Both the position numbers and the translations under genes were made by a program. This document shows positions 1 to 64,000 of a stretch of DNA of 64,000 bases, one piece after another; the stretch's first letter is position 1, and each line of letters opens with the position of its first letter. The notes below the pieces were generated by a model, which searched no databases, was not told where the DNA came from, and saw nothing but the letters and a program-made list of their open reading frames with translations. Source of the DNA: Rhizophlyctis rosea (Eukaryota; Chytridiomycota; Chytridiomycetes; Rhizophlyctidales; Rhizophlyctidaceae); the NCBI GenBank assembly GCA_027596075.1, contig JADGJC010000089.1, positions 564 to 64,563 on the forward strand, read 5' to 3'.

Positions 1-1870
1 CCCTCCCCTCCAACGCCCCCACCAACCCCTCATCCCCCCGAACATAATGATACCCCACAAGCCTGCTCAAACACCTTGTAAAACTCCCATCCAAAAACTT
101 CCCATACCCCACTTCCCTCCCCATCCCCCCATCCCCACCTTCCCCACCCTCCCCAACAACCAAATCAACACAAAACCCCCCAGGAAACCTCCCCTCCTCC
201 ACATCCCTCCTCGCAAACTCCAAATCCCGCGGCGCGACACGGATCAAGCCGGCAGGCATGAACCCCGTGTGGAAGGAAAACGAAATCATGGTAATAACCT
301 GACTCGGCGCATGCACCGGATTCGGACAATGAAAGATGCGTAACTGTATATCCTTCTCCAACAACAAATTCGGCGTTTGCGGAATCCGAAACGTCGCTCC
401 ACCCTCCGTCTTCGTAATGAACGCCGTCGCAGGATCAAGATTCTCATTCGCATTAACCACCGACGAAAAAACCAACTTCCCACACTGATATATCTCCAAC
501 CCAGGATTACATCCCCCCCTATTATCGAAATCCGGCAGTCCATTTAACACAATCTCTCTCAACCGTATCGGGTACGGATTGGGCAACGCTCCACCCAGAT
601 ACACGACGTTGTTGAAATACTGAACGTAACGTTTTTGCCCAACCGTATTCCAATCAGTCTCCCCCGGCGTTCTGCGGTTCGCAAAGTGTTTGAAAGCCTC
701 GTTGGCGTCGAGGAAGAGGTTAGCGTAGCGGAGATAACATGCTATAGCAACGCCGGTACGACCGACACCGTTAGTGCATTGCACGATAGCGACGTTTTGC
801 GTGGAGAGGGAAAGCCAAGCGTGGATGGAGCGACAGATGTCGAAGAGGGTTTTGATGTTCATTTGGTAGGCTTTGGAGAGGCCGAAGGAGACGATTTGAC
901 GGTTGAAGGGGGTTGTGTCGTATGTGCCTTGTGCTGTGTCGCCTGTGTTTGTGGGTGTGGATCGTCTGATGAGTGAATCTTGCATAGGAAGCAAACGATT
1001 TGGCGGTTGAAGGCCGTATTTCCATTCACTGCCCAGCGCATTTCCTTTCGCGCTGAATGCACTGTCTACCGCCTCACTTGCTTCCACCACCGCTGTCCCC
1101 AAACACGCTCCCCAGATCCAATTTACCAAACAGTCACAACCTCCACCTAACCACAATGAACTGACGAATAACGACCACCGACGTCAAATGCCTGACACAC
1201 CTCCATTAGGTAACCCCCCCCCCCCCCCCCCAACCCCCAAAACACACACACACAAGCAAAACATACCCACCCACACACACAGACACACGCACTCACCAGC
1301 CAAATTCCAAATCATGTATCGGTCCGGATAACGCGTATTCAAAAACCTCGCAACCTCCTCAATATTATTCCTGTGACTCTTCTTCTCAGTCCTCTGCCTC
1401 CAACACAACCCCATAGCAAGCACTCTATTCGTAATCCGCGTAATATCCAGTCCATCCGCCACCCTTTTAAACCTCGAATCCCGCGGCGGAGCCGGCGGCT
1501 GCGGTCCAAACACCCTCTCATCTCGTCCCAGCGACCCGTGGGAGGGTAACGAGTCATGTTCAACGAAGTGGTCGTCGTGGGTGACCCATGATGTGGGGCG
1601 GATAGAGTGGATGTGTGGGGAAATGGGGGATTCGATGGGGTGTGGGTCGTGGTCGTGATTGAGGTTGAATGCTGTGGATATGCCGGAGTGGAAGGAGGAG
1701 TTTGAGCCTCGTCGGGCGCTGGGGTGGTGATGGGGGGAGGGGACTGTTAGGTTGACGCCCGAGTCAGTTGGAGATCCCCATCTGTTTGAGGCTGGTGGAG
1801 GTGCATGGCGGATGTCGTGGGCCGGTATGGGCGGTTTGTATGCGGCGTAGTTTATGTTTATGTGCGACAT
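1..1870 (-). CDS. PTEN/tensin-type phosphatase with C2 domain (3' end beyond window)
   Basis: Two exons are visible: 1870 to about 1297, and 927 to the window edge, joined by a phase-1 GTGAGT...AAG intron. The start Met at 1870 opens about 110 low-complexity Pro/His/Ser residues. The phosphatase domain follows, with DITRITNRVLAMG, then IEEVARFLNTRYPDRYMIWN, then (after the intron) TYDTTPFNRQIVSF, as in PTEN and tensins. The P-loop reads QCTNGVGRTG: the catalytic Cys and Arg of HCx5R are present but the preceding His is Gln (codon CAA, RC of about 785-783). A C2-like region follows (GLEIYQCGKLVFSS, then DIQLRIFHCPNP). The frame is open to base 1, so the C-terminus is missing. Family knowledge: such proteins dephosphorylate phosphoinositides or act as catalytically dead scaffolds; which applies here is open. 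The family call is firm, the activity uncertain. Confidence 0.8.
1211..1292. repeat. Poly-C tract followed by AC-rich microsatellite in the phosphatase intron
   Basis: A run of about 18 C residues, then (AC)n stretches interrupted by AAGC and CCCACC. It lies inside the roughly 370-nt intron of the PTEN-like gene, next to its 5' splice site. Confidence 0.8.
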
Positions 1871-2950
1871 CTTTAATGAGTGGATTCTAACTCGATGGAA
1901 AAATCAGTCTATTGGGATATGGGTACACCCAGTGTGCGAGCAAGTATGCGGGAATTCAATTGACACCCACATTCTATTTTCAGAAGAGCGACAAACTTCG
2001 CGGAGAGCTGTCAATCAGATCCAAATGTATCGTCACCAAAAGGGATCTATTACGAAAGGGACATGTGTAGGCCAGAATGTGAGTCAAGCGCACTGCAATG
2101 AACGGCGGCAGCCATCGATGCTGGCACAACTTCCTTCCGTAGGCAAGCACGTTTGCGCCTCCAACTCTCTTCTATAGTTGCCCCCCTTGGCCAGCCTCCA
2201 CCACTCACAGTAGAGTCAGTACCAGCACTCACCGGTAGTTTCAGGTATTAAGAGTGGGTAGCCCTGACACCTGCGTGTAGTGTGTGTGTGTGTCCCGTCG
2301 TGTAAGGAGCGGTATACCTAGTTGGTAGTAGGGTAGACTGCCCCACCTAGCCAAGTCCCCCACAATAATACAATAAACAAATAATCGTAAACAATCAACA
2401 AGGGTTGTCTGCACACCGTCTGGGACTCTGGGAGCGTGGGGGCTCTCAACCTGCAAGAGAAGCATGCATGAATTGATGAAAGCACCCAATGGGATGTTAC
2501 ACCAACATCACGCCGCAACGCCACAGCGCATTTGGTGGGGGCCCGGAATCCCGGATGGCTGTGGGGCCGAGCCCTGAGGGCGTATAAATGACTCTCAATG
2601 ATGAAATATGACCTGTATCAAGCCACTGTCCCGTTGAACATGTGCGCTTACCCAATCTCTGATCTTATGAATGATTGATTGCCCCGCTCCCGACTCAGGC
2701 CTGATTGATGGGATGTGCTGATGTGCCCCATTGCCTACGCGCATAAACCGACATGCAAATTGCACGCCCCAGTCACAATAAAACCCACTACATGACTACG
2801 CCTGTATCGTTGCGTGACTGCGTCATGCATCCAATTCCTCAAAAATCGACGTCCTGTCGGCAATCAAGATGGACGGATTGGATAATTTGACAAAAAAAAC
2901 ACTCCTAAGGCCACCAACTGCAGCGAAACTAAACATCCAGTCGGCAGGGC

Positions 2951-2958
2951 TATAAAAT
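2951..2958 (+). promoter_or_regulatory. TATA box of an unassigned transcription unit
   Basis: TATAAAAT followed about 40-60 bases later by a pyrimidine-rich stretch (CCCCTCTCCTCTCC), a layout like a fungal core promoter and initiator. No coding region follows on this strand for several hundred bases. Confidence 0.4.
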
Positions 2959-3718
2959 CCCCCCCCATCCCTCATAGGTCCAACTCAATTCGTGTTTCCC
3001 CTCTCCTCTCCTTCGTTCAACCAGCTAAGTGTCAAGCATCCACTTTCCACTACTACACAATCATATCACCCACACTTCATACTCAGAGCCGCGGCTGGAG
3101 CTACCACAGCCGCACCGGCGACAAACGAAACCCCCCACCGCGGGGGGGAGGACATAATCAGCTAAGTGTTTGGGGGGTGTTTAGGCTGTCTGTCAACGGA
3201 CGAACCGAGAACGAACCAGATAATGGGTAGTCGGCCTCCGGGGTCTCCTAAGGAGCACGGAGTTTCCAGTTCGGCTATTTGGATGGGGGTGTCTCCTAAG
3301 GGAAACTTTCCAGCCCTTAACCGGTCTGGGGACCTTCGAGGGGAATTCGTCACCTATCTTTATGGAACCCATGGCAACTTTTCCCTTTACTACACATAGA
3401 AACGGCGGCGGCGGCGGCGAACGACCTTCCAACGAAGGGGGCCCACGGCGTACGAGTGCACGACATAGGTCCATCGCGGGCTTGCACGAAGAAACAGGTA
3501 CCCATTTACTCACTTGGCTTCAATTACAGAGGGCCCAATGCCGCCTATGTTGCAATACATAGCTGGTCCCAAGCCCAGATAAAGGCAGAGGGGGTCCCGA
3601 ATAACACTTCAAGAACGTTGCACCACCGCACCCTCAAGACTATTAGATATAGTTGTATATACTGTTTTGTATGATAATTGATAATATATTCGCCTGAAGG
3701 CACGTCTGAACAATACCT

Positions 3719-3770
3719 TGTGTGTGTGTGTGTGTGTCTGAATAATACACTTTGTGTGTGTGTGTGTTTC
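3719..3770. repeat. Paired TG microsatellites
   Basis: Two (TG)n tracts of about 8-9 repeats separated by CTGAATAATACACTT; the second looks like a copy of the first with its flank. Confidence 0.85.
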
Positions 3771-4052
3771 CCAAGTTTTCGCATCGAGTGATTGTAACAG
3801 TTCATCAAGTTCTTCCGTGTGTCGCGTCAGCAACTGTTGGTCAAGTCACGTTCACTATGTTCAGAATGAAGAGTCTATTAAACATATCATGGGTATCGCA
3901 CTACTAGCACCCCGTCTATACTAAACTAACAACTAAAACCGAGAAGGCCGCTCCTACACTATGCTTCCTACAATTAGCCATTACATAAGGTATCACGACT
4001 CATTGTCTACATCCATCATCACCATCGTCACAACCGTCGCCCCAACAACTCT

Positions 4053-7000
4053 TCACCTCCCCCCGTTGATAGCCCTAACCCACCCCGCCATCTCCTCCCA
4101 AACCCCCCTCACATAAACCACACACTCAACATCCCCAATCCTAACCACCGCCTCCCTACCACCCCCCCTCCCATCCTCCCCAACCCCACCAATCTCAACC
4201 ATCTCCGCCTTCCTCCCATTCCCAACCTCAAAAGTCCGCACAAGCTCATGCCCCGTACCCGCACCATCACTCTCAACCTCCGCCCGACACCAACACAACA
4301 CATCCGAAAACAAAAAGAACCTAAATTCCCTCCCACTCACACGTCCAACCCCAAACATCGCCGCCCCGCCACCAGCAGCACCAGCAACTCCCTCATCCCC
4401 AACCCGCGTCTCAAGCAAACCCCCAACAACTTCCTGCACCACACCCCGTTTCCCAACCCCATGCCCCCCACCAACCAACCCCCCATCAACCCTGCCCCCA
4501 CCACCACCACCCTCCCCACCCCTCCACTCAACAAACTTAACAACCCTCAACGTCCCCTCCCTCAAAAACCTCCTCCCAACCCCAAAATGCCGAACCCTCT
4601 CCCCACCAAGACTCCTCCCCTCAACAACCCTTATCCGCGAAACAACACTCAACCCCTTCTCCCTCTCCTCCGCATCCCTCTTATTCTCATTACACTCCGC
4701 TACCCTCCTCCTAACCTCCTCACACGCCTTCCGACACTCCGTATAGTCCGGATGCATTGACGGCGTAGCGTCGAGGAGTTGCTCAAGTAACATCTTATAC
4801 CTCGGTAACCGCTGCACCGGCAAAATCAAAAATGCTTGCAAATTAATCTGCGAATGCTGTGGATGGAGTTTCGCATGTTTGAGGAAATGTCGGAGTTTTT
4901 TGATGGCTGCTTTTTTGCCCCCGTGCGCTAGTTGGGATGCCGGCCCGCCACCGCCTATGCTGTTACTTCGGTCGGATTTGTCGAGTGTTGCGAGCGCGGT
5001 TTTGCTGTGGAGGGAGCTGAGGCCGCAGATGATTTCGAGTTGGGAGACGTGCGAGTTGGCGGTTTCAAAGTTGTTGTAGTAGAGGGAGTACATTTTTAGG
5101 AAGGGGGCGATGCGGAGGAACACGGAGCCAAGGGGTTGTGAGGGTTGTTGGGCTGCTTCTTGGAGGTCGGGGAGGAGGTGTCTGTTGTGGTGGAGCAAAG
5201 TATTGTTAGATCACCAAGAGTGCGAAACGTTCAGCAGGATTGATCCAATTGAGAAGGTACGAACGGAAACTCACCGACTATGCACCAACAAAATACTCCT
5301 CACATTCCCAAAAATAGCCGTACAATCATGCTGACTCAACAAATCCCCTTGCTCCAACCTGCCAACATATATATCAACAAGCGCCTGCAACTGCCCAACA
5401 TACGTCCTTTCCGTCGCCAAAATCTCCTCAACAATCTGTCGCCTCCGTTCCGGACTCTGCCTCTTCCTCAACTTCTCTACCTCGTCTACGCCTCCAGGTG
5501 GGTCGACGGCCGTTGCGTCTGTTGCGGTGGAGGATGTGGTCGACGGGTGGCGGGTGTGGCGGTTATGGGTGTCGGTGGAGGAGGTGGTGAGGGAGCACGG
5601 GTCGAGGGGTTTGATTGTTGGGTCGAGGTCGTAGAGGTCGCGGAGGTGGGCGAGGACGCGGAGGAGTTGGATTCTTCCGCCTGGTGGGAAGGGACGGCGG
5701 GATATGTTTGTTGATTCGATGTCGATTATCGTGTCGGGACCTAGACGTCCATTGACGGGTGTCGAAGGAAGGTACTCCGTGCTCAGATTACCATGCCTCC
5801 CAATCCTAGGACTCATCCTCCCCCTCTCGATATCCGCAATCCCACTATCAAAACTCGCCACCCTCGAACTAACACTCCCCGCATCCCCCACCTCCCCACT
5901 ACCAAACCCTCCCCACCCACTCACAAAACTACCCCCAAACCCAGCAACACTACTCGCAAGACTCTCATTACTAGCACTACTCCTCAACGACCCTCCACTC
6001 CTCCTATCCCTGCTCCCGTCCTCGCCCTCGCACGCAATCATGATGTGTCGTTTGCGGGCTGAGAGGATGCGCGTGGATGTGAGGGTGTCGAGTGGGAGGG
6101 TGGTGGTTGGGCGTGGGTAGATGGAGGTGGTGGCGATGAAGACTTGGAGGAGGCGTTGGAACGAGTAGTCGAAGGGGTTGTTTTCGATAAAGAGGGTTTG
6201 GAGGCGGTCGGAGAGGAGGCCGAGTGAGGGTGGGAGGGTTGTGAGTTGGTTGTTGCTCAGGTCAAGGTGTTCTAGACGGAGCATTCGTTCGAATAACGTA
6301 GGTGCTGCAATGGGAAAAATGAAGAACGTTGAATGGGCGTAACCTACAATCGATCGAAATCAAATCAAGAAAAGCCAATACTCACGCAACCCCAAAACCC
6401 TATTCCCACTCAAATCCAACCCCTCTAACTTCCTCAACTCCCCCACTTCCCCAGGTAAACTCCTCAACCCACACCCCCTCACACACAACTCCCTCAACTC
6501 CCCCAAGGTTCCAATCTCCCTCGGCAAACTCTCAAGCCCCTCATTCCCACTAACATCCAGCACAACCAACTTCGGACAAAACGCCAACGCCGAGCCAGGA
6601 ATCTCTTTCAAAGACGTATGATCCAAGTAAAGATGCGTGAGTTGATTATGCCGCGGGAGGGAGGGGAAGGAGATAAGAGGGGTATATGTAGAGGAGTAAA
6701 AATGCAGTGCGGGATCGAACCCCGAACTTGAGTCCGGGGAACGTGGAGACGTGGGACGAGAAAGTAGTGTAGGACTCCCACTCCCACTCATCTCCTCCAA
6801 ACCCCTAGCTGGTCGCGTAGCTTTTGGCGAAGCAACAAACTCCTCCTCCCCATCCCCATCCACATCCTCAAACGCCCGTTCAACAACATCCCTCACACCC
6901 GCGCCCACAGCACTCTCCGCATTCTTCTCTTCAAACCCTTTCAAGACGTCTTCGAATAACTCGCCCGTGGGACTCATCGTAATGTCCTTCCCCAATTGCA

Positions 7001-10000
7001 TCTCCCCATTCCCATTCATTTTGCTTAACGACATCTCCCCGCTTGTGCGGGTGGGACTCATGATAACCGTCGCAACACTCCGCCGAGAACTCGTGCTACT
7101 CCTCGGAGGTCCACTCTCCATACTAAGTCGCTCCCTCTCCACTTCCGCCCGATTCAACTCTGCACCCTTCCGTCCCTCCCGTCCACTGACAAGACTCTCC
7201 ATGCTGTCCCGTCCCGTGATGACGTTTAGTTTGATCGTTGCGACGGAGGTGCGGCGGTCCGCTAGGCCGTCGACGGAGCGGGCGACGCTTAGTCGTCGGT
7301 TTGTGGGAGCTACTTTGCCGAAGAACTCAGTGCGGTCCGTGACGGGGATGCAGTCTTCTAGGAGTTGTAGGATGGTTTGTCGCCCTTCGGCGGTTTCGCA
7401 TGCTTTACGGAGGACTTCTTCAATGTTGACTTCTTGTGGGCCGTTTGTTGCGGGGAGAGTAAATAGACGGTGCGTTAGGCGGTTCTTCTCACTACAAAAT
7501 CATGTCAGTGCATCCTGTCCGACATGAAGCAATTGAACAAACGCAACATAAACGCAACGCAGACACCCACCCCTCCAACTCCTTAATCCGCATTTCCCTC
7601 TCCTCAATCGCACTCACAGCCTCCTGAACCTTCTCATCCCTATCCTCCTTTACCTGCCCCAACTCCTCCTTCAACTTATCCCTCGTCCTGGTCATCTCCT
7701 CCCTCCTCCCAATAGCAGTCTGCAACGCCACCCTCAACCCCGTCAACTCTTGCCTCGCCCCGTCCAACGCGTCAGTCGTCTCCAGAAGCGTCGCGTTGAG
7801 ACGGTTGATTTCTTCTGAGCGTTCGCGGAGGAGACGAGATTGTGAGTCGGTGGATGTGGTGTGGGTTTCCAGGGCTTTGGTGAGGGATCTGGTGTGTGGT
7901 GTAAAGGTGAAACACATTGTTTAGTAAGGGGTTCTGACGGAACGAGTGGCATGACATATAAGCGATGTCAACAAACGAAAAAAAAAAACATACTTCTCCA
8001 ACTCCGCAATCCTCCCCTCAAGCCCCTTCCTAACCCCGTCCATCTCCTCCTCCCTCTTATCCCCCTCCTCCCGAATCCTATCCATCTCCTCCAAAAGCGG
8101 ACCCCTAACCTCCTCCAACTCCCTCGTCCGTTCCTCTACCTCCCTCCTCGCCTTATCCAGCTCGTTGACAAGCACCAAACAATCCTCCTGACTCTCCTTC
8201 CACTTCCTCTCCACCATCGCTCTCTCGCCTTTAGCTCGCTCCACATCCCCCTGCGAGTTTCGGTACCTTTTTTCCCATTCTTTGATAGTAGAAAGATGGG
8301 CGGTTTCGGTTGTTTGCTTTTCGGCGCGGAGGTCGTCGATGGCGTTGCCGAGGGTTGTGCGGACGGATTCGAGTTCGGTTATCTTTGTGGAGAGGGTTGT
8401 GCGGAGGTCGGTCATGTCGCGTTCCCATTGGCGCCGGTGCAGGGCGGTGTGTTCTTCGATTTGGTCGATGTGGGAGAGGAAGCCGGTTTTTTGCTTTTCG
8501 AGGGTGCTGTGTGTAGGAGGTGATGGGTAAGTATGTGCATTGGTATGTTCAAAGAGCTGCACGCCGTGCAGACATAATGTGAGTGAGGACCGCAAAACCC
8601 ACCTTTCCAAAGTCTCAACCTCAGCCTCCAACCTCGCAACCTTCTCCCTCTCAATCCTCAACTCCTTCTCCACCCCCACCCGAACCTCACTAACAACCCT
8701 CTCCGCCCCCCTCTCAACCTCCTCAACCCTCTTCCTCGCCTCCCTCAACTCCTGCACAACCTTCTGCCTCTCATCCTCCACATTCCTCAACCGCTCCGTA
8801 ATCTCCGCGATCCTTCTATCCCCCGTAGCTTTGGCATCCTCAATCGACGCCGCCAACCGAGCGGCAATATCCGTGCACCGCGACTCGGAACGGTCCAGAT
8901 CGATATGGAGGGACGTGTTGGCGGTGCGGAGGGAGTCGCGTTCAGTCGTGAGGGTTTGGAGGTCGGTTTGGGCTTGGGTGAGTTTTATGAGGGTTGTTTG
9001 GAGGGAGTCGGTGGTGTGTTGAAGTTGTTGGCGGAGGGATTTCATTTCGGTTTGTTGGGAGGCCGCGAAGGCTTCGTATTTGGAGGTTGCGTGGGCGTCT
9101 TGCTCTTGTAGGGTGCTGGTGGTGGGACAATGTGAGTAATGACCTATGAATGTCCCACACCGGCATGGACAACATCAAAACAACATACCGTTTGAGAATC
9201 TGAATCTCATCCTCCCGCCTCTCCAACCCCTCCTTCAACGCCCTAATCTCATCCTTACTCCTCATCTTCATATTAACCATCTCCTGCGTCAACTCCTCGC
9301 TAACCTGCTGCAACACATCCTTCTGATCCTTCACCGAACTCAAGCTCGCCTTCAACTCCTCAATCTCCAAATTCGAAGTCTGTGCAGCACTCTTGAACCT
9401 CGCCAACTCCAACTCCAGCGTCTTGCGCTGCACCCCGACGCGGTCCTTTTCTTCTTGTACGGCTGCTAGGCGCATTTCGAGAACGGCTACGTCGTCGTGG
9501 TGTTGGGAGAGGGTTTGTTCGTGGATGAGACGGAGGGTGGAGGATTCTTCTTTGGCGAGGGCGAGTTGGGAACGGTAGGCTTCGAGTTCGGCGTCGCGTT
9601 CTTCGATGAACTCCTTTTCGTGAGCTTGGACGCGGGCGATTTCGGCTTTTGCTTGGGCGAGTTCGTCTCGCAGTTGTGCTGTTTCGTCTGGTGACAGGTC
9701 TTCCTTTGCGGTGGGTATCACCGCCTCGTCTTCCTCCTTTTCGTCTATCGGCGATGGTATGTCTGGACGTACGTCTTTCGGCGCAGGAGGAGCGGGTGTG
9801 GGTATTGGTGTCGATGACGCGGAAGAAGACGAGGACGAGGGAAAGAATGCCCCAAACATGCCGACGATGGACGATACTCGGGGCGTGCGAGGAGTGGCCG
9901 GCTTCACGGACTCCCGGCGGACAGTATCATAAATCTGTTGCACCTCTGTTTTGATTGTTAAGGATCTATTGATCTTTTCAGCGGCGGACAGATCTTCTTC

Positions 10001-11231
10001 TACTGAAATTGGTGGTGGAGAAAGGGGCGGAGGTGAGGGGACATGCGGGGGAGGAGATGTGGGTGGTGTTGACGAAGCTGAAGAGACGCTTTCGGATCTG
10101 GTTTCTTTTGGTAGTGGAGAACGCACGCGCGAACCACTGGTGGGCCTAGGTGTGGATGTGGAGCGGGGCTTCTTCGTCTCGGGTTCGTGTGGAGTGGGGG
10201 TCTTTCTAACTTTAGCAGGCGCAACAGGCTCCGGCACTTTACGCGGTGCAGCTGATTTCTTCCTAATTTCTGCTGAAGTAGGTCTGGCAGCTCTTGTGGT
10301 TGTGGTAGGGCGGGCCGCTCTTGCTGCTGTTTCTTCCGCCGTTTTGGAGACCGAGATCTTCTCCGCACCATGGTTTGAATCCCCGCCTACTCGCTTCGAC
10401 GCAGTCTGCGCTGCGGAAGCATGATTATCCAATGGCCGCGTGTCAAATGGCGGCGCATCACTCTGCCCTCGTGCCCTTCCCAACGCAACCTTCCTCTTCT
10501 GCTTCGTCAAATATTCTTCAATGTCCTTTGCCTTTCGTTCTGAACGTGACAAGTCGTTGAGGAAGTTGTAATGCCCAGTACATAGACGTTCCTCCGGCTG
10601 CAAATTATTGAGCACGGTGAAGATACGGTCCAATTGTTTTGCCTCCGCCTTGTCTCTCAATGCCCTCCAAAGCCGTCCCTTGGGTTGTCCCAAAGGATTG
10701 CATGGTCCCATCGCAAAGTTTTTGTACGGCGGATTCGCCAGGTATACGTTCGCAAAGGGACAGACGAAGGAGACATCGTTGGAGTCTGTGATGTGGTGAA
10801 ACCGGATAGAAATTAATCTCCAACCCACTTCGCACGCAACCCCTCTCCCCTCCCACACTTCCCACGCCCAAAACCCAAATTTCTCCTTCCAATTTCCTTT
10901 CCCTCCCACTCTAACCCTCGCAGCCTGCCCCTTGTGCGGATGGCCCCAACCCCAACCCCCCAGCCCTCCAACACCAACAACATCAACAATCATCACCCCC
11001 TCCCCGCCCCACACCACAGCACACACCACCACGACCATCCCACCCCTCCCACCGTATCAAACACCACCACGACCACCACCGACACCACTCCTACCACCAT
11101 CACAAATCTGCGATTTTGTGGATATAATATGCATATCGATTTCCAACCCGCTTCGCACCATCCCCTTTGCCCCCCACCTCCGAAACTCAAATCCTCTTTT
11201 CCCATACAAATCGCCGATACATACCAGCCAT
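4053..11231 (-). CDS. Giant coiled-coil/leucine-rich-repeat RhoGEF (DH-PH)
   Basis: About 8 exons encode roughly 2,050-2,100 residues. The proposed start is ATGGCTG at 11231-11225, a 7-nt coding exon before a GTATGT donor; it splices in phase to 10785 to give MADSNDVSF. Order: a conserved-looking N-terminus (VYLANPPYKNFAMGP), a Ser/Pro-rich segment (about 10400-9900), long heptad coiled coils (about 9700-7580), leucine-rich repeats (about 6650-6180, e.g. LVVLDVSGNEGLESLP and LEHLDLSNNQLTTLP), a DH domain that begins ERRRQIVEEILATERTY (about 5440) and holds the hallmark LILPVQRLPRYKMLLEQLL (about 4810), and a C-terminal PH domain ending WVRAING before TGA. Family knowledge: DH-PH proteins load GTP on Rho GTPases; LRR and coil are likely targeting and dimerisation parts. 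Splice phases were checked by eye for several junctions (for example GG|GTGGGT to TAG|T near 7575-7496). The distal 5' exon is the least certain part. Confidence 0.82.
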
Positions 11232-12598
11232 GGGTATATTCTATGTTGGGGGAGTATTTGATGTTACGACTACCGTTTCACCATCCGTCTATTGAGTTGA
11301 GGGCAAGGTGTTAGTCAATGTATATGTGTCATGTAGCAATGCAGTCACAGAGAGAGTGAAGGCAGCGGTTTGTTTACAAATGGGCAGTGTTTGTTTACAT
11401 GGGAGATGGAGGTAGCAAACCATACGCGCGCAATTCCAGACAGGTCCCAAACAATACGCGCAATGCAGCACTCACCCTTGCGTGCAGGTCACGTCTCTCC
11501 CACTGTTGTGATATGATGATACTATGTTCTGTGGTTGGTGTTTCTGCATGGGGCAAACACGGTGAGTGAGTAGGGAGTGGGGGGTGTCTTGCTAGTGAGT
11601 CCGGCGAAGCACTTCACGTAGTACTTACGGGCAAGTAAATCCTTCTGTCTATTTCTTGCTTCCTTCTTTCCCTACCGCGCAACACCTTGCACCCTTCTAT
11701 GAAATGAATTCCGAGTCCACACGTGCTGGCTCAGGCACCGCCGTTACGACGGATGAAAAAGAGCGCGACAGTATGAATTTGGTATCGAGAAGCGGACCAA
11801 CCAGCAGAGCAGCAGTGCAGTGCACCTAGCGAAGCACCAACTCTCTGGTGCAGACTACTAACCACTGACTGTCAACCACGTAGTAAGCAACAAGACGTTT
11901 TGACAAGCTTTTCTTGACACTGACAGCAGCAGGACAGCACTGAGCAGTGCAGAAGCAGAGTGAGCAGCTTTCCTAGGACCTAGGCAAGTAGCCTACCTAT
12001 GGGCAGCTTTCTCTTTCGCGTTTTCACGCCTCCGATCTCACCAACTCCCTCAAAATTCCCACACAGTTTGCCTGTTTGCAAGTTGCAACTTTGCACTCCC
12101 GGTGTATCACCCAGTATCACCCGGTGTATCACCCAGTATCACCCAGTATATCACCCAGTATCACCCAGCATATCACCCAGTATCACCCAATATATCACCC
12201 AGTATCACCCGGTGTATCACCCAGTATCACCCGGTATATCACCCTGTATCACCCAGTGTATCACCCAGTATCACCCAGTATATCACCCAGTCTCACCCAG
12301 TATATCACCCAGTATCACCATTGTCCCACCCATTACCCAATCTGTGTTCTTGTGTACCTATGACAACCAACTGCCTTGATGATGAGTAATAATGACTCAT
12401 TGGATCGGCCATTGGATCGCGGACCCCACCCACTCTATCACCCGCCCCATCATCATCATAATCACCCTCAAAATCACTCATTCATGCCCACTGTACAGCA
12501 ACAAGCCAAGTAGGCCTGCAACAACCTTACTCGGTGTCACTCGCTGTCACTCGCTGTCACGAGTCAGGGACTTCAGCCTAGTCATCGATAACGGCTCA
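11232..12598. other. Intergenic region between the RhoGEF and the truncated kinase
   Basis: No coding region is supported. It contains the RhoGEF 5' flank, a low-complexity stretch rich in GCAG and CACTG, and the 22-bp minisatellite listed separately. No kinase N-lobe motifs were found in any frame. Confidence 0.6.
12101..12320. repeat. 22-bp minisatellite built of two 10-bp TATCACCCRG blocks
   Basis: About ten copies of TATCACCCAG + TATCACCCRG + TR. The unit itself looks like a duplicated 10-mer plus a 2-base spacer. It is open in all three forward frames (YHPVSPSIS-type translations), which is a property of the repeat and not evidence of a protein. Confidence 0.92.
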
Positions 12599-13873
12599 AG
12601 TAAGCGTCACGCAATCCATCATCAATACTCACGCTCATCACAACCATAGTGGCATCGCGTCGAGACGATTTAGAAGCGTGGTTTTATTCGATTGGATATT
12701 TTGTTCCGGGGTTCATCCCCTGGCGCGACGACGTTTCCTCCGATGATATCAGACGGAAGAAGGAAGGATATCTGCAGTCTCCTGAATTTGAGAAGTATGA
12801 CGCCATTGGATTTTCGTGGCAACCATCTTCTGGCAATAAGACTTTTGATTTTCAGGTTGCCGAACGCCTTTCACGAAATATTTAATTATATCAAGTCTCT
12901 CGGGTTCAAGGACGAGCCGGACTACACGTACATTCGGAATCGATTGATTAGGATGGCCGTAGAGGAGAACATTGTGCTTGATAACACTTACGACTGGTCT
13001 GATAAAGTTTGTATTTGCACTATTCGTGTCCTCCCAACAACATCTGTCTAATCTGCTCTACTTTCCGTCCCAAGATTCCCGCTGTCGCGGTAAGCCCAAT
13101 CTATCCTTTCACTAGATTCCCTTCGATTCACATCATAACAACTGATTCATTTTCAGCCTTGGAAAGACGCCGGTAAAATATACGTCCTGGCTGGATCGGA
13201 GGAGGAGCGGGAACGGATTTGGGGAACCGTGGAGCGGTGGAAGAAACATTTCAGAGATTTGACATTGGGTGAGTGGAAACAATCCAACAGTTGATTGTCG
13301 AATCTACCTCACCACTAAAACGCATCATCTTCTGCACTGCACAGTGCGCGGTCCGGCGGATCTTGCGCAAGCGTTTAGGGAGGACGGGCCATATGCCGGT
13401 CTTATCGGATTCGGCAATGGTAAGAAGCAACTTAGTGAACGCACTCACCAACACGAATCATCTGAACATTGCTGCATTACAGGAGCCGTCACCGTAACAG
13501 ACTTCCTCATCAACGCCCGCGCGAACGAAATCCCTTTCCCCTGCTTTACCATTCTCCAACCCGTCGATGCTCAACTCTCTGTGGTGACGCCCCCATTGGA
13601 GATAAGCGCGGGCGTTATCGTTGGGAAAGAGCAAACTGCGAAGGAGAGCAGTGCTGCTTCCCAATTTACAAAGTCACCGCTGTTCGTGACAGACGACCGG
13701 TACGTTCTCCACCCCCTGCCTTTGCACATTCGCTTGGTTGCTCCCTCCCTTCCAAATCTAACCCGCACCTTCCCACACCACACAGGACGCGTTTGCCTTC
13801 ACAAAATCAACTGGCGCAAGCCATCGGCCTCTGGACCACCGAGCGGGTGGTGGAGGCCGATCGGCGCTTCTGA
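12599..13873 (+). CDS. N-truncated casein-kinase-1-like protein with an unrecognised C-terminal domain
   Basis: Seven exons: the short 5' exon ending 12599, then 12650-12794, 12856 to the DWSDK codons (about 13008), a 15-nt micro-exon (IPAVA), PWKDAGKIYV, GPADLAQAFREDG, and VTVTDFLINARANEI with a last piece ending TGA at 13873. The start codon is proposed to be split by an intron (A at 12599, TG at 12650-12651); a GTG at 12649 is the alternative. The first part is the C-lobe of a CK1 kinase: ASRRDDLEAW (SRRDDLE motif) and IFNYIKSLGFKDEPDYTYIR. Glycine loop, VAIK lysine, HRD and DFG are absent, and upstream DNA shows none of them, so the protein cannot be an active kinase. The C-terminal part (about 190 residues, CFTILQPVDAQ, AGVIVGKE) is shared with the pseudogene at 18906-20724 and matches no family I know. 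Confidence 0.6.
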
Positions 13874-14073
13874 AGGGCTCGGGGGTTACGGGGGGTGTGG
13901 GGAGTGGTGGGGCCGCTGGGGGGTGGGGGGAAGTGTTCGGAGCATGTTAGATCAGACGGTTCCCCCTCCTGTTTGATCTACGACACATATCATATTTGCA
14001 TTATTAGCATAGTTTGTTGATCGGGGTAACAGTTGCGGTGGTGAGATATCTGGTTGGGCGGTTGAATCGGGGG

Positions 14074-14287
14074 AGTGTGTGGGAGTTTCGGAGGAAGGCG
14101 GAGCGGTGTGGTGTGGGGCTGGTGTTGAGTATTGCGGATGCGATTATTAGTGGGTTGGCGGAGGGGGATGAGCGGGGTAGAGTGTGTGGGAGTTTCGGAG
14201 GAAGGCGGAGGAGTGTGGTGTCGGAATGGTGTTGAGTATGTCGGATGCGTTTATTAAGAGGAATGGGTTGGTGGAGGGGGTTTGGGT
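14074..14287. repeat. 107-bp direct tandem duplication
   Basis: Two adjacent copies begin AGTGTGTGGGAGTTTCGG at 14074 and 14181 and diverge by roughly 15-20 percent. Each can be read as SVWEFRRKAE...CGVG.VLS, but in different frames because 107 is not a multiple of three. It may be a duplicated 5' exon of the zinc-finger gene downstream or non-coding. Confidence 0.75.
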
Positions 14288-14419
14288 GGGGGCGGTATGG
14301 AGAGTGCGGGTGCGGTGGTGGGTGTGGGGAGGTTGACTCTGGTGGAGATGTGGGTGCCCGAGTTTGAGGAGGCGGTTGATTAGTATCATTGAGGTTGGGA
14401 TCATATACAGGGGTTTGAC

Positions 14420-15259
14420 ATGGTTGTTAGGGCATTGCGGAAGGGAGATAGGAATGTTGGGGTTGTGGGGCTTTGTAGGCGGCATTTGGATTTGGTGGCG
14501 AGGAATTTGGAGTGGGAGGCTAGTTTGGAGAATGGGTCGACGGCTGCGGCGCGGACGGGTGCGACGACGGTTGGTGGGCATGTGTCTTTGGAGGGGAGTG
14601 AGGTGATTGACAAGAAGAAGGAGAAGGGGACGGTTGGAAAAGATGCTCCCGCGATGAACGTTCCATCCCTTTCCAGCTCGACACGGTGCATTCCTTCCGG
14701 CTCCACTTCCCCGGATCGACACCCGACCTGCCACAAATCCCACCCGAAACTCTCCTCCCTCCGCGACCACGCGCGGACGCACGAGTTGCACCGTATGAGA
14801 AACTGTCAATCTATGCTTTGTCATGAGCGGTTTTTGAGACGGCAGGATTTCAGGAGGCATGATGCGACGCATTTGGAGGGTGTGAAGCCTTGGAAATGTG
14901 AGGGGTGTGGGACGAGGTTTACGAGACGGGATGCGTCGCAGAGGCATAGGAAGGCTAGAAGGTGTGGGGCGCTTAGTGGGGTTGGGGCGGAGGTTAAGGT
15001 TGAGAATGATAACGGGTTTGATGCACCACCGACGCCGGAAGCGATGAAGGAGATGAAGACTCCGCCGCGGAAGACGCCGGCTAAGAGGTTGGGGTTTGAG
15101 ACTCCTGAAGGTGTTGAGAAGAAGGAGAGGACGCCTACGAGGAGTAATTCGAGGTTGAGGGCGAGGAGTGGTGGGAGACGCCGGTTGGGAGTTCGGATGT
15201 GTAGGATGTGGAGGGAAGTGGGGTTGCGGAGTGGAGTGTGCTTGGGGAGAAGGCTATAA
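14420..15259 (+). CDS. C2H2 zinc-finger protein
   Basis: The frame runs 279 residues from ATG at 14420. A basic, Ser-rich middle (about residues 90-115) precedes one degenerate finger (CHKSHPKLSSLRDHARTH), a second (CHERFLRRQDFRRHDATH) and a third (CEGCGTRFTRRDASQRH). The HLEGVKPWKC linker resembles the TGEKP-type linker between tandem fingers. Family knowledge suggests a nuclear DNA-binding regulator; the target is unknown. The start is uncertain, since reading-frame-like sequence lies upstream (GVGRLTLVEMWVPEFEEAVD near 14300-14390) and could be an earlier exon. The C-terminus is also uncertain: a GGT repeat at about 15288-15308 sits in another open frame just downstream, so a splice or frameshift could extend the protein. 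Confidence 0.62.
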   Translation: MVVRALRKGDRNVGVVGLCRRHLDLVARNLEWEASLENGSTAAARTGATTVGGHVSLEGSEVIDKKKEKGTVGKDAPAMNVPSLSSSTRCIPSGSTSPDRHPTCHKSHPKLSSLRDHARTHELHRMRNCQSMLCHERFLRRQDFRRHDATHLEGVKPWKCEGCGTRFTRRDASQRHRKARRCGALSGVGAEVKVENDNGFDAPPTPEAMKEMKTPPRKTPAKRLGFETPEGVEKKERTPTRSNSRLRARSGGRRRLGVRMCRMWREVGLRSGVCLGRRL

Positions 15260-16270
15260 TGGGGCAGGGGAATGTGTCGGTTGCTGTTGGTGGTGGTGGT
15301 GGTGGTGGGGAGACGTCCGCGCCGGCGGTCGGTTCGACGGTTGTGACGGGGTTTGAGAGGAGTGATACGGTTGAGGCTGAGGTTGTGGAAGGGTTAGGGG
15401 GATGGGTCGGGGAGTGTTCTTGTTCTTGTTTGGTGTCGTTTTTTTTGTATATGTTCTTTCCATATATATGTACCGTTTTCGCTTTTCGTTTCTTTTCTTT
15501 CCAAATGTAAGCGGAGGGTTAATTTTACATTTTCTCGCATCGCCGATACAAATTGTCCCCTGTGCTCCGAGATGGTGATTGCGTAGTCGCTGTCGTCAAA
15601 GTCCCTCCCGCCATCGGTGGCCACGTCCGCAGCGTTGGAATGATCATCGTCTTCACCTCCGCTTCCTTGCTCGCTGTCTCCGGAAAGATTCTTCTGTCTT
15701 CCCCATACATCACTACTCCCCACATCTGGCCTCAGTAGTGCCATGGCTTCCCGTGCCACCAACTGTGCCACCACGATTTCTTGACGATCTGCGTCACCAT
15801 CGTCGAGAATTCTGAATCGTGTTCAAACTCTCAATCGATTTTGATCGTGCCACAACGACATCAACGGCAGTCAGATGAGTTAGGTCGTCATCAGCCGACT
15901 CGGCATATCAAAAACCATCGCCATTTCCATCTGATGTGTGGAGCTCAGATGATTGCATCGAAGAGTACCCACACGCAATTCAGGTTGAAACTCACCTCGA
16001 CTTCCATGGTAATTTGACGTTTCCGAGTACCAATGTTCTGTTACGTGTGACAGATTGCTTCAAACGTTATTGAGCGAGACAGATACGTAAAGGAGGTGAA
16101 GGGCTTTGTTTGATAGACAACAACACCTTTGGTCAAAACGGTTACAAGATTAGAAAGGAGCAAATCAGTAGCACTTCACAAATGGAAGGACGTATGAACC
16201 TTTTCTGACCCTGCAGAGAGAAATGGTACGAGGTATTGAATTGAAGGTGAAGTCACTGGGCGCAAGGGAA
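15260..16270. other. Intergenic, with one doubtful minus-strand frame
   Basis: Apart from the doubtful frame at 15394-15774 I see no gene. It starts with a (GGT)n tract at about 15288-15308. Confidence 0.45.
15394..15774 (-). CDS. Possible small acidic protein (doubtful)
   Basis: An open minus frame that extends upstream without a Met as FRILDDGDADRQEIVVAQL, continues REAMALLRPDVG, an acidic stretch (SGGEDDDHSNAADV) and a charged C-terminus. Composition looks protein-like, and a MEVE|GTGAGT exon lies near 16010, but I could not join it in phase. No family recognised. It may be chance. Confidence 0.2.
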   Translation of the reverse strand: MVAQLVAREAMALLRPDVGSSDVWGRQKNLSGDSEQGSGGEDDDHSNAADVATDGGRDFDDSDYAITISEHRGQFVSAMRENVKLTLRLHLERKETKSENGTYIWKEHIQKKRHQTRTRTLPDPSP

Positions 16271-16702
16271 ACAAGCTGAGATCTCTCCGAAACGGAGCCG
16301 ACGGGGGAATGAGCTGGGAACTATCCAAATTGGAGCTGACGGGGGTATGAGCTGACAACTTTCCAAATTGGAGACGAAGGATGAATGAGCTGGAAATTCT
16401 CCGGGTTCAAAGTGAAGGGGGAATGAGCTGGAATCTCTCCAGATTCGGAGCCGAGGGGCCATAAGCTGAGATCTTTCCAGATTTGAGGCGGGAGGCGAAT
16501 GGGCTGCAATCACGCCGAATTCGTAGCGGCGGGAGGATGAGCTCAGATCTCTCCGGACTCGAACGGAGGGGGGATGGGCTGAGATGCGGAGCGAGGGGGA
16601 TTGGGCTGAGATCTCTCCCGATTCGGACCCAAAGGAGTCAACGAGGACTGGGCTGAGATCTCTCCGGATTCGGGGTCGAGAGGGAATAGGCTCAGATCTC
16701 TA
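16271..16702. repeat. 38-bp minisatellite, about 11 degenerate copies
   Basis: Units begin AGCTGAGATCTCTCC and end GGGGGAATG. Seven consecutive units are 37-38 bp; the later ones carry a deletion or an insertion. Sequence identity between units is moderate, so the array is old. Thirty-eight is not a multiple of three, so open frames across it are not meaningful. Confidence 0.9.
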
Positions 16703-18905
16703 ATGGGATGCGAACGGGAAGCGAGCTCAAGGCTTCAAAGTGGAAGCCAGGGCTTGGCTGCAGCAGCGGAATGGCCAGGTATCTGGATTCCAAGCGGGGA
16801 GATGGGCTGTGGTGTTCGGAATGGAAAAAGATAAGGTGGGTAGTCAAGGAGGTAGAGCCCAGAATGGATCAAAGTGTACACCGAATGGCGATCCGGTCTG
16901 ATCCTGGTCAATAAAATGCTGTCATCGGCATTCCTCCATTGTCAGACTGTTGCGCCCACGGTTGGACCCGCCTTGGATGTGTTTCCATAAGGATGGGTGC
17001 CGATAGGGCGATGGAATGACCGTGCTCCTTCAAAGATTTCATGGTGAATTCGTTCTACACGAGTAAGTCTTCAAAAGTAGAAGAAGAGTTGTGAGTCAGA
17101 TAGACAATTGATAGGTTGTCGCAGCACAAAGACATCAGTAATATAGTTACTTTCGTCTTCCATCAAACATCAATCGTAGCTCTCACAACAAGCGGGATAG
17201 GCGTCAAATGCAACCACCACCGGTAACTTGAAGAAAACGATTTGAGACTGGGCAGCGGGCGGAACGAGAAGGGGAAGGGAAGCCTCTGCTCCGCGTACCA
17301 CAAATTGTCCACAACGGCGGCTTTGAGGTGACACGCCGGTCTCGCTGTGAACCCTGAAACTCGGACTGAAAAGCCCCACGTAGTTTTGGTGGTGGGATTG
17401 ATTTGCTACATCCGACTCATGCACGGTTCGATCCAAATTTAACATGAAAACTGGCCCACCGGATCCAGTGAACCGTGCATGACCCCTGTATGCTGTCTGT
17501 GCCCGCATCGACTCGTCCAAGCCTCTCACAACCCTCCATGTCCAGACTCCCGAACTGGCAGAACTCAAGGATGCGCATATGAGTGATTGAGTGATAGTGA
17601 GACCGGTAGGCGGTACACGTGGAAGACCAAACGCACAAGCGGTAACTGGTGAGAAGTAAATATGAATTCTTGAAAAAGGTTAAAAATCACCACGAGAGGA
17701 TGCAGCGCGTTCTGGGTATTCTACTGATATGCATATCATCTATATAAATGCATATCATCTATATATGCATATCATCTATATATGGATATAACAGTGAATA
17801 CCAATTTTTGTGTTTGTTAAAATCAAATTAATGAATCTGGCTTGTAGGCCCGAAAATCTCCAGGATAAGGGCGCTGCTATCCTGCCAAAATCCCGCGTAT
17901 TTTGGACTTTTGGGCTTTGAGTATTTTCCTGGCTTATGCGACATTTTGATGGGTGGCGGAAATGGCTGAGGAGGTACACCCTCATGTAATCAATGGGGTC
18001 CGAAAACGCCAGGGGAGCATCTCAGGGTCCATGTGCCTTCTGAATGCTGGTGATTGGCAGAATCACCACCCCGCAAAATCCCTCCGACATGATACCATCA
18101 GATTATGATGGTTTACACTATTCATCCTTGTGCCACAGTCGAGATTCACTTGGTGCACAATCCGCAATCTACTAATAGGACTCAACATCGTCGACTTCCC
18201 TGCGCTTCCTGCCGTTCCTGCATCTCCCGTCAAACCTGGGGTGTGATATTGTGCCGTGGATCCTCTTTCTGGTAGTCGCCAATACCCATGATGCGGTACT
18301 AGATGCATGCGTTAATCCTCAATCTGGTCGTCCCCGATATTGATGATACATTGATTAATGTATGCTGTATTGTCAGGGCTATCATGAGAGAGGGGAAGAG
18401 ATGTCTGCTATCCCTGACAACACTTTCCGCTGTGATGTACTTGTTGTGACGGCTACGTCAACTTGATAACAATATCAACTTTGGACAAAACACTACTATC
18501 TTTGTATGTATATATAACCCTCCCGTCCTCCTGCAGTGGGCCCTCAAACCACCCGGGCCTCAAAGATCGGATGTGAAGGAGAAACATCTCGATCTAGGAG
18601 GACTTGAGCATCGTCTAAGCACTACCCCTCGTCCCCCCGCGGCCCTACCGCTCACCACACCCCCCGCATTCCATTACTTCTTACAAAGGCCGGTTGGCCT
18701 CAACCACTCGCCCAGTGGCCCAAAGCCCAACCGTCTTGATGAATTTGTTGGCGCCGGAAACCGATCCCTTGGTGGTGGGAGAAACGCATGATAAGTCATG
18801 GATATCACACGATAGTCAACCATATGTGTCCATCGATCAGCTTACCTTGCATACGAATCAAATACCCTCGGCGCCGCAAAGGATTGTAAGACGGAATTCT
18901 CGGCC
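16703..18905. other. Intergenic region, no supported gene
   Basis: About 2.2 kb between the 38-bp array and the kinase pseudogene. The longest frames (for example minus strand 17170-17568) show no domain, splice structure or codon pattern that would support them. An AT-rich tandem repeat lies at 17728-17790. Confidence 0.5.
17728..17790. repeat. AT-rich tandem repeat
   Basis: Three to four copies of a 17-18-bp unit, ATGCATATCATCTATATA. Confidence 0.85.
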
Positions 18906-20724
18906 TCAATGTGGTGTTCCCACAATTACGGCGGCATTGGCAGACAAGGGGTTGTCCAAAGCTTTGATGAGGGTGTCGCCGGGTTGGAGGATGACGAAGC
19001 AGAGGAAATCAAGCTTGTAGGACTGCAGACTGAGAAGCAGATTGATCACCGTACGGACACCTGGAACATGATATTCTTCGTCGATGATGCTCCATGTCGT
19101 TCGTCAGAGGTGAGGCCTCACCATCACCAACACCGATCGACCCCGCGCCATGATTCCAGCAGTGTAGCGTCGCTCAAAGTCGTTATCCCGCAAATATGCA
19201 TTGTCAGATGCATTGTGTACACTGATGGTCAGTCGTGGCACTTACCGAATTTGAAGTTGCCCAACTTATGCTGCCAGCGTTCCATGGTGCCCTTCATTTT
19301 GTCCTCCGTCTCCTTCCCGCCTCCAACAACAATGACTCCACCTGCGTGTGGCTTTACCTGTTATATACATGATGAGTGAAGAAGATATCGGAGTTGTGAA
19401 GACAAGAACTTCATACCGCCTGCTTGTCGATCTGCAAACAGGCGGTTGGTGAATTAGTATGACGTATAAAAGAGAACCTCGGGATATCCAACCAACCTTT
19501 CCGTATGATAACGGTAATCATACTGAATCCCCACCGTCGCAGAAAAATCACGGAATGGGCGACGGAGGTACTCATGGTTGGGCGTAGCTTCAAAGCCCAA
19601 GCTCTTCACGTTCTTCACGGCTCCGTAAAAGGGACCGACGCTAAGAAGAAAATATCAGAGACAAATACATGGAGTGATAGTATAGCTATCACATACGTGC
19701 GCTTGCAACTCCAAAAGCTCGGACGAGTTTGGAAAGTCGCTCTTCGCTTTCCTCAATGCGTCTGTATCTTCCGTCAAGTGAGATAATGGGAGAGAGCCGG
19801 CGGTGAAGTATATCAGGATATACATCAGCGCCTACAAATCTTCTCTTCTCGACCCCACTATCAAAGCGATTAGCATTGATACTTCCAGTACAAGATGGAA
19901 TCAAAAATCGCGAATGGCGCCTGCCAATACCACTGTCGCACAATGTGCTTGGAAACTCCGATGGGCTCATGAAGGTGTGGCGTCCGACTTCAATGCGTTT
20001 CTTTGTCGCGGGGTCAAGGAAAGAGTGGGACAATCCAAAGTCTACCATGTAGACTGTGTGCCGGTCTTTGCGTCCGAAGAGAAGATTTGCCGGCTTCAAA
20101 TCACAATGAATGAAGCCCTTTTGATGCACCGACTCTGTACGCGTCAGCTGCTCAAGACGGTGGAGGAGGAATGGATAATCAGTGCTTACGCAAGTAATGT
20201 GATTGCACGGATAATCCGTACCAGTTGATCTGCAATTAGCATGACGGTCTTTGTGGACCAGTCTTTGCCGCAGAATTCAAAAACGAAGTGGAGGGACAGG
20301 CCCAGAAGCTCGGAGAGCATGTAGTTGAATGTGCTTTCCGCGCCGTACTTCAACACGTGGGGGATACTCGCTGATGACACGGTTGAGGGGAGAAGATCGA
20401 AGATTCAAATTTACGTGGTTGGCACCTACCCGTGCCTTTCAGCGACTCCAAAAGTTGGTACTCGTTCTTCAAATTCGGGCAGTCTGTTGGGGCTTGCTCC
20501 GTCTTTACGGCCTAGAGGATCCCGCTCACCAACTTCACCACTGCAAGTTCAAGCAGCTTCAGTTATGGCTCTACAATGCTGCATTCCAATGTACGAGACA
20601 AGCAAATGAGGCCTTCATGCTTACCATTATAGACCTGCCCGTAGCCTACGCTCCCCAACAACTTTTCAATACGGTATTTGGTCTCCACCCGACAACCCGT
20701 TAGGGTTGGTGCTCCTGCCGACAT
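18906..20724 (-). pseudogene. Casein-kinase-1-like kinase copy with frame breaks
   Basis: Nearly a whole CK1 domain is traceable. MSAGAPTLTG starts at 20724; then KYRIEKLLGSVGYGQVYN (glycine loop), AVKTEQAP (VAVK lysine), IPHVLKYGAESTFNYML, HCDLKPANLLF (catalytic loop), VDFGLSHSF (DFG), GSINANRFDSG, ALMYILIYFTAGSLP, VKNVKSLGFEATP and a C-terminal ILQPGDTLIK/AAVIVGTP ending TGA. Against function: a TAG lies in frame directly before AVK (about 20518), the frame shifts by one base between EKRRF and ALMY (about 19840), and the consensus donor after the ALMYIL segment is out of phase with the next exon. The micro-exon IDKQA and the C-terminal domain match the copy at 12599-13873, which lies in inverted orientation. 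Sequencing error or unusual splicing could mimic decay; pseudogene is the best reading. Confidence 0.65.
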
Positions 20725-21742
20725 GAGTTTCTTTCTCACGCGACAGATACAAGGGTTGACCAAACGTTGAGGGTTATTTGGGAGATGAGAATGTGGGAAA
20801 GTTGGGATCAAGGGACTGGAAAGAAGAACTACACAAGGTCGGGATTTGACGTTGAAGTTCAACGAGGCCAAGTATTGGTGGTTCAGTATGTCGAATCAAC
20901 TTTCTCCAACTATTTCAACCTGTTGGGCGATTTCATTTTCCAGCAATATGGACAATTATGCTACGTCCATTTCTCCATTAAAGGAGGTGAGGCTTGCAGG
21001 GTTACCGACTGAAGCAAGCCAGAGGAGCAGCAAGTACCAGAAAATGCCCATCAATGCCCATATGTGATCACCTTCTTCATACATGATATCAATGCATCTT
21101 AGCTAGGTTTTCATGGGCAGCAGCACATGCTAATTTTTGTTTATCCCTCGAAAGTGTCAAAGTTGGACATTGAGAAATGAAATCAAGTGGCACAGGTTTG
21201 CTGACACAGTCACTGAAACAGGCTGATGGCTGGCCCGCTTCTGTTTGTGCGACCGTAGTGCAGGCGTGGTTCTTCCCTTTCTATTTTGGAACAAAAATGG
21301 ACGAATTGAAATGTCCTGAGAACTTGTGGAGCCTCAAGTTTTCGAAATGTGGTGTATGACGTTTCACGCCGCAGGTCTCCGCCTTTTTGAAACACCGCGT
21401 GCCACCCCCCGTTATCAACTTACCACAAAAAAGTTCCATAAAACGGTGGCGTTACCCCACATTTGGTGGCAGGCACTCTCCTGATGCAGCAAAAGCTACT
21501 CCATTTGGAATTTGGATGAAGAGGTCCGCGGAAGAATCTTCCATGTGAACCTTCCACATTTTGTGGGTGGACTGGACTGTAGAACAAGGAGGCTGGTCAT
21601 GAGAGGAGTGGGGTTCCCGAAAGCGGAGCATTCCATCCAGGACAGCTTTCCATTATATAGGGATGATGCTTGCCCACCTCGCTCCATTACCCCAGGAAAC
21701 AGTCCATCATCAACTCCGGATTCTGCAAACACCACCGCAACT
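20725..21742. other. Intergenic region upstream of the cellulase
   Basis: No gene supported. The cellulase TATA element is at 21654-21660. Confidence 0.5.
21654..21660 (+). promoter_or_regulatory. TATA box of the GH7 gene
   Basis: TATATAG, 83 bases upstream of the start codon at 21743, in the usual range for a fungal TATA promoter with a short leader. Confidence 0.55.
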
Positions 21743-22993
21743 ATGAAGGTCTCTGCTCTCGTTGGTCTCACCTCCCTCTGCGCTGGTGCCTATGCCCAAA
21801 ACTACCTCCCCTTCTCCTACCAAAAGTGCGACACCAGTTCAGGATGCCAGACTGTAAATGCCGGTCTCGTCGTTGACGGCAACAAAAGCCCATCGTCTGT
21901 CGCCATGTCTGGATCTGGCGGCACAGTCGTCCTCTCCCAGCCCATCTCTCGTTCCTACATCGTTAATACATCCACCAACAAATACGATCTCTTGAAGTTG
22001 AAGAACAGACAGGTTTCCTTCGACGTCAACGTCGGCGCGGTAAAATGCGGGTGGAACGCCAGTTTCTACCTTGTGCAGATGAGCGGCAGCGCTTCCCCCG
22101 GCAGCGGGTACTGCGATGCGCAGGGTACCTGTAACGAAATGGACATTATTGAAGCTAATATCGGTGGGCATCAAGTCACGCCTCACCCATGCAGTGGTGT
22201 GAACGGATCCGGCTCTTGCGACCCCAACGTAAGCAAAATTCATAACTCACTTTCCTTGGACGCGCAAACTAAATTGCAATTGCATATGTCAGGGATGTGG
22301 CGTCAACACCTACAAGAGCTTCGGCTCTCAGGTCGGGCCCGGCAAGACCATCGACACCACAAAAACCTACACCGTCACCACCGTCTTCAAGACCGTCGAC
22401 AACACCGACACTGGCAAGCTCGCCTCTGTTCAGCAAACCCTCTCCCAAAATGGCAGGAGCGTCACCCTTACCCTCCAAAACGACAGCTTCTGCTCCTCCA
22501 ATGACAGCTACTGGAGCTCCCGCGGCGGCTACAACAACTTCTCCCAAGCCTTCGACCTCGGCATGGTCGGAACCTTCAGTTTCTGGGGTGGCCCATCCTC
22601 CACCAGCATGAACTGGCTCGACGGGGCTCCCAACAACAGCTTCTGCAACTCCGGGAGTGGTGCAAACACGGTCACGTTCGCCAACCTCAAGATCTCTTAC
22701 ATCAACGGCAGTAGTGGGGGCAGCAGCGGCGGCAGTCAACCTACCACTACTACCAGGAGCAGCGGCTCGACTACCACTCAAAACTCTGGTGGTAGCTCTG
22801 GCGGAAACTGCGCTGCCAAGTGGGGTCAGTGCGGTGGTCAAGGTAAGAAAACATCATCTCCTCATAAATACAAATATTTCGCAATCGCCTACTTATTCTC
22901 AAATCCGTTCATTCAGGATGGAGTGGTCCAACTTGCTGCTCATCAGGATCAACCTGCAAAGTCTCCAACCAATGGTACTCCCAATGCTTGTAA
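21743..22993 (+). CDS. Secreted GH7 cellulase (compact catalytic domain) with C-terminal CBM1
   Basis: Three exons, 21743-22228, 22293-22842 and 22917-22993, encode 370 residues. [19 protein letters not shown] is a signal peptide. The catalytic domain shows the GH7 signature [10 protein letters not shown] (nucleophile Glu, Asp, acid/base Glu; the usual Trp is Ile), [16 protein letters not shown] and [17 protein letters not shown] Gly/Ser/Thr linker leads to a family 1 cellulose-binding module ([15 protein letters not shown] through YSQCL, stop TAA exactly at the usual end). The family contains retaining beta-1,4-glucanases (cellobiohydrolases and endoglucanases). The catalytic part is only about 280 residues against about 370-430 in typical members, so substrate-enclosing loops are probably short, which would fit an open-cleft endoglucanase. 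That last point is inference. Confidence 0.88.
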
Positions 22994-24581
22994 GACGGCA
23001 TGTAGTTCCCATCTGATCGAGGCGGAGCCACCTAGACCTAGCTTAGACTAGTTACCACCGCGCCCGCATGGCTTTGTTCTTTTATTTTCCAGTAAGGGGG
23101 TAGGAAGAGGCTGGTTCTCATTCCTGATGTAAATACGATGTTGACTTGCTGGCAAGAGATCTTCTTTGTTTGGTGCTACCCATTGTCTTTACGATTTTCA
23201 TTACGGGCGGCGATGGGCAGGAGATAGAATGCATGAAAAGATACCGAGAATTGGAAATGAAAACCGCATCGTCAATGGTTTTTATTGGTAAGTAATGGGT
23301 TTGGTCTCAAGCAGAGTTGTCAAATGAACGATCGAAGAATCGCCATGCCAAACAATTTACCAATGGGAGTCGAGTCAGCGCTTTTTTGAAAGCAACAAGG
23401 CGCTTCTTACCAAATTCAAGACGGACAACCTCCAACTTTATTCTGTGGTGCTGCCTGAGCTCAGTCCTGCCGGGAAGTACAGACCATCAAACGTCCTGAT
23501 CAGACCTGATCATCCTTTGGGTTATGATATTCCTCAGTTCGGCACATGATGAACAAAAGAAGTAAAAGAGAAGCACACCAGCGCAACCATCCTGATCTCC
23601 AATGCATACGTTGCACTAACGGCCGTAACGAAGGTGAGGAAGGGACTTAGTGCAATAATGCCCATGATGCAATGATTTCATTTTTGCTTTTCTGGCCCCA
23701 CCCTCGCTCACAGCTCCATCGAAGGGTATGACAACGTAAGCAGCTTCGGATGATTTCGTTTTGTTTACTGATCAAAATCGATACGGGGCATCACTGCCAT
23801 CTCGTGCAAATTGCTGATACCGTTTTTGCCTTCTGCTTTAAATCAACGGATCTTAATCAATTTAGCTCGCTAAGATGTGCTCCACTCGACAGGCAAATTG
23901 CCTTTTATGCTCCCTTTTCGCGCAACATTACGCGTGGGCAGAAGTCAAAAACTCAGCGTTGGGTGTCTCGATGGATCATAACGGAACTCACGCACATTCG
24001 ATGGCAGAGTGGTTTCGTGGATACGTTATGCATTCGCGCGTGACGCAAGGTTTCAAATGGATACCAAAGGTGGCTGGGGCGAAGAGCAATGCCAGTGGTC
24101 GGGAGTGGGCCTCTCCAAGGTGCTTCCCCTGTGCCAGGGTAACTTTGCAACTGCGGACATCAATGCTAAAAGTACTTTTCGCTAGCCAGACTGTGGAGTT
24201 GAACAACGTAGGGAATGCGGCCTCAAGGGCGCCGAGTGATGCAACCGGGGGGTGGTAGTGTCACCAGACCGTATCCTTGACGGGTGGCCCAGTTCACCTG
24301 TGAATTGCATTATGAAAGTCTGCTGTAAGTGCTGCACTTATATTGAAGAGACAAGGTGCAACACTTGTCCAATGACGCCGCATAAATTCTCACACGCTGG
24401 ACTAACGCCTTGCACACTGATCACCTAGCGAAACTTTCCTGCACCTAACTTGATTGTGCACCTCTCGGATTCCTTCTTCCCTTGCAAGCTCATCTTATAA
24501 TATCTCCTTTGTCTACTTTGAACGTCAACAACTTGTGAACAAAGTCTGCAAGAACTTTCTGTTGAAGCTTGACGCACTTTC
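22994..24581. other. Intergenic region, no supported gene
   Basis: About 1.6 kb of balanced-composition sequence between the cellulase 3' end and the giant AAA+ gene. Small open frames show no recognisable motif. Confidence 0.5.
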
Positions 24582-27500
24582 ATGGATCCGCCGAAAGAAA
24601 GCAACGCGGACTTCGACCCGGGCGGTAAAACTACACCGGATTCTCCTCACACCTCGGTCGACGTCACGGAGTTTGATCCTCTCTGTGTTAAACGGGAGGA
24701 AGTAACGCCCGACCCAGATGTCACCGAGGATGCTGGTGTGAGCTACAGTAGCCACACTGTACCTAGCGTCGGATTCGGATTTGGGGTATGTAGTCAGAGT
24801 ATACACAAGCCGAAGTTGAAGGAAAGTGGTAATAATGTATGGTTCAGACCCCGCAACGAGAAGGATATGTCTCTCCATCGGTAGTTCCTAGTATGACCGA
24901 AGCATGGGTAAGCAGCGCTCGTAGCGTGAGGTCGTATCGCGAAATATATTTTACATACCTCCACTGCAGAAGAATCCCAAGTGTGAGAGTCCCGACGAAG
25001 ATGTACAAATGACGGAAGCTGCTGCAACGGCGCAAGAAGACCATCTCGAGGAGAGCAGCATAGGCGCAACTCCAATGGAAACCGACATGACCGCGAGTTC
25101 ACCAGTAAGATCATGCCCCAATGCACCAGTTAAGATGTCATAACTCCAACAAGCCTGCATCTAATTAGCGGGATATCACCTACGCGCAAGTGGCGGGAAT
25201 GCCCAAATCTGCTGCATCGGCTAATATGCCCGAGCCGTCTACGTCAAGTCAGGTAACTCTCTTATAATGCGTAAACCATGCAGAGTCCAACTAGGCAATA
25301 ACTAAAGCTCTTGCATCCACAGGGTCATCAGATGGCCGTTGACACGCACAGCAGGTCGTCAAGTCAAGCGCAGATTGCCAAGCGAGATCTTGCCGACTTG
25401 CGGAAGGAATCATACCGGGACACAGGTGTCATCAGCTGGTTTCAGAAGAACATCTCGATTTGGACTGGGGGATTGCCGAAGACGGCTCAATCGCTCCAAG
25501 ACATCCTCGCACAGCACAACGGAAAGGGCATCAATGTCTTTCATTACCTCTTTGAGTTGTTCAGGAAGTTTGATGAGCAAACACGTTCACCCAGCTCGAA
25601 CCTCGGCAAAGAAGTAACGGCAATGGCGCAAGTAGTCCTTCAACACACTCAACAAATCAAAATGGTGGTTGACTGCTATGTGTGCATGTTTTGTTTGTTG
25701 AAATTGAAGCAGTAAGTTCGCGGCTCTCAACAATACGTTACAGATTCCGATTGAGACTGATTGAAACATGTAGATATGCTACAATACGCGGCTGCAATGA
25801 CAGAGAAGTCAAGCTTGTCATTTTCCAAATTGAGTCGCAACTGTCAATGCGGCGGACTCTGTACGCAGAAGATCTCGCCAACCTGCATCAACACCTGCAA
25901 GCCAACGAAGATCTCCTTATCCCTCTCTTCCTGACGATCCATCAAACCCTCCGAGCACGTGACTCACTGGATACAACACATGGGCCTCTCGAGGAACCAG
26001 AAAAGAACGACCATGACTTTCGGTTGCGACTTCTGATGCTGCATTTTGATCTTCTCATGTCGGTCATTCCGGTGCTCTTCACGAAGGGCAAAGATATGCG
26101 GGAGGTTTGTGAGGTTTTTCACAATCGGGCGGCCAAGTTCATGGGCGGACCTTTGAAAGTGCCGGAAGTCCTCCATACGCTGTTGACACAGCACGGTTAC
26201 ATCGAAGTCATTATACGTGGGATTGGAACCGGCGGGATCAGAGCTCAGTTTCTGCGAATCTTCCTGGATTCCTTCGCAAGAGATGTGCGACAAGCATCAG
26301 AGAAGGAGAAGCCGAAACACGAAGCTCTCTGTAAGGCTGCAGAATCGATGTTAAGTCTGATCGCGCTGATCACGGACAACAATGTTGAGATCATTTCGAA
26401 GTTTGTGTTTCCACCAGAAGGTTCGTTCTTCTTTATAAAATCAGGTCAATGCGTCAAAAGGAAAATTTACGCCTCCCAACTTCTCAGGTTTCTTTTCAAA
26501 TATCCCACCTGAATCAAGCCCGAGCTTCTACGTCGGATAGTCGCAGGCGCTCGCACACTACTGCAACGAATCTAGCACAAGCGGGCAATATTCTGGCAAT
26601 GACGTGTTCGAAAAACTCATCATCCCCATCTTCCTTATGCTGCTCCAACCCGCCGCGAGTTCAGCTATCCATGAGTGGTTGAATATGCTCCCTATCGAAC
26701 TCCGCGAAGATGTCAAACAGGTCGTTGGCTCCGTCATAGAGGATAATCACGGGCTGATGATGTCAATCGATTTGCGGGCTTTGGTGTGGTGGGTATCATT
26801 TTCTTTTGTAACCGACGCATGTCGTCACAAACTAATATAAGAATAGTTTGGAGATATTGTTACCAAAGAATATTATCACCGAGCGTCTATTCTTATTGAA
26901 GGCAGAAGATGCAGCAATCAAGGCAGTTTACGACTTCCTGTGCTTGTATCAGCAAGAGCTTGACCTTCCTCAGTCGCTTGACCAATTGTTACTTCTCGAA
27001 CGACTCCTGCGCGTTTGCAACTGGATGGTTATTGATCGGCTCATCCTTCCGTTGAAGAGACCATCATGCTTGGATTCCCTGAAGATGGGATCGGAAGGGG
27101 ACATGGCTGGGTCTGCTGATTACAAGCAGGCAGCAGTCACTTTGGCGAATGTCTTCAAAAAGGTTTGTAGCAACCATTTGAATCATGAATTATAAAACCC
27201 TTGCTAATGTCGATTGCTAGGTTGGGTTGATAACTGGTGAAGTTGACCTACGTAGTGTCCAGAAGCAATTGCGCGACGCCGAAGTCGAACACGTAAAGCA
27301 CGGAGGTGAACTGAACGCGGCGTACCAGGTCTTTGCAAGAGGGGCCGCCCAAACAATCTTCAGCAACTTGGAGACGGGGTTTGCCTCCGATGAACCCAGT
27401 TTCTGCGGCAATTGGGCTCAGCGAAACATTGTCGTGGGGCCAGAGATGTCGATGCTATCAAAAGCACTTCTACAATCAGCGGCAAATAGCTGGCTCAAAA

Positions 27501-30500
27501 TCCGGATGACATCCGATGTACGGAACTTGACGACTATCAGAACAAATTGTCGAAACTCCTCGGAGACAATTTTCGGGCCTTCCATTTCGTGTACTTCCGA
27601 GCCCTTCAAGCTTCATCGAAGCTCATAGCATTTCTACAAAGCCAGAAGGATTTTTCTGGAAAAATACAGAGGTTGACATCGGAGTTACAATGCGACCGCG
27701 CGGGACTAGAGAAGTTGAATAGGATCGAAGCAGTATATCAGATGATTGAGCCGCTGGAAAAGATCAGGTCCCTCAAAAACCTGGGTGATACGATTTCGAA
27801 AAGGATGCCCACTGTTGACAAAACGGTCGCGTCCACGTCGATTCTTGAGGCGCTCGCGGAACAGCTGCCAGATGTCAAAGTACTGTTCGGTTTGAAGCAT
27901 GGATTGCGGCTGGAGAGTGCAGTAGCATACACTACAAAGTTGCTTAAGTCGGGAAGTTTTCGGTGTCGTCTGACTGCACATCGCGAAAGCGCCAGTTTTG
28001 TCTTTCAATATGCGGAGACGGCGTCAGAAGCTCGCGTCCTCCCTGATGCCCATTTGAGGACCTGCTGTTTCAGTTCAAAGTCTTTGTTGATCAGCAAGCC
28101 TGCGACAATAACCAGGCAGAAAATATCTCCAAGTTCTTGGCGGTAACGGAGATGGCAAAGCAAGTTTACCAGACTAGGATCCGCTTGGAATTTGCAGGCC
28201 ATCCTAATTTTCATGCCGAGCCCGGAGAAGTTTTGCTTCCCACATCTGTGCAGGAGAACCGCATGATACTGGACAACTTGCACAATATGTATGACGATTG
28301 GGAAGCAACTCTGAGCGAAGCACAAGCTCACACTCCGCGACTTTGGCTTCTGGGTCGAAATGAAAGGGCTAGTTTCATCAAATTGTTCCTCAACCCAATG
28401 CGTCCTGACGATCTTCGTCGGAACCTTAGACCATACCTGCTGATTGCCATGCCGGACCTCGAAGGAGATATTGTCGAAAGCATTCTCACCAAGGCCGACC
28501 TTCGGCCTAGGAAAAAGCCCGCAAAAATCTTTGGCCCTTACGTGTCGATGGCATGCGCCTTTTGGATGCGGACCCAGCTCTCGACATTGACCAGACCGTC
28601 TCTATTAGCTTCACCACATGCTCACTGTGCCACATTGTGGTCTGGATGCGACAGACATCTTTGAGTTGCTTTGCTCAAAAAATGACGGGCAAGCTCCTCA
28701 TCCTTCTTGCCTGCTGTGGTGCAGCGGCACAACCACAACATACAATTTGGAAGCATTCGTGATGTCGTGTAGACATCTGAAAAGTCCCAAGTTTTTCATC
28801 ATGCAGCCAGATGCTTTACAGCCTCAGTCGCGCCAATGGCTTCTCCGGGCGCTGGCTGATGATGATCAAATGCCAGTCACATTGATATTTAGCCAAGCAC
28901 ACGGAATTGAGGTCTTTTCCATTTGGAACATCGAATGTTTGACAAAGGATGACCTTGCTGCAGAGAAAGTAGAGCTGAGGTCCTGCCTCGTTCTGGAGAG
29001 GCTTGAAGTTGTGCAGGGCGAATCCTCAGCTGAGAAGTCGGTGTACATTCAAAGGCAGCTTGATGGCCTTGTTTCACGTGGTGATGTTGCCGACAAAGAC
29101 GTCTACCGGGTAGCGATCAATGAAGACTGGATGGTTGCTACGTTTTGTTCCATCTGGAACAACATCGCTGCCGACAGCCCATCCATTGCATTACATTTCA
29201 ATGTTAGCGCGTACGCATCCTATCAAAAACTGGACCAATTCTTCTATGATCTACTCCTGTTTGGGTTGATTCGTAATGACAAAACGGGCGAAATCTTGCA
29301 TTGTGGGTCAAAGCTTCGATGGTACATTTTCGTTGAGCTCTCGAGAGCGCCAGAGGTCTCAGGGATGACAAATTTGAGTACTGCCGAAGATGTCAAACGG
29401 GGCCTTCCGGTGATTTTTTCCTGTCAAACTCATTCCGGGTGGAAGACCGAGCCATTTGAAGTCACCCCAGAAGTCCGGCTAGTGTGTTCATTTCTTGACG
29501 CTTTGCACAAAATTATGTTGCAGGATGTACAATGGGAAAGATCCACCCGGGCACTTTGTGCGGATGCACGAGCTCAGCAGGCTTTGCAAGAGTCAATACA
29601 TACCATTGCACAGTATGTCATGGCAGTTCAGGAGAACGGTGATGATGAGAGGGTCCGGGCAACAGCAGCATCCATCTTCACAAACATAGACGGGAAGTGG
29701 CTTCCAGGGTCGATGAACATCTTCTTCAAGCTCTTTGCCATCAAGCTACAAGGGCTGCAGAAGTTCGCTTCGTACTGTTGTGAGTTTATGCTTTCCTTCA
29801 AAATTAAACGTCCCGAAGAACTGACGTCGACCATTACAGGCACGGCGGATGTAAATGTTGATCGCTTTTTGGCAAGAACATGGATTACACTTTTCCTGCA
29901 AGAAAGTGCATTTTTGGCACGAGCGGAGATTGACCTCAACATCGTCACATCGTCTTGCGTGATGTCCTTGTGTCAAAGCGCTCCGATACCTACAGTGGTA
30001 TTCATAGACTTCACACCTGGCCCAGCTCCTGAATACCTCACCCGGAACGAAGTGATCAGAAATCCGGCTCGGCTACGATCGGCTGTAGCATTGCAATTGG
30101 GGATCGTCAATACGTCAAAAATGGCGAGCGTGATTTCCCAACTGGACTACATCATGACTCCGACTTTGGCTGTGAAGCTCCTCGCCATACACAGTCGGCG
30201 ACTTGTTGGGCAGAATGTTGTGTTGAGCGGCGGAACCGGTGTTGGAAAGACCGAAATGCTGGAAGTCTATTCATTGCTCATGAACTTGGATAGCAATGTC
30301 ATTCCGGATCTGTTTGGCATTGTGCTTGAACAGTTCCAAGCTGAGTTGCCATACATATCTGCCGACGCGCGAGGTGCTGCAGGTCAGCTGCTTCTACAAC
30401 TCCCCAAAATGCTTCTTGGCGAGTGTATGTCTGACGAGAAGCCAGTTGACATCATTAAGGAACTCATACGTGTGATCTATCAAACCACGGAAGCAAACTT

Positions 30501-33500
30501 TGCTATCATGGCTCTACGCATGGTGCAGAAGCTATCTGGCGCTTTGAAAGAGTACCCGTTGATTAAGGTTAGAAGCGGTGGCATTTTGGAGACCATTGAG
30601 AGCGTTGACAACTTGGCTGCCGCAAATGTCATCCCCGACAGCATTCGCTGCCGTAACGCCGATGACCTGGAAGAAGTTCTAGAGGAGTTTCTGAGTGCGG
30701 ATTTCCAGGGCTTGTTGTTTCATCCACTTCGAATGCATGCCGGTTTGAGTGCTACTATGATAAAGAGTGACCTGGCGGCCATTTGTAGTGCGGCTTCGAA
30801 TGCGAGCGGGGTCTCAATGCTGTTGTTCATTGATGAGTTCAATACCTCATCGTCCATGGGAATAATGAAAGAGCTCTTGTGTGACCCCTCTCTTGATGGC
30901 ACCCCGCTACCTGCGAATCTGTTTATAGTGGCCGCAATGAATCCTCATGCGATCAGCTCAGACAAAAATACCGCAGACTTTACGGGAACCAACTCACAGA
31001 CATCCTCGTACGAGTACATTGTTCGACCGGCTCATGCCTCAATGCATACTTTGATGCTTCAGTTTGGGGAATTTGAGGGCGCGGAGGAAGAAGATTTTGT
31101 CCATATGGCTGTGAATGCCGGGCTTGCCGGATCAGATGAAAGCATCAAAAGGATTTTTGCCGAGGCAATTCTGCTTGGCCAGCGCTTCATACGTGCTGCA
31201 AAGATCCATCGGTTAAAGGTGTCTATCCGGGATGTTATGAGAGCAGTCAAACTTTTCCAGTTCTTTGTCGGACCTGGTAGCGAGATGTTAGTGACCAACA
31301 ACATGCCTCATCGTATTGGTGCTCGAAAGTGTCAGCAACTTGCGGCCTTGGTATTGTCAATTACTCTTGCATACGGGTATCGGCTGGAAGGCAAGAACAG
31401 ATCAACGCTAACAAAGAGACTGACAGAAAATTGGAAATCTCTGTTTCGAGGTACATAGATTTCAAGAGAAATTCATCGTATACTACATGTGACTTATTGA
31501 ATCTGTAGGTGTCGACTGCGCAGAAGTAGTCCAAGCATCTCTGCAAAACGTGTACAATGAATTACGCTTGCCCGCCTGCGTAGCGCCCACGCAAGTTTTG
31601 ATCGAAAATCTCTTTACTATCATTGCATGCATCGGCGCAGAAATCCCATTGACGATTGTCGGGCCGGCCGGAAGCTCGAAGACTTTGGCGTCATCATCAG
31701 TGTTTGACAACATGAAGGGCCAGAATGCCACATCGTCGTTGTTGAGAAAGTTCAAACGCGTTCATATGTTTCGTTATCAATGTTCTGTGTATACCACCGA
31801 CAAGCAACTTGAGGCAGTTTACCTGAGTGCCGTCGACCGACAACGCACTTTGGCAGCATTCAGCGAAAAAAGGGATATAAGCTGCGTTTTGCTTGATGAA
31901 GCTGGTAAGCTGCGCCGAGTCATGGATTTCATTTCCTGACGAGTGCAGAGAAAATTCTGATCACAAAATTTCACGATGAAGGGCTACCTCAAGAGATGCA
32001 AATGTCATCAAAAGTCATACACTTCTACACGGACAAACCCGAAGTGGCAACAGTGATCTTGAGCAATAACATATTGGATGCGGCGAAAACAAATCGGACG
32101 GCCTTGCTCCAACATCCTGCTACAGTCACAGTGCAGGATATGACGGTCCTCGTTCGCAGCTTAGTTTTTTCACGCAAACAGTCTCAACATCTCCACGCGG
32201 ATCAGGAGCGCCTCATCAAAGCTCTTTGCGCTTGCTTCACGAAATCCAACCAGTTTACTACCCATCCCAAGCGAGAATTGTTCCAGCAACGTGATTCCAT
32301 CTACTTCCTCCGACGGCTCCGCCTACACAGTAATCGGATCGTGAAGCGCGATGATGATCTGTACGTCTCGGGTGACGCGCTCCTGGATTCAATTCGAAGG
32401 AAATTCAACGGGATTTGGGAGAACAAGCTTCAGGAGTTGATTGATAGCTACTTCGATGAGCTCTCGGGTGCGGACAAGCGCATTGTGCGACCTACTGCTT
32501 TACCATTCGACAATAGTGTGGAGCCCTTGCTGCAAAACCTGACAGAAGCTGGACTCTCGCGGGAGGACGTGAACAGCAGCGCAAGCCGCTTTGCAATGAT
32601 CATTGATCCGACCAATAACGAGATTGCTGTATCAATTTTGCTTGGATTGCTGAAAAAGCGTGGGGCCAAGCAGGAGACTTATGAAGTGGTTCAGGTTGGC
32701 GATTTTGTTGGGGACAGGAAACTTCAGCTCGGACCCACGTCATTGTGACGATGAAGGAAGCAATGAAAACGGGGTCGATGGTTATTCTGGTGAACTCCGA
32801 ACCTGTCCGGACGAACTTCTATGATGGTGAGTGCTCAGGATGAAATATTATGCCAGCAGCGTAGTGACTCAACATTTTGATGACAGTTTTCAATCGGTTT
32901 GTCACCATACAACCCGGGGATGACGATGCCCCCACAAAGTTTTTTGCCAATGTTGCTGTGGGCTCCCTCAGTAAGCCATGCGAGATTCACCCAGGGTTCA
33001 AGATCGTCATTCATATCCCACGGTCCACTATCCGCGACTGCCCTTTACCATTTTTGGACCGCTTTGAAAAGTACTCAATTTCAGTCGGGCATTTGTTGAC
33101 ATCGGCGCTTGCGGATATACCTCGACCGTTACGGAGTCATATTCAAGAACTTCGGGCCTGTACTTCAGATTTTGTTATTCAAAGCCTGAGGAGTAACGCA
33201 CGATGCTACATGCTGTCCACCCTACCGAGACCGTTGAGTCTCTCTTTTTGGCCGTCCTCGAGTTGAGTATTACCAAAAGGGCATTGACAATACCGAGCTG
33301 CTGCTCTCCCGCGTTTGCCAAAGTTGTTGGAGACCATGACCCCATGCAGATAACCCAGATGGCCCAACAAATCAACTTTGCGGTGTTGCAACTTGCCCGA
33401 CCAGAGGAAGTCATTCTGAGCAACTTTCTCCCTACATCTTATCAGCGGGAATATTTGCTCCATCAAAAACGTTGGAGCCTATTGAGATTCTTCTCTGCGA

Positions 33501-36500
33501 TGATCAAAACCATCGATGGTATTGCAAACCCATGCGATGTGGAATTGAAGTTGTACACTTTTGTTCGCACTAGTCGAGACGTAGCACATTTTGCAGGTAG
33601 AGTTCACGATGTGATTTACTTACTTATGCAATTCTATTGGGCTGCTTCTTATGCTGGACAACGCACATCCAGGTGCGGCACAAAAAATTGTGGAACAGAT
33701 GAGAACCCCTGCGGCCTTCGTATTCATGGAGCTGGCGCACGTGACATCTGCAGAATCGGTGGAGCGAGAAATTGAACGTATCTCAGCTTCCGGTCACAAT
33801 ATGCGCATCTTCTTCTGCTCCATCGATGCAAACGTATGCAGCGCAACCCAGATCAATTTTCTGAGGAATTTGATAGATGCAAAGTTGTCCACCCACAGCT
33901 TCAATCTCTTGGTTCACTTTTCAGCTGAGCAACATTTTGCCAGACCCTTACAACATGCCATCTTCACCAACGGCTGGCTCTACTCTTACATGGATTCCTT
34001 CGGGTCGCTGCAAACAGGTGGAGTTGAAGAATACAGCGACGGTCGAGTATGGATGCAAACGGGACTCGGTTTAATTCGTGACAATACCGAGGCACTGAAA
34101 TCCTCACGTGAACTTCTTGAAACAGTATTCGAACAAACGATTGAAGTTTTTGGAAAGAATGTGCTTATACCGCCTTTCCGTCCCACACATGCTCGTCGTT
34201 TGCAGTACACAAGGGAGTTCTATTTGTCACGTGGCAAGCGCACGGATGTGCTGCGAGGTTTCCTTGCACGAAACAGATTCGTGCGGGAAGCTATCATTGG
34301 CCGGTTTGCAGATGTATGGGGATCCGACCTACTTCCTAGAATGATCAGGCATATTGCCAATGATTTGTCATCACGGGGGTCCGAGCGTTCGATGATTGAC
34401 GTAATCCAGGGTTCATTGCAAACCGTGATGGAGCCTTACATTTTAGAAGTTTTGGCATGCCTCACCGGAAACTGCTCTCTGGAAAGGCTATGGGAAGTGT
34501 TGGAGGAAGGGAACAATGAAGATAATGGATATCGGCATATGGTGTGCGCTATCATTGCTTCAATTCCGATCGAGATGAAGGCTGGCATGTTTTCTAGGGA
34601 GCGTTTATTGCGCGTGGAGTTCAAGTCCCAGATCCCCCCACACTTGCCACTCTCTGAGCACATCACGAGCAAAATGTCATCCTCTGAAACTCGAGCCAGA
34701 CAGGCTGTTCCTTTAGATGACGCCATCCATTTCCGTCAACTTGTCGATGCAGCTGCGGAGGAAGCTCAACTCAGTCCCATTCTTCATACTATCGACGCGG
34801 ACGACACACTCAGGCGTGACTTCTTGAAAGACTTCGTTTGTAGGACCCTGCGAGCATCCGATATGCCAGCAGACGTCGTCTCCTTGGCCGCCAGCCTCGT
34901 TGAAGCAATTGCAGGTCCGGATATCGTGGCCGTTATGCTTTTGCAAGTCTTTGGTCAGGAACTCGTGACGGAGTTGAGAACGGTGATTATGCTGTTGGGA
35001 AATTTGATCAAAATTTGCAATATGTCCGATCTGATACAGAGTCTACGGGATACGGCGTGCCGGGTGGGCTTCACTCAGCATATTTTGGAGGAAGCCATAC
35101 ATTCCTTATTTGATATTGTTCAAAGGCTGAGGACTCCCGAGGACGTGACCACATGGTGTCAGGCGATGCGGATTTTGAGGAGTCGCATCAAACGAAAAGG
35201 CGCCTTAGATGTTTGGGCTCAACAAACTGCGGTGAAATTCGACTTCTTGAATATTCTATATATCCGCTTGCTCCATGCAGATGGAGATGAGGATTACAGA
35301 TTCTTCGTCTTGAACAGCGTACAGCAACCGTTACAACAAGCACTCGAGTGCGAGGACCGTTTAGCAACAATGCTAAGGCTCTTTGATGTCGAAACGGTGC
35401 CCGCAGATTTCATCATGGAAGTGATTGACTACTTCCTGACGGGATCCATCATGTCAAATGACGATATTCAGCTGGTGCTGCGTTGGTGCTGTGGTTCGCG
35501 TGACCGTGACCAAGATGTAAAGCGTGTGGCCGCATTGCTGCCGATTGGATGGAAGGTAGCTGTTGTCCGGCGACTCCTTGAATTGAATAGGGAGGAGACA
35601 AGATCGATGATGGAGCAGATTATCGGTATGACCGATATGTCAGAGGTGCGGCTTCCCCTTCTCCATCTTACGGATGAATTATGGAAAGCTATTCGGCGTT
35701 TTGAAACGGGTCTTCCGGGGAATATACCAAGCGAAGTTGCCATTGATTTTTGCCACATCTTGTACTATGTGTTTTGTGAAGATCAAACGGCACAATCTCT
35801 GACCAACCTCGTTGCAAAGTATAAAGGTCCATCGGCATTCAAGAGACTTGTCAACTTAGTCTTGCCGTTCGGATCCACGGATCGGACCACACATAAAACC
35901 CCTCATGTTGATGAGCTTGAGCGAGCAGCAGTCGCAACTGAGATAGTGCGGAAGTGTACTTTAGAGCTTTCTGCGGCTGAATATGCACAAAGGGCGCTGG
36001 GGTCATGGCAGGGTGATCTGCGGGCCGTACTTAGGGATATACTGACATGTGACGAGCGCTCTTTCGTCTTTGTCCGACCTTTCTTCCTGCAGTCATTGAC
36101 GCACAAAGGTTTATCGAACTTGCTCAGTTCACAAACCACCTTGCAGGAATTAGGATTGAACGCCTGGTACACACCACTCGAGCGAAATGATCAAATTCGT
36201 GGTTCCGCTACTTTCTCTTTCATTGCGACAGAAAGCGCAATTGGTGTAGATGGGTCCATGTATGCGGATTTCGAGAAGGTCAGAGATATTGTGGCAAGGA
36301 AGCGCCTGGATGCTGTTGAACTGGGACGCTTCATGGCAGAGGTGGTCCGAGATGGTGAAGGACGGATATATCAAGTGCGATTTCTGATGGCACAGGTTGT
36401 GTACCATTACTTTTTCAAAAAGGGTACACAATGTGACGCAATGACGGCGATATTGCAAAGGCACAGAGACCAGCTTATCATCACCGCCAAAGAGCAATGT

Positions 36501-39500
36501 GCATATGAGTTTCTCGCCCGAGGACCTGCCAAACGTGTCGATCCGACCAAACGCTCCATCTACGAATTGTTCACTATAAAGGAAAATCAGAAAAGCTCCA
36601 TGGCGGACGTGATGGTGAATTGCTTATCGCTGGCGCTTGGTGCGCCACGGGAATCGAATCATTTGCATGGTAAGCATTTATAAGGCTTGCGAAATTGATT
36701 CCACAAACGCTGACTTCGATCTCTGTATAACTTAGATCGGATTTTCAACCTTGGAAACTTACACCAGTTTCTCTGTCCCGGGTCTGAATACAACCGCATG
36801 AATATGGATTGCGGGTTCACACTGGGATACAGTGGTTACCAACAAGGGCTGGATCTCACCAACAACCTCAACATCATGGGCAATCACCGGAAATACCGTT
36901 TAAGGTTGAACACCATGACATGGGCTGCCTTATGCTTCGGCGCCATATTGGATGAACCGGGAATGATGGCGGCAGCACAAAATCACTTTCTCAATTACAT
37001 CCCTCAAGAAGCTCAAGATCTCGGTGTGAACCGCCGGGGCCCAGTCACTCAAGCTGAAAATACTCGGCACTACATGCTGACACGAGCACAAGTGTTTTGC
37101 AATCTTTTGGAGACGGACGGTCACATCGCCCGTGAAGATGGTCTATTATTCTTGACCGAGTCCATCCTCACTCTGTGGTTGCGAATCTACAACAACGGAT
37201 CACCAAGGGACCGGCCGCGAGATCTTGTCGGCAGTACAGGCCAAAATCAGACGGTGATAAACTACGAGACATACTTGCAGCGGCATGTGTTTGACGATGT
37301 CAGTCGACGAATTCGCGAAGTAGCTGACAACTATCAGAGATCCGCACTGCAAAATGATAAGATTCGTGTCATTTCCGACCTGCAGAAGGAGCAAGCCATG
37401 TACTTGTCATCGCCGTTGCTTTCCAAAGATCAAGTAAACGAGTCTTACGCAGCGTTGGAGACCCGTATGCCGCTGTACGAAGCTTTCACAGCTTTGCTGC
37501 CGCTGTTCAAAGTCTTGCAGGCTGTTCCGCTCTTGATACATATGTATCGCACATTGAACAACATCTTTGCATATCGGCTGACCTCTGGCGAACTGCACCT
37601 CCCAGTTCCAGCCTGCTTATAACAAATTGCTCAGTTGGAAACGCCGGATACTATTGCCCAGTTCAGAAAGGATTGGGAAGCCTTCAAAGCGGTTTGGGGG
37701 ACAGTTCGTGAAAGCTTGGGCAACCTCAACCCCGTTTGTGCGCATCAGGTAAGACTTTGATTACAGCTTAGGGGTTCCATGCCGCGCGGGACTTCTTCCT
37801 CGTCAAATGACTAATCACTTCCGGCAGGGTCGGTATCAAGTGGAAATTCCGGTCATAGATGACAGCACTCCGCTTGCAACTCTTATTACGGAAGATGTAG
37901 ATGGTGTCAATGCTATTATGCGGCTAGTGGAGTCTTTGAAGGGCCAGGAAGCGGTATTGAAACTACTGGATCCGGATTTGGATTCCGACGAAGATGGACC
38001 AGGACATCGGTACGCGAAGCTCAATGCGGAAAGGGGCGACCTTTTGTCTGGAGAGACACCTGTTGTCGATGCAGACTCCATTTTGCAAAGTGACACAACC
38101 ATGTTTTTCGGAAGCGACATGTCACTAGACTTATCTGCGGGGCATGTTCAGGAGCAAGAGGTCCAAAGAAGTGCCAAGTCTTTCCGAAGCATTGCGAAAA
38201 GAGGGAGGTGATTTGGATTGGGACCGCATCGAGAAAAAGGTTAGTGTGACATGTCCATTTTTCAAAGCACCAAAGATTAAACCTGATTCTCAATATCTGC
38301 AGATCTTGGAGTTGAGTAACGGCAAGGCTCGGATCAGTACACAGTACATCACCACTATCTTTCCGACGATGAAGTCTGATACAGACTTCAACATCGAGCG
38401 ATGTGACGAAACGGCCGGTGGTACAGATGCCATGTCCAAGCTGCGACAATTTGTACAGATAATCCGCCCATCACCCGGTCGCTTTGAATCCCACCTCTCA
38501 ACCGGCGAGTTGAAACGTCTCAGGACAAGAACCCGCTGCATGTCAAAAGCCGACCTGATCCTGTGTGCTAATATATTGGGTCATTTGGCTCAGCATTTGA
38601 TGGCTCCAGACCCTGCAGATGTTCAAAAGACGCGGGGAGAAGGACAAGATCCAACTCAGCGCATCGGAGATATCATTGAATCGGCCTTCGGACCTGCCAC
38701 ATATGAGAAAATCCAAGCCTGTGCAGGAAAAGAATTTGTACGAAAACAACTTCATTACTTGAGGAACATTTGCTCAATAATCGTGGCGAAATTCGACACC
38801 TGCGACTTCTTGTTCTCGGATATTCCGGACGAGCTTGATCAACCAGTGCAGGAGGATGTGAAATCAAGGTTCCAGGAAGAGCTCCGTATCGCGTCGGAAG
38901 ATCCGAAAACACGGGAGAATATGATGACTTTGCTGCAAAGGGCAGTGGAAACAAGAATCGTCTGGACGGAGCGGTGGAAGTACCGACCGGAAGAGTCTTT
39001 GAAAACCATTCTGCTCAAATCGGTCGCCGAATCAAATTCAGCGTGGCAGAGCTCGATTAGGGGATGCGTACCAGACTCCCTACGTGTCGGGAATTACGGA
39101 ACCTTCTTGAGGATTATGCATCTGGAGTGCGGGAAGGCGGCAGGCCAGCGCAAAGGGCAGCGGTACCAAGAAAAGCTTTCGGGCATCACCGTCCCTATTG
39201 ATCCCCAAGAGGAAGATTGGAACAGCATCATGCACCCTCCCATCCCGTCCTTTGCAACCTCCGCTCCTCCGATAGAATTGCGGCCCAAGCAGCAATTGGC
39301 ACCTACCAAGCCCAACCGTCCATCATATTGTAAAGAAGAACCTTGCGGGATTTGGAACCTGGGCCACACTTGCTTCGCAGCAGCAACGATCCAATGCATG
39401 TTTGCAACTAAGACAATGCGCCAGACCCTCCTATCACCTACAAGTCATAACGGGGTGGCAAGGTCCCTACAACGCGCCGCCGAACAGCTTTTGCGACACA

Positions 39501-41559
39501 ACGGCCGCTCAATCGCCCTCGACGAGTTCATGCAACGCTTCCGAGAAAGGATGCCGCGATTCCGCCCAGGACGTCAGGAGGATGCGCATGACTTTTTCAC
39601 TCGGCTCATTGATATGATGCCTGAACTTGGAACACCCATCCGGGCCAAAGTAGATGCCAAACTATGTTGCACCACTTGCCACATCGAAAGCACATCGGCT
39701 GAGCAATACTACGGCGTGTCGCTTCCGTTGGCCGACGGTGGGGAAAGAGCGCAAAGTGAGGTGACCAAGCTGTTGCAAAAGCTGGTTCGCCGTGAGGTAA
39801 TCGAAAGGTGGGTATCATGCGCATTCTAGACTTTCATGCGCCTCCTCAATGATTGAAGATCTTTTGTCGTCCTTAGAACGTGTGAGAAGTGCCCCGACAA
39901 ATACGCTACCAAAGATACGATATTTACAGAGGCGCCTGCTGTATTGATGCTGCATCTGAAGCGATTCACCGAACACCTTGGGCGCGTCAAGAAGCGGTCG
40001 GAGGCAGTAGAAATTCCCACACAGCTTACCTTGGATTGCAAGGCGGGTTCTGTGAGATTTGAGTTGAGGGCGATATGCGTGAGTACCGTGCTGATCATGA
40101 ACACGTCGAAATGTGAAATTAACCTGTCACCATCATAGAACCATATTGGACAGTGCATCCAGTGGGGCCTTTACACTGCAACCATCAAATACGGCGCCAA
40201 TTGGTATGAGCTGAGTGATAGTCGGGTGAAGGTGACGCAGCTGGAAAGGAGGAGTACGGAGGCGTACTTGCTGTTCTACGAACGCCCCGAAATTGCGACC
40301 CCACAAACTGAAGTGCCGTCGACGACTCTTGAATGCGAAGAAGTTTCGGTTGATGATCAAGCTATGGAGGTGGACGTGGAGTTCCAACAATCAGCACCAC
40401 CTGGTCGGCCGCTCTCGCTTCATGTTGGCGACAATACCGCACCGACCGAGAATGAAAGCGTGTTCCTTCATTCATCGGTGGAAGTTTCACCTGCATCCCT
40501 TCCAACAGCATCTGCTCCGCCAACAGCACCTCAGCTCCAAGATCAGGACAAATATGAGGACGTGGAAATAGTTTCCGTCAGTCTTCCTACGCATGCTTCG
40601 TCCACACCATCCCGCACGGCACAAATTCAACCAAAGTCACTTACGTCGGGTTCGCTCTTGCCCGTTAATCCAATTTACACCTCAGCTACGCCTTCCAGCC
40701 GTCTAGCTACACCAGCACCTCCAAAGTCCACCCAATCCTCCAAACCCCTCCGCAAACCCCACCCCAACAAACCCCCGTTCAAACGCCCACTCAAACTCCC
40801 CTCCACATCCCAAACCCAATCCCCCACCCCACAACCACACCCACCACCACCACCCCTCCCAAAACGCATAACCCTCCGCAAATTCAACCAACACCGCGGC
40901 GGCACTCTACTAATCATCCCCGCAACCGCAACCCTAACCGACCTACACCAAGCAGCATCAAGCGCCCTCGGAATACCCGTCGTCACGCTGCGGATGTTGC
41001 CCCCTTCTGAGGCGTTGGTGCAGAGTGTGGCGATTTTAGAGAAAGATGAAGTGGTGCAGGCGTTGACGGCGGAGGAGGAGAAGGAGTTCCAGATGTGGTT
41101 TTGCTGGGGGGCTTCACGAATAGCTTGGTCGGAGGAAGAAATTAGCTGTTTGCATGTATATAAGCAGTTTCTCAAATTTGCAGAGTTCGTAGATAGCGGT
41201 ATGTCCTGTGCATTAAGTAAAAGCAGTCACTTGCGAATAGCTCACTTGAAATGTGTATAACGAAATATCATTGCTCAAATTGCATTGCGTTGCACTATAC
41301 TTACACTGATAGTGTGTGGTGTGTCTCTGATGTGTCAAGTCCCTTCTCTTCAGGAAACACAAGCCCCCTCCAAGAACAAGTTCAGACTGTGAGCGACCAA
41401 GCAAGGAGATACTCGATTAATGATATGAATTCCATTAAAGTCTTCATAGAGAAATTTTATCCGGGTGATTCGACGCTCTCATCTATCTGGTGTCAGAATG
41501 GTCAGTCCAATCCAACAAAGGTTACTACCTTCAGGAATGACATCCTAGAAGAAAACTGA
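24582..41559 (+). CDS. RNF213 (mysterin)-like giant AAA+ protein fused to a USP-type deubiquitinase domain
   Basis: About 20 exons encode roughly 5,000-5,200 residues. Exons 1-5 are 24582-24785, 24848-24907, 24970-25104, 25169-25252 and 25323-25711, all in phase; the last are 38303-39807, 39877-40078, 40139-41198 and 41354-41559. An acidic N-terminus is followed by helical RNF213-like sequence. The AAA+ core has two nucleotide sites: Walker A GGTGVGKTE (30229-30255) with Walker B LLFIDEFNT, and GPAGSSKTLA (about 31661) with CVLLDEA. RNF213-like C-terminal sequence follows without a RING Cys/His cluster; the RZ-finger position holds only FLCPGSEYNRMNMDCGFTLG. In the same frame comes a USP domain: Cys box GIWNLGHTCF (Cys codon 39371), CTTC and CEKC zinc pairs, and a His box where GHYTA is GLYTA (Leu codon 40169). 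A Pro-rich linker and a possible ubiquitin-like fold end the protein. Frame problems near 26550, 28060, 32735, 37621 and 38120-38151 need tiny introns or sequence correction. Confidence 0.82.
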
Positions 41560-42220
41560 TTGCCGAAACACCCGGTGGCGGCTTTCCGCAGAGTGAAAAA
41601 AAAAAACATACAATGACAGAACGCAGTCATCAGCTACAGCACGTCCAAAAGAGCAAAATTGACTGACGGATCATCATAGCCCTCCCTGACACTTAAGCAT
41701 CATTCGAAGTTGATTGGCGTTGCAGACCGTTCAATGGCAGGTCTGATTTGCGCCAATCCTCTCAATGCCATGGCGGATGATCTACCAACGAGAGATGCCC
41801 GCTCATGCCTTATAACAATGGCTTCATAGCATATCGCCTCTCAATTAACTGTTGCCCTGCCAAAATCTCACTCAGGACACGTACCTTCCTATCATCCAAC
41901 ATGTTAACCACAATCACTTCCCCACCCATCATCCGAAAGTAAGCTGTTTTTCCAATGATCTCCGAGCAATTCTTCTGTAAATCGACTCATCCTCGGCATT
42001 TTTGCTTGAAGCCACAGTAAACACAGATTTCGACGGGCCGACAGGGAAACAGCTAGCTATTCCAATGAAAGATTTGAATGACGAAAGGTGCCCTTACTGG
42101 CGCCGGGGATCACGATTTCGGAACAAAGGGGTTACGACGGACAGGAGAAGGAGATTCCCCTGCCAAAGCAGCACCGGTGAGGTCGTCGACTGGCTGTCAA
42201 ACCGTTCTCGGTGAAGCACA
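41560..42220. other. Intergenic region downstream of the AAA+-USP gene
   Basis: Contains an A-rich run at about 41597-41606 and no supported coding region. Confidence 0.5.
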
Positions 42221-42814
42221 TTATGGTTCGACCTGACAACTACACTCCGTTCTATGAGACTTACCTAGTGCAAGGGAGCAAGGACCGGGATGAGTCGGGA
42301 GTGTGGTGTAGTGGCGTAAACCCGGATTGGGGAAACGCCGAATGGATTGTTGCCTGTATCCGAAAGTTAACACGATGTTGACACCCAAACGCTTCAAGCA
42401 TGGGATTGTCTTGGGGTATGCCCAACCCCTGGAACAGGATGTCGAAGTACAGTCGGTGCGCACAGGCTGAACGACAGGATCGGAGCTGTCGAAGTGGTTG
42501 GCGGATAACGTTGGAAAATCGGATCCCCTGGACATCGACAGTGCCTCGATCATGGACAGGAGGAGATTGCGGATCTGGCTAGACATGCCAAACTTCCGAA
42601 GAAGCAGGGCCTGAGGGAGTCGAACGCTTGAGGGATCGAACGCCGTCGGGACAAACATCGTCTCAAGCTTCAACGTTTTCACAATCTCATCTTGGTCGAC
42701 ATTATTCCTCCTACGAGACCCACTCGTAGCGACACCCCATTCCGTCACCATATCAACATCGACCACACAAGCATCTGCCGAACACACGGTCAAACCGCAT
42801 TCTCCTGCCCCCAC
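42221..42814 (-). CDS. Hypothetical protein (doubtful)
   Basis: A 197-codon minus frame. The upstream part is the more protein-like (CVVDVDMVTEWGVATSGS, then DEIVKTLKLETMFVPTAFDPSS, then RLPQALLLRKFGMSSQIRNLL); the last 60 residues look random. The open frame extends a little upstream as QLSFVVGAGECG. No family recognised and no clear splice partner. It sits between two convergent genes and may be a remnant. Confidence 0.28.
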   Translation of the reverse strand: MGAGECGLTVCSADACVVDVDMVTEWGVATSGSRRRNNVDQDEIVKTLKLETMFVPTAFDPSSVRLPQALLLRKFGMSSQIRNLLLSMIEALSMSRGSDFPTLSANHFDSSDPVVQPVRTDCTSTSCSRGWAYPKTIPCLKRLGVNIVLTFGYRQQSIRRFPNPGLRHYTTLPTHPGPCSLALGKSHRTECSCQVEP

Positions 42815-42996
42815 AACGAAAGCTGAGTAACGTTGTCTATTTGATCTGATGATTCTGTATCGTAAGAAGGCAACGTCCCAAGGAGGGCTTTTACTAGCAT
42901 GAAGACATAAGGAAGCGATGCGCCCAACAGCTACGTCAAGCCCCAGTACGCGTTACAAGCCTCCATACTGCATACCAACCGACCTGCACACATCCG

Positions 42997-45544
42997 CTAC
43001 CGCCGTCCACCCCCATACCCAAAACCCCTCCTATCCTCCCCTCCATACCCATACCCACCCCGATCCTCCGGTCTTCTGAATGCCCCCGGCGGCCCGCCAC
43101 CTCGATCATCCCTTCCCCTATGCATCCCATCCGGAAAACTCCCCCGTCTAGGGTCATGTACCGGCCACGGCCCCCGCCCACCATCATACCCCGGGCCCCG
43201 ATTGTAAACCCCATGTCTTCCTGGCGACGGACCTGGTGGCCCTGGATGAGGTGGCGGCGGTCCCGCGCCATACGATTGCGAGTGCTGAGAAGGAGGCGGT
43301 GGAGGAACTCGGTCGCTCTCGGCTCCGTATGGTCTCGCTCCATGACGACCATACTCGTGGCCACCCGACGGCGGTGGCGCTTCATATACTGCTTGATCGT
43401 AACCGCGGGGTTGATCCCATACTGGCTGCGGAGGTGGTGCATTCGGCGGCGGGTGTGGTGGAGGTACGTCTGACATTCTGTTCCGTTTCGGAGAAGGATC
43501 GTATTGTGCGTCATGGCGAAGTCCCTCGTCTCGGGATCGTTTGCGAGTGTGGGTTGGGGTATGTACGGGTGAAAACGGTTTTGTTTCCGGATTGGAATGT
43601 GCGCGGGAGGGTGATGTGTGGTTGGTGATAGGTGAGCCATCAGGTACAACGGTGCTTACTGTAAATAAGATGATGCGATGAGATAGGCGCCACGCAGTAG
43701 AAGACCGCTATGATCTAACGAAGATGAACACCCACCATTTGGGACCTTGGGCAATTTGACGGGTAAGGATCGTTGCTTTAGCTCATCGAAAATCTTTTTC
43801 ATGATTTTCCACATTTCCTTGCTGATCTTTATGTACGAATCTTTGTGTGCAGTATAGAATTGGGCCATCTGCATTACAACATCTGCATTTATTGAATGAA
43901 CGGGTTAGCTTTCTCGCCATTTTGAAATGGTGATAAAAGGATGATAAGCACCTCGCACATGGACCAACTGAAGCGTCGACGGCATGCGACATCTCTGGAG
44001 CGAGCTTTCGTCCAGCTTCAACGGCAGTGGATCCATTTGCAAGGCTCTGCCCGAGATGTAAATTGCTGCGAGTGACAATATTTCCACAGGGTACTGAATG
44101 GGTAGTGTTGTTCGGAACCTAGTCAAAGGCATGAAAACTCATGTGGGAACGGAGGAGAAAGCGGCGGGCGGGAACTTACGAGTCACAAGCAATCCTCACG
44201 GCATTGGTCGAGCATCGGGTGTCCTTGATGTCTGGCATTTTGTGTCAGCATGTTGATGATGATAGATGAATCCGAGTAGGTTACCTAGTAGTTTTGCAAA
44301 CTTATAAACATAATCCGTCGGCAGCTTCACATGGATGTTCCAGAGCAGTGCGTCCATAATCGCCTGCTCGTGCGCGAACTTTGATTTCAAGGTGTTGTCC
44401 AGCAAGTTTTGAACGTGCTACAGGTTTCATTCAATGCGCTGAAGTAAGCACCAGTTCCTGGATATCCCGGAATGTAACACCTACATTCATGTCAGAGCCG
44501 AGCGATTTCTCAGTGAGTGCTTCCATGACATTCTGTCCAATGTGGATTGCTCGCTTCCCACTGTCCGTAAGCTTGCAAGCGAGTGTCATACTCGCTACGC
44601 ACACATCCTGCGATCAAATGGATGTAAGTACTTGAGCAATAACTGAGGTCAAGGATAATGCAACTTACCGGCTGATTATCTGTGATCTTGTGTTCAGCAT
44701 AATATCGATGTAAATAGTACTGTGCGGTCATAATCGTATGTTGCGGTCTAAAGCAATACAAACGTCATTAGCTTAATTCCTGAAATCGCTCATCTTGTTC
44801 GCAAACGTCGAGTTCAGGCCCTGACGATGTGGATTCAACTGTTTCGAACCGGCGCATTTCCACACAATCGTCAAAGCCCAGCAATGAACAGGAGCCTTGG
44901 TCCATGTGAAAAAGCTGCAAGCACCAACACTAGCAACACCCCAACCCAAGCGGCCTCCTCTGCAGCTGTGTGATTTCCGACGTCCATACGCGGATACGTG
45001 ATACTCACACTCCTAACTTCCTTCCGGCACGATGCAGTACCCAGGTCATTTTCGGCACAAACTTCTTCACCTCCGCCTTTGTAGCGCCCAACTCCTCCTG
45101 TTTCTTCAAGAGCCATTTCCGCAAGTAGAATTCCGAAGACTGGATCATGTAGTCCTTCTCACAAGACGGCAGTTTAGGCTCAACAGGTTCTACTGGTGCA
45201 GATTTGGATGGAGTGTTTTGGTGATGCAGGTCGCGAAGTGGGTCGTGTGAAGATGAGTATAGGTGGCCGTCAAGTAGAGGATATCCGCCGTCATTGGTGT
45301 GTCGTGGATCGCTGTAGGCTCGATAGTCAGGCCGATGCGGGTGGGGTGGCTGATACGGCCGGCGGTGAGGGGCAGAATTTGGAGGGTAGGGCGCCATAGG
45401 TCCTCTGTTCTGCGGAGTGCTGGGTAGGGGTTGGTGGGAAGGCGGATATCGGCCAGCTGGTGGAGGACCGTACCGTTGCTGTGGCGGGCCGGAGTGATAT
45501 GAATATCGGTCTCGATATGGAGGCGCAGGAAACACAGAGGACAT
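42997..45544 (-). CDS. Transcription-type cyclin (K/L/T class) with Pro-rich and RGG-like tails
   Basis: About seven exons. The start is Met at 45544 (MSSVFPAPPYRDRYSY); a longer in-frame start is possible if the preceding CAG is not an acceptor. A Pro/Tyr/His-rich N-terminal region leads to the first cyclin box (SSEFYLRKWLLKKQEEL, TIMTAQYYLHRYY, DVCVASMTLACKLTDSGK) and a second one (EQAIMDALLWNIHVKLPTDYVYKFAKLL, PVEILSLAAIYISGRAL). The tail holds DSYIKISKEMWKIMKKIFDEL and then about 150 residues of PPP, GGG and RG motifs (HRGRDDRGGGPPGAFRR, YGYGGEDRR) to TAG at 42997. Family knowledge: such cyclins partner CDK9, CDK12 or CDK11 kinases that phosphorylate RNA polymerase II or splicing factors. 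I cannot say which subclass. Confidence 0.78.
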
Positions 45545-46545
45545 GTTGTCCAACAAAGATGTGATTCCCGGACCTTGATTTTTCACTGTGAAAAGTGATA
45601 ACCACCGGCAATAAGTGCTGATGTCAGAGCAGAGGTCAAAAGTTCGTTCCTCAAGAAAGAATGCCTACCCTATAACGCAGACCTCCTATACGTGGAAGGC
45701 GAACGTGCTCGCTGTACTCTTTCAAGTCTCAATTCCGCGGTATAGCAGTGAGAATGGAGCAGTCCAGAGTCAGTAGACTATAAATGTGTGGGAATGGGAA
45801 AGTGGCAAAGAGCAGCCCCACAGCAGCACGCAGCAAACCATCCTGACTTGGCTCACCGAGGGCCAACTAGCAACTAGGCCCAACCCTTTGACAGCATCAT
45901 CAAGGATTCAATCAACACTCACCATGTGATCGCAGCTGGGCTGACTGCACTCTTACATAAGCAGTGTTGTCCTGCCCAACTTTACACTTGCTTGGCATAC
46001 TTTGCATTGTTTGCATGGCTTGTGAACGATTCGACATGTACGATGATATTGTGACTACAGCTCTTTCCAATGCATGGCACATTGTACATTTGAGAATCTT
46101 AATAACATAGGGTTGGGTGGAAGCGAAAAAGATTCCTCACACGGGGACAGAGATCCATTCTTTACTCTGTTGGGGCGCGCGCCCCGCGCTGGCATCTGCA
46201 ATGATAGGGAATGGTTGTAGTGAATATAATGGCCGAAAACCAAATATACCTAAGCTCTCTGAAAAGAGAATAAAGAGCCGAGCGACTTCCATTGGAAGAT
46301 CGCCCTGCACATCTGAAGTTAAACAGAACTTAGAGACTCTGATCAGCCGAAGTAACCGAGAGTCAATCATATATTACTAAACTTTTATTGAGATACAAAG
46401 TTACTGATTATCTACGCCTACGAAACAACTGAAACAACTTGGAGCCAAAGTCCACTTCTATCTTATGTGTTTTCTACATATACAGTATGTAAGGGTGCAA
46501 ATATGACTTGCCGCCCGTCTGGTAAGATCATGCCGCCTACTTCGT
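45545..46545. other. Intergenic region, no supported gene
   Basis: Holds the cyclin 5' flank and an ACTATAAAT element at about 45778-45786 of unknown use. The segment 46100-46380 is of different composition from its neighbours but encodes nothing recognisable. Confidence 0.45.
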
Positions 46546-47097
46546 TTACAAGGAGCACTGAGAGTAGTACGCATTGCTAACCTTACAAGTTCCTTCGGCA
46601 CAGTCTGTGGCGCCGGTCCATCCCTGCCCTCCACATTGAGACCACAGAGGGAGGGATCCAGAGCCTGTGCGAGGGGGACTAGGTGGAGTGGGCGCGTTGG
46701 TGCGTGTCGTGGTTGTTTGCGTGGTGGAGCTGGTGCGTGTGGTGGTGACCTCCTGAGACGGTGTGGTACGAGTGACGACGTCCGGTGTTTGAGCAGTGCG
46801 AGTGGTAACGTCCGGCGTTTGAGCAGTGCGGGTGGTAACGTCCGGCGTTTGAGCAGTGCGGGTGGTAACGTCTGGTGTTTGGGCGGTGCGGGTGGTAACG
46901 TCCGGTGTCTGAGCACTGCGGGAGGTAACGTCGCCAGTAACAGCGGTGCGAGTGCTGATGGGCAGAGTCCTAGTGTTTGTCCGGGTGCTGCCATCGCCCA
47001 TCGCGACCGTGCGCGTCACAGTGATAGGAGCAACATCCGCCTGCGCAGAGACACTGGCGACAGTGGCGAGGAGGGCGGCAATGACGGAGAACTTCAT
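46546..47097 (-). CDS. Secreted Thr-rich repeat protein with C-terminal CBM1
   Basis: A single exon of 183 residues. [20 protein letters not shown] is a signal peptide. The middle consists of about six copies of the 10-residue repeat [10 protein letters not shown] and a Thr/Arg/Ser/Pro-rich spacer ([14 protein letters not shown]), likely O-glycosylated. A complete family 1 cellulose-binding module follows ([23 protein letters not shown]), with stop TAA. No catalytic domain is present. Family knowledge: CBM1 binds crystalline cellulose, so an adhesin or cell-surface/cellulose linker role is plausible, but inferred. It pairs functionally with the GH7 enzyme in this window, though the two genes are 24 kb apart. 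Confidence 0.85.
46770..46930. repeat. 30-bp in-frame coding repeat
   Basis: Five to six tandem copies of a 30-bp unit (GGTGGTAACGTCCGGCGTTT plus GAGCAGTGCG on the forward strand) that encode the [10 protein letters not shown] repeats. Unit length is a multiple of three, so copy-number change keeps the frame. Confidence 0.9.
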
Positions 47098-48441
47098 TTT
47101 GTCCGTTTATGGTATGATATTTGATGATAGACTTTCAAAGATCGTTGTTCAAGGGATGCAGAGGGAAACGCCCTTGTTCCCTGGTCGATGGAGGCATCCT
47201 TATATACTCCACGACGAAGAGGGGCATGTTCCATCCTTCAGCAACCCTGACTTTTTTCCTCACTTTTCCAAGTTCTCTTTTCATCATCGGGGGAGATTAA
47301 GGACCAAGACGTATCCAGACCCCAACAATCCCAACAACCTCAACCTCTTCTGGTCCGGAAGGATGGATGGACCGTCGTTGTGTCAAGTTTGTGAGATGCA
47401 GGATATTGACAAGTTTATTTGTGAGTTGGTATTCAGTGTCTCCACACTCAATTCCTCAACGCGCAAAAACGTGCACATTGCACCCGCTGCTCCTACAATA
47501 CAATTTCCATATACGAGCAGGTCCCAATTACCAACTCCCCTCAACTCATCATAGTTCGCAATGCAGCGCAGCACCCCCGCTCCAAGTTGCGGAAAGGGGT
47601 CGTAAGGAGTCGTCAACCCTTGAAAGTGACGTCCCATTTCTGAGGGGAGGACGTGGCCCGATATGTAAGCCTTTACGCGAGGGGCTAGGGGTTTCACTCC
47701 TTCCAAGCCTTCACTGTGGGACAAGGTTGAAGCCACGCCCCAGCCTCCTAGCGATACACCCGGGCCCTGGATTGTTGTTCACTTTTTTCGGTTAGAGCAG
47801 CTGCCCAGAATATGGGCCGGCCAGGCTCCAACTCCGTCCGACGGACGGTGTCACGAACGAAGCCTTTCGTCCAACTGATGGAATTACTGATAAATGAAAG
47901 CTTGTCTTCATCCCGTCCGAGAGAGCTGAATAAACAGCTATGTGACTTGGAACCGAAAAATCAGAGAAGGGCCGATTCAAGAACTGGGAGTGCCTTGTAT
48001 TCGGTTAAAGCAAAATGCAATAAGCATCAAACGGATGTAAGTGCAACGGGTTCTGCTGCGCAGCCGCTTGAAGCTTGGTCAGCCCTCACACCGACTGACG
48101 GAATGAGATACGGTGGGGGCCCTGATATGCAAAGACATGAAGCAGCGGGAAATCAAAATGACGACGAACAGCAAAGATCATGTTGGATGTGCAATTGAGC
48201 ACGCTGCAATGCGCCTTCAGGTCGATGATGGTCACTGGAAAGTTCCCCGTTGTTAAAATATCTACATGTCTGACAACCATTCAGAATGGAATTCCAACTA
48301 TGCTTTTGAACAATTCCGTCAGCAGTGACAGCCAGTGCATCAAACTGCCAGTGAGAACAACCCAGTATCCATTACTGGTTTCATCGCACAATTCTCATGT
48401 TGATTAATGCTAAAACATACGACGCACTACTCCCAATCCAA
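47098..48441. other. Intergenic region between the CBM1 protein and the dehydrogenase
   Basis: Contains the CBM1 gene promoter and a perfect 15-base palindrome, CCGTCCGACGGACGG, at 47834-47848. A frame at 47812-48198 has no recognisable content. Confidence 0.45.
47199..47207 (-). promoter_or_regulatory. TATA box of the Thr-rich CBM1 gene
   Basis: TATATAAGG on the minus strand, about 100 bases upstream of the start codon at 47097. Confidence 0.55.
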
Positions 48442-50113
48442 CTACCACTCCAAAGTAACCTTCCCAACAGTCCTATGACTCTCCAACTGCTTATGCACCG
48501 CCTACCATCACCAAAAAAAAAGTCCATCAGCCACCACTCCATCCAACCATTTCGCCAACACAGCACTCACCGCCAAATTCGCAGCCGTCAACTTCTCCGA
48601 CCGTCCCATAGTACACTTAATCCCTCCCTCCTCCACCAGATCCGCAAACCGGTCCAAAATATGCCCTTGTTTCTCAGGCTCGGCACCAAACATCGGTCGT
48701 GTAAACATCAGTTCGTACGTCACACTGAGACGCTTGCCCATGAAGATCCCGATGGGTAGCTTTTCGTCGGTTTCGTTGATCAAGACCAATCCTAAAAAGC
48801 AACATGTGACAGGTCAACACAAACACAGGGCGGACACATGAGATGAAAAACTAACGTACTCCCCAAAGGCTTCAAAACCTCACTACAAGCCTGCCAATAA
48901 TGGTCCGTGCTTTGCGTGTTGAAAATGTAGTTGACACTATCCACTCCAATCTTACTCAATTCCTCTTTCAAGTTCTTGCTGTGATCAATGACATGGTCCG
49001 CGCCGAGTGATTTGCAATGGTCTGCGGATTCGGGTCGGGAGGCTGTTGCGATGACCTGGTAAAAGTGATTGTGTTAAGAAGGGTGCTTTCTATTGGAGAT
49101 TGAATTCAAAGAACATACCGTCAAATCAGCCAACTTCTTGGCGAGTTGAATAACAGTGGAGCCGACGCCGCCTGCATGTGAAATGTGCGTGGTTGGCAGA
49201 GGTCAATATTGTTGTGAAGAAGGAGTCCCTAGCACATGGCCTCGGCAATTCCCATAGGTCTGCTACAACGTCCAGCTTGGACCATATGTGGAGACTCACC
49301 GGCACCACCAATGACTAGGATGCGCTTCCCCTCTGCTCCTTTCCCATCCACAGGAATGACGAGACCTTCGAAAAGCCCTTCCCAAGCGGTGAGCGTGACC
49401 AAGGGGTATGCAGCGGTCTGGACAAAGGACAGGTTTTTGGGCTTCCGACCAACAATGCGGGAATCGACAAGCTGAAAGAGCGATATATGATCAGAACTCT
49501 ATTAGATATGGAGCCGTGGCTTGCATTATCGTCTGGTCCGCATCCACTCTCTCGAGAATCAACCAAACAGGATGGGCTTATGTTCCATCTACATCCGCTT
49601 GCTCCATATGATTCCATCTACATATGCATTCTCCACATATCCCGGACCCTATATCTCCATTAAATGCATGCTTCACATCCAGCATCTTCCCTACCTGATA
49701 TTCAGCATTGCTACCCGGTCGGGTAATGTCGCCCGCATACGCCACCTCATCTCCAACCTTGAACCTAGTGACAGAAGCACCAACAGCTTCCACAACTCCC
49801 GATCCATCATAACCCAGAATTTTGACATCTAGACCAGCAGAGGGCGCAAAGGAGCCTGCACGTTTCTTTGTGTCTACGGGGTTGACGCTGTCGCATGGCG
49901 TAAGACGACCGTTTGAAATCAGAATTGTTACAGTCGGAGGGAAAGGCAAATGCTTGAAGCATCGTTAGTTCACCTCACAGCCTTGACTTTGACAAGGATA
50001 TCGTATGGTCTATCGGAAGAGATTGTAGGACGCGGAACAGTGACTCCTTCAAAGACCTCATCGGCAGGACCACTGCGGCGGATGCCGATAGCCTTCATTG
50101 TTGGTTGTGACAT
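48442..50113 (-). CDS. Zinc-type alcohol dehydrogenase / quinone oxidoreductase-like protein (MDR superfamily)
   Basis: About six exons from MSQPTMKAIGIRRSG (Met at 50113) to KVTLEW-TAG at 48442. The GroES-like N-terminal part reads NPVDTKKRAGSFAP, LGYDGSGVVEAVG and FKVGDEVAYAGD. The Rossmann part reads RILVIGGAG|GVGSTVIQLAKKL (the GGAGGVGS NAD(P)-binding motif, split by an intron), VIATASRPES and CKSLGADHVIDHSK. Family: NADPH-dependent reductases of the zinc-free quinone oxidoreductase branch; no structural zinc Cys cluster is visible. The frame is open further upstream to Met at 50296, giving about 60 extra residues rich in Arg, Lys, Ser and Leu with few acidic residues, which resembles a mitochondrial presequence. 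Confidence 0.8.
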
Positions 50114-50302
50114 CTTGAATCGGTGATCAAATGCCTGTAGAGGGATAGCACGGTAGGCAGGCTTCTTGATACAGGAACGCTTGGGGAACAGTAGACGAGT
50201 GGCAAGAACCAGTGAGTGAGATGAGGATGGGTTGTACGCCACCGCCTTTGACCGACCGGCCAGGTGACGGTGTTGCGACTTCACGAGCATTTGCATCGAT
50301 GA

Positions 50303-51430
50303 CTAATCAATTGCAGGAGGTTGAACTTGCTTACTTTCGACCCAAAATGCTTCCACCTCTCGCCCTGGCTTGGCATACCACAGCCAATTCCCAGTCAACG
50401 GCGAGGTCACGGAATGTAGACATCTATCCCATAATATTGCCTTCCCGCGCTTGATATCCACCACCATCAGTCGCACGTAGTGGGTCAATGGTCGACCATC
50501 CAATGTGAAGCGGCGGATATCAACACTTGTGGTCGACTTGACACTCCACCAAAGTCCGCGCAGTATATCCCAGTTCCGCCACATCCAACTACCACACGAT
50601 GATATTTGCCATTCCGACCAGCTACGATCCCCCCAAAATGTCTCCACCCATCCATCTAAATCTTTTTTCCTAAGTGGATCCCATTCCTGGTCGTAGACGT
50701 CCCCTTGTGGACGTGGGATTTGTGGAATGGTGACATGCTCGAGGGTGGTGGGGGAACGGCTCAGGTCGGTCAGGGAGTAGAGGGTCATGTTTAGGTGCGT
50801 TTCACGGTCGCAGATGGCGATGAGATGAGTTTGGGTACAAGAAAGGGAGATCCAATATTTTCCTTTCGGACGGTAATCGAGTTTAATCACGTTGTCGCCA
50901 AACATAAATGGGTCCATCCATTTCACTCCAAGCAACCACGTCTTCCCCAATCGCAAATTGCTTCTGGAAGATTTCCTCCGATGAATCGATTCTCAGTTCT
51001 TGTACTGATGGTATATCCCCGTCCATATTCCATGCCGCTATCACCATGACAGAGTCGTATATCGCCCAGTTCTCACTAGTGGTTACATAAACAAACAGAC
51101 GGCCGCACGCAGCAGCTGCGTACACATCTCCTGGTTCTTTCTGTGGTTCAAAGGAATGACGAAGAGCAAGGGTGCGTTTGTCGTAAACAAGGATACTATC
51201 GTTAGCGGAATCTTCCACGTATAGCATGTCAGATCTGTGCGAGGATACGATGTAGTCTTGAGGAAATTGGCGGGAATTGCGCAGTTTGCGGGAACGAGGG
51301 CGTTTTGGGTAGTTGGGTTTGGTGAGGAATTCACCGGATGGGTTGGATTTTGGTGGTAGCTTGGCAATGTCCTTCGTAATTTTCGTTGTAGAAAAGTTTC
51401 TGAAATCATGGATATTGCTCTACCTCGCGC
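50303..51430 (-). CDS. Beta-propeller-like hypothetical protein with one frame break
   Basis: The N-terminal part (RKLRNSRQFPQDYIVSS, LYVEDSANDSILVYDKRTL, GRLFVYVTTSENWAIYD, FAIGEDVVAWSEMDGPIYVW) and the C-terminal part (VIKLDYRPKGKYWISLS, LIAICDRETHLNMTLYSL, to TAA at 50303) lie in frames offset by one base near 50890. They read as one protein if one base is removed. Alternating hydrophobic blade-like strands and Trp/Asp pairs suggest a propeller such as those after F-boxes, but no F-box is visible. The 5' end is unresolved: the frame stays open to about 51430, where it faces the BTB-like gene. The three-base-shift-free reading argues for a sequencing indel or a decaying gene. Confidence 0.4.
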
Positions 51431-52014
51431 AGGGAGTTTCGCCGTTCCCGAACTCTGATGTTTCGCCGGAATTTTGGTTGGATGTGTATAAGAATGCGAA
51501 TATTTTGGGAATTGATGATTTAGTGGAGTTGTGCTTTCGGACGTGAGTTCGGCACCTTTGTTGATGTAGATTGTTGTCTGATATCTGAAGTTCATGCCAT
51601 CTGACCAGGTTCTGGCGAGTGTCCCCCAATCTTGAAGCACTTCACACATTCCCCGACTTCAGTCTCACAAACGTCCGTTTATGCCACCTATCCAAAATTC
51701 TCGATCCTATCAAAGACATCCTTCATCGCCTGCAAATTGTGCTATTCTGGGCGCGTGACGAAACGGAGGATATCAGGAGCGAGGTCTTTCCGCTGCTTGG
51801 TTTGAAGGATGGGAGCAATCGGGCTGTGGGTCGTCATTCGGATAGGTGGCAGGGTTTGGTTCTACGGGCGCAGCTGCTCGCAAAGGTGGGGAATGAACAT
51901 GCGTGCTTTGATAATGTCTGCCCTACGGAGGTGGTCTGCTTCGTGTACGAGTCTTGCATAGAGGCGCTTCACGACAGTCTTCATCCGCGACCTCCCACCC
52001 GCGTATTCCTGTGA
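51313..52014 (+). CDS. BTB/BACK-like protein (5' end uncertain)
   Basis: Two exons joined in phase across a GTGAGT...CCAG intron at about 51543-51609. The first encodes KSWILLYLAQGV, then SPEFWLDVYKNANILGIDDLVELC, which resembles the C-terminal half of a BTB fold (a YKAANxLxIDxLVELC-type segment). The second encodes FWRVSPNLEALHTFPDFSL, then LSKILDPIKDILHRLQIVLFW, in the place of a BACK-type helical region, ending RPPTRVFL-TGA at 52014. The N-terminal BTB half is missing or in an exon I did not find; the most 5' residues overlap the antisense propeller-like gene and are doubtful. BTB-BACK proteins commonly are CUL3 adaptors, but this is only a suggestion. Confidence 0.42.
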
Positions 52015-52585
52015 GTTGTCAGCTTTGTGTGCTGATTTCGGAAGAGGAGAAATTTGCCTGTGGTTCAGTAATACCAGCGGCATTGAAGTAGATAGGGTTC
52101 CAGCAGTTCTCTTATGTATTCCGAATGAAGCACATTGCGGTCAGCCCAACAGGAGTCGATGGATATGGAGTATATGGTGGGTGCAATAGAATGACAGTAG
52201 CAACGAATATGTGATGCGAAAACTGCCAAACTGGGAATAAGAGGGATCTGCTTCAAATCCCGAAATGTGACTTTTGGAGCAATGGAGGCACTACATATGA
52301 CGTGAGATGCAGTTGAAATCCAGGCTAAGATGGCAGAGCGTAGCGGAACTTGGACCAGCTGGAGGGACCATATAAAGTGCTGATACTCCGTAACCTTGTA
52401 CTCTATTTATATATATGTCCATTCTCAGATGGATTGCGAAAGGAATTCAAATCATTAGCAATCTTTTTTATCATGAATTATATGCAGAGCATTGAGTACC
52501 ATTTCTGTCCTATCAAAAGGGAGTATGCCTTGGTAACTAAGGGTAGCAACACGTATATACAATGCAGACTCTGAAATACTCGGGC
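52015..52585. other. Intergenic, convergent gene ends
   Basis: Between the 3' ends of the BTB-like and DUF2461 genes. An AT-rich stretch (about 52390-52580) probably holds the 3' processing signals; nothing else is seen. Confidence 0.45.
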
Positions 52586-53906
52586 TTACATCCAACTATT
52601 TAACAAAGTAACCAAAGGCACCAACGCCCCCAACACCTCAACAACCTTCATTGCAAACCCATCCTCCAAAACCTCCTCCTGCCGCCACTCCCTCCCCGCA
52701 ACAAATGCCTTCAACCGCAACAACTCAATCTGCTCATGATCCTTCGCGTACCCCTTCGGCGCTGTCTTCAGTACCGCATCATGCGACTCAGCCGATTTGT
52801 GCAGACCTTTGATACCACCGGGCGGGAAGGCTTTCTTGAAGGCAGCTGAGTCGACGATGTTTAGGAGTGGAGTTGCGTTGGTGTCAATGTGGTGGCGGAT
52901 GGAGGCAAGTTGGTTTGAGGTTGGGTTCCAGAGGCCGCCTCCGGCGAAGCAGGATGAACCTATTGAGATGTAGTACCCTGCGTGGGGGCCCTGATTCGTG
53001 GAAAATCGAAGTAAACAAAGGCACTGGCGTGGCCAAAGGGTCAAATCTGAGACTGTCACGAACCTTCTTTCCGGACCTTGAAAAGGCTGCAGAAAGATTG
53101 GTCTTATATGGTGTCTTGTCAGCAGAAAAACGGATGTCTCTGTTTATGCGGAACATGGCTCCTTTCGGTGGGTCATTACGGATGGTCACGTCTTTTAGAC
53201 GCATTGATTTCATTACTACATCTACAAAATCCAGGAAGTTCTCCTTGGATGCCTGGTAGGGATTCTTTTGAGGACAAATGCTACGTGTTAATGATCATTT
53301 GCGTGATGAAACATGCTACTCTTCCGGGAAACACTTGGCCACACTAACCTCATGCAATCTGAACCAATCTCGATCATTATTTTCCTTCAATCCCTTCAAG
53401 AAGTCCATAGTGAAATCATATATCGTTCCCTTTGGTCCTTTGCGTTTCGGTACGGGCCGTGGAGGTATTTTGATGCGTGTGATGGTGCCAAATCCGGTTT
53501 CTTCTGTTGTAACGGTTCCGGCTTTTGCTTTCGCGGCACTAGGTGAAACTTTGGATTTGCGCGCTTTACGCGATGCATGATCTTCTTCCTCCTCTGAGTT
53601 GAAGTCGTCGTCGTCATTATCAGAAGACGCTTCTTCACTTTCCGCTTCGGACTCAAAAGCCGATTCCGAGTCATCGGAAACCGGTGATGGAGACGGTTCT
53701 TTGGCGCGCTTTTGCCGCTTTGTGCTAGTGCCAGTGGTTTGTTGAGGTTGACCGCGTTTCATGGAGCTCTTCACCACGACACTATCAGACGACGTTGTGG
53801 GTTTGGAGTCGTTCGAGCAGGCAGGTCGTCGTCGTTCAGAGCGACGAGCAGGTGCACTTTCCATTGCAGGGTTTTCAGGGGTTCCCCGTTTTCGTTTCGG
53901 TGGCAT
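52586..53906 (-). CDS. DUF2461 family protein with acidic/basic N-terminal extension
   Basis: Three exons. MPPKRKRGTPENPAM starts at 53906. About 130 disordered residues follow, with basic clusters (TSTKRQKRAKEP, resembling a nuclear localisation signal) and an acidic run (DNDDDDFNSEEEED). The domain begins YDFTMDFLKGLKENNDRDWF, continues SKENFLDFVDVVMKSMRLKDVTIRNDP and GAMFRINRDIRFSADKTPYKTN, then (after an intron) GPHAGYYISIGSSCFAGGGLWNP, all hallmarks of DUF2461 (TIGR02453). It ends NSWM-TAA at 52586. The biochemical function of this widespread family is not established; fungal members commonly carry such charged N-termini. Confidence 0.85.
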
Positions 53907-54689
53907 GGCAGGTGCTACTTATATCACGAAGTCGGACAAAGTACATCTAGTTTACCAAACAAGAGTTGTGCCTGCTCGACACTTGACAACCACAATTTTG
54001 AGTGTAATAGGGTGCCTGGGTAGGTTTTGTGGAAAAAAAGACAATTCTATGAAAGAACCTTTCAGGTGCGGAGCTTGTGCAGAGCTGGATCTCGATCTCA
54101 TCGACACCGCAGTGAGCAAGCCACATTGAGGCATGGCTCTGTGGCACTGTCGGCAGTGTCTGGGGGGAAGAAGCAATTTTGAGGAAGGTGAAGGACCCTG
54201 TCACCCTACCGCACAGGTGTACAGCTGCAGCAAGAGTAGCGATGCATTGCATTTCAGCGTGATTGGCATCATGAGTCGTGTTGAGGGAAGAGACTTTGGT
54301 GATATTGTTCTCGGTGTTGAAGGCTCCGTGCTGAGGCTTCCGAGCTGGTCACTTTTGGTGGATCGCCTCATCCCGCTTCCCAATTCATCACCAGGATCCC
54401 TCGATCGGGAGGATCTGGATTTTTCGGGTCGGTAAGCAAGACGATGATCGGAGAGACTGTATTGAGTTTCTCCATTATCAGCAAGCTCAATAACCTATTG
54501 CGAGCGCTCATTTCTGAATCATAACGCAGTCCCGAACAGGCAAGCACATGGATATGCAGACCCATCAATCGCGCAGACTGGTAACTTCAGCCCCTTAGGT
54601 CACATACTTACGCTAGGAAAAGCACCACACATGCTTGCCGGTAGATACCCTACACTGAGCCCTCATAACTGCCACTCATTAGCGCCGCT
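53907..54689. other. Intergenic, divergent promoter region
   Basis: Lies between divergently transcribed genes, so it should hold both promoters. No clear TATA box; no gene supported. Confidence 0.45.
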
Positions 54690-57389
54690 ATGCCCTCAAA
54701 TACTCAACCGCCATTTCAACCGACACTCCAAGTCAATACCCCCCGTCAACATGGCAGTATTTACAGACCACCAGCCTCTCCAGTCTCCCCAGACTCCCCG
54801 ACATTCACAGCCCTACGCGCATCCATCAGCAGCACGACCCGTGCAGGCACAATGACCCGCCTCATCACCGACAAGTTGCAGCGCTCATTATCAAATCTAG
54901 CCGTCGGTGCGATTGCGGACGATCCAGAAACAGAGCAAGCTATGCGGTTAATATCCGAGGTCTTCCCTCTCAACGGATGGCTTATGAAGTTTGAAGATCC
55001 ACAATTGGAGCAATTGTTTTGGTCTCATTACATGAAACTCGTTGCACCACATAATAGAGCTTCAAGCATTTGCGGGATATTTGGTAAGTCATGATAACAT
55101 TTCCCAAAAAAGTTTGGATAATTCTTCATTTATTGAGTCCAGTGTTCAGCGCTTTTTGTGGTCTATCAATAACGTTCGGCGATGTGTTTCCCGTCCGTAA
55201 GCATCTTGAATCAAGTGGATTAGTGATGCTTCTCTGCTGATCATACCGTCCAGTGTTACCCTTTCTTGGAGCAGAAGTCGGTGTTTGTGCTCTTTGCGCA
55301 ATAGCACTTTTTGCCATCAGGAAGCACCCCAGATTGATCTACTACCATCACGTCATCGTTGCCATCTCTTCCTTGTCACTCCTATTGCTTTCAATGACTG
55401 GTTTCGAATGTCGATATGGGCTAGCCAGTCGTGAGCATATCAAACATTCCGCAGGATTCTCGGTATTTCTATGGTACCCGTGGTGTGTTCTGCTATTTGG
55501 AGTATTAGCGGGTCCTTGTTATGGGTAGGTCAGATGCAGAGTCAGGGCCTGCGGTGAAATCATGAAACTCACCATGATTGAAAGGGTTCGACCAGCTCTG
55601 GCAAATGGTGTGATAGGAGTACTGGGCAATTACACGTCGTTGACCTTGTGTTATGACACGTCTTTCACGCAATTCGGGACACAGCTGGCGACATATGGGC
55701 TGGGGTAGGTTATTCCATCATGGGTGGTGAATCTGCCGATCCGGTTCCGGTGCTACCAGCTATATTGATCTGAACTCAAACAGTGCTATCAGCGCAGTGG
55801 CCATCTGTCATACGCTCGAGTATCTATTAGTATGTCATCACTTGTGCTTCCTTCCTACACCTGTGTTCACTAACAAGCGCGTTCCGCTGCAGCGCAAAGT
55901 TTTTGTACTTGAGCATGCTGTCCATGCTGCTCAAGGCATCCCCGTTGAAGAGCTCGGAAAGATTGACACCATTGAACTTCTCAATCGCGCTTACAAGGGC
56001 TCAGGTTTGACGCTACCCCGGGGGAAGAAGCCCAGTATATCCCGTGGACGAAGCCTGGCTATTACGCTTGCCGAAGACTCAAAAGGATCAGTGTCATCTC
56101 GAGTGAAATCTCTGGGGAAAATAACTGGCACCACGGTCTTGGAAGAATATGCAACAGATTCGCCGTCCAGTACAATGGGACAAATACCCAATGGGTCCAA
56201 TGGGGATGCGGCCTCAGATGCCGACACCAGTGCCGGGATCGTACCAAGTACGGGTATTGCCGAGAGAAAAGCTGGTCCGGGAGCACGCTTGAAGAAAGTG
56301 TGGAAAAAATACTTTTATTTGTGTTGGGACAATAAGGACCAGTACGTGAGAACCATCAGCAGTTTGGACAGTTCGGATGCTTATACATGCCGTTCCCAAC
56401 ACAGAGAACACGACTACATGCAATGGCGCCGCAACACCGTTCTCTTGACTTATCGTTTATCCGCTTTTGTTGGCCTTGTCACATCAATTTTCTACGCATT
56501 TATGGATGCCATCACGTAAGATCATGCCCATGGACCTCTTGTCTACATCATTTCACAATCACCAAACCCTCTAGCTGGTGCGATCACAATCGATTTGGCG
56601 GCGTCTCGTTCTATCTATGCTTCTATCCTGACGCACAATCCCAAAACCTTCACTACCGGCTTCTATCCTTCATGCCTTTATACGGGATTTCGCTCCTTTC
56701 AACGTTTATCCCCGCCATTCGGAAACGACCGCGGGTTTTGTCTTGGGGCTTGGTGTTGACGCATATGGCGGGGACCACTGGGTACATGATCTGGTGAGTC
56801 TTTCCTTGCTAATGAGACTGTAGCGATTCATTCATCTTACTGTGATCGTCACAGGGCAACCTTGGCACTTGTGACAAAGGTCAATGTAAATGGGATTATT
56901 GTGACTTTCTCGGACGGGTTGTCCAGTGTGTGGAGCATGTGAGTTTTGCCTTACGGAAGCAGTCACACCCAGTCCGCCCACACTTCCCGCGAACTCATTG
57001 GAATTCAATTGCTTTTCCATAGCTACGCGTTAAACACACTAATACTAGCAACAAGCGGTACCGCCCTACTAACTCATCACCTCTACATCCTAATCCCATC
57101 CTGCATAATAATCCAGACGATCCTCGCTGGAGCTTGGTTCAGCATATTTGGGGTATCAGATTGGTTAATCCTTTTGATTGCTTTTATGGTTCTGGCGGGG
57201 CTGCAGGCAGCTGTAAGGGAAGGCAGGGAGAGAAGGTTGTATGCTTTGAGTATAGTTTTGAGAAATTTGTGGCGAGGTGGCAGGTTGGATGCGTTGAAAG
57301 CGAGGCAGGGGAAGGGATTTAGAGAGAAGGAAGAAGAGAGAAGGGAAGATGCAAATGGGAGCGGAGGGGCGGATGTTGGAGAGCCCTGA
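54690..57389 (+). CDS. Polytopic membrane protein of unknown family
   Basis: About eight exons from MPSNTQPPFQPTLQV (54690) to GGADVGEP-TGA at 57389. A Pro/Ser-rich cytosolic-looking N-terminus is followed by LFWSHYMKLVAP and then hydrophobic helices, among them VLPFLGAEVGVCALCAIALF, VIVAISSLSLLLLSM, FLWYPWCVLLFGVLAG, TYRLSAFVGLVTSIFYAF, LLSFMPLYGISLLSTFIP, IIVTFSDGLSSVW and WLILLIAFMVLAGLQA. About ten segments are possible. Between the first and second groups sits a soluble loop of about 170 residues (55890-56440) with HAAQGIPVEELGKID and basic/Ser-rich stretches. The C-terminal tail is basic then acidic (FREKEEERREDANG). I recognise no transporter, receptor or cyclase signature. Splice junctions such as GGATATTTG|GTAAGT look normal. 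Confidence 0.68.
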
Positions 57390-57869
57390 AATTTTGGGGT
57401 TTGCTTACTCGCTTCGAATGTGATTCTGTGTATATTTGTAATTGTAAACTGATGCTACTACAAGGAGTGAAAGAGCCTTATTCCTGCTTGTTGCTGTCGT
57501 ATATTTTTTTGTCAATTGTACCTACGGATGAAACAGAAACTGCATATTCGAATGCGTTTGTAAGTCGCAAATTGCATTGCCAACAACGTCGAAGTGTCAG
57601 ATTGCCAGATTGAGGCACAGCAGTATATTACTTAATCACGACTGCGCCGCATCGAAATGATGATCAGCAAGGACCCTCATGACTGGTTTCACCAACTCGA
57701 AGCCATCCGGATTCCGCAAACTCCGTAACCATGCCATGATGCAAGGAAACGTCTGATGTTTGCTTCTACATATTTCTTTTTCTTATAAAAACCACCACGA
57801 CGGAAAACAGCGCCTTCCATTATTCAGCAATATACCATATAATCAGCAGGATACGGGAGAAACGATAAG
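57390..57869. other. Intergenic region upstream of the syntaxin gene
   Basis: 480 bases. TTTTCTTATAAAAACC at about 57778 could act as the core promoter of the syntaxin gene, about 90 bases upstream of its start codon. Confidence 0.45.
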
Positions 57870-59634
57870 ATGCGTGATCGTATGCAAGACCTGAAGGTGA
57901 TCAGAGAAGGACTTTCGTTACTTCCGAGCTTCATACGCCCGTTCTTATATCCTTATTGACCTGCTATCCGACCTGTTGACATATTCACAGGCAGGCGGAG
58001 GAGGCGCGGCACCACCACCTCAACCAACAGCCGACTCAACGCCAGCCAAGAAGGTCAAGGACAAAGATAAAAAGAAAGAAAAAGACTTGGAAGCCGGTGA
58101 AGGCGGAGCGGGCGGTGCAGGGGGTGGGGAGTCGGACATTATGCATGGATTTTTTGACGAGGTGTCAGCGATCAAGGAGCAGATTGCTGGTGTCAAGAGT
58201 AATGTGGAGCAGATTGAGCAGTTGCACCAAAAGGCGTTGAATGTGATTAGTGAGGAGCAGAGTGCACGTAGGTGTTGCCCGATTTGCGAAGGGTGTTGAT
58301 CATTTTTCTGTAGAAATACAGCAGACTGACGATTTGATTCCAATATGCAACAGTAAATACAAAAGAACTGGACAAAATGATGGACCAAACCAACAAAAAG
58401 GCCGGGGAAATCCGTAACAAGCTGAAAGGTATCTTTCTAACTCGCATTCCTGTACCCACCCTACAGACCACCCCTCAACATAGCCAAATAACCTCCCCAC
58501 CAACCCTCACAACCCACAGCAATGGAAGCCCAAAACAAACAACTCGAAAAAAAAGGCGACAACCCCTCCGACGTCCGCATCCGCGTAACACAACACGGCG
58601 GTCTAACGAAACGGTTTCTGGACGTCATGATGGAGTATAAGGATATTCAGAAGAAGTACCAGGATAAGTATAAGCAGAGGTTGCAGAGGCAGTTTTTGAT
58701 TGGTAAGTGCACGTACCGCGGACTGTTACTCGGCTTGGGGTTTTAGGAACCTTGGGATTTTGGAGAAGGAATGGCAAAAGACCATAGATAAGGGCGCTTA
58801 GAAAGGTAGAAGGACCGGAAGCTTACCGGGCTTTTGCATCCAGTGAAACCACAGGCAACACCAGAGGAGGTGGAGAAGATGGTTAGCGGGGAGACGGGCC
58901 CAGTTTTTGCTCAGCAGGTATGTTCAAATCACAACGCTCGGCCATCAGTTTTCATCGCCTCAGTATCTCAGCTCAACTGACAAAACCTCCCTTGCGGTGC
59001 ACCCATACCAGATCATGCAATCAGGTCAACGAGGCGAAGCAAGAAGAGCACTAATGGACATTCAAGACCGACATCAAGACATTGTCCGAATCGAGCGGAG
59101 TATTATTGTATGTTGCAGTCCATCCCTTCTCGATTATACCCATCCATCACGGAACGCTCAAAGTCTACATGCCTTCCTCCCAGGAACTGCAACAACTCTT
59201 CATGGACATGTCCGTCCTCGTAGCCGCACAGGGCGAAGTGCTAAACCAAATCGAGGTACATGTATCAAATGCAGTAGATCATACGGAGCAGGGCGTTCAG
59301 GCGTTGGCTAAGGCGGTCAAGTTGCAGAAGAAGACGCGGAAGGTGGGTTGCGTTGTCAAGGGCTTTTGTGGGCGGGTGACCGTTGGGGCCCGGGCGACGA
59401 CGTGGGAGGAATGGGGGGGCCTTTGACCGTTTGCAATGAGCCTGCCAGATTAAACATCATTCCTCTCCCATCAGAAAATGTGCATTATCGTCGTCTGCCT
59501 CATAATGCTCTGCATAGCCATCGGACTGGCAGTTTATTTCGGTGCGTAGTCCGTCATACACCCGCATGCAAACTCGAACAGAACAAAATGTACTAACTCC
59601 ACCCTCTTGAACTCCAGGAGGCAAAAAGAAGTGA
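57870..59634 (+). CDS. Syntaxin (Qa-SNARE, plasma-membrane SSO1/syntaxin-1 type)
   Basis: About seven exons. Exon 1 is only 27 coding bases (MRDRMQDLK), then GTGATC...CACAG to 57991. A Gly/Pro/Lys-rich N-terminal stretch is followed by the Habc helices ([78 protein letters not shown]), then the SNARE motif ([40 protein letters not shown]; the zero-layer Gln is in AAQGE) and the membrane anchor [21 protein letters not shown] with a short GGKKK tail, TGA at 59634. Family role: t-SNARE for exocytic vesicle fusion with SNAP25/SEC9 and synaptobrevin. The Gly-rich N-terminal insert (about residues 10-45) is unusual. Confidence 0.88.
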
Positions 59635-60031
59635 AATACATTCATCATCCCTCAAACGCAACGCTACCAACCATCAGTCTTCCAGAAAGGCAATATCCCC
59701 ATGTCCCCCTTACTCCTTGTCATATAGTTTCTCACATGTACTGTTTGTCTGAATACATAATGTGCTGTATTCCGTGCCGACCAAGTTTTCAAAGCCGATC
59801 AACTGCGCAACGACAACCAAGTCTCTGCGCCATCACAAAAGCAAAAAGTGTGCACTCACAAGGAAATTATATGTACACAACATGCTTCCATCAAACAATA
59901 CACAAATGCCAAACAAAACATACAGTGCTATGCTACAAAAATATCCAACAGCAATTTCTGCAAGAAACAACCAAACAGGACCAACATACAAAACCCCATC
60001 CCCATCCCTGTTCCCATCATCCCACCACCTT
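59635..60031. other. Intergenic between convergent genes
   Basis: Separates the 3' ends of the syntaxin and acetyltransferase genes; nothing beyond probable 3' processing sequences. Confidence 0.45.
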
Positions 60032-63000
60032 TCACCGCCGCAACCGCACAAAAAACGCATTCTTGCATTCCTGCGAGTCGGACGGCAAGTACTTGTCATA
60101 GAAATTCACGATAAACTCCTCTGGTTTGAAACCGAAGGATTGGTATAGGAGCTGCAAGAATCACAGTCAGATACCATTTTACTAACCCCGTCCATTTAGC
60201 TCGAAAACATTGATGTGTGGACAAAAACTCACCATGGCCTTATTATTAGCCGAAACATGCAGCGTCACGTCTTTTCCGTTCGCCGCCTGTCCAAAACACA
60301 ACAAACTTCATCAGTCTCGCTTTCCGCGCAACACGTACACCATCCCACACCTCCACCTTCAATCCCAAACACACTCAAACACACCCAAACCCAGCAAACA
60401 CACCTGAATCAAGTGGTACAACATAAATCTCGCAATCCCAGCCCTCGTCCACTCAGGCCGGACCATGATATACGTGATGTACCCCTCAGGCGTCATGAAC
60501 GCGCATCCCACGACAGTACGTTTGTGGAGCGCCACGATGGAGAAGTCGGGCCAGAGGAGGTTTTCTGACACTGAGAAGGCGTAAAAATGTCAGTGAAGTC
60601 CCTTCGAAACAATCAAGCAGTGTACGAGATGAAGGCCAAACGATACATACCATCAATACCAGGCCAAAAAGCCCGACAAAGCGCATCATTGACCTGCTCC
60701 ACATGCATCTTCTGGAAGTGCACGTAATCGATCGGCGCTGACTCTGGCATCACCCAATCCGGTTCATTCCTGCAACGTCATACATGTCAGGCCAAACACT
60801 TCTGTCAACACACTGTTCATTTGGGCAACGGTACTCACTGCTTCCTGATCGTCTGCATGAACTCCAACATCAACTTCCGAGGCGGTCTCGCCTGATAATC
60901 ACGCCAAATATAAGGTCGCAGCGGCCGACCTGTGTACGGACTAGTGACCGTACGTTGCATCGTCAGGGTGTCCGCTAGGAAGGGGACACCGTACATTCGC
61001 TCAAAGAAGGATCGTTCGTACGGTGTCGACGTGATGTTTTTCACCGCCTTTGGAATTCAAGAAATCAAATAATGAACCCAACAATTAGCTTCCACATGCC
61101 ATTGTGAAGCGAACCAATCACAACCCGGCAAATACCTGAAACCTATCCAAAGCCTTCCTCTCATCCATCCCCGCAACCCTCAACGGCACCACCCTCCCAT
61201 CCAACAACCTCACCTCCACCCTCCCCATAACACCTCCCATAACAACCGGCGGCGGATGCGAGTCCCTCAGACTCTGCGACACCAACGAATCCAAGCTGAA
61301 AACCCTCAACCCCAACGCTCTCTTCAATCTTCGCATGTGTAATTTGCGCCTCAATCGCGCCGCGGCCGAGGGAAGCTTGTGGGCGCTTTCGAGACGTTGG
61401 AGGACGGTGAACTCTTCTTCGGGAGTCAGGAGGGTATAGTTGGGTGGAAGCTTCGGGCGGGGTGGTTGGGGCTGTGAAAAGTAATAGGTTGGAGGGGAGT
61501 CTCAGTTGCATGGCCCTGCCATACCATATATGCAATGGCTTCATGATTACCTTCTGTGGCGTCTCGACATGCATGACTTGATCCTCTTCCATTTCCTTTT
61601 CATTGTCGCCCAAAGACCCATCATCATCAGAGGCGGCGCCAGGCGTTCCAGTCGGCTCAACAACTTGCCGGTCAGACAGTGAGGACGATTTCGTTGGGTG
61701 CGGACGAGGAGCTTCCAATTCATCATCCTCCTCAAGTCGCTNNNNNNNNNNGTCTCATCCACTCGTCGTTCCTTCAAATTCACAATCGACTGCAAGGTCT
61801 TTCCAGGATGCTTCTGCGGCGCCTTCCGACCATATACCCCCTTGCCCACCCCTTTACCCGCCTTCATCCCGTTTGACACCGGCGCGGGCACCGACTCTGC
61901 GTTTCCCAATTCGGCGGATATGGACTTTCGAGCACCCATTATGGCCCCTTTACCAGCCTTCATCCCATTTGCCAGAGGCGCCATCGTCAGCACCGGCGAC
62001 TCCTCCTTTCCCAAAGCGACCGATATAGACTTTCGAGCACCCATCATGATACCTTTGCCTGCCTGCATTCCGTTCGTCAAGGGCGACGGGATCGGCGACT
62101 CCTCCTTCGTCGGTTCGACGGAAACAGACTTCCGAGGTGCCTTTACTGCCGGCGACAATGGCGCAGGCGTGAGAAACTCACTATAGTCATCGCTATCCGA
62201 GCTCAAAAGGTCAGAGTCGACTGATATGTCCGAGCTGCTGTCGGTAGCATTGGACGCGACTTCATCTTCTCCATCAGTATCGCTGTCTTCCGCCTCTGAG
62301 AACTCCACGACGGCAGAATTTGTCGACTCCCGACGCCTCGGAGGTCGCGGCGGCAAATTAATTGGCCGAGGACGAGGACGCGGAGCACTGACGCTGGTTT
62401 TTATGCGGATCTTGACTTGTTGTGCAGGAGCAGTCGGGTTGAATGTAGGAGGTTGCGGCTATAAAGTGGGTCAGTAAGATCAACTAGTACTACATTCAAG
62501 GATATCGAAACCGTCCATACCGCCAGTTCTAACTTTCGCCGCTTTCGAACACTTTCTTTCTTGATTGATGGCTCATCCGATTCTCGTCTTGCCTGCTTGC
62601 GAGTTAGTAAGCTTTGTTCAGATGCTTCGAGGGACGAATGCTAACAAACCGTTTTCTTCCTAGGTGATGGACGGAAATCTTCATCCTTCAAATTGCGTCA
62701 GAATTGCTCAGTTTGAACAGCTGGCACACGAAAAACTCACTTCAGAATCGCTAAACAAAACAGAGGACTTCCGTTTTGCCGGGCTTGACTTCCGTTTAGA
62801 ATCTCCGTGTTTCGGGGAGTCTCTAGACGCCTTCCAAGATGCAAGCAGCAGATCAGCCATACACCAAACGTGCAAAAGACCGACATACGCCTCTCGACAG
62901 CTCGTACCTGGCCTTTCGTCTTGGGCGCCGGATTTGCCCTTGTCGGAATTGCAGGCGGCGGTTCCATGACACGTAAGGTCCACCATCCTGCGATTTAGGC

Positions 63001-63593
63001 CAATCAGTTTGGAGGCTTATACCTTGTGCCGTACACGTACATACCCGGCTGATTGAATTTGTCTGTGCCCGACGCGAACAGCTTATGTTGCGTGGAAAGG
63101 CAGCTGGCGATGGTGTTCTGCCAAGTAGCAGTTCCTGTTGCCATGACGTGAGCATTTTATCTACCGTCAAATCACTCATGAACATACTGTTCTTGTCAGG
63201 CCGAAAGTATTCCCAGTACTCGTCAATGAACGTGCATATCTCTTCTTTCCATCTCAGATACTCCTTGCCCGGATTTTGAGATAGGATGTTGTACATGACG
63301 AGTTGGACAATGATGTTCCTGCAAACGCAGTCTTAATACTCGTTTCTTATCTTGTCATTGAGAAGATTTGCGATTCACACACCAGCTGATGTTGTCTCTC
63401 TCAAATGTTTGGGTGCCGTTTCCGCATACGGAGCAGGTGAATTTGAAGAAGACATCATGTGGGAGGAGTGGCTTTGGCGTACATTGAGCGCAATCTACAA
63501 ACAGCAATGTCAATTGCAATGTATATGTTGGCACTTCAAATCCTGACAAGCACCTGAATGGAAAAGCTGGCGGCATGAGCGGCACTGGAACAT
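60032..63593 (-). CDS. KAT14: KAT14 (CSRP2BP)-like GNAT histone acetyltransferase
   Basis: About ten exons from Met at 63593 to TGA at 60032. Order: a zinc-finger region MFQCRSCRQLFHS|DCAQC and FTCSVCGNGTQTFERDNISW; a conserved domain YLRWKEEICTFIDEYWEYFRPDKN, TWQNTIASCLST, NQPG|WWTLRV; a long disordered middle with internal repeats (NGMKAGKGAIMGARKSISAE three times) and acidic and basic patches; TPEEEFTVLQRLESA and LRRKLHMRRLKRALGLRVFSLDSLV; and a C-terminal GNAT fold, ISTPYERSFF-like segment to ITYIMVRPEWTRAGIARFML (acetyl-CoA Q/RxxGxA-like motif RAGIA) and LLYQSFGFKPEEFIVNFYDKYLP...CKNAFFVRLRR. The same order is known from KAT14 of the metazoan ATAC complex. The frame is interrupted by the 10-N gap at 61742-61751 and resumes in a different frame after it, so the gap length is arbitrary. 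Confidence 0.85.
61742..61751. other. Assembly gap (10 N)
   Basis: Ten N inside an exon of the KAT14-like gene. The protein frame before (LKERRVDE) and after (EEDDELEAPRPHP) the gap differ, so the true gap size is not ten bases modulo three as written. Confidence 0.98.
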
Positions 63594-64000
63594 TGGTTCA
63601 TCCCTGAATACATAAGACGCGTAAGACCGTAATTTCTCAAAAAAAACGTGTCCACTAAGTACAGCCTTCATAACCTAGCCCATGCCGTCTCGCTCGCCAC
63701 GCCCGGTCGCCCCAGAACCTGCAACGTTTCCGACCCATCCCACGGCCCCATTTGGTCAGTCCCCACCCACTGATCCTATGCTTCGCACACATCACCCATG
63801 CCTTCACCAGTCTTCGCCATTTTCACCATTCGCATCCATCACTTATGCTTTAGCATAGGCATTCAGCCTCACCACGCCCACCCCATCCCTGACCATTTCC
63901 CGAAAACTTCATCAGTAAAGCCTAAAAAATACGCACGTTTGCTTGCTCTTCCCGCAATAGCAATAGATGCCTTGCGCGTTGGCTGAGTGGTCAGCATTCC
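63594..64000. other. Divergent upstream region with a short open frame, window end
   Basis: A 58-codon forward frame (63682-63858, MPSRSPRPVAPEPATF...) begins at an ATG 88 bases from the KAT14-like start. A GTCAG donor-like site at about 63754 allows it to be the first exon of a divergent gene continuing past the window. Support is weak. Confidence 0.25.

Follow-up and report, generated by a model that had tools for sequence, protein, structure and literature searches.

RNF213, or mysterin, is a ubiquitin writer (E3 ligase) of cell-autonomous immunity. Its AAA activity is described as coating targets and its RZ finger as giving the ligase activity (PMC11549300), RNF213 without its RING is reported to be still an active ligase (PMC7311170), and USP15 is reported to deubiquitylate mysterin in human cells (PMC5343593). 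Among the papers listed, no description of an RNF213-like/USP fusion protein was found by title or abstract start in searches pairing RNF213 with fungi, chytrid, Dictyostelium or homologs, subscription journals lying mostly outside the scope of these searches.

Such an arrangement is considered here in the soil chytrid Rhizophlyctis rosea (Chytridiomycota), whose 44.1 Mb assembly of 634 contigs was the genome searched, and more precisely in a stretch of 64,000 nucleotides of it, C623:564-64563, hereafter the window. In the reading that we regard as probable, the gene codes for an RNF213-like AAA+ giant devoid of E3 modules (E3-less) and ending in a USP-type C-terminus, in which the AAA part would serve as a scaffold and the tail would set the output, the R. 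rosea copy itself being in decay or misassembled.

The AAA core and its relation to RNF213

The main parts of the gene upstream of the USP domain are as follows:

24582 to 41260, plus strand: whole RNF213-like/USP gene, from the ATG in common with HDV00_012358 to a 3' limit set at the stop of the USP-holding frame
28612 to 31450, plus strand: long AAA exon that matches RNF213 structures; its Walker A is GGTGVGKT (30229-30252), its Walker B LLFIDEFNT (30820-30846)
31509 to 33596, plus strand: second AAA module and following region in several exons, with Walker A GPAGSSKT (31661-31684) and Walker B CVLLDEA (31883-31903)
33673 to 37748, plus strand: region colinear with the E3 part of RNF213, with neither RING nor RZ finger; where the RZ would lie, near 36807, DCGF is conserved

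The start that had been proposed at 24582 is the very ATG of the deposited model HDV00_012358 (P0003), whose protein matches the window exon by exon over 24582-32745, at 100% over most pieces, and stops at 32745, at a frame change. The gene end is uncertain: the USP frame closes at 41260, and the end at 41559 proposed earlier could be reached with one extra intron. At the search sensitivity used, the gene is single-copy in the R. rosea assembly. As side observations, HDV00_012358 omits 27518-27609, where the relative P0006 has coding sequence, and the window further holds a PTEN-like gene (2-1903, minus strand; PTEN_C2 E 5.2e-17), a leucine-rich-repeat and RhoGEF gene (4056-7499, minus strand; RhoGEF E 2.2e-9), a GH7-type cellulase gene with an apparent CBM1 tail (21485-23048; PF00840 E 1.2e-19) and a DUF2461 gene (52887-53294, minus strand; E 1.9e-19).

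Regarding the AAA core, the nine distinct PDB sequences matched by exon 28612-31450 at E<=1 are all RNF213 (9jw1 at E 5.6e-13 and 8s24 at E 7.2e-13 among them), and both Walker A/B pairs are preserved and can be aligned with their RNF213 counterparts, which bears out the RNF213-type AAA modules that the earlier note had recognised. A search with the AAA region retrieved 39 proteins at E <= 0.01 (8000 candidates scored), including those of chytrids, amoebozoans, a rotifer and Rhizophagus as well as vertebrate RNF213, and the window gene shows colinear homology with giants of Nowakowskiella, Zopfochytrium, Physocladia and amoebozoans.

Further downstream, profile comparison with the E3 region of RNF213 revealed a partly colinear relationship (Prob 42.8, E 2.5e-4; reversed control 0.44). 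In an alignment of 20 rows, namely 16 from the group (the window and 15 others) and four for comparison, the RING zinc ligands were found in 0 of the 16 group rows, the window included, and the RING columns are filled in three of the four comparison rows; at the RZ position, DCG is kept in 15 of the 16 group rows and the remaining ligands in none of them. Scanning 41 proteins for motifs gave RZ in seven and RING in six, none from the E3-less group, to which Pfam adds an RZ in Rhizophagus P0027. Over the whole R. rosea genome, Pfam PF20173 (RZ) had a single match, on another contig, and none in the gene; this sole RZ-type zinc finger match lies outside the window, at G000:C605:114513-114620 (52.5 bits).

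An AAA tree of 34 rows (out of 42, after removal of 8 that were short, outside the family or the window's own deposit) splits with an SH-aLRT of 100 into 11 rows, from animals, Rhizophagus and others, and 23 comprising the window and 22 others, on a midpoint root and with composition and long-branch warnings. Neither RING nor RZ was found in any of the 22 rows grouped with the window. As judged from these comparisons, the R. rosea gene is a member of an E3-less sister group and not RNF213 proper, so that the former description as an RNF213-like giant stands for the AAA core but does not extend to RNF213 itself, given the missing RING and RZ and the separate branch. The rotifer protein P0025 (Rotaria sordida) also falls within this group, which it would extend to animals unless it is a contaminant or was transferred.

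The join of the C-terminal region to the USP domain

The downstream part of the gene comprises the following features:

38240 to 38302, plus strand: intron of 63 nt, GTTAGT..CTGCAG
38303 to 39807, plus strand: open exon running from the RNF213-like C-terminal region to the USP Cys box, with relative matches within 38723-39157
39344 to 40279, plus strand: USP domain (Pfam UCH) in three exons, with Asn at 39356-39358, Cys at 39371-39373, Leu for His at 40169-40171 and Asp at 40217-40219
39808 to 39876, plus strand: canonical intron of 69 nt inside the USP domain
40079 to 40138, plus strand: canonical intron of 60 nt inside the USP domain, directly before the His box
40868 to 41068, plus strand: C-terminal KHA/UBL-like stretch, a weak match (PF11834, E 0.0069, 16.8 bits, below the 29.6 cut-off)

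The RNF213-like giant is joined to a USP domain, and this join is real. As had been noticed at the outset, exon 38303-39807 is uninterrupted from the C-terminal region into the USP Cys box, with no stop and with canonical GT/AG borders. The domain search then proposed for the spliced product returned Pfam UCH at 119.1 bits (E 3.2e-34, cut-off 23.9), and the window DNA itself gave 107.9 bits at 39344-40279 over positions 1-254, i.e. all 254 of the profile.

The weakest link of the join is, on present alignments, the C-terminal region. Against the 11 relatives used to test colinearity, homology with the giants is colinear up to 37718, and 38723-39157 is matched again in two of them, P0012 (E 5e-7) and P0010 (E 0.010). 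Among the 41 proteins found, phmmer with the window C-terminal region matched P0012 only (E 5.1e-9), and no match emerged when the region was compared by profile with the C-termini of vertebrate RNF213 (Prob 0.5). This ties the region to the sister family and not to RNF213 itself, and the RNF213-like C-terminal sequence of the earlier note is to be understood in this narrower sense. The three named chytrid relatives P0004, P0005 and P0009 all end before the USP position; a protein search with the C-terminal/USP region retrieved just two USP proteins, both outside the family, and exon 38303-39807 alone retrieved none.

A search for other proteins carrying both modules, also suggested beforehand, had one positive outcome, UCH being listed for 1 of the 39 AAA-region hits. 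This protein, P0008, is a EukProt transcript-derived ORF of 3853 aa in which an RNF213-like AAA part is followed by the C-terminal region, UCH (E 2e-40, positions 2-254) and then SAM. The same order in P0008 indicates an architecture and not a one-off misassembly. That two neighbouring genes, one RNF213-like and one for a USP, were accidentally read together is thus very improbable and largely refuted: USPs are certainly common, with 37 UCH matches in the genome, but the two parts share a stop-free exon and recur in that order within a transcript-derived ORF.

As for the catalytic competence of the domain, the closest PDB match of the window USP is USP21 (E 1e-25), in alignment with which Cys, Asn and Asp are kept and the His at the catalytic position is replaced by Leu (GHY to GLY). 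As the His of the GHY motif is the catalytic one, cleavage by the R. rosea USP is unlikely, and of the ubiquitin-removing or -binding roles previously envisaged for this copy, the former is improbable and only the latter is left. The domain probably either reads ubiquitin or is dead, ubiquitin binding by it being possible. In P0008, the USP Cys-His-Asp triad is intact, with the Cys box and a GHYTAL His box kept. A recent copying from another R. rosea USP was also considered and is unsupported, the sole other match being of 40% over 60 residues (E 7.9e-5).

Frame changes and the state of the R. rosea copy

Frameshift-allowing alignments to relatives revealed five supported frame changes and one in-frame TAA upstream of the USP exon:

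28040 to 28060, plus strand: frame change with no room for an intron, matches being close on both sides in P0005, P0006 and P0012
28457 to 28642, plus strand: at least one intronless frame change, needed by all four aligned relatives at differing positions
32716 to 32730, plus strand: one-base loss in a conserved VGDF...KEAM stretch, a net -1 being needed by all 11 relatives tested; site at which the deposited protein stops (32745)
33177 to 33226, plus strand: frame change with no room for an intron, needed by all five aligned relatives
37620 to 37622, plus strand: in-frame TAA in conserved sequence, on both sides of which three of three relatives align, avoidable only with a 30-nt GT..AG intron
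38080 to 38190, plus strand: frame change from f0 to f1 between coding pieces 37828-38142 and 38168-38239, in three of three relatives, at 37984, 38080 and 38185

With these lesions lying upstream of the USP exon, the notion that the giant and the USP domain are fused in one frame has to be given up, and the assembly as it stands does not encode the single intact polypeptide formerly proposed. Very short introns (23-31 nt) behind the frame changes were considered and ruled out, since in relatives the sequence is conserved on either side of 32716-32730, at a net -1, and since, in the Cpn60 genes, the shortest effective joint-bearing gap is 48 nt, one same-frame joint at -30 excepted. Two further candidates were left out of the count, namely a frame change near 27.49 kb, whose upstream side is matched by the deposited model alone, and a -1 at 38513, seen in the P0006 alignment only, at a poorly matched alignment end.

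In the Cpn60/TCP1 genes of the same genome, taken as a control, 0 of 28 joints were suspect over 4311 codons, a rough comparison in that the profile was closer and the test simpler than for the RNF213-like/USP gene; when this gene is put through the same joint test against distant relatives, 37 of its 73 joints are flagged, ordinary introns among them. From this control, unequal as the tests are, it is concluded that the damage is concentrated in the RNF213-like/USP gene, be it real or a local fault. The R. rosea copy would then either be in decay or be wrongly assembled at this place, and its present output may be nil.

Decay under relaxed selection, where the lesions and the loss of His would go together, has considerable plausibility while falling short of probable: five supported frame changes, a TAA and the loss of a catalytic residue accumulate in one gene, but no damage is seen in three exons measuring 502 to 1022 codons, the Walker pairs are both perfect, and within the USP exons the His change is the only lesion. 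The converse supposition, that the gene is intact, that the frame changes and the TAA are local sequence errors and that one full RNF213-like/USP polypeptide is made, deserves some credence without being favoured. The clearest lesion is indeed a one-base loss, very long open exons persist (949, 1022 and 566 codons), the introns within the USP have canonical borders, and its fold residues are kept except His; against this, the Cpn60/TCP1 genes come undamaged from the same assembly, the adjoining GH7 gene reads, by eye, through an ordinary intron, and the change from His to Leu is a substitution and not an indel. Fission of the gene, so that its RNF213-like part upstream and its C-terminal-region/USP part downstream now yield separate proteins, would make sense of two lesions that each cut the USP exon off from the rest, one being the TAA at 37620 and the other the frame change near 38.15 kb, as well as of the early end of the deposited model at 32745, but is unlikely, as two C-terminal/USP searches gave no same-assembly protein among candidates limited to lengths of about 311-989 and 1684-5357.

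C-terminal tails and comparison with known systems

Whatever the state of the R. rosea copy, the E3-less giant with a USP-type C-terminus, which is the reading retained here, could work as follows. The AAA core would be an RNF213-type ATP-driven scaffold assembling on a target, the output of which would be set by the C-terminal tail; with RING and RZ gone, a relative would retain the core that assembles but depend on some other output, which would be ubiquitin removal in P0008 and ubiquitin binding at most in R. rosea. The tails of relatives do vary, with SAM in P0008, P0017, P0021 and P0024 and ankyrin in P0006, and this variety (USP, SAM, ankyrin) would fit an exchangeable C-terminal slot. 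Degenerate USPs suspected by eye in P0016 and P0020 from their paired CxxC C-termini were unsupported by Pfam and hhalign (hhalign USP scores of 27.0 for P0020 against 12.8 to 14.3 for shuffles, and of 17.1 for P0016 against 14.0 to 23.3).

The closest PDB match of the P0008 USP is yeast Ubp8 (E 3.9e-17), and the window USP matches that of P0008 at E 1e-6 and P0001, an unrelated USP protein, better (E 4e-24), the P0008 and window USPs not being mutual best matches among the few compared. Since the best matches differ and P0008 stands outside the chytrid grouping on the AAA tree, two captures of a USP are possible, as is a single old capture with losses. The fuller proposal, that the C-terminus of the sister family is an exchangeable slot for output domains into which a USP was captured at least twice, yielding a remover in P0008 and only a reader in R. 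rosea, is tentative and rather doubtful in its entirety.

Were an RNF213 relative devoid of the writer parts to carry an eraser- or reader-type domain, it would show the AAA core to be useful without ligase activity, and RNF213-like/USP giants would be natural material for separating the two. Compared with RNF213, the R. rosea gene has in common the AAA modules with both Walker pairs, but canonical RNF213 possesses RING and RZ, whereas the R. rosea gene lacks both, sits on a separate branch and carries a USP instead. With the USP family (C19, e.g. USP21/USP2), its domain shares the fold, Cys, Asn, Asp and two CxxC pairs, but has Leu in place of the catalytic His present in that family and is lodged in an AAA giant. 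P0008 comes closest, with AAA modules, no RING or RZ found and the C-terminal region followed by UCH as in R. rosea, and differs by its intact USP triad, where R. rosea has Leu for His, and by its SAM. Finally, the RNF213-like/USP chain mirrors the USP15-RNF213 link reported in human cells, where a USP likewise acts on an RNF213-type protein, except that these are separate proteins and the chain would bring both together inside one polypeptide (PMC5343593).
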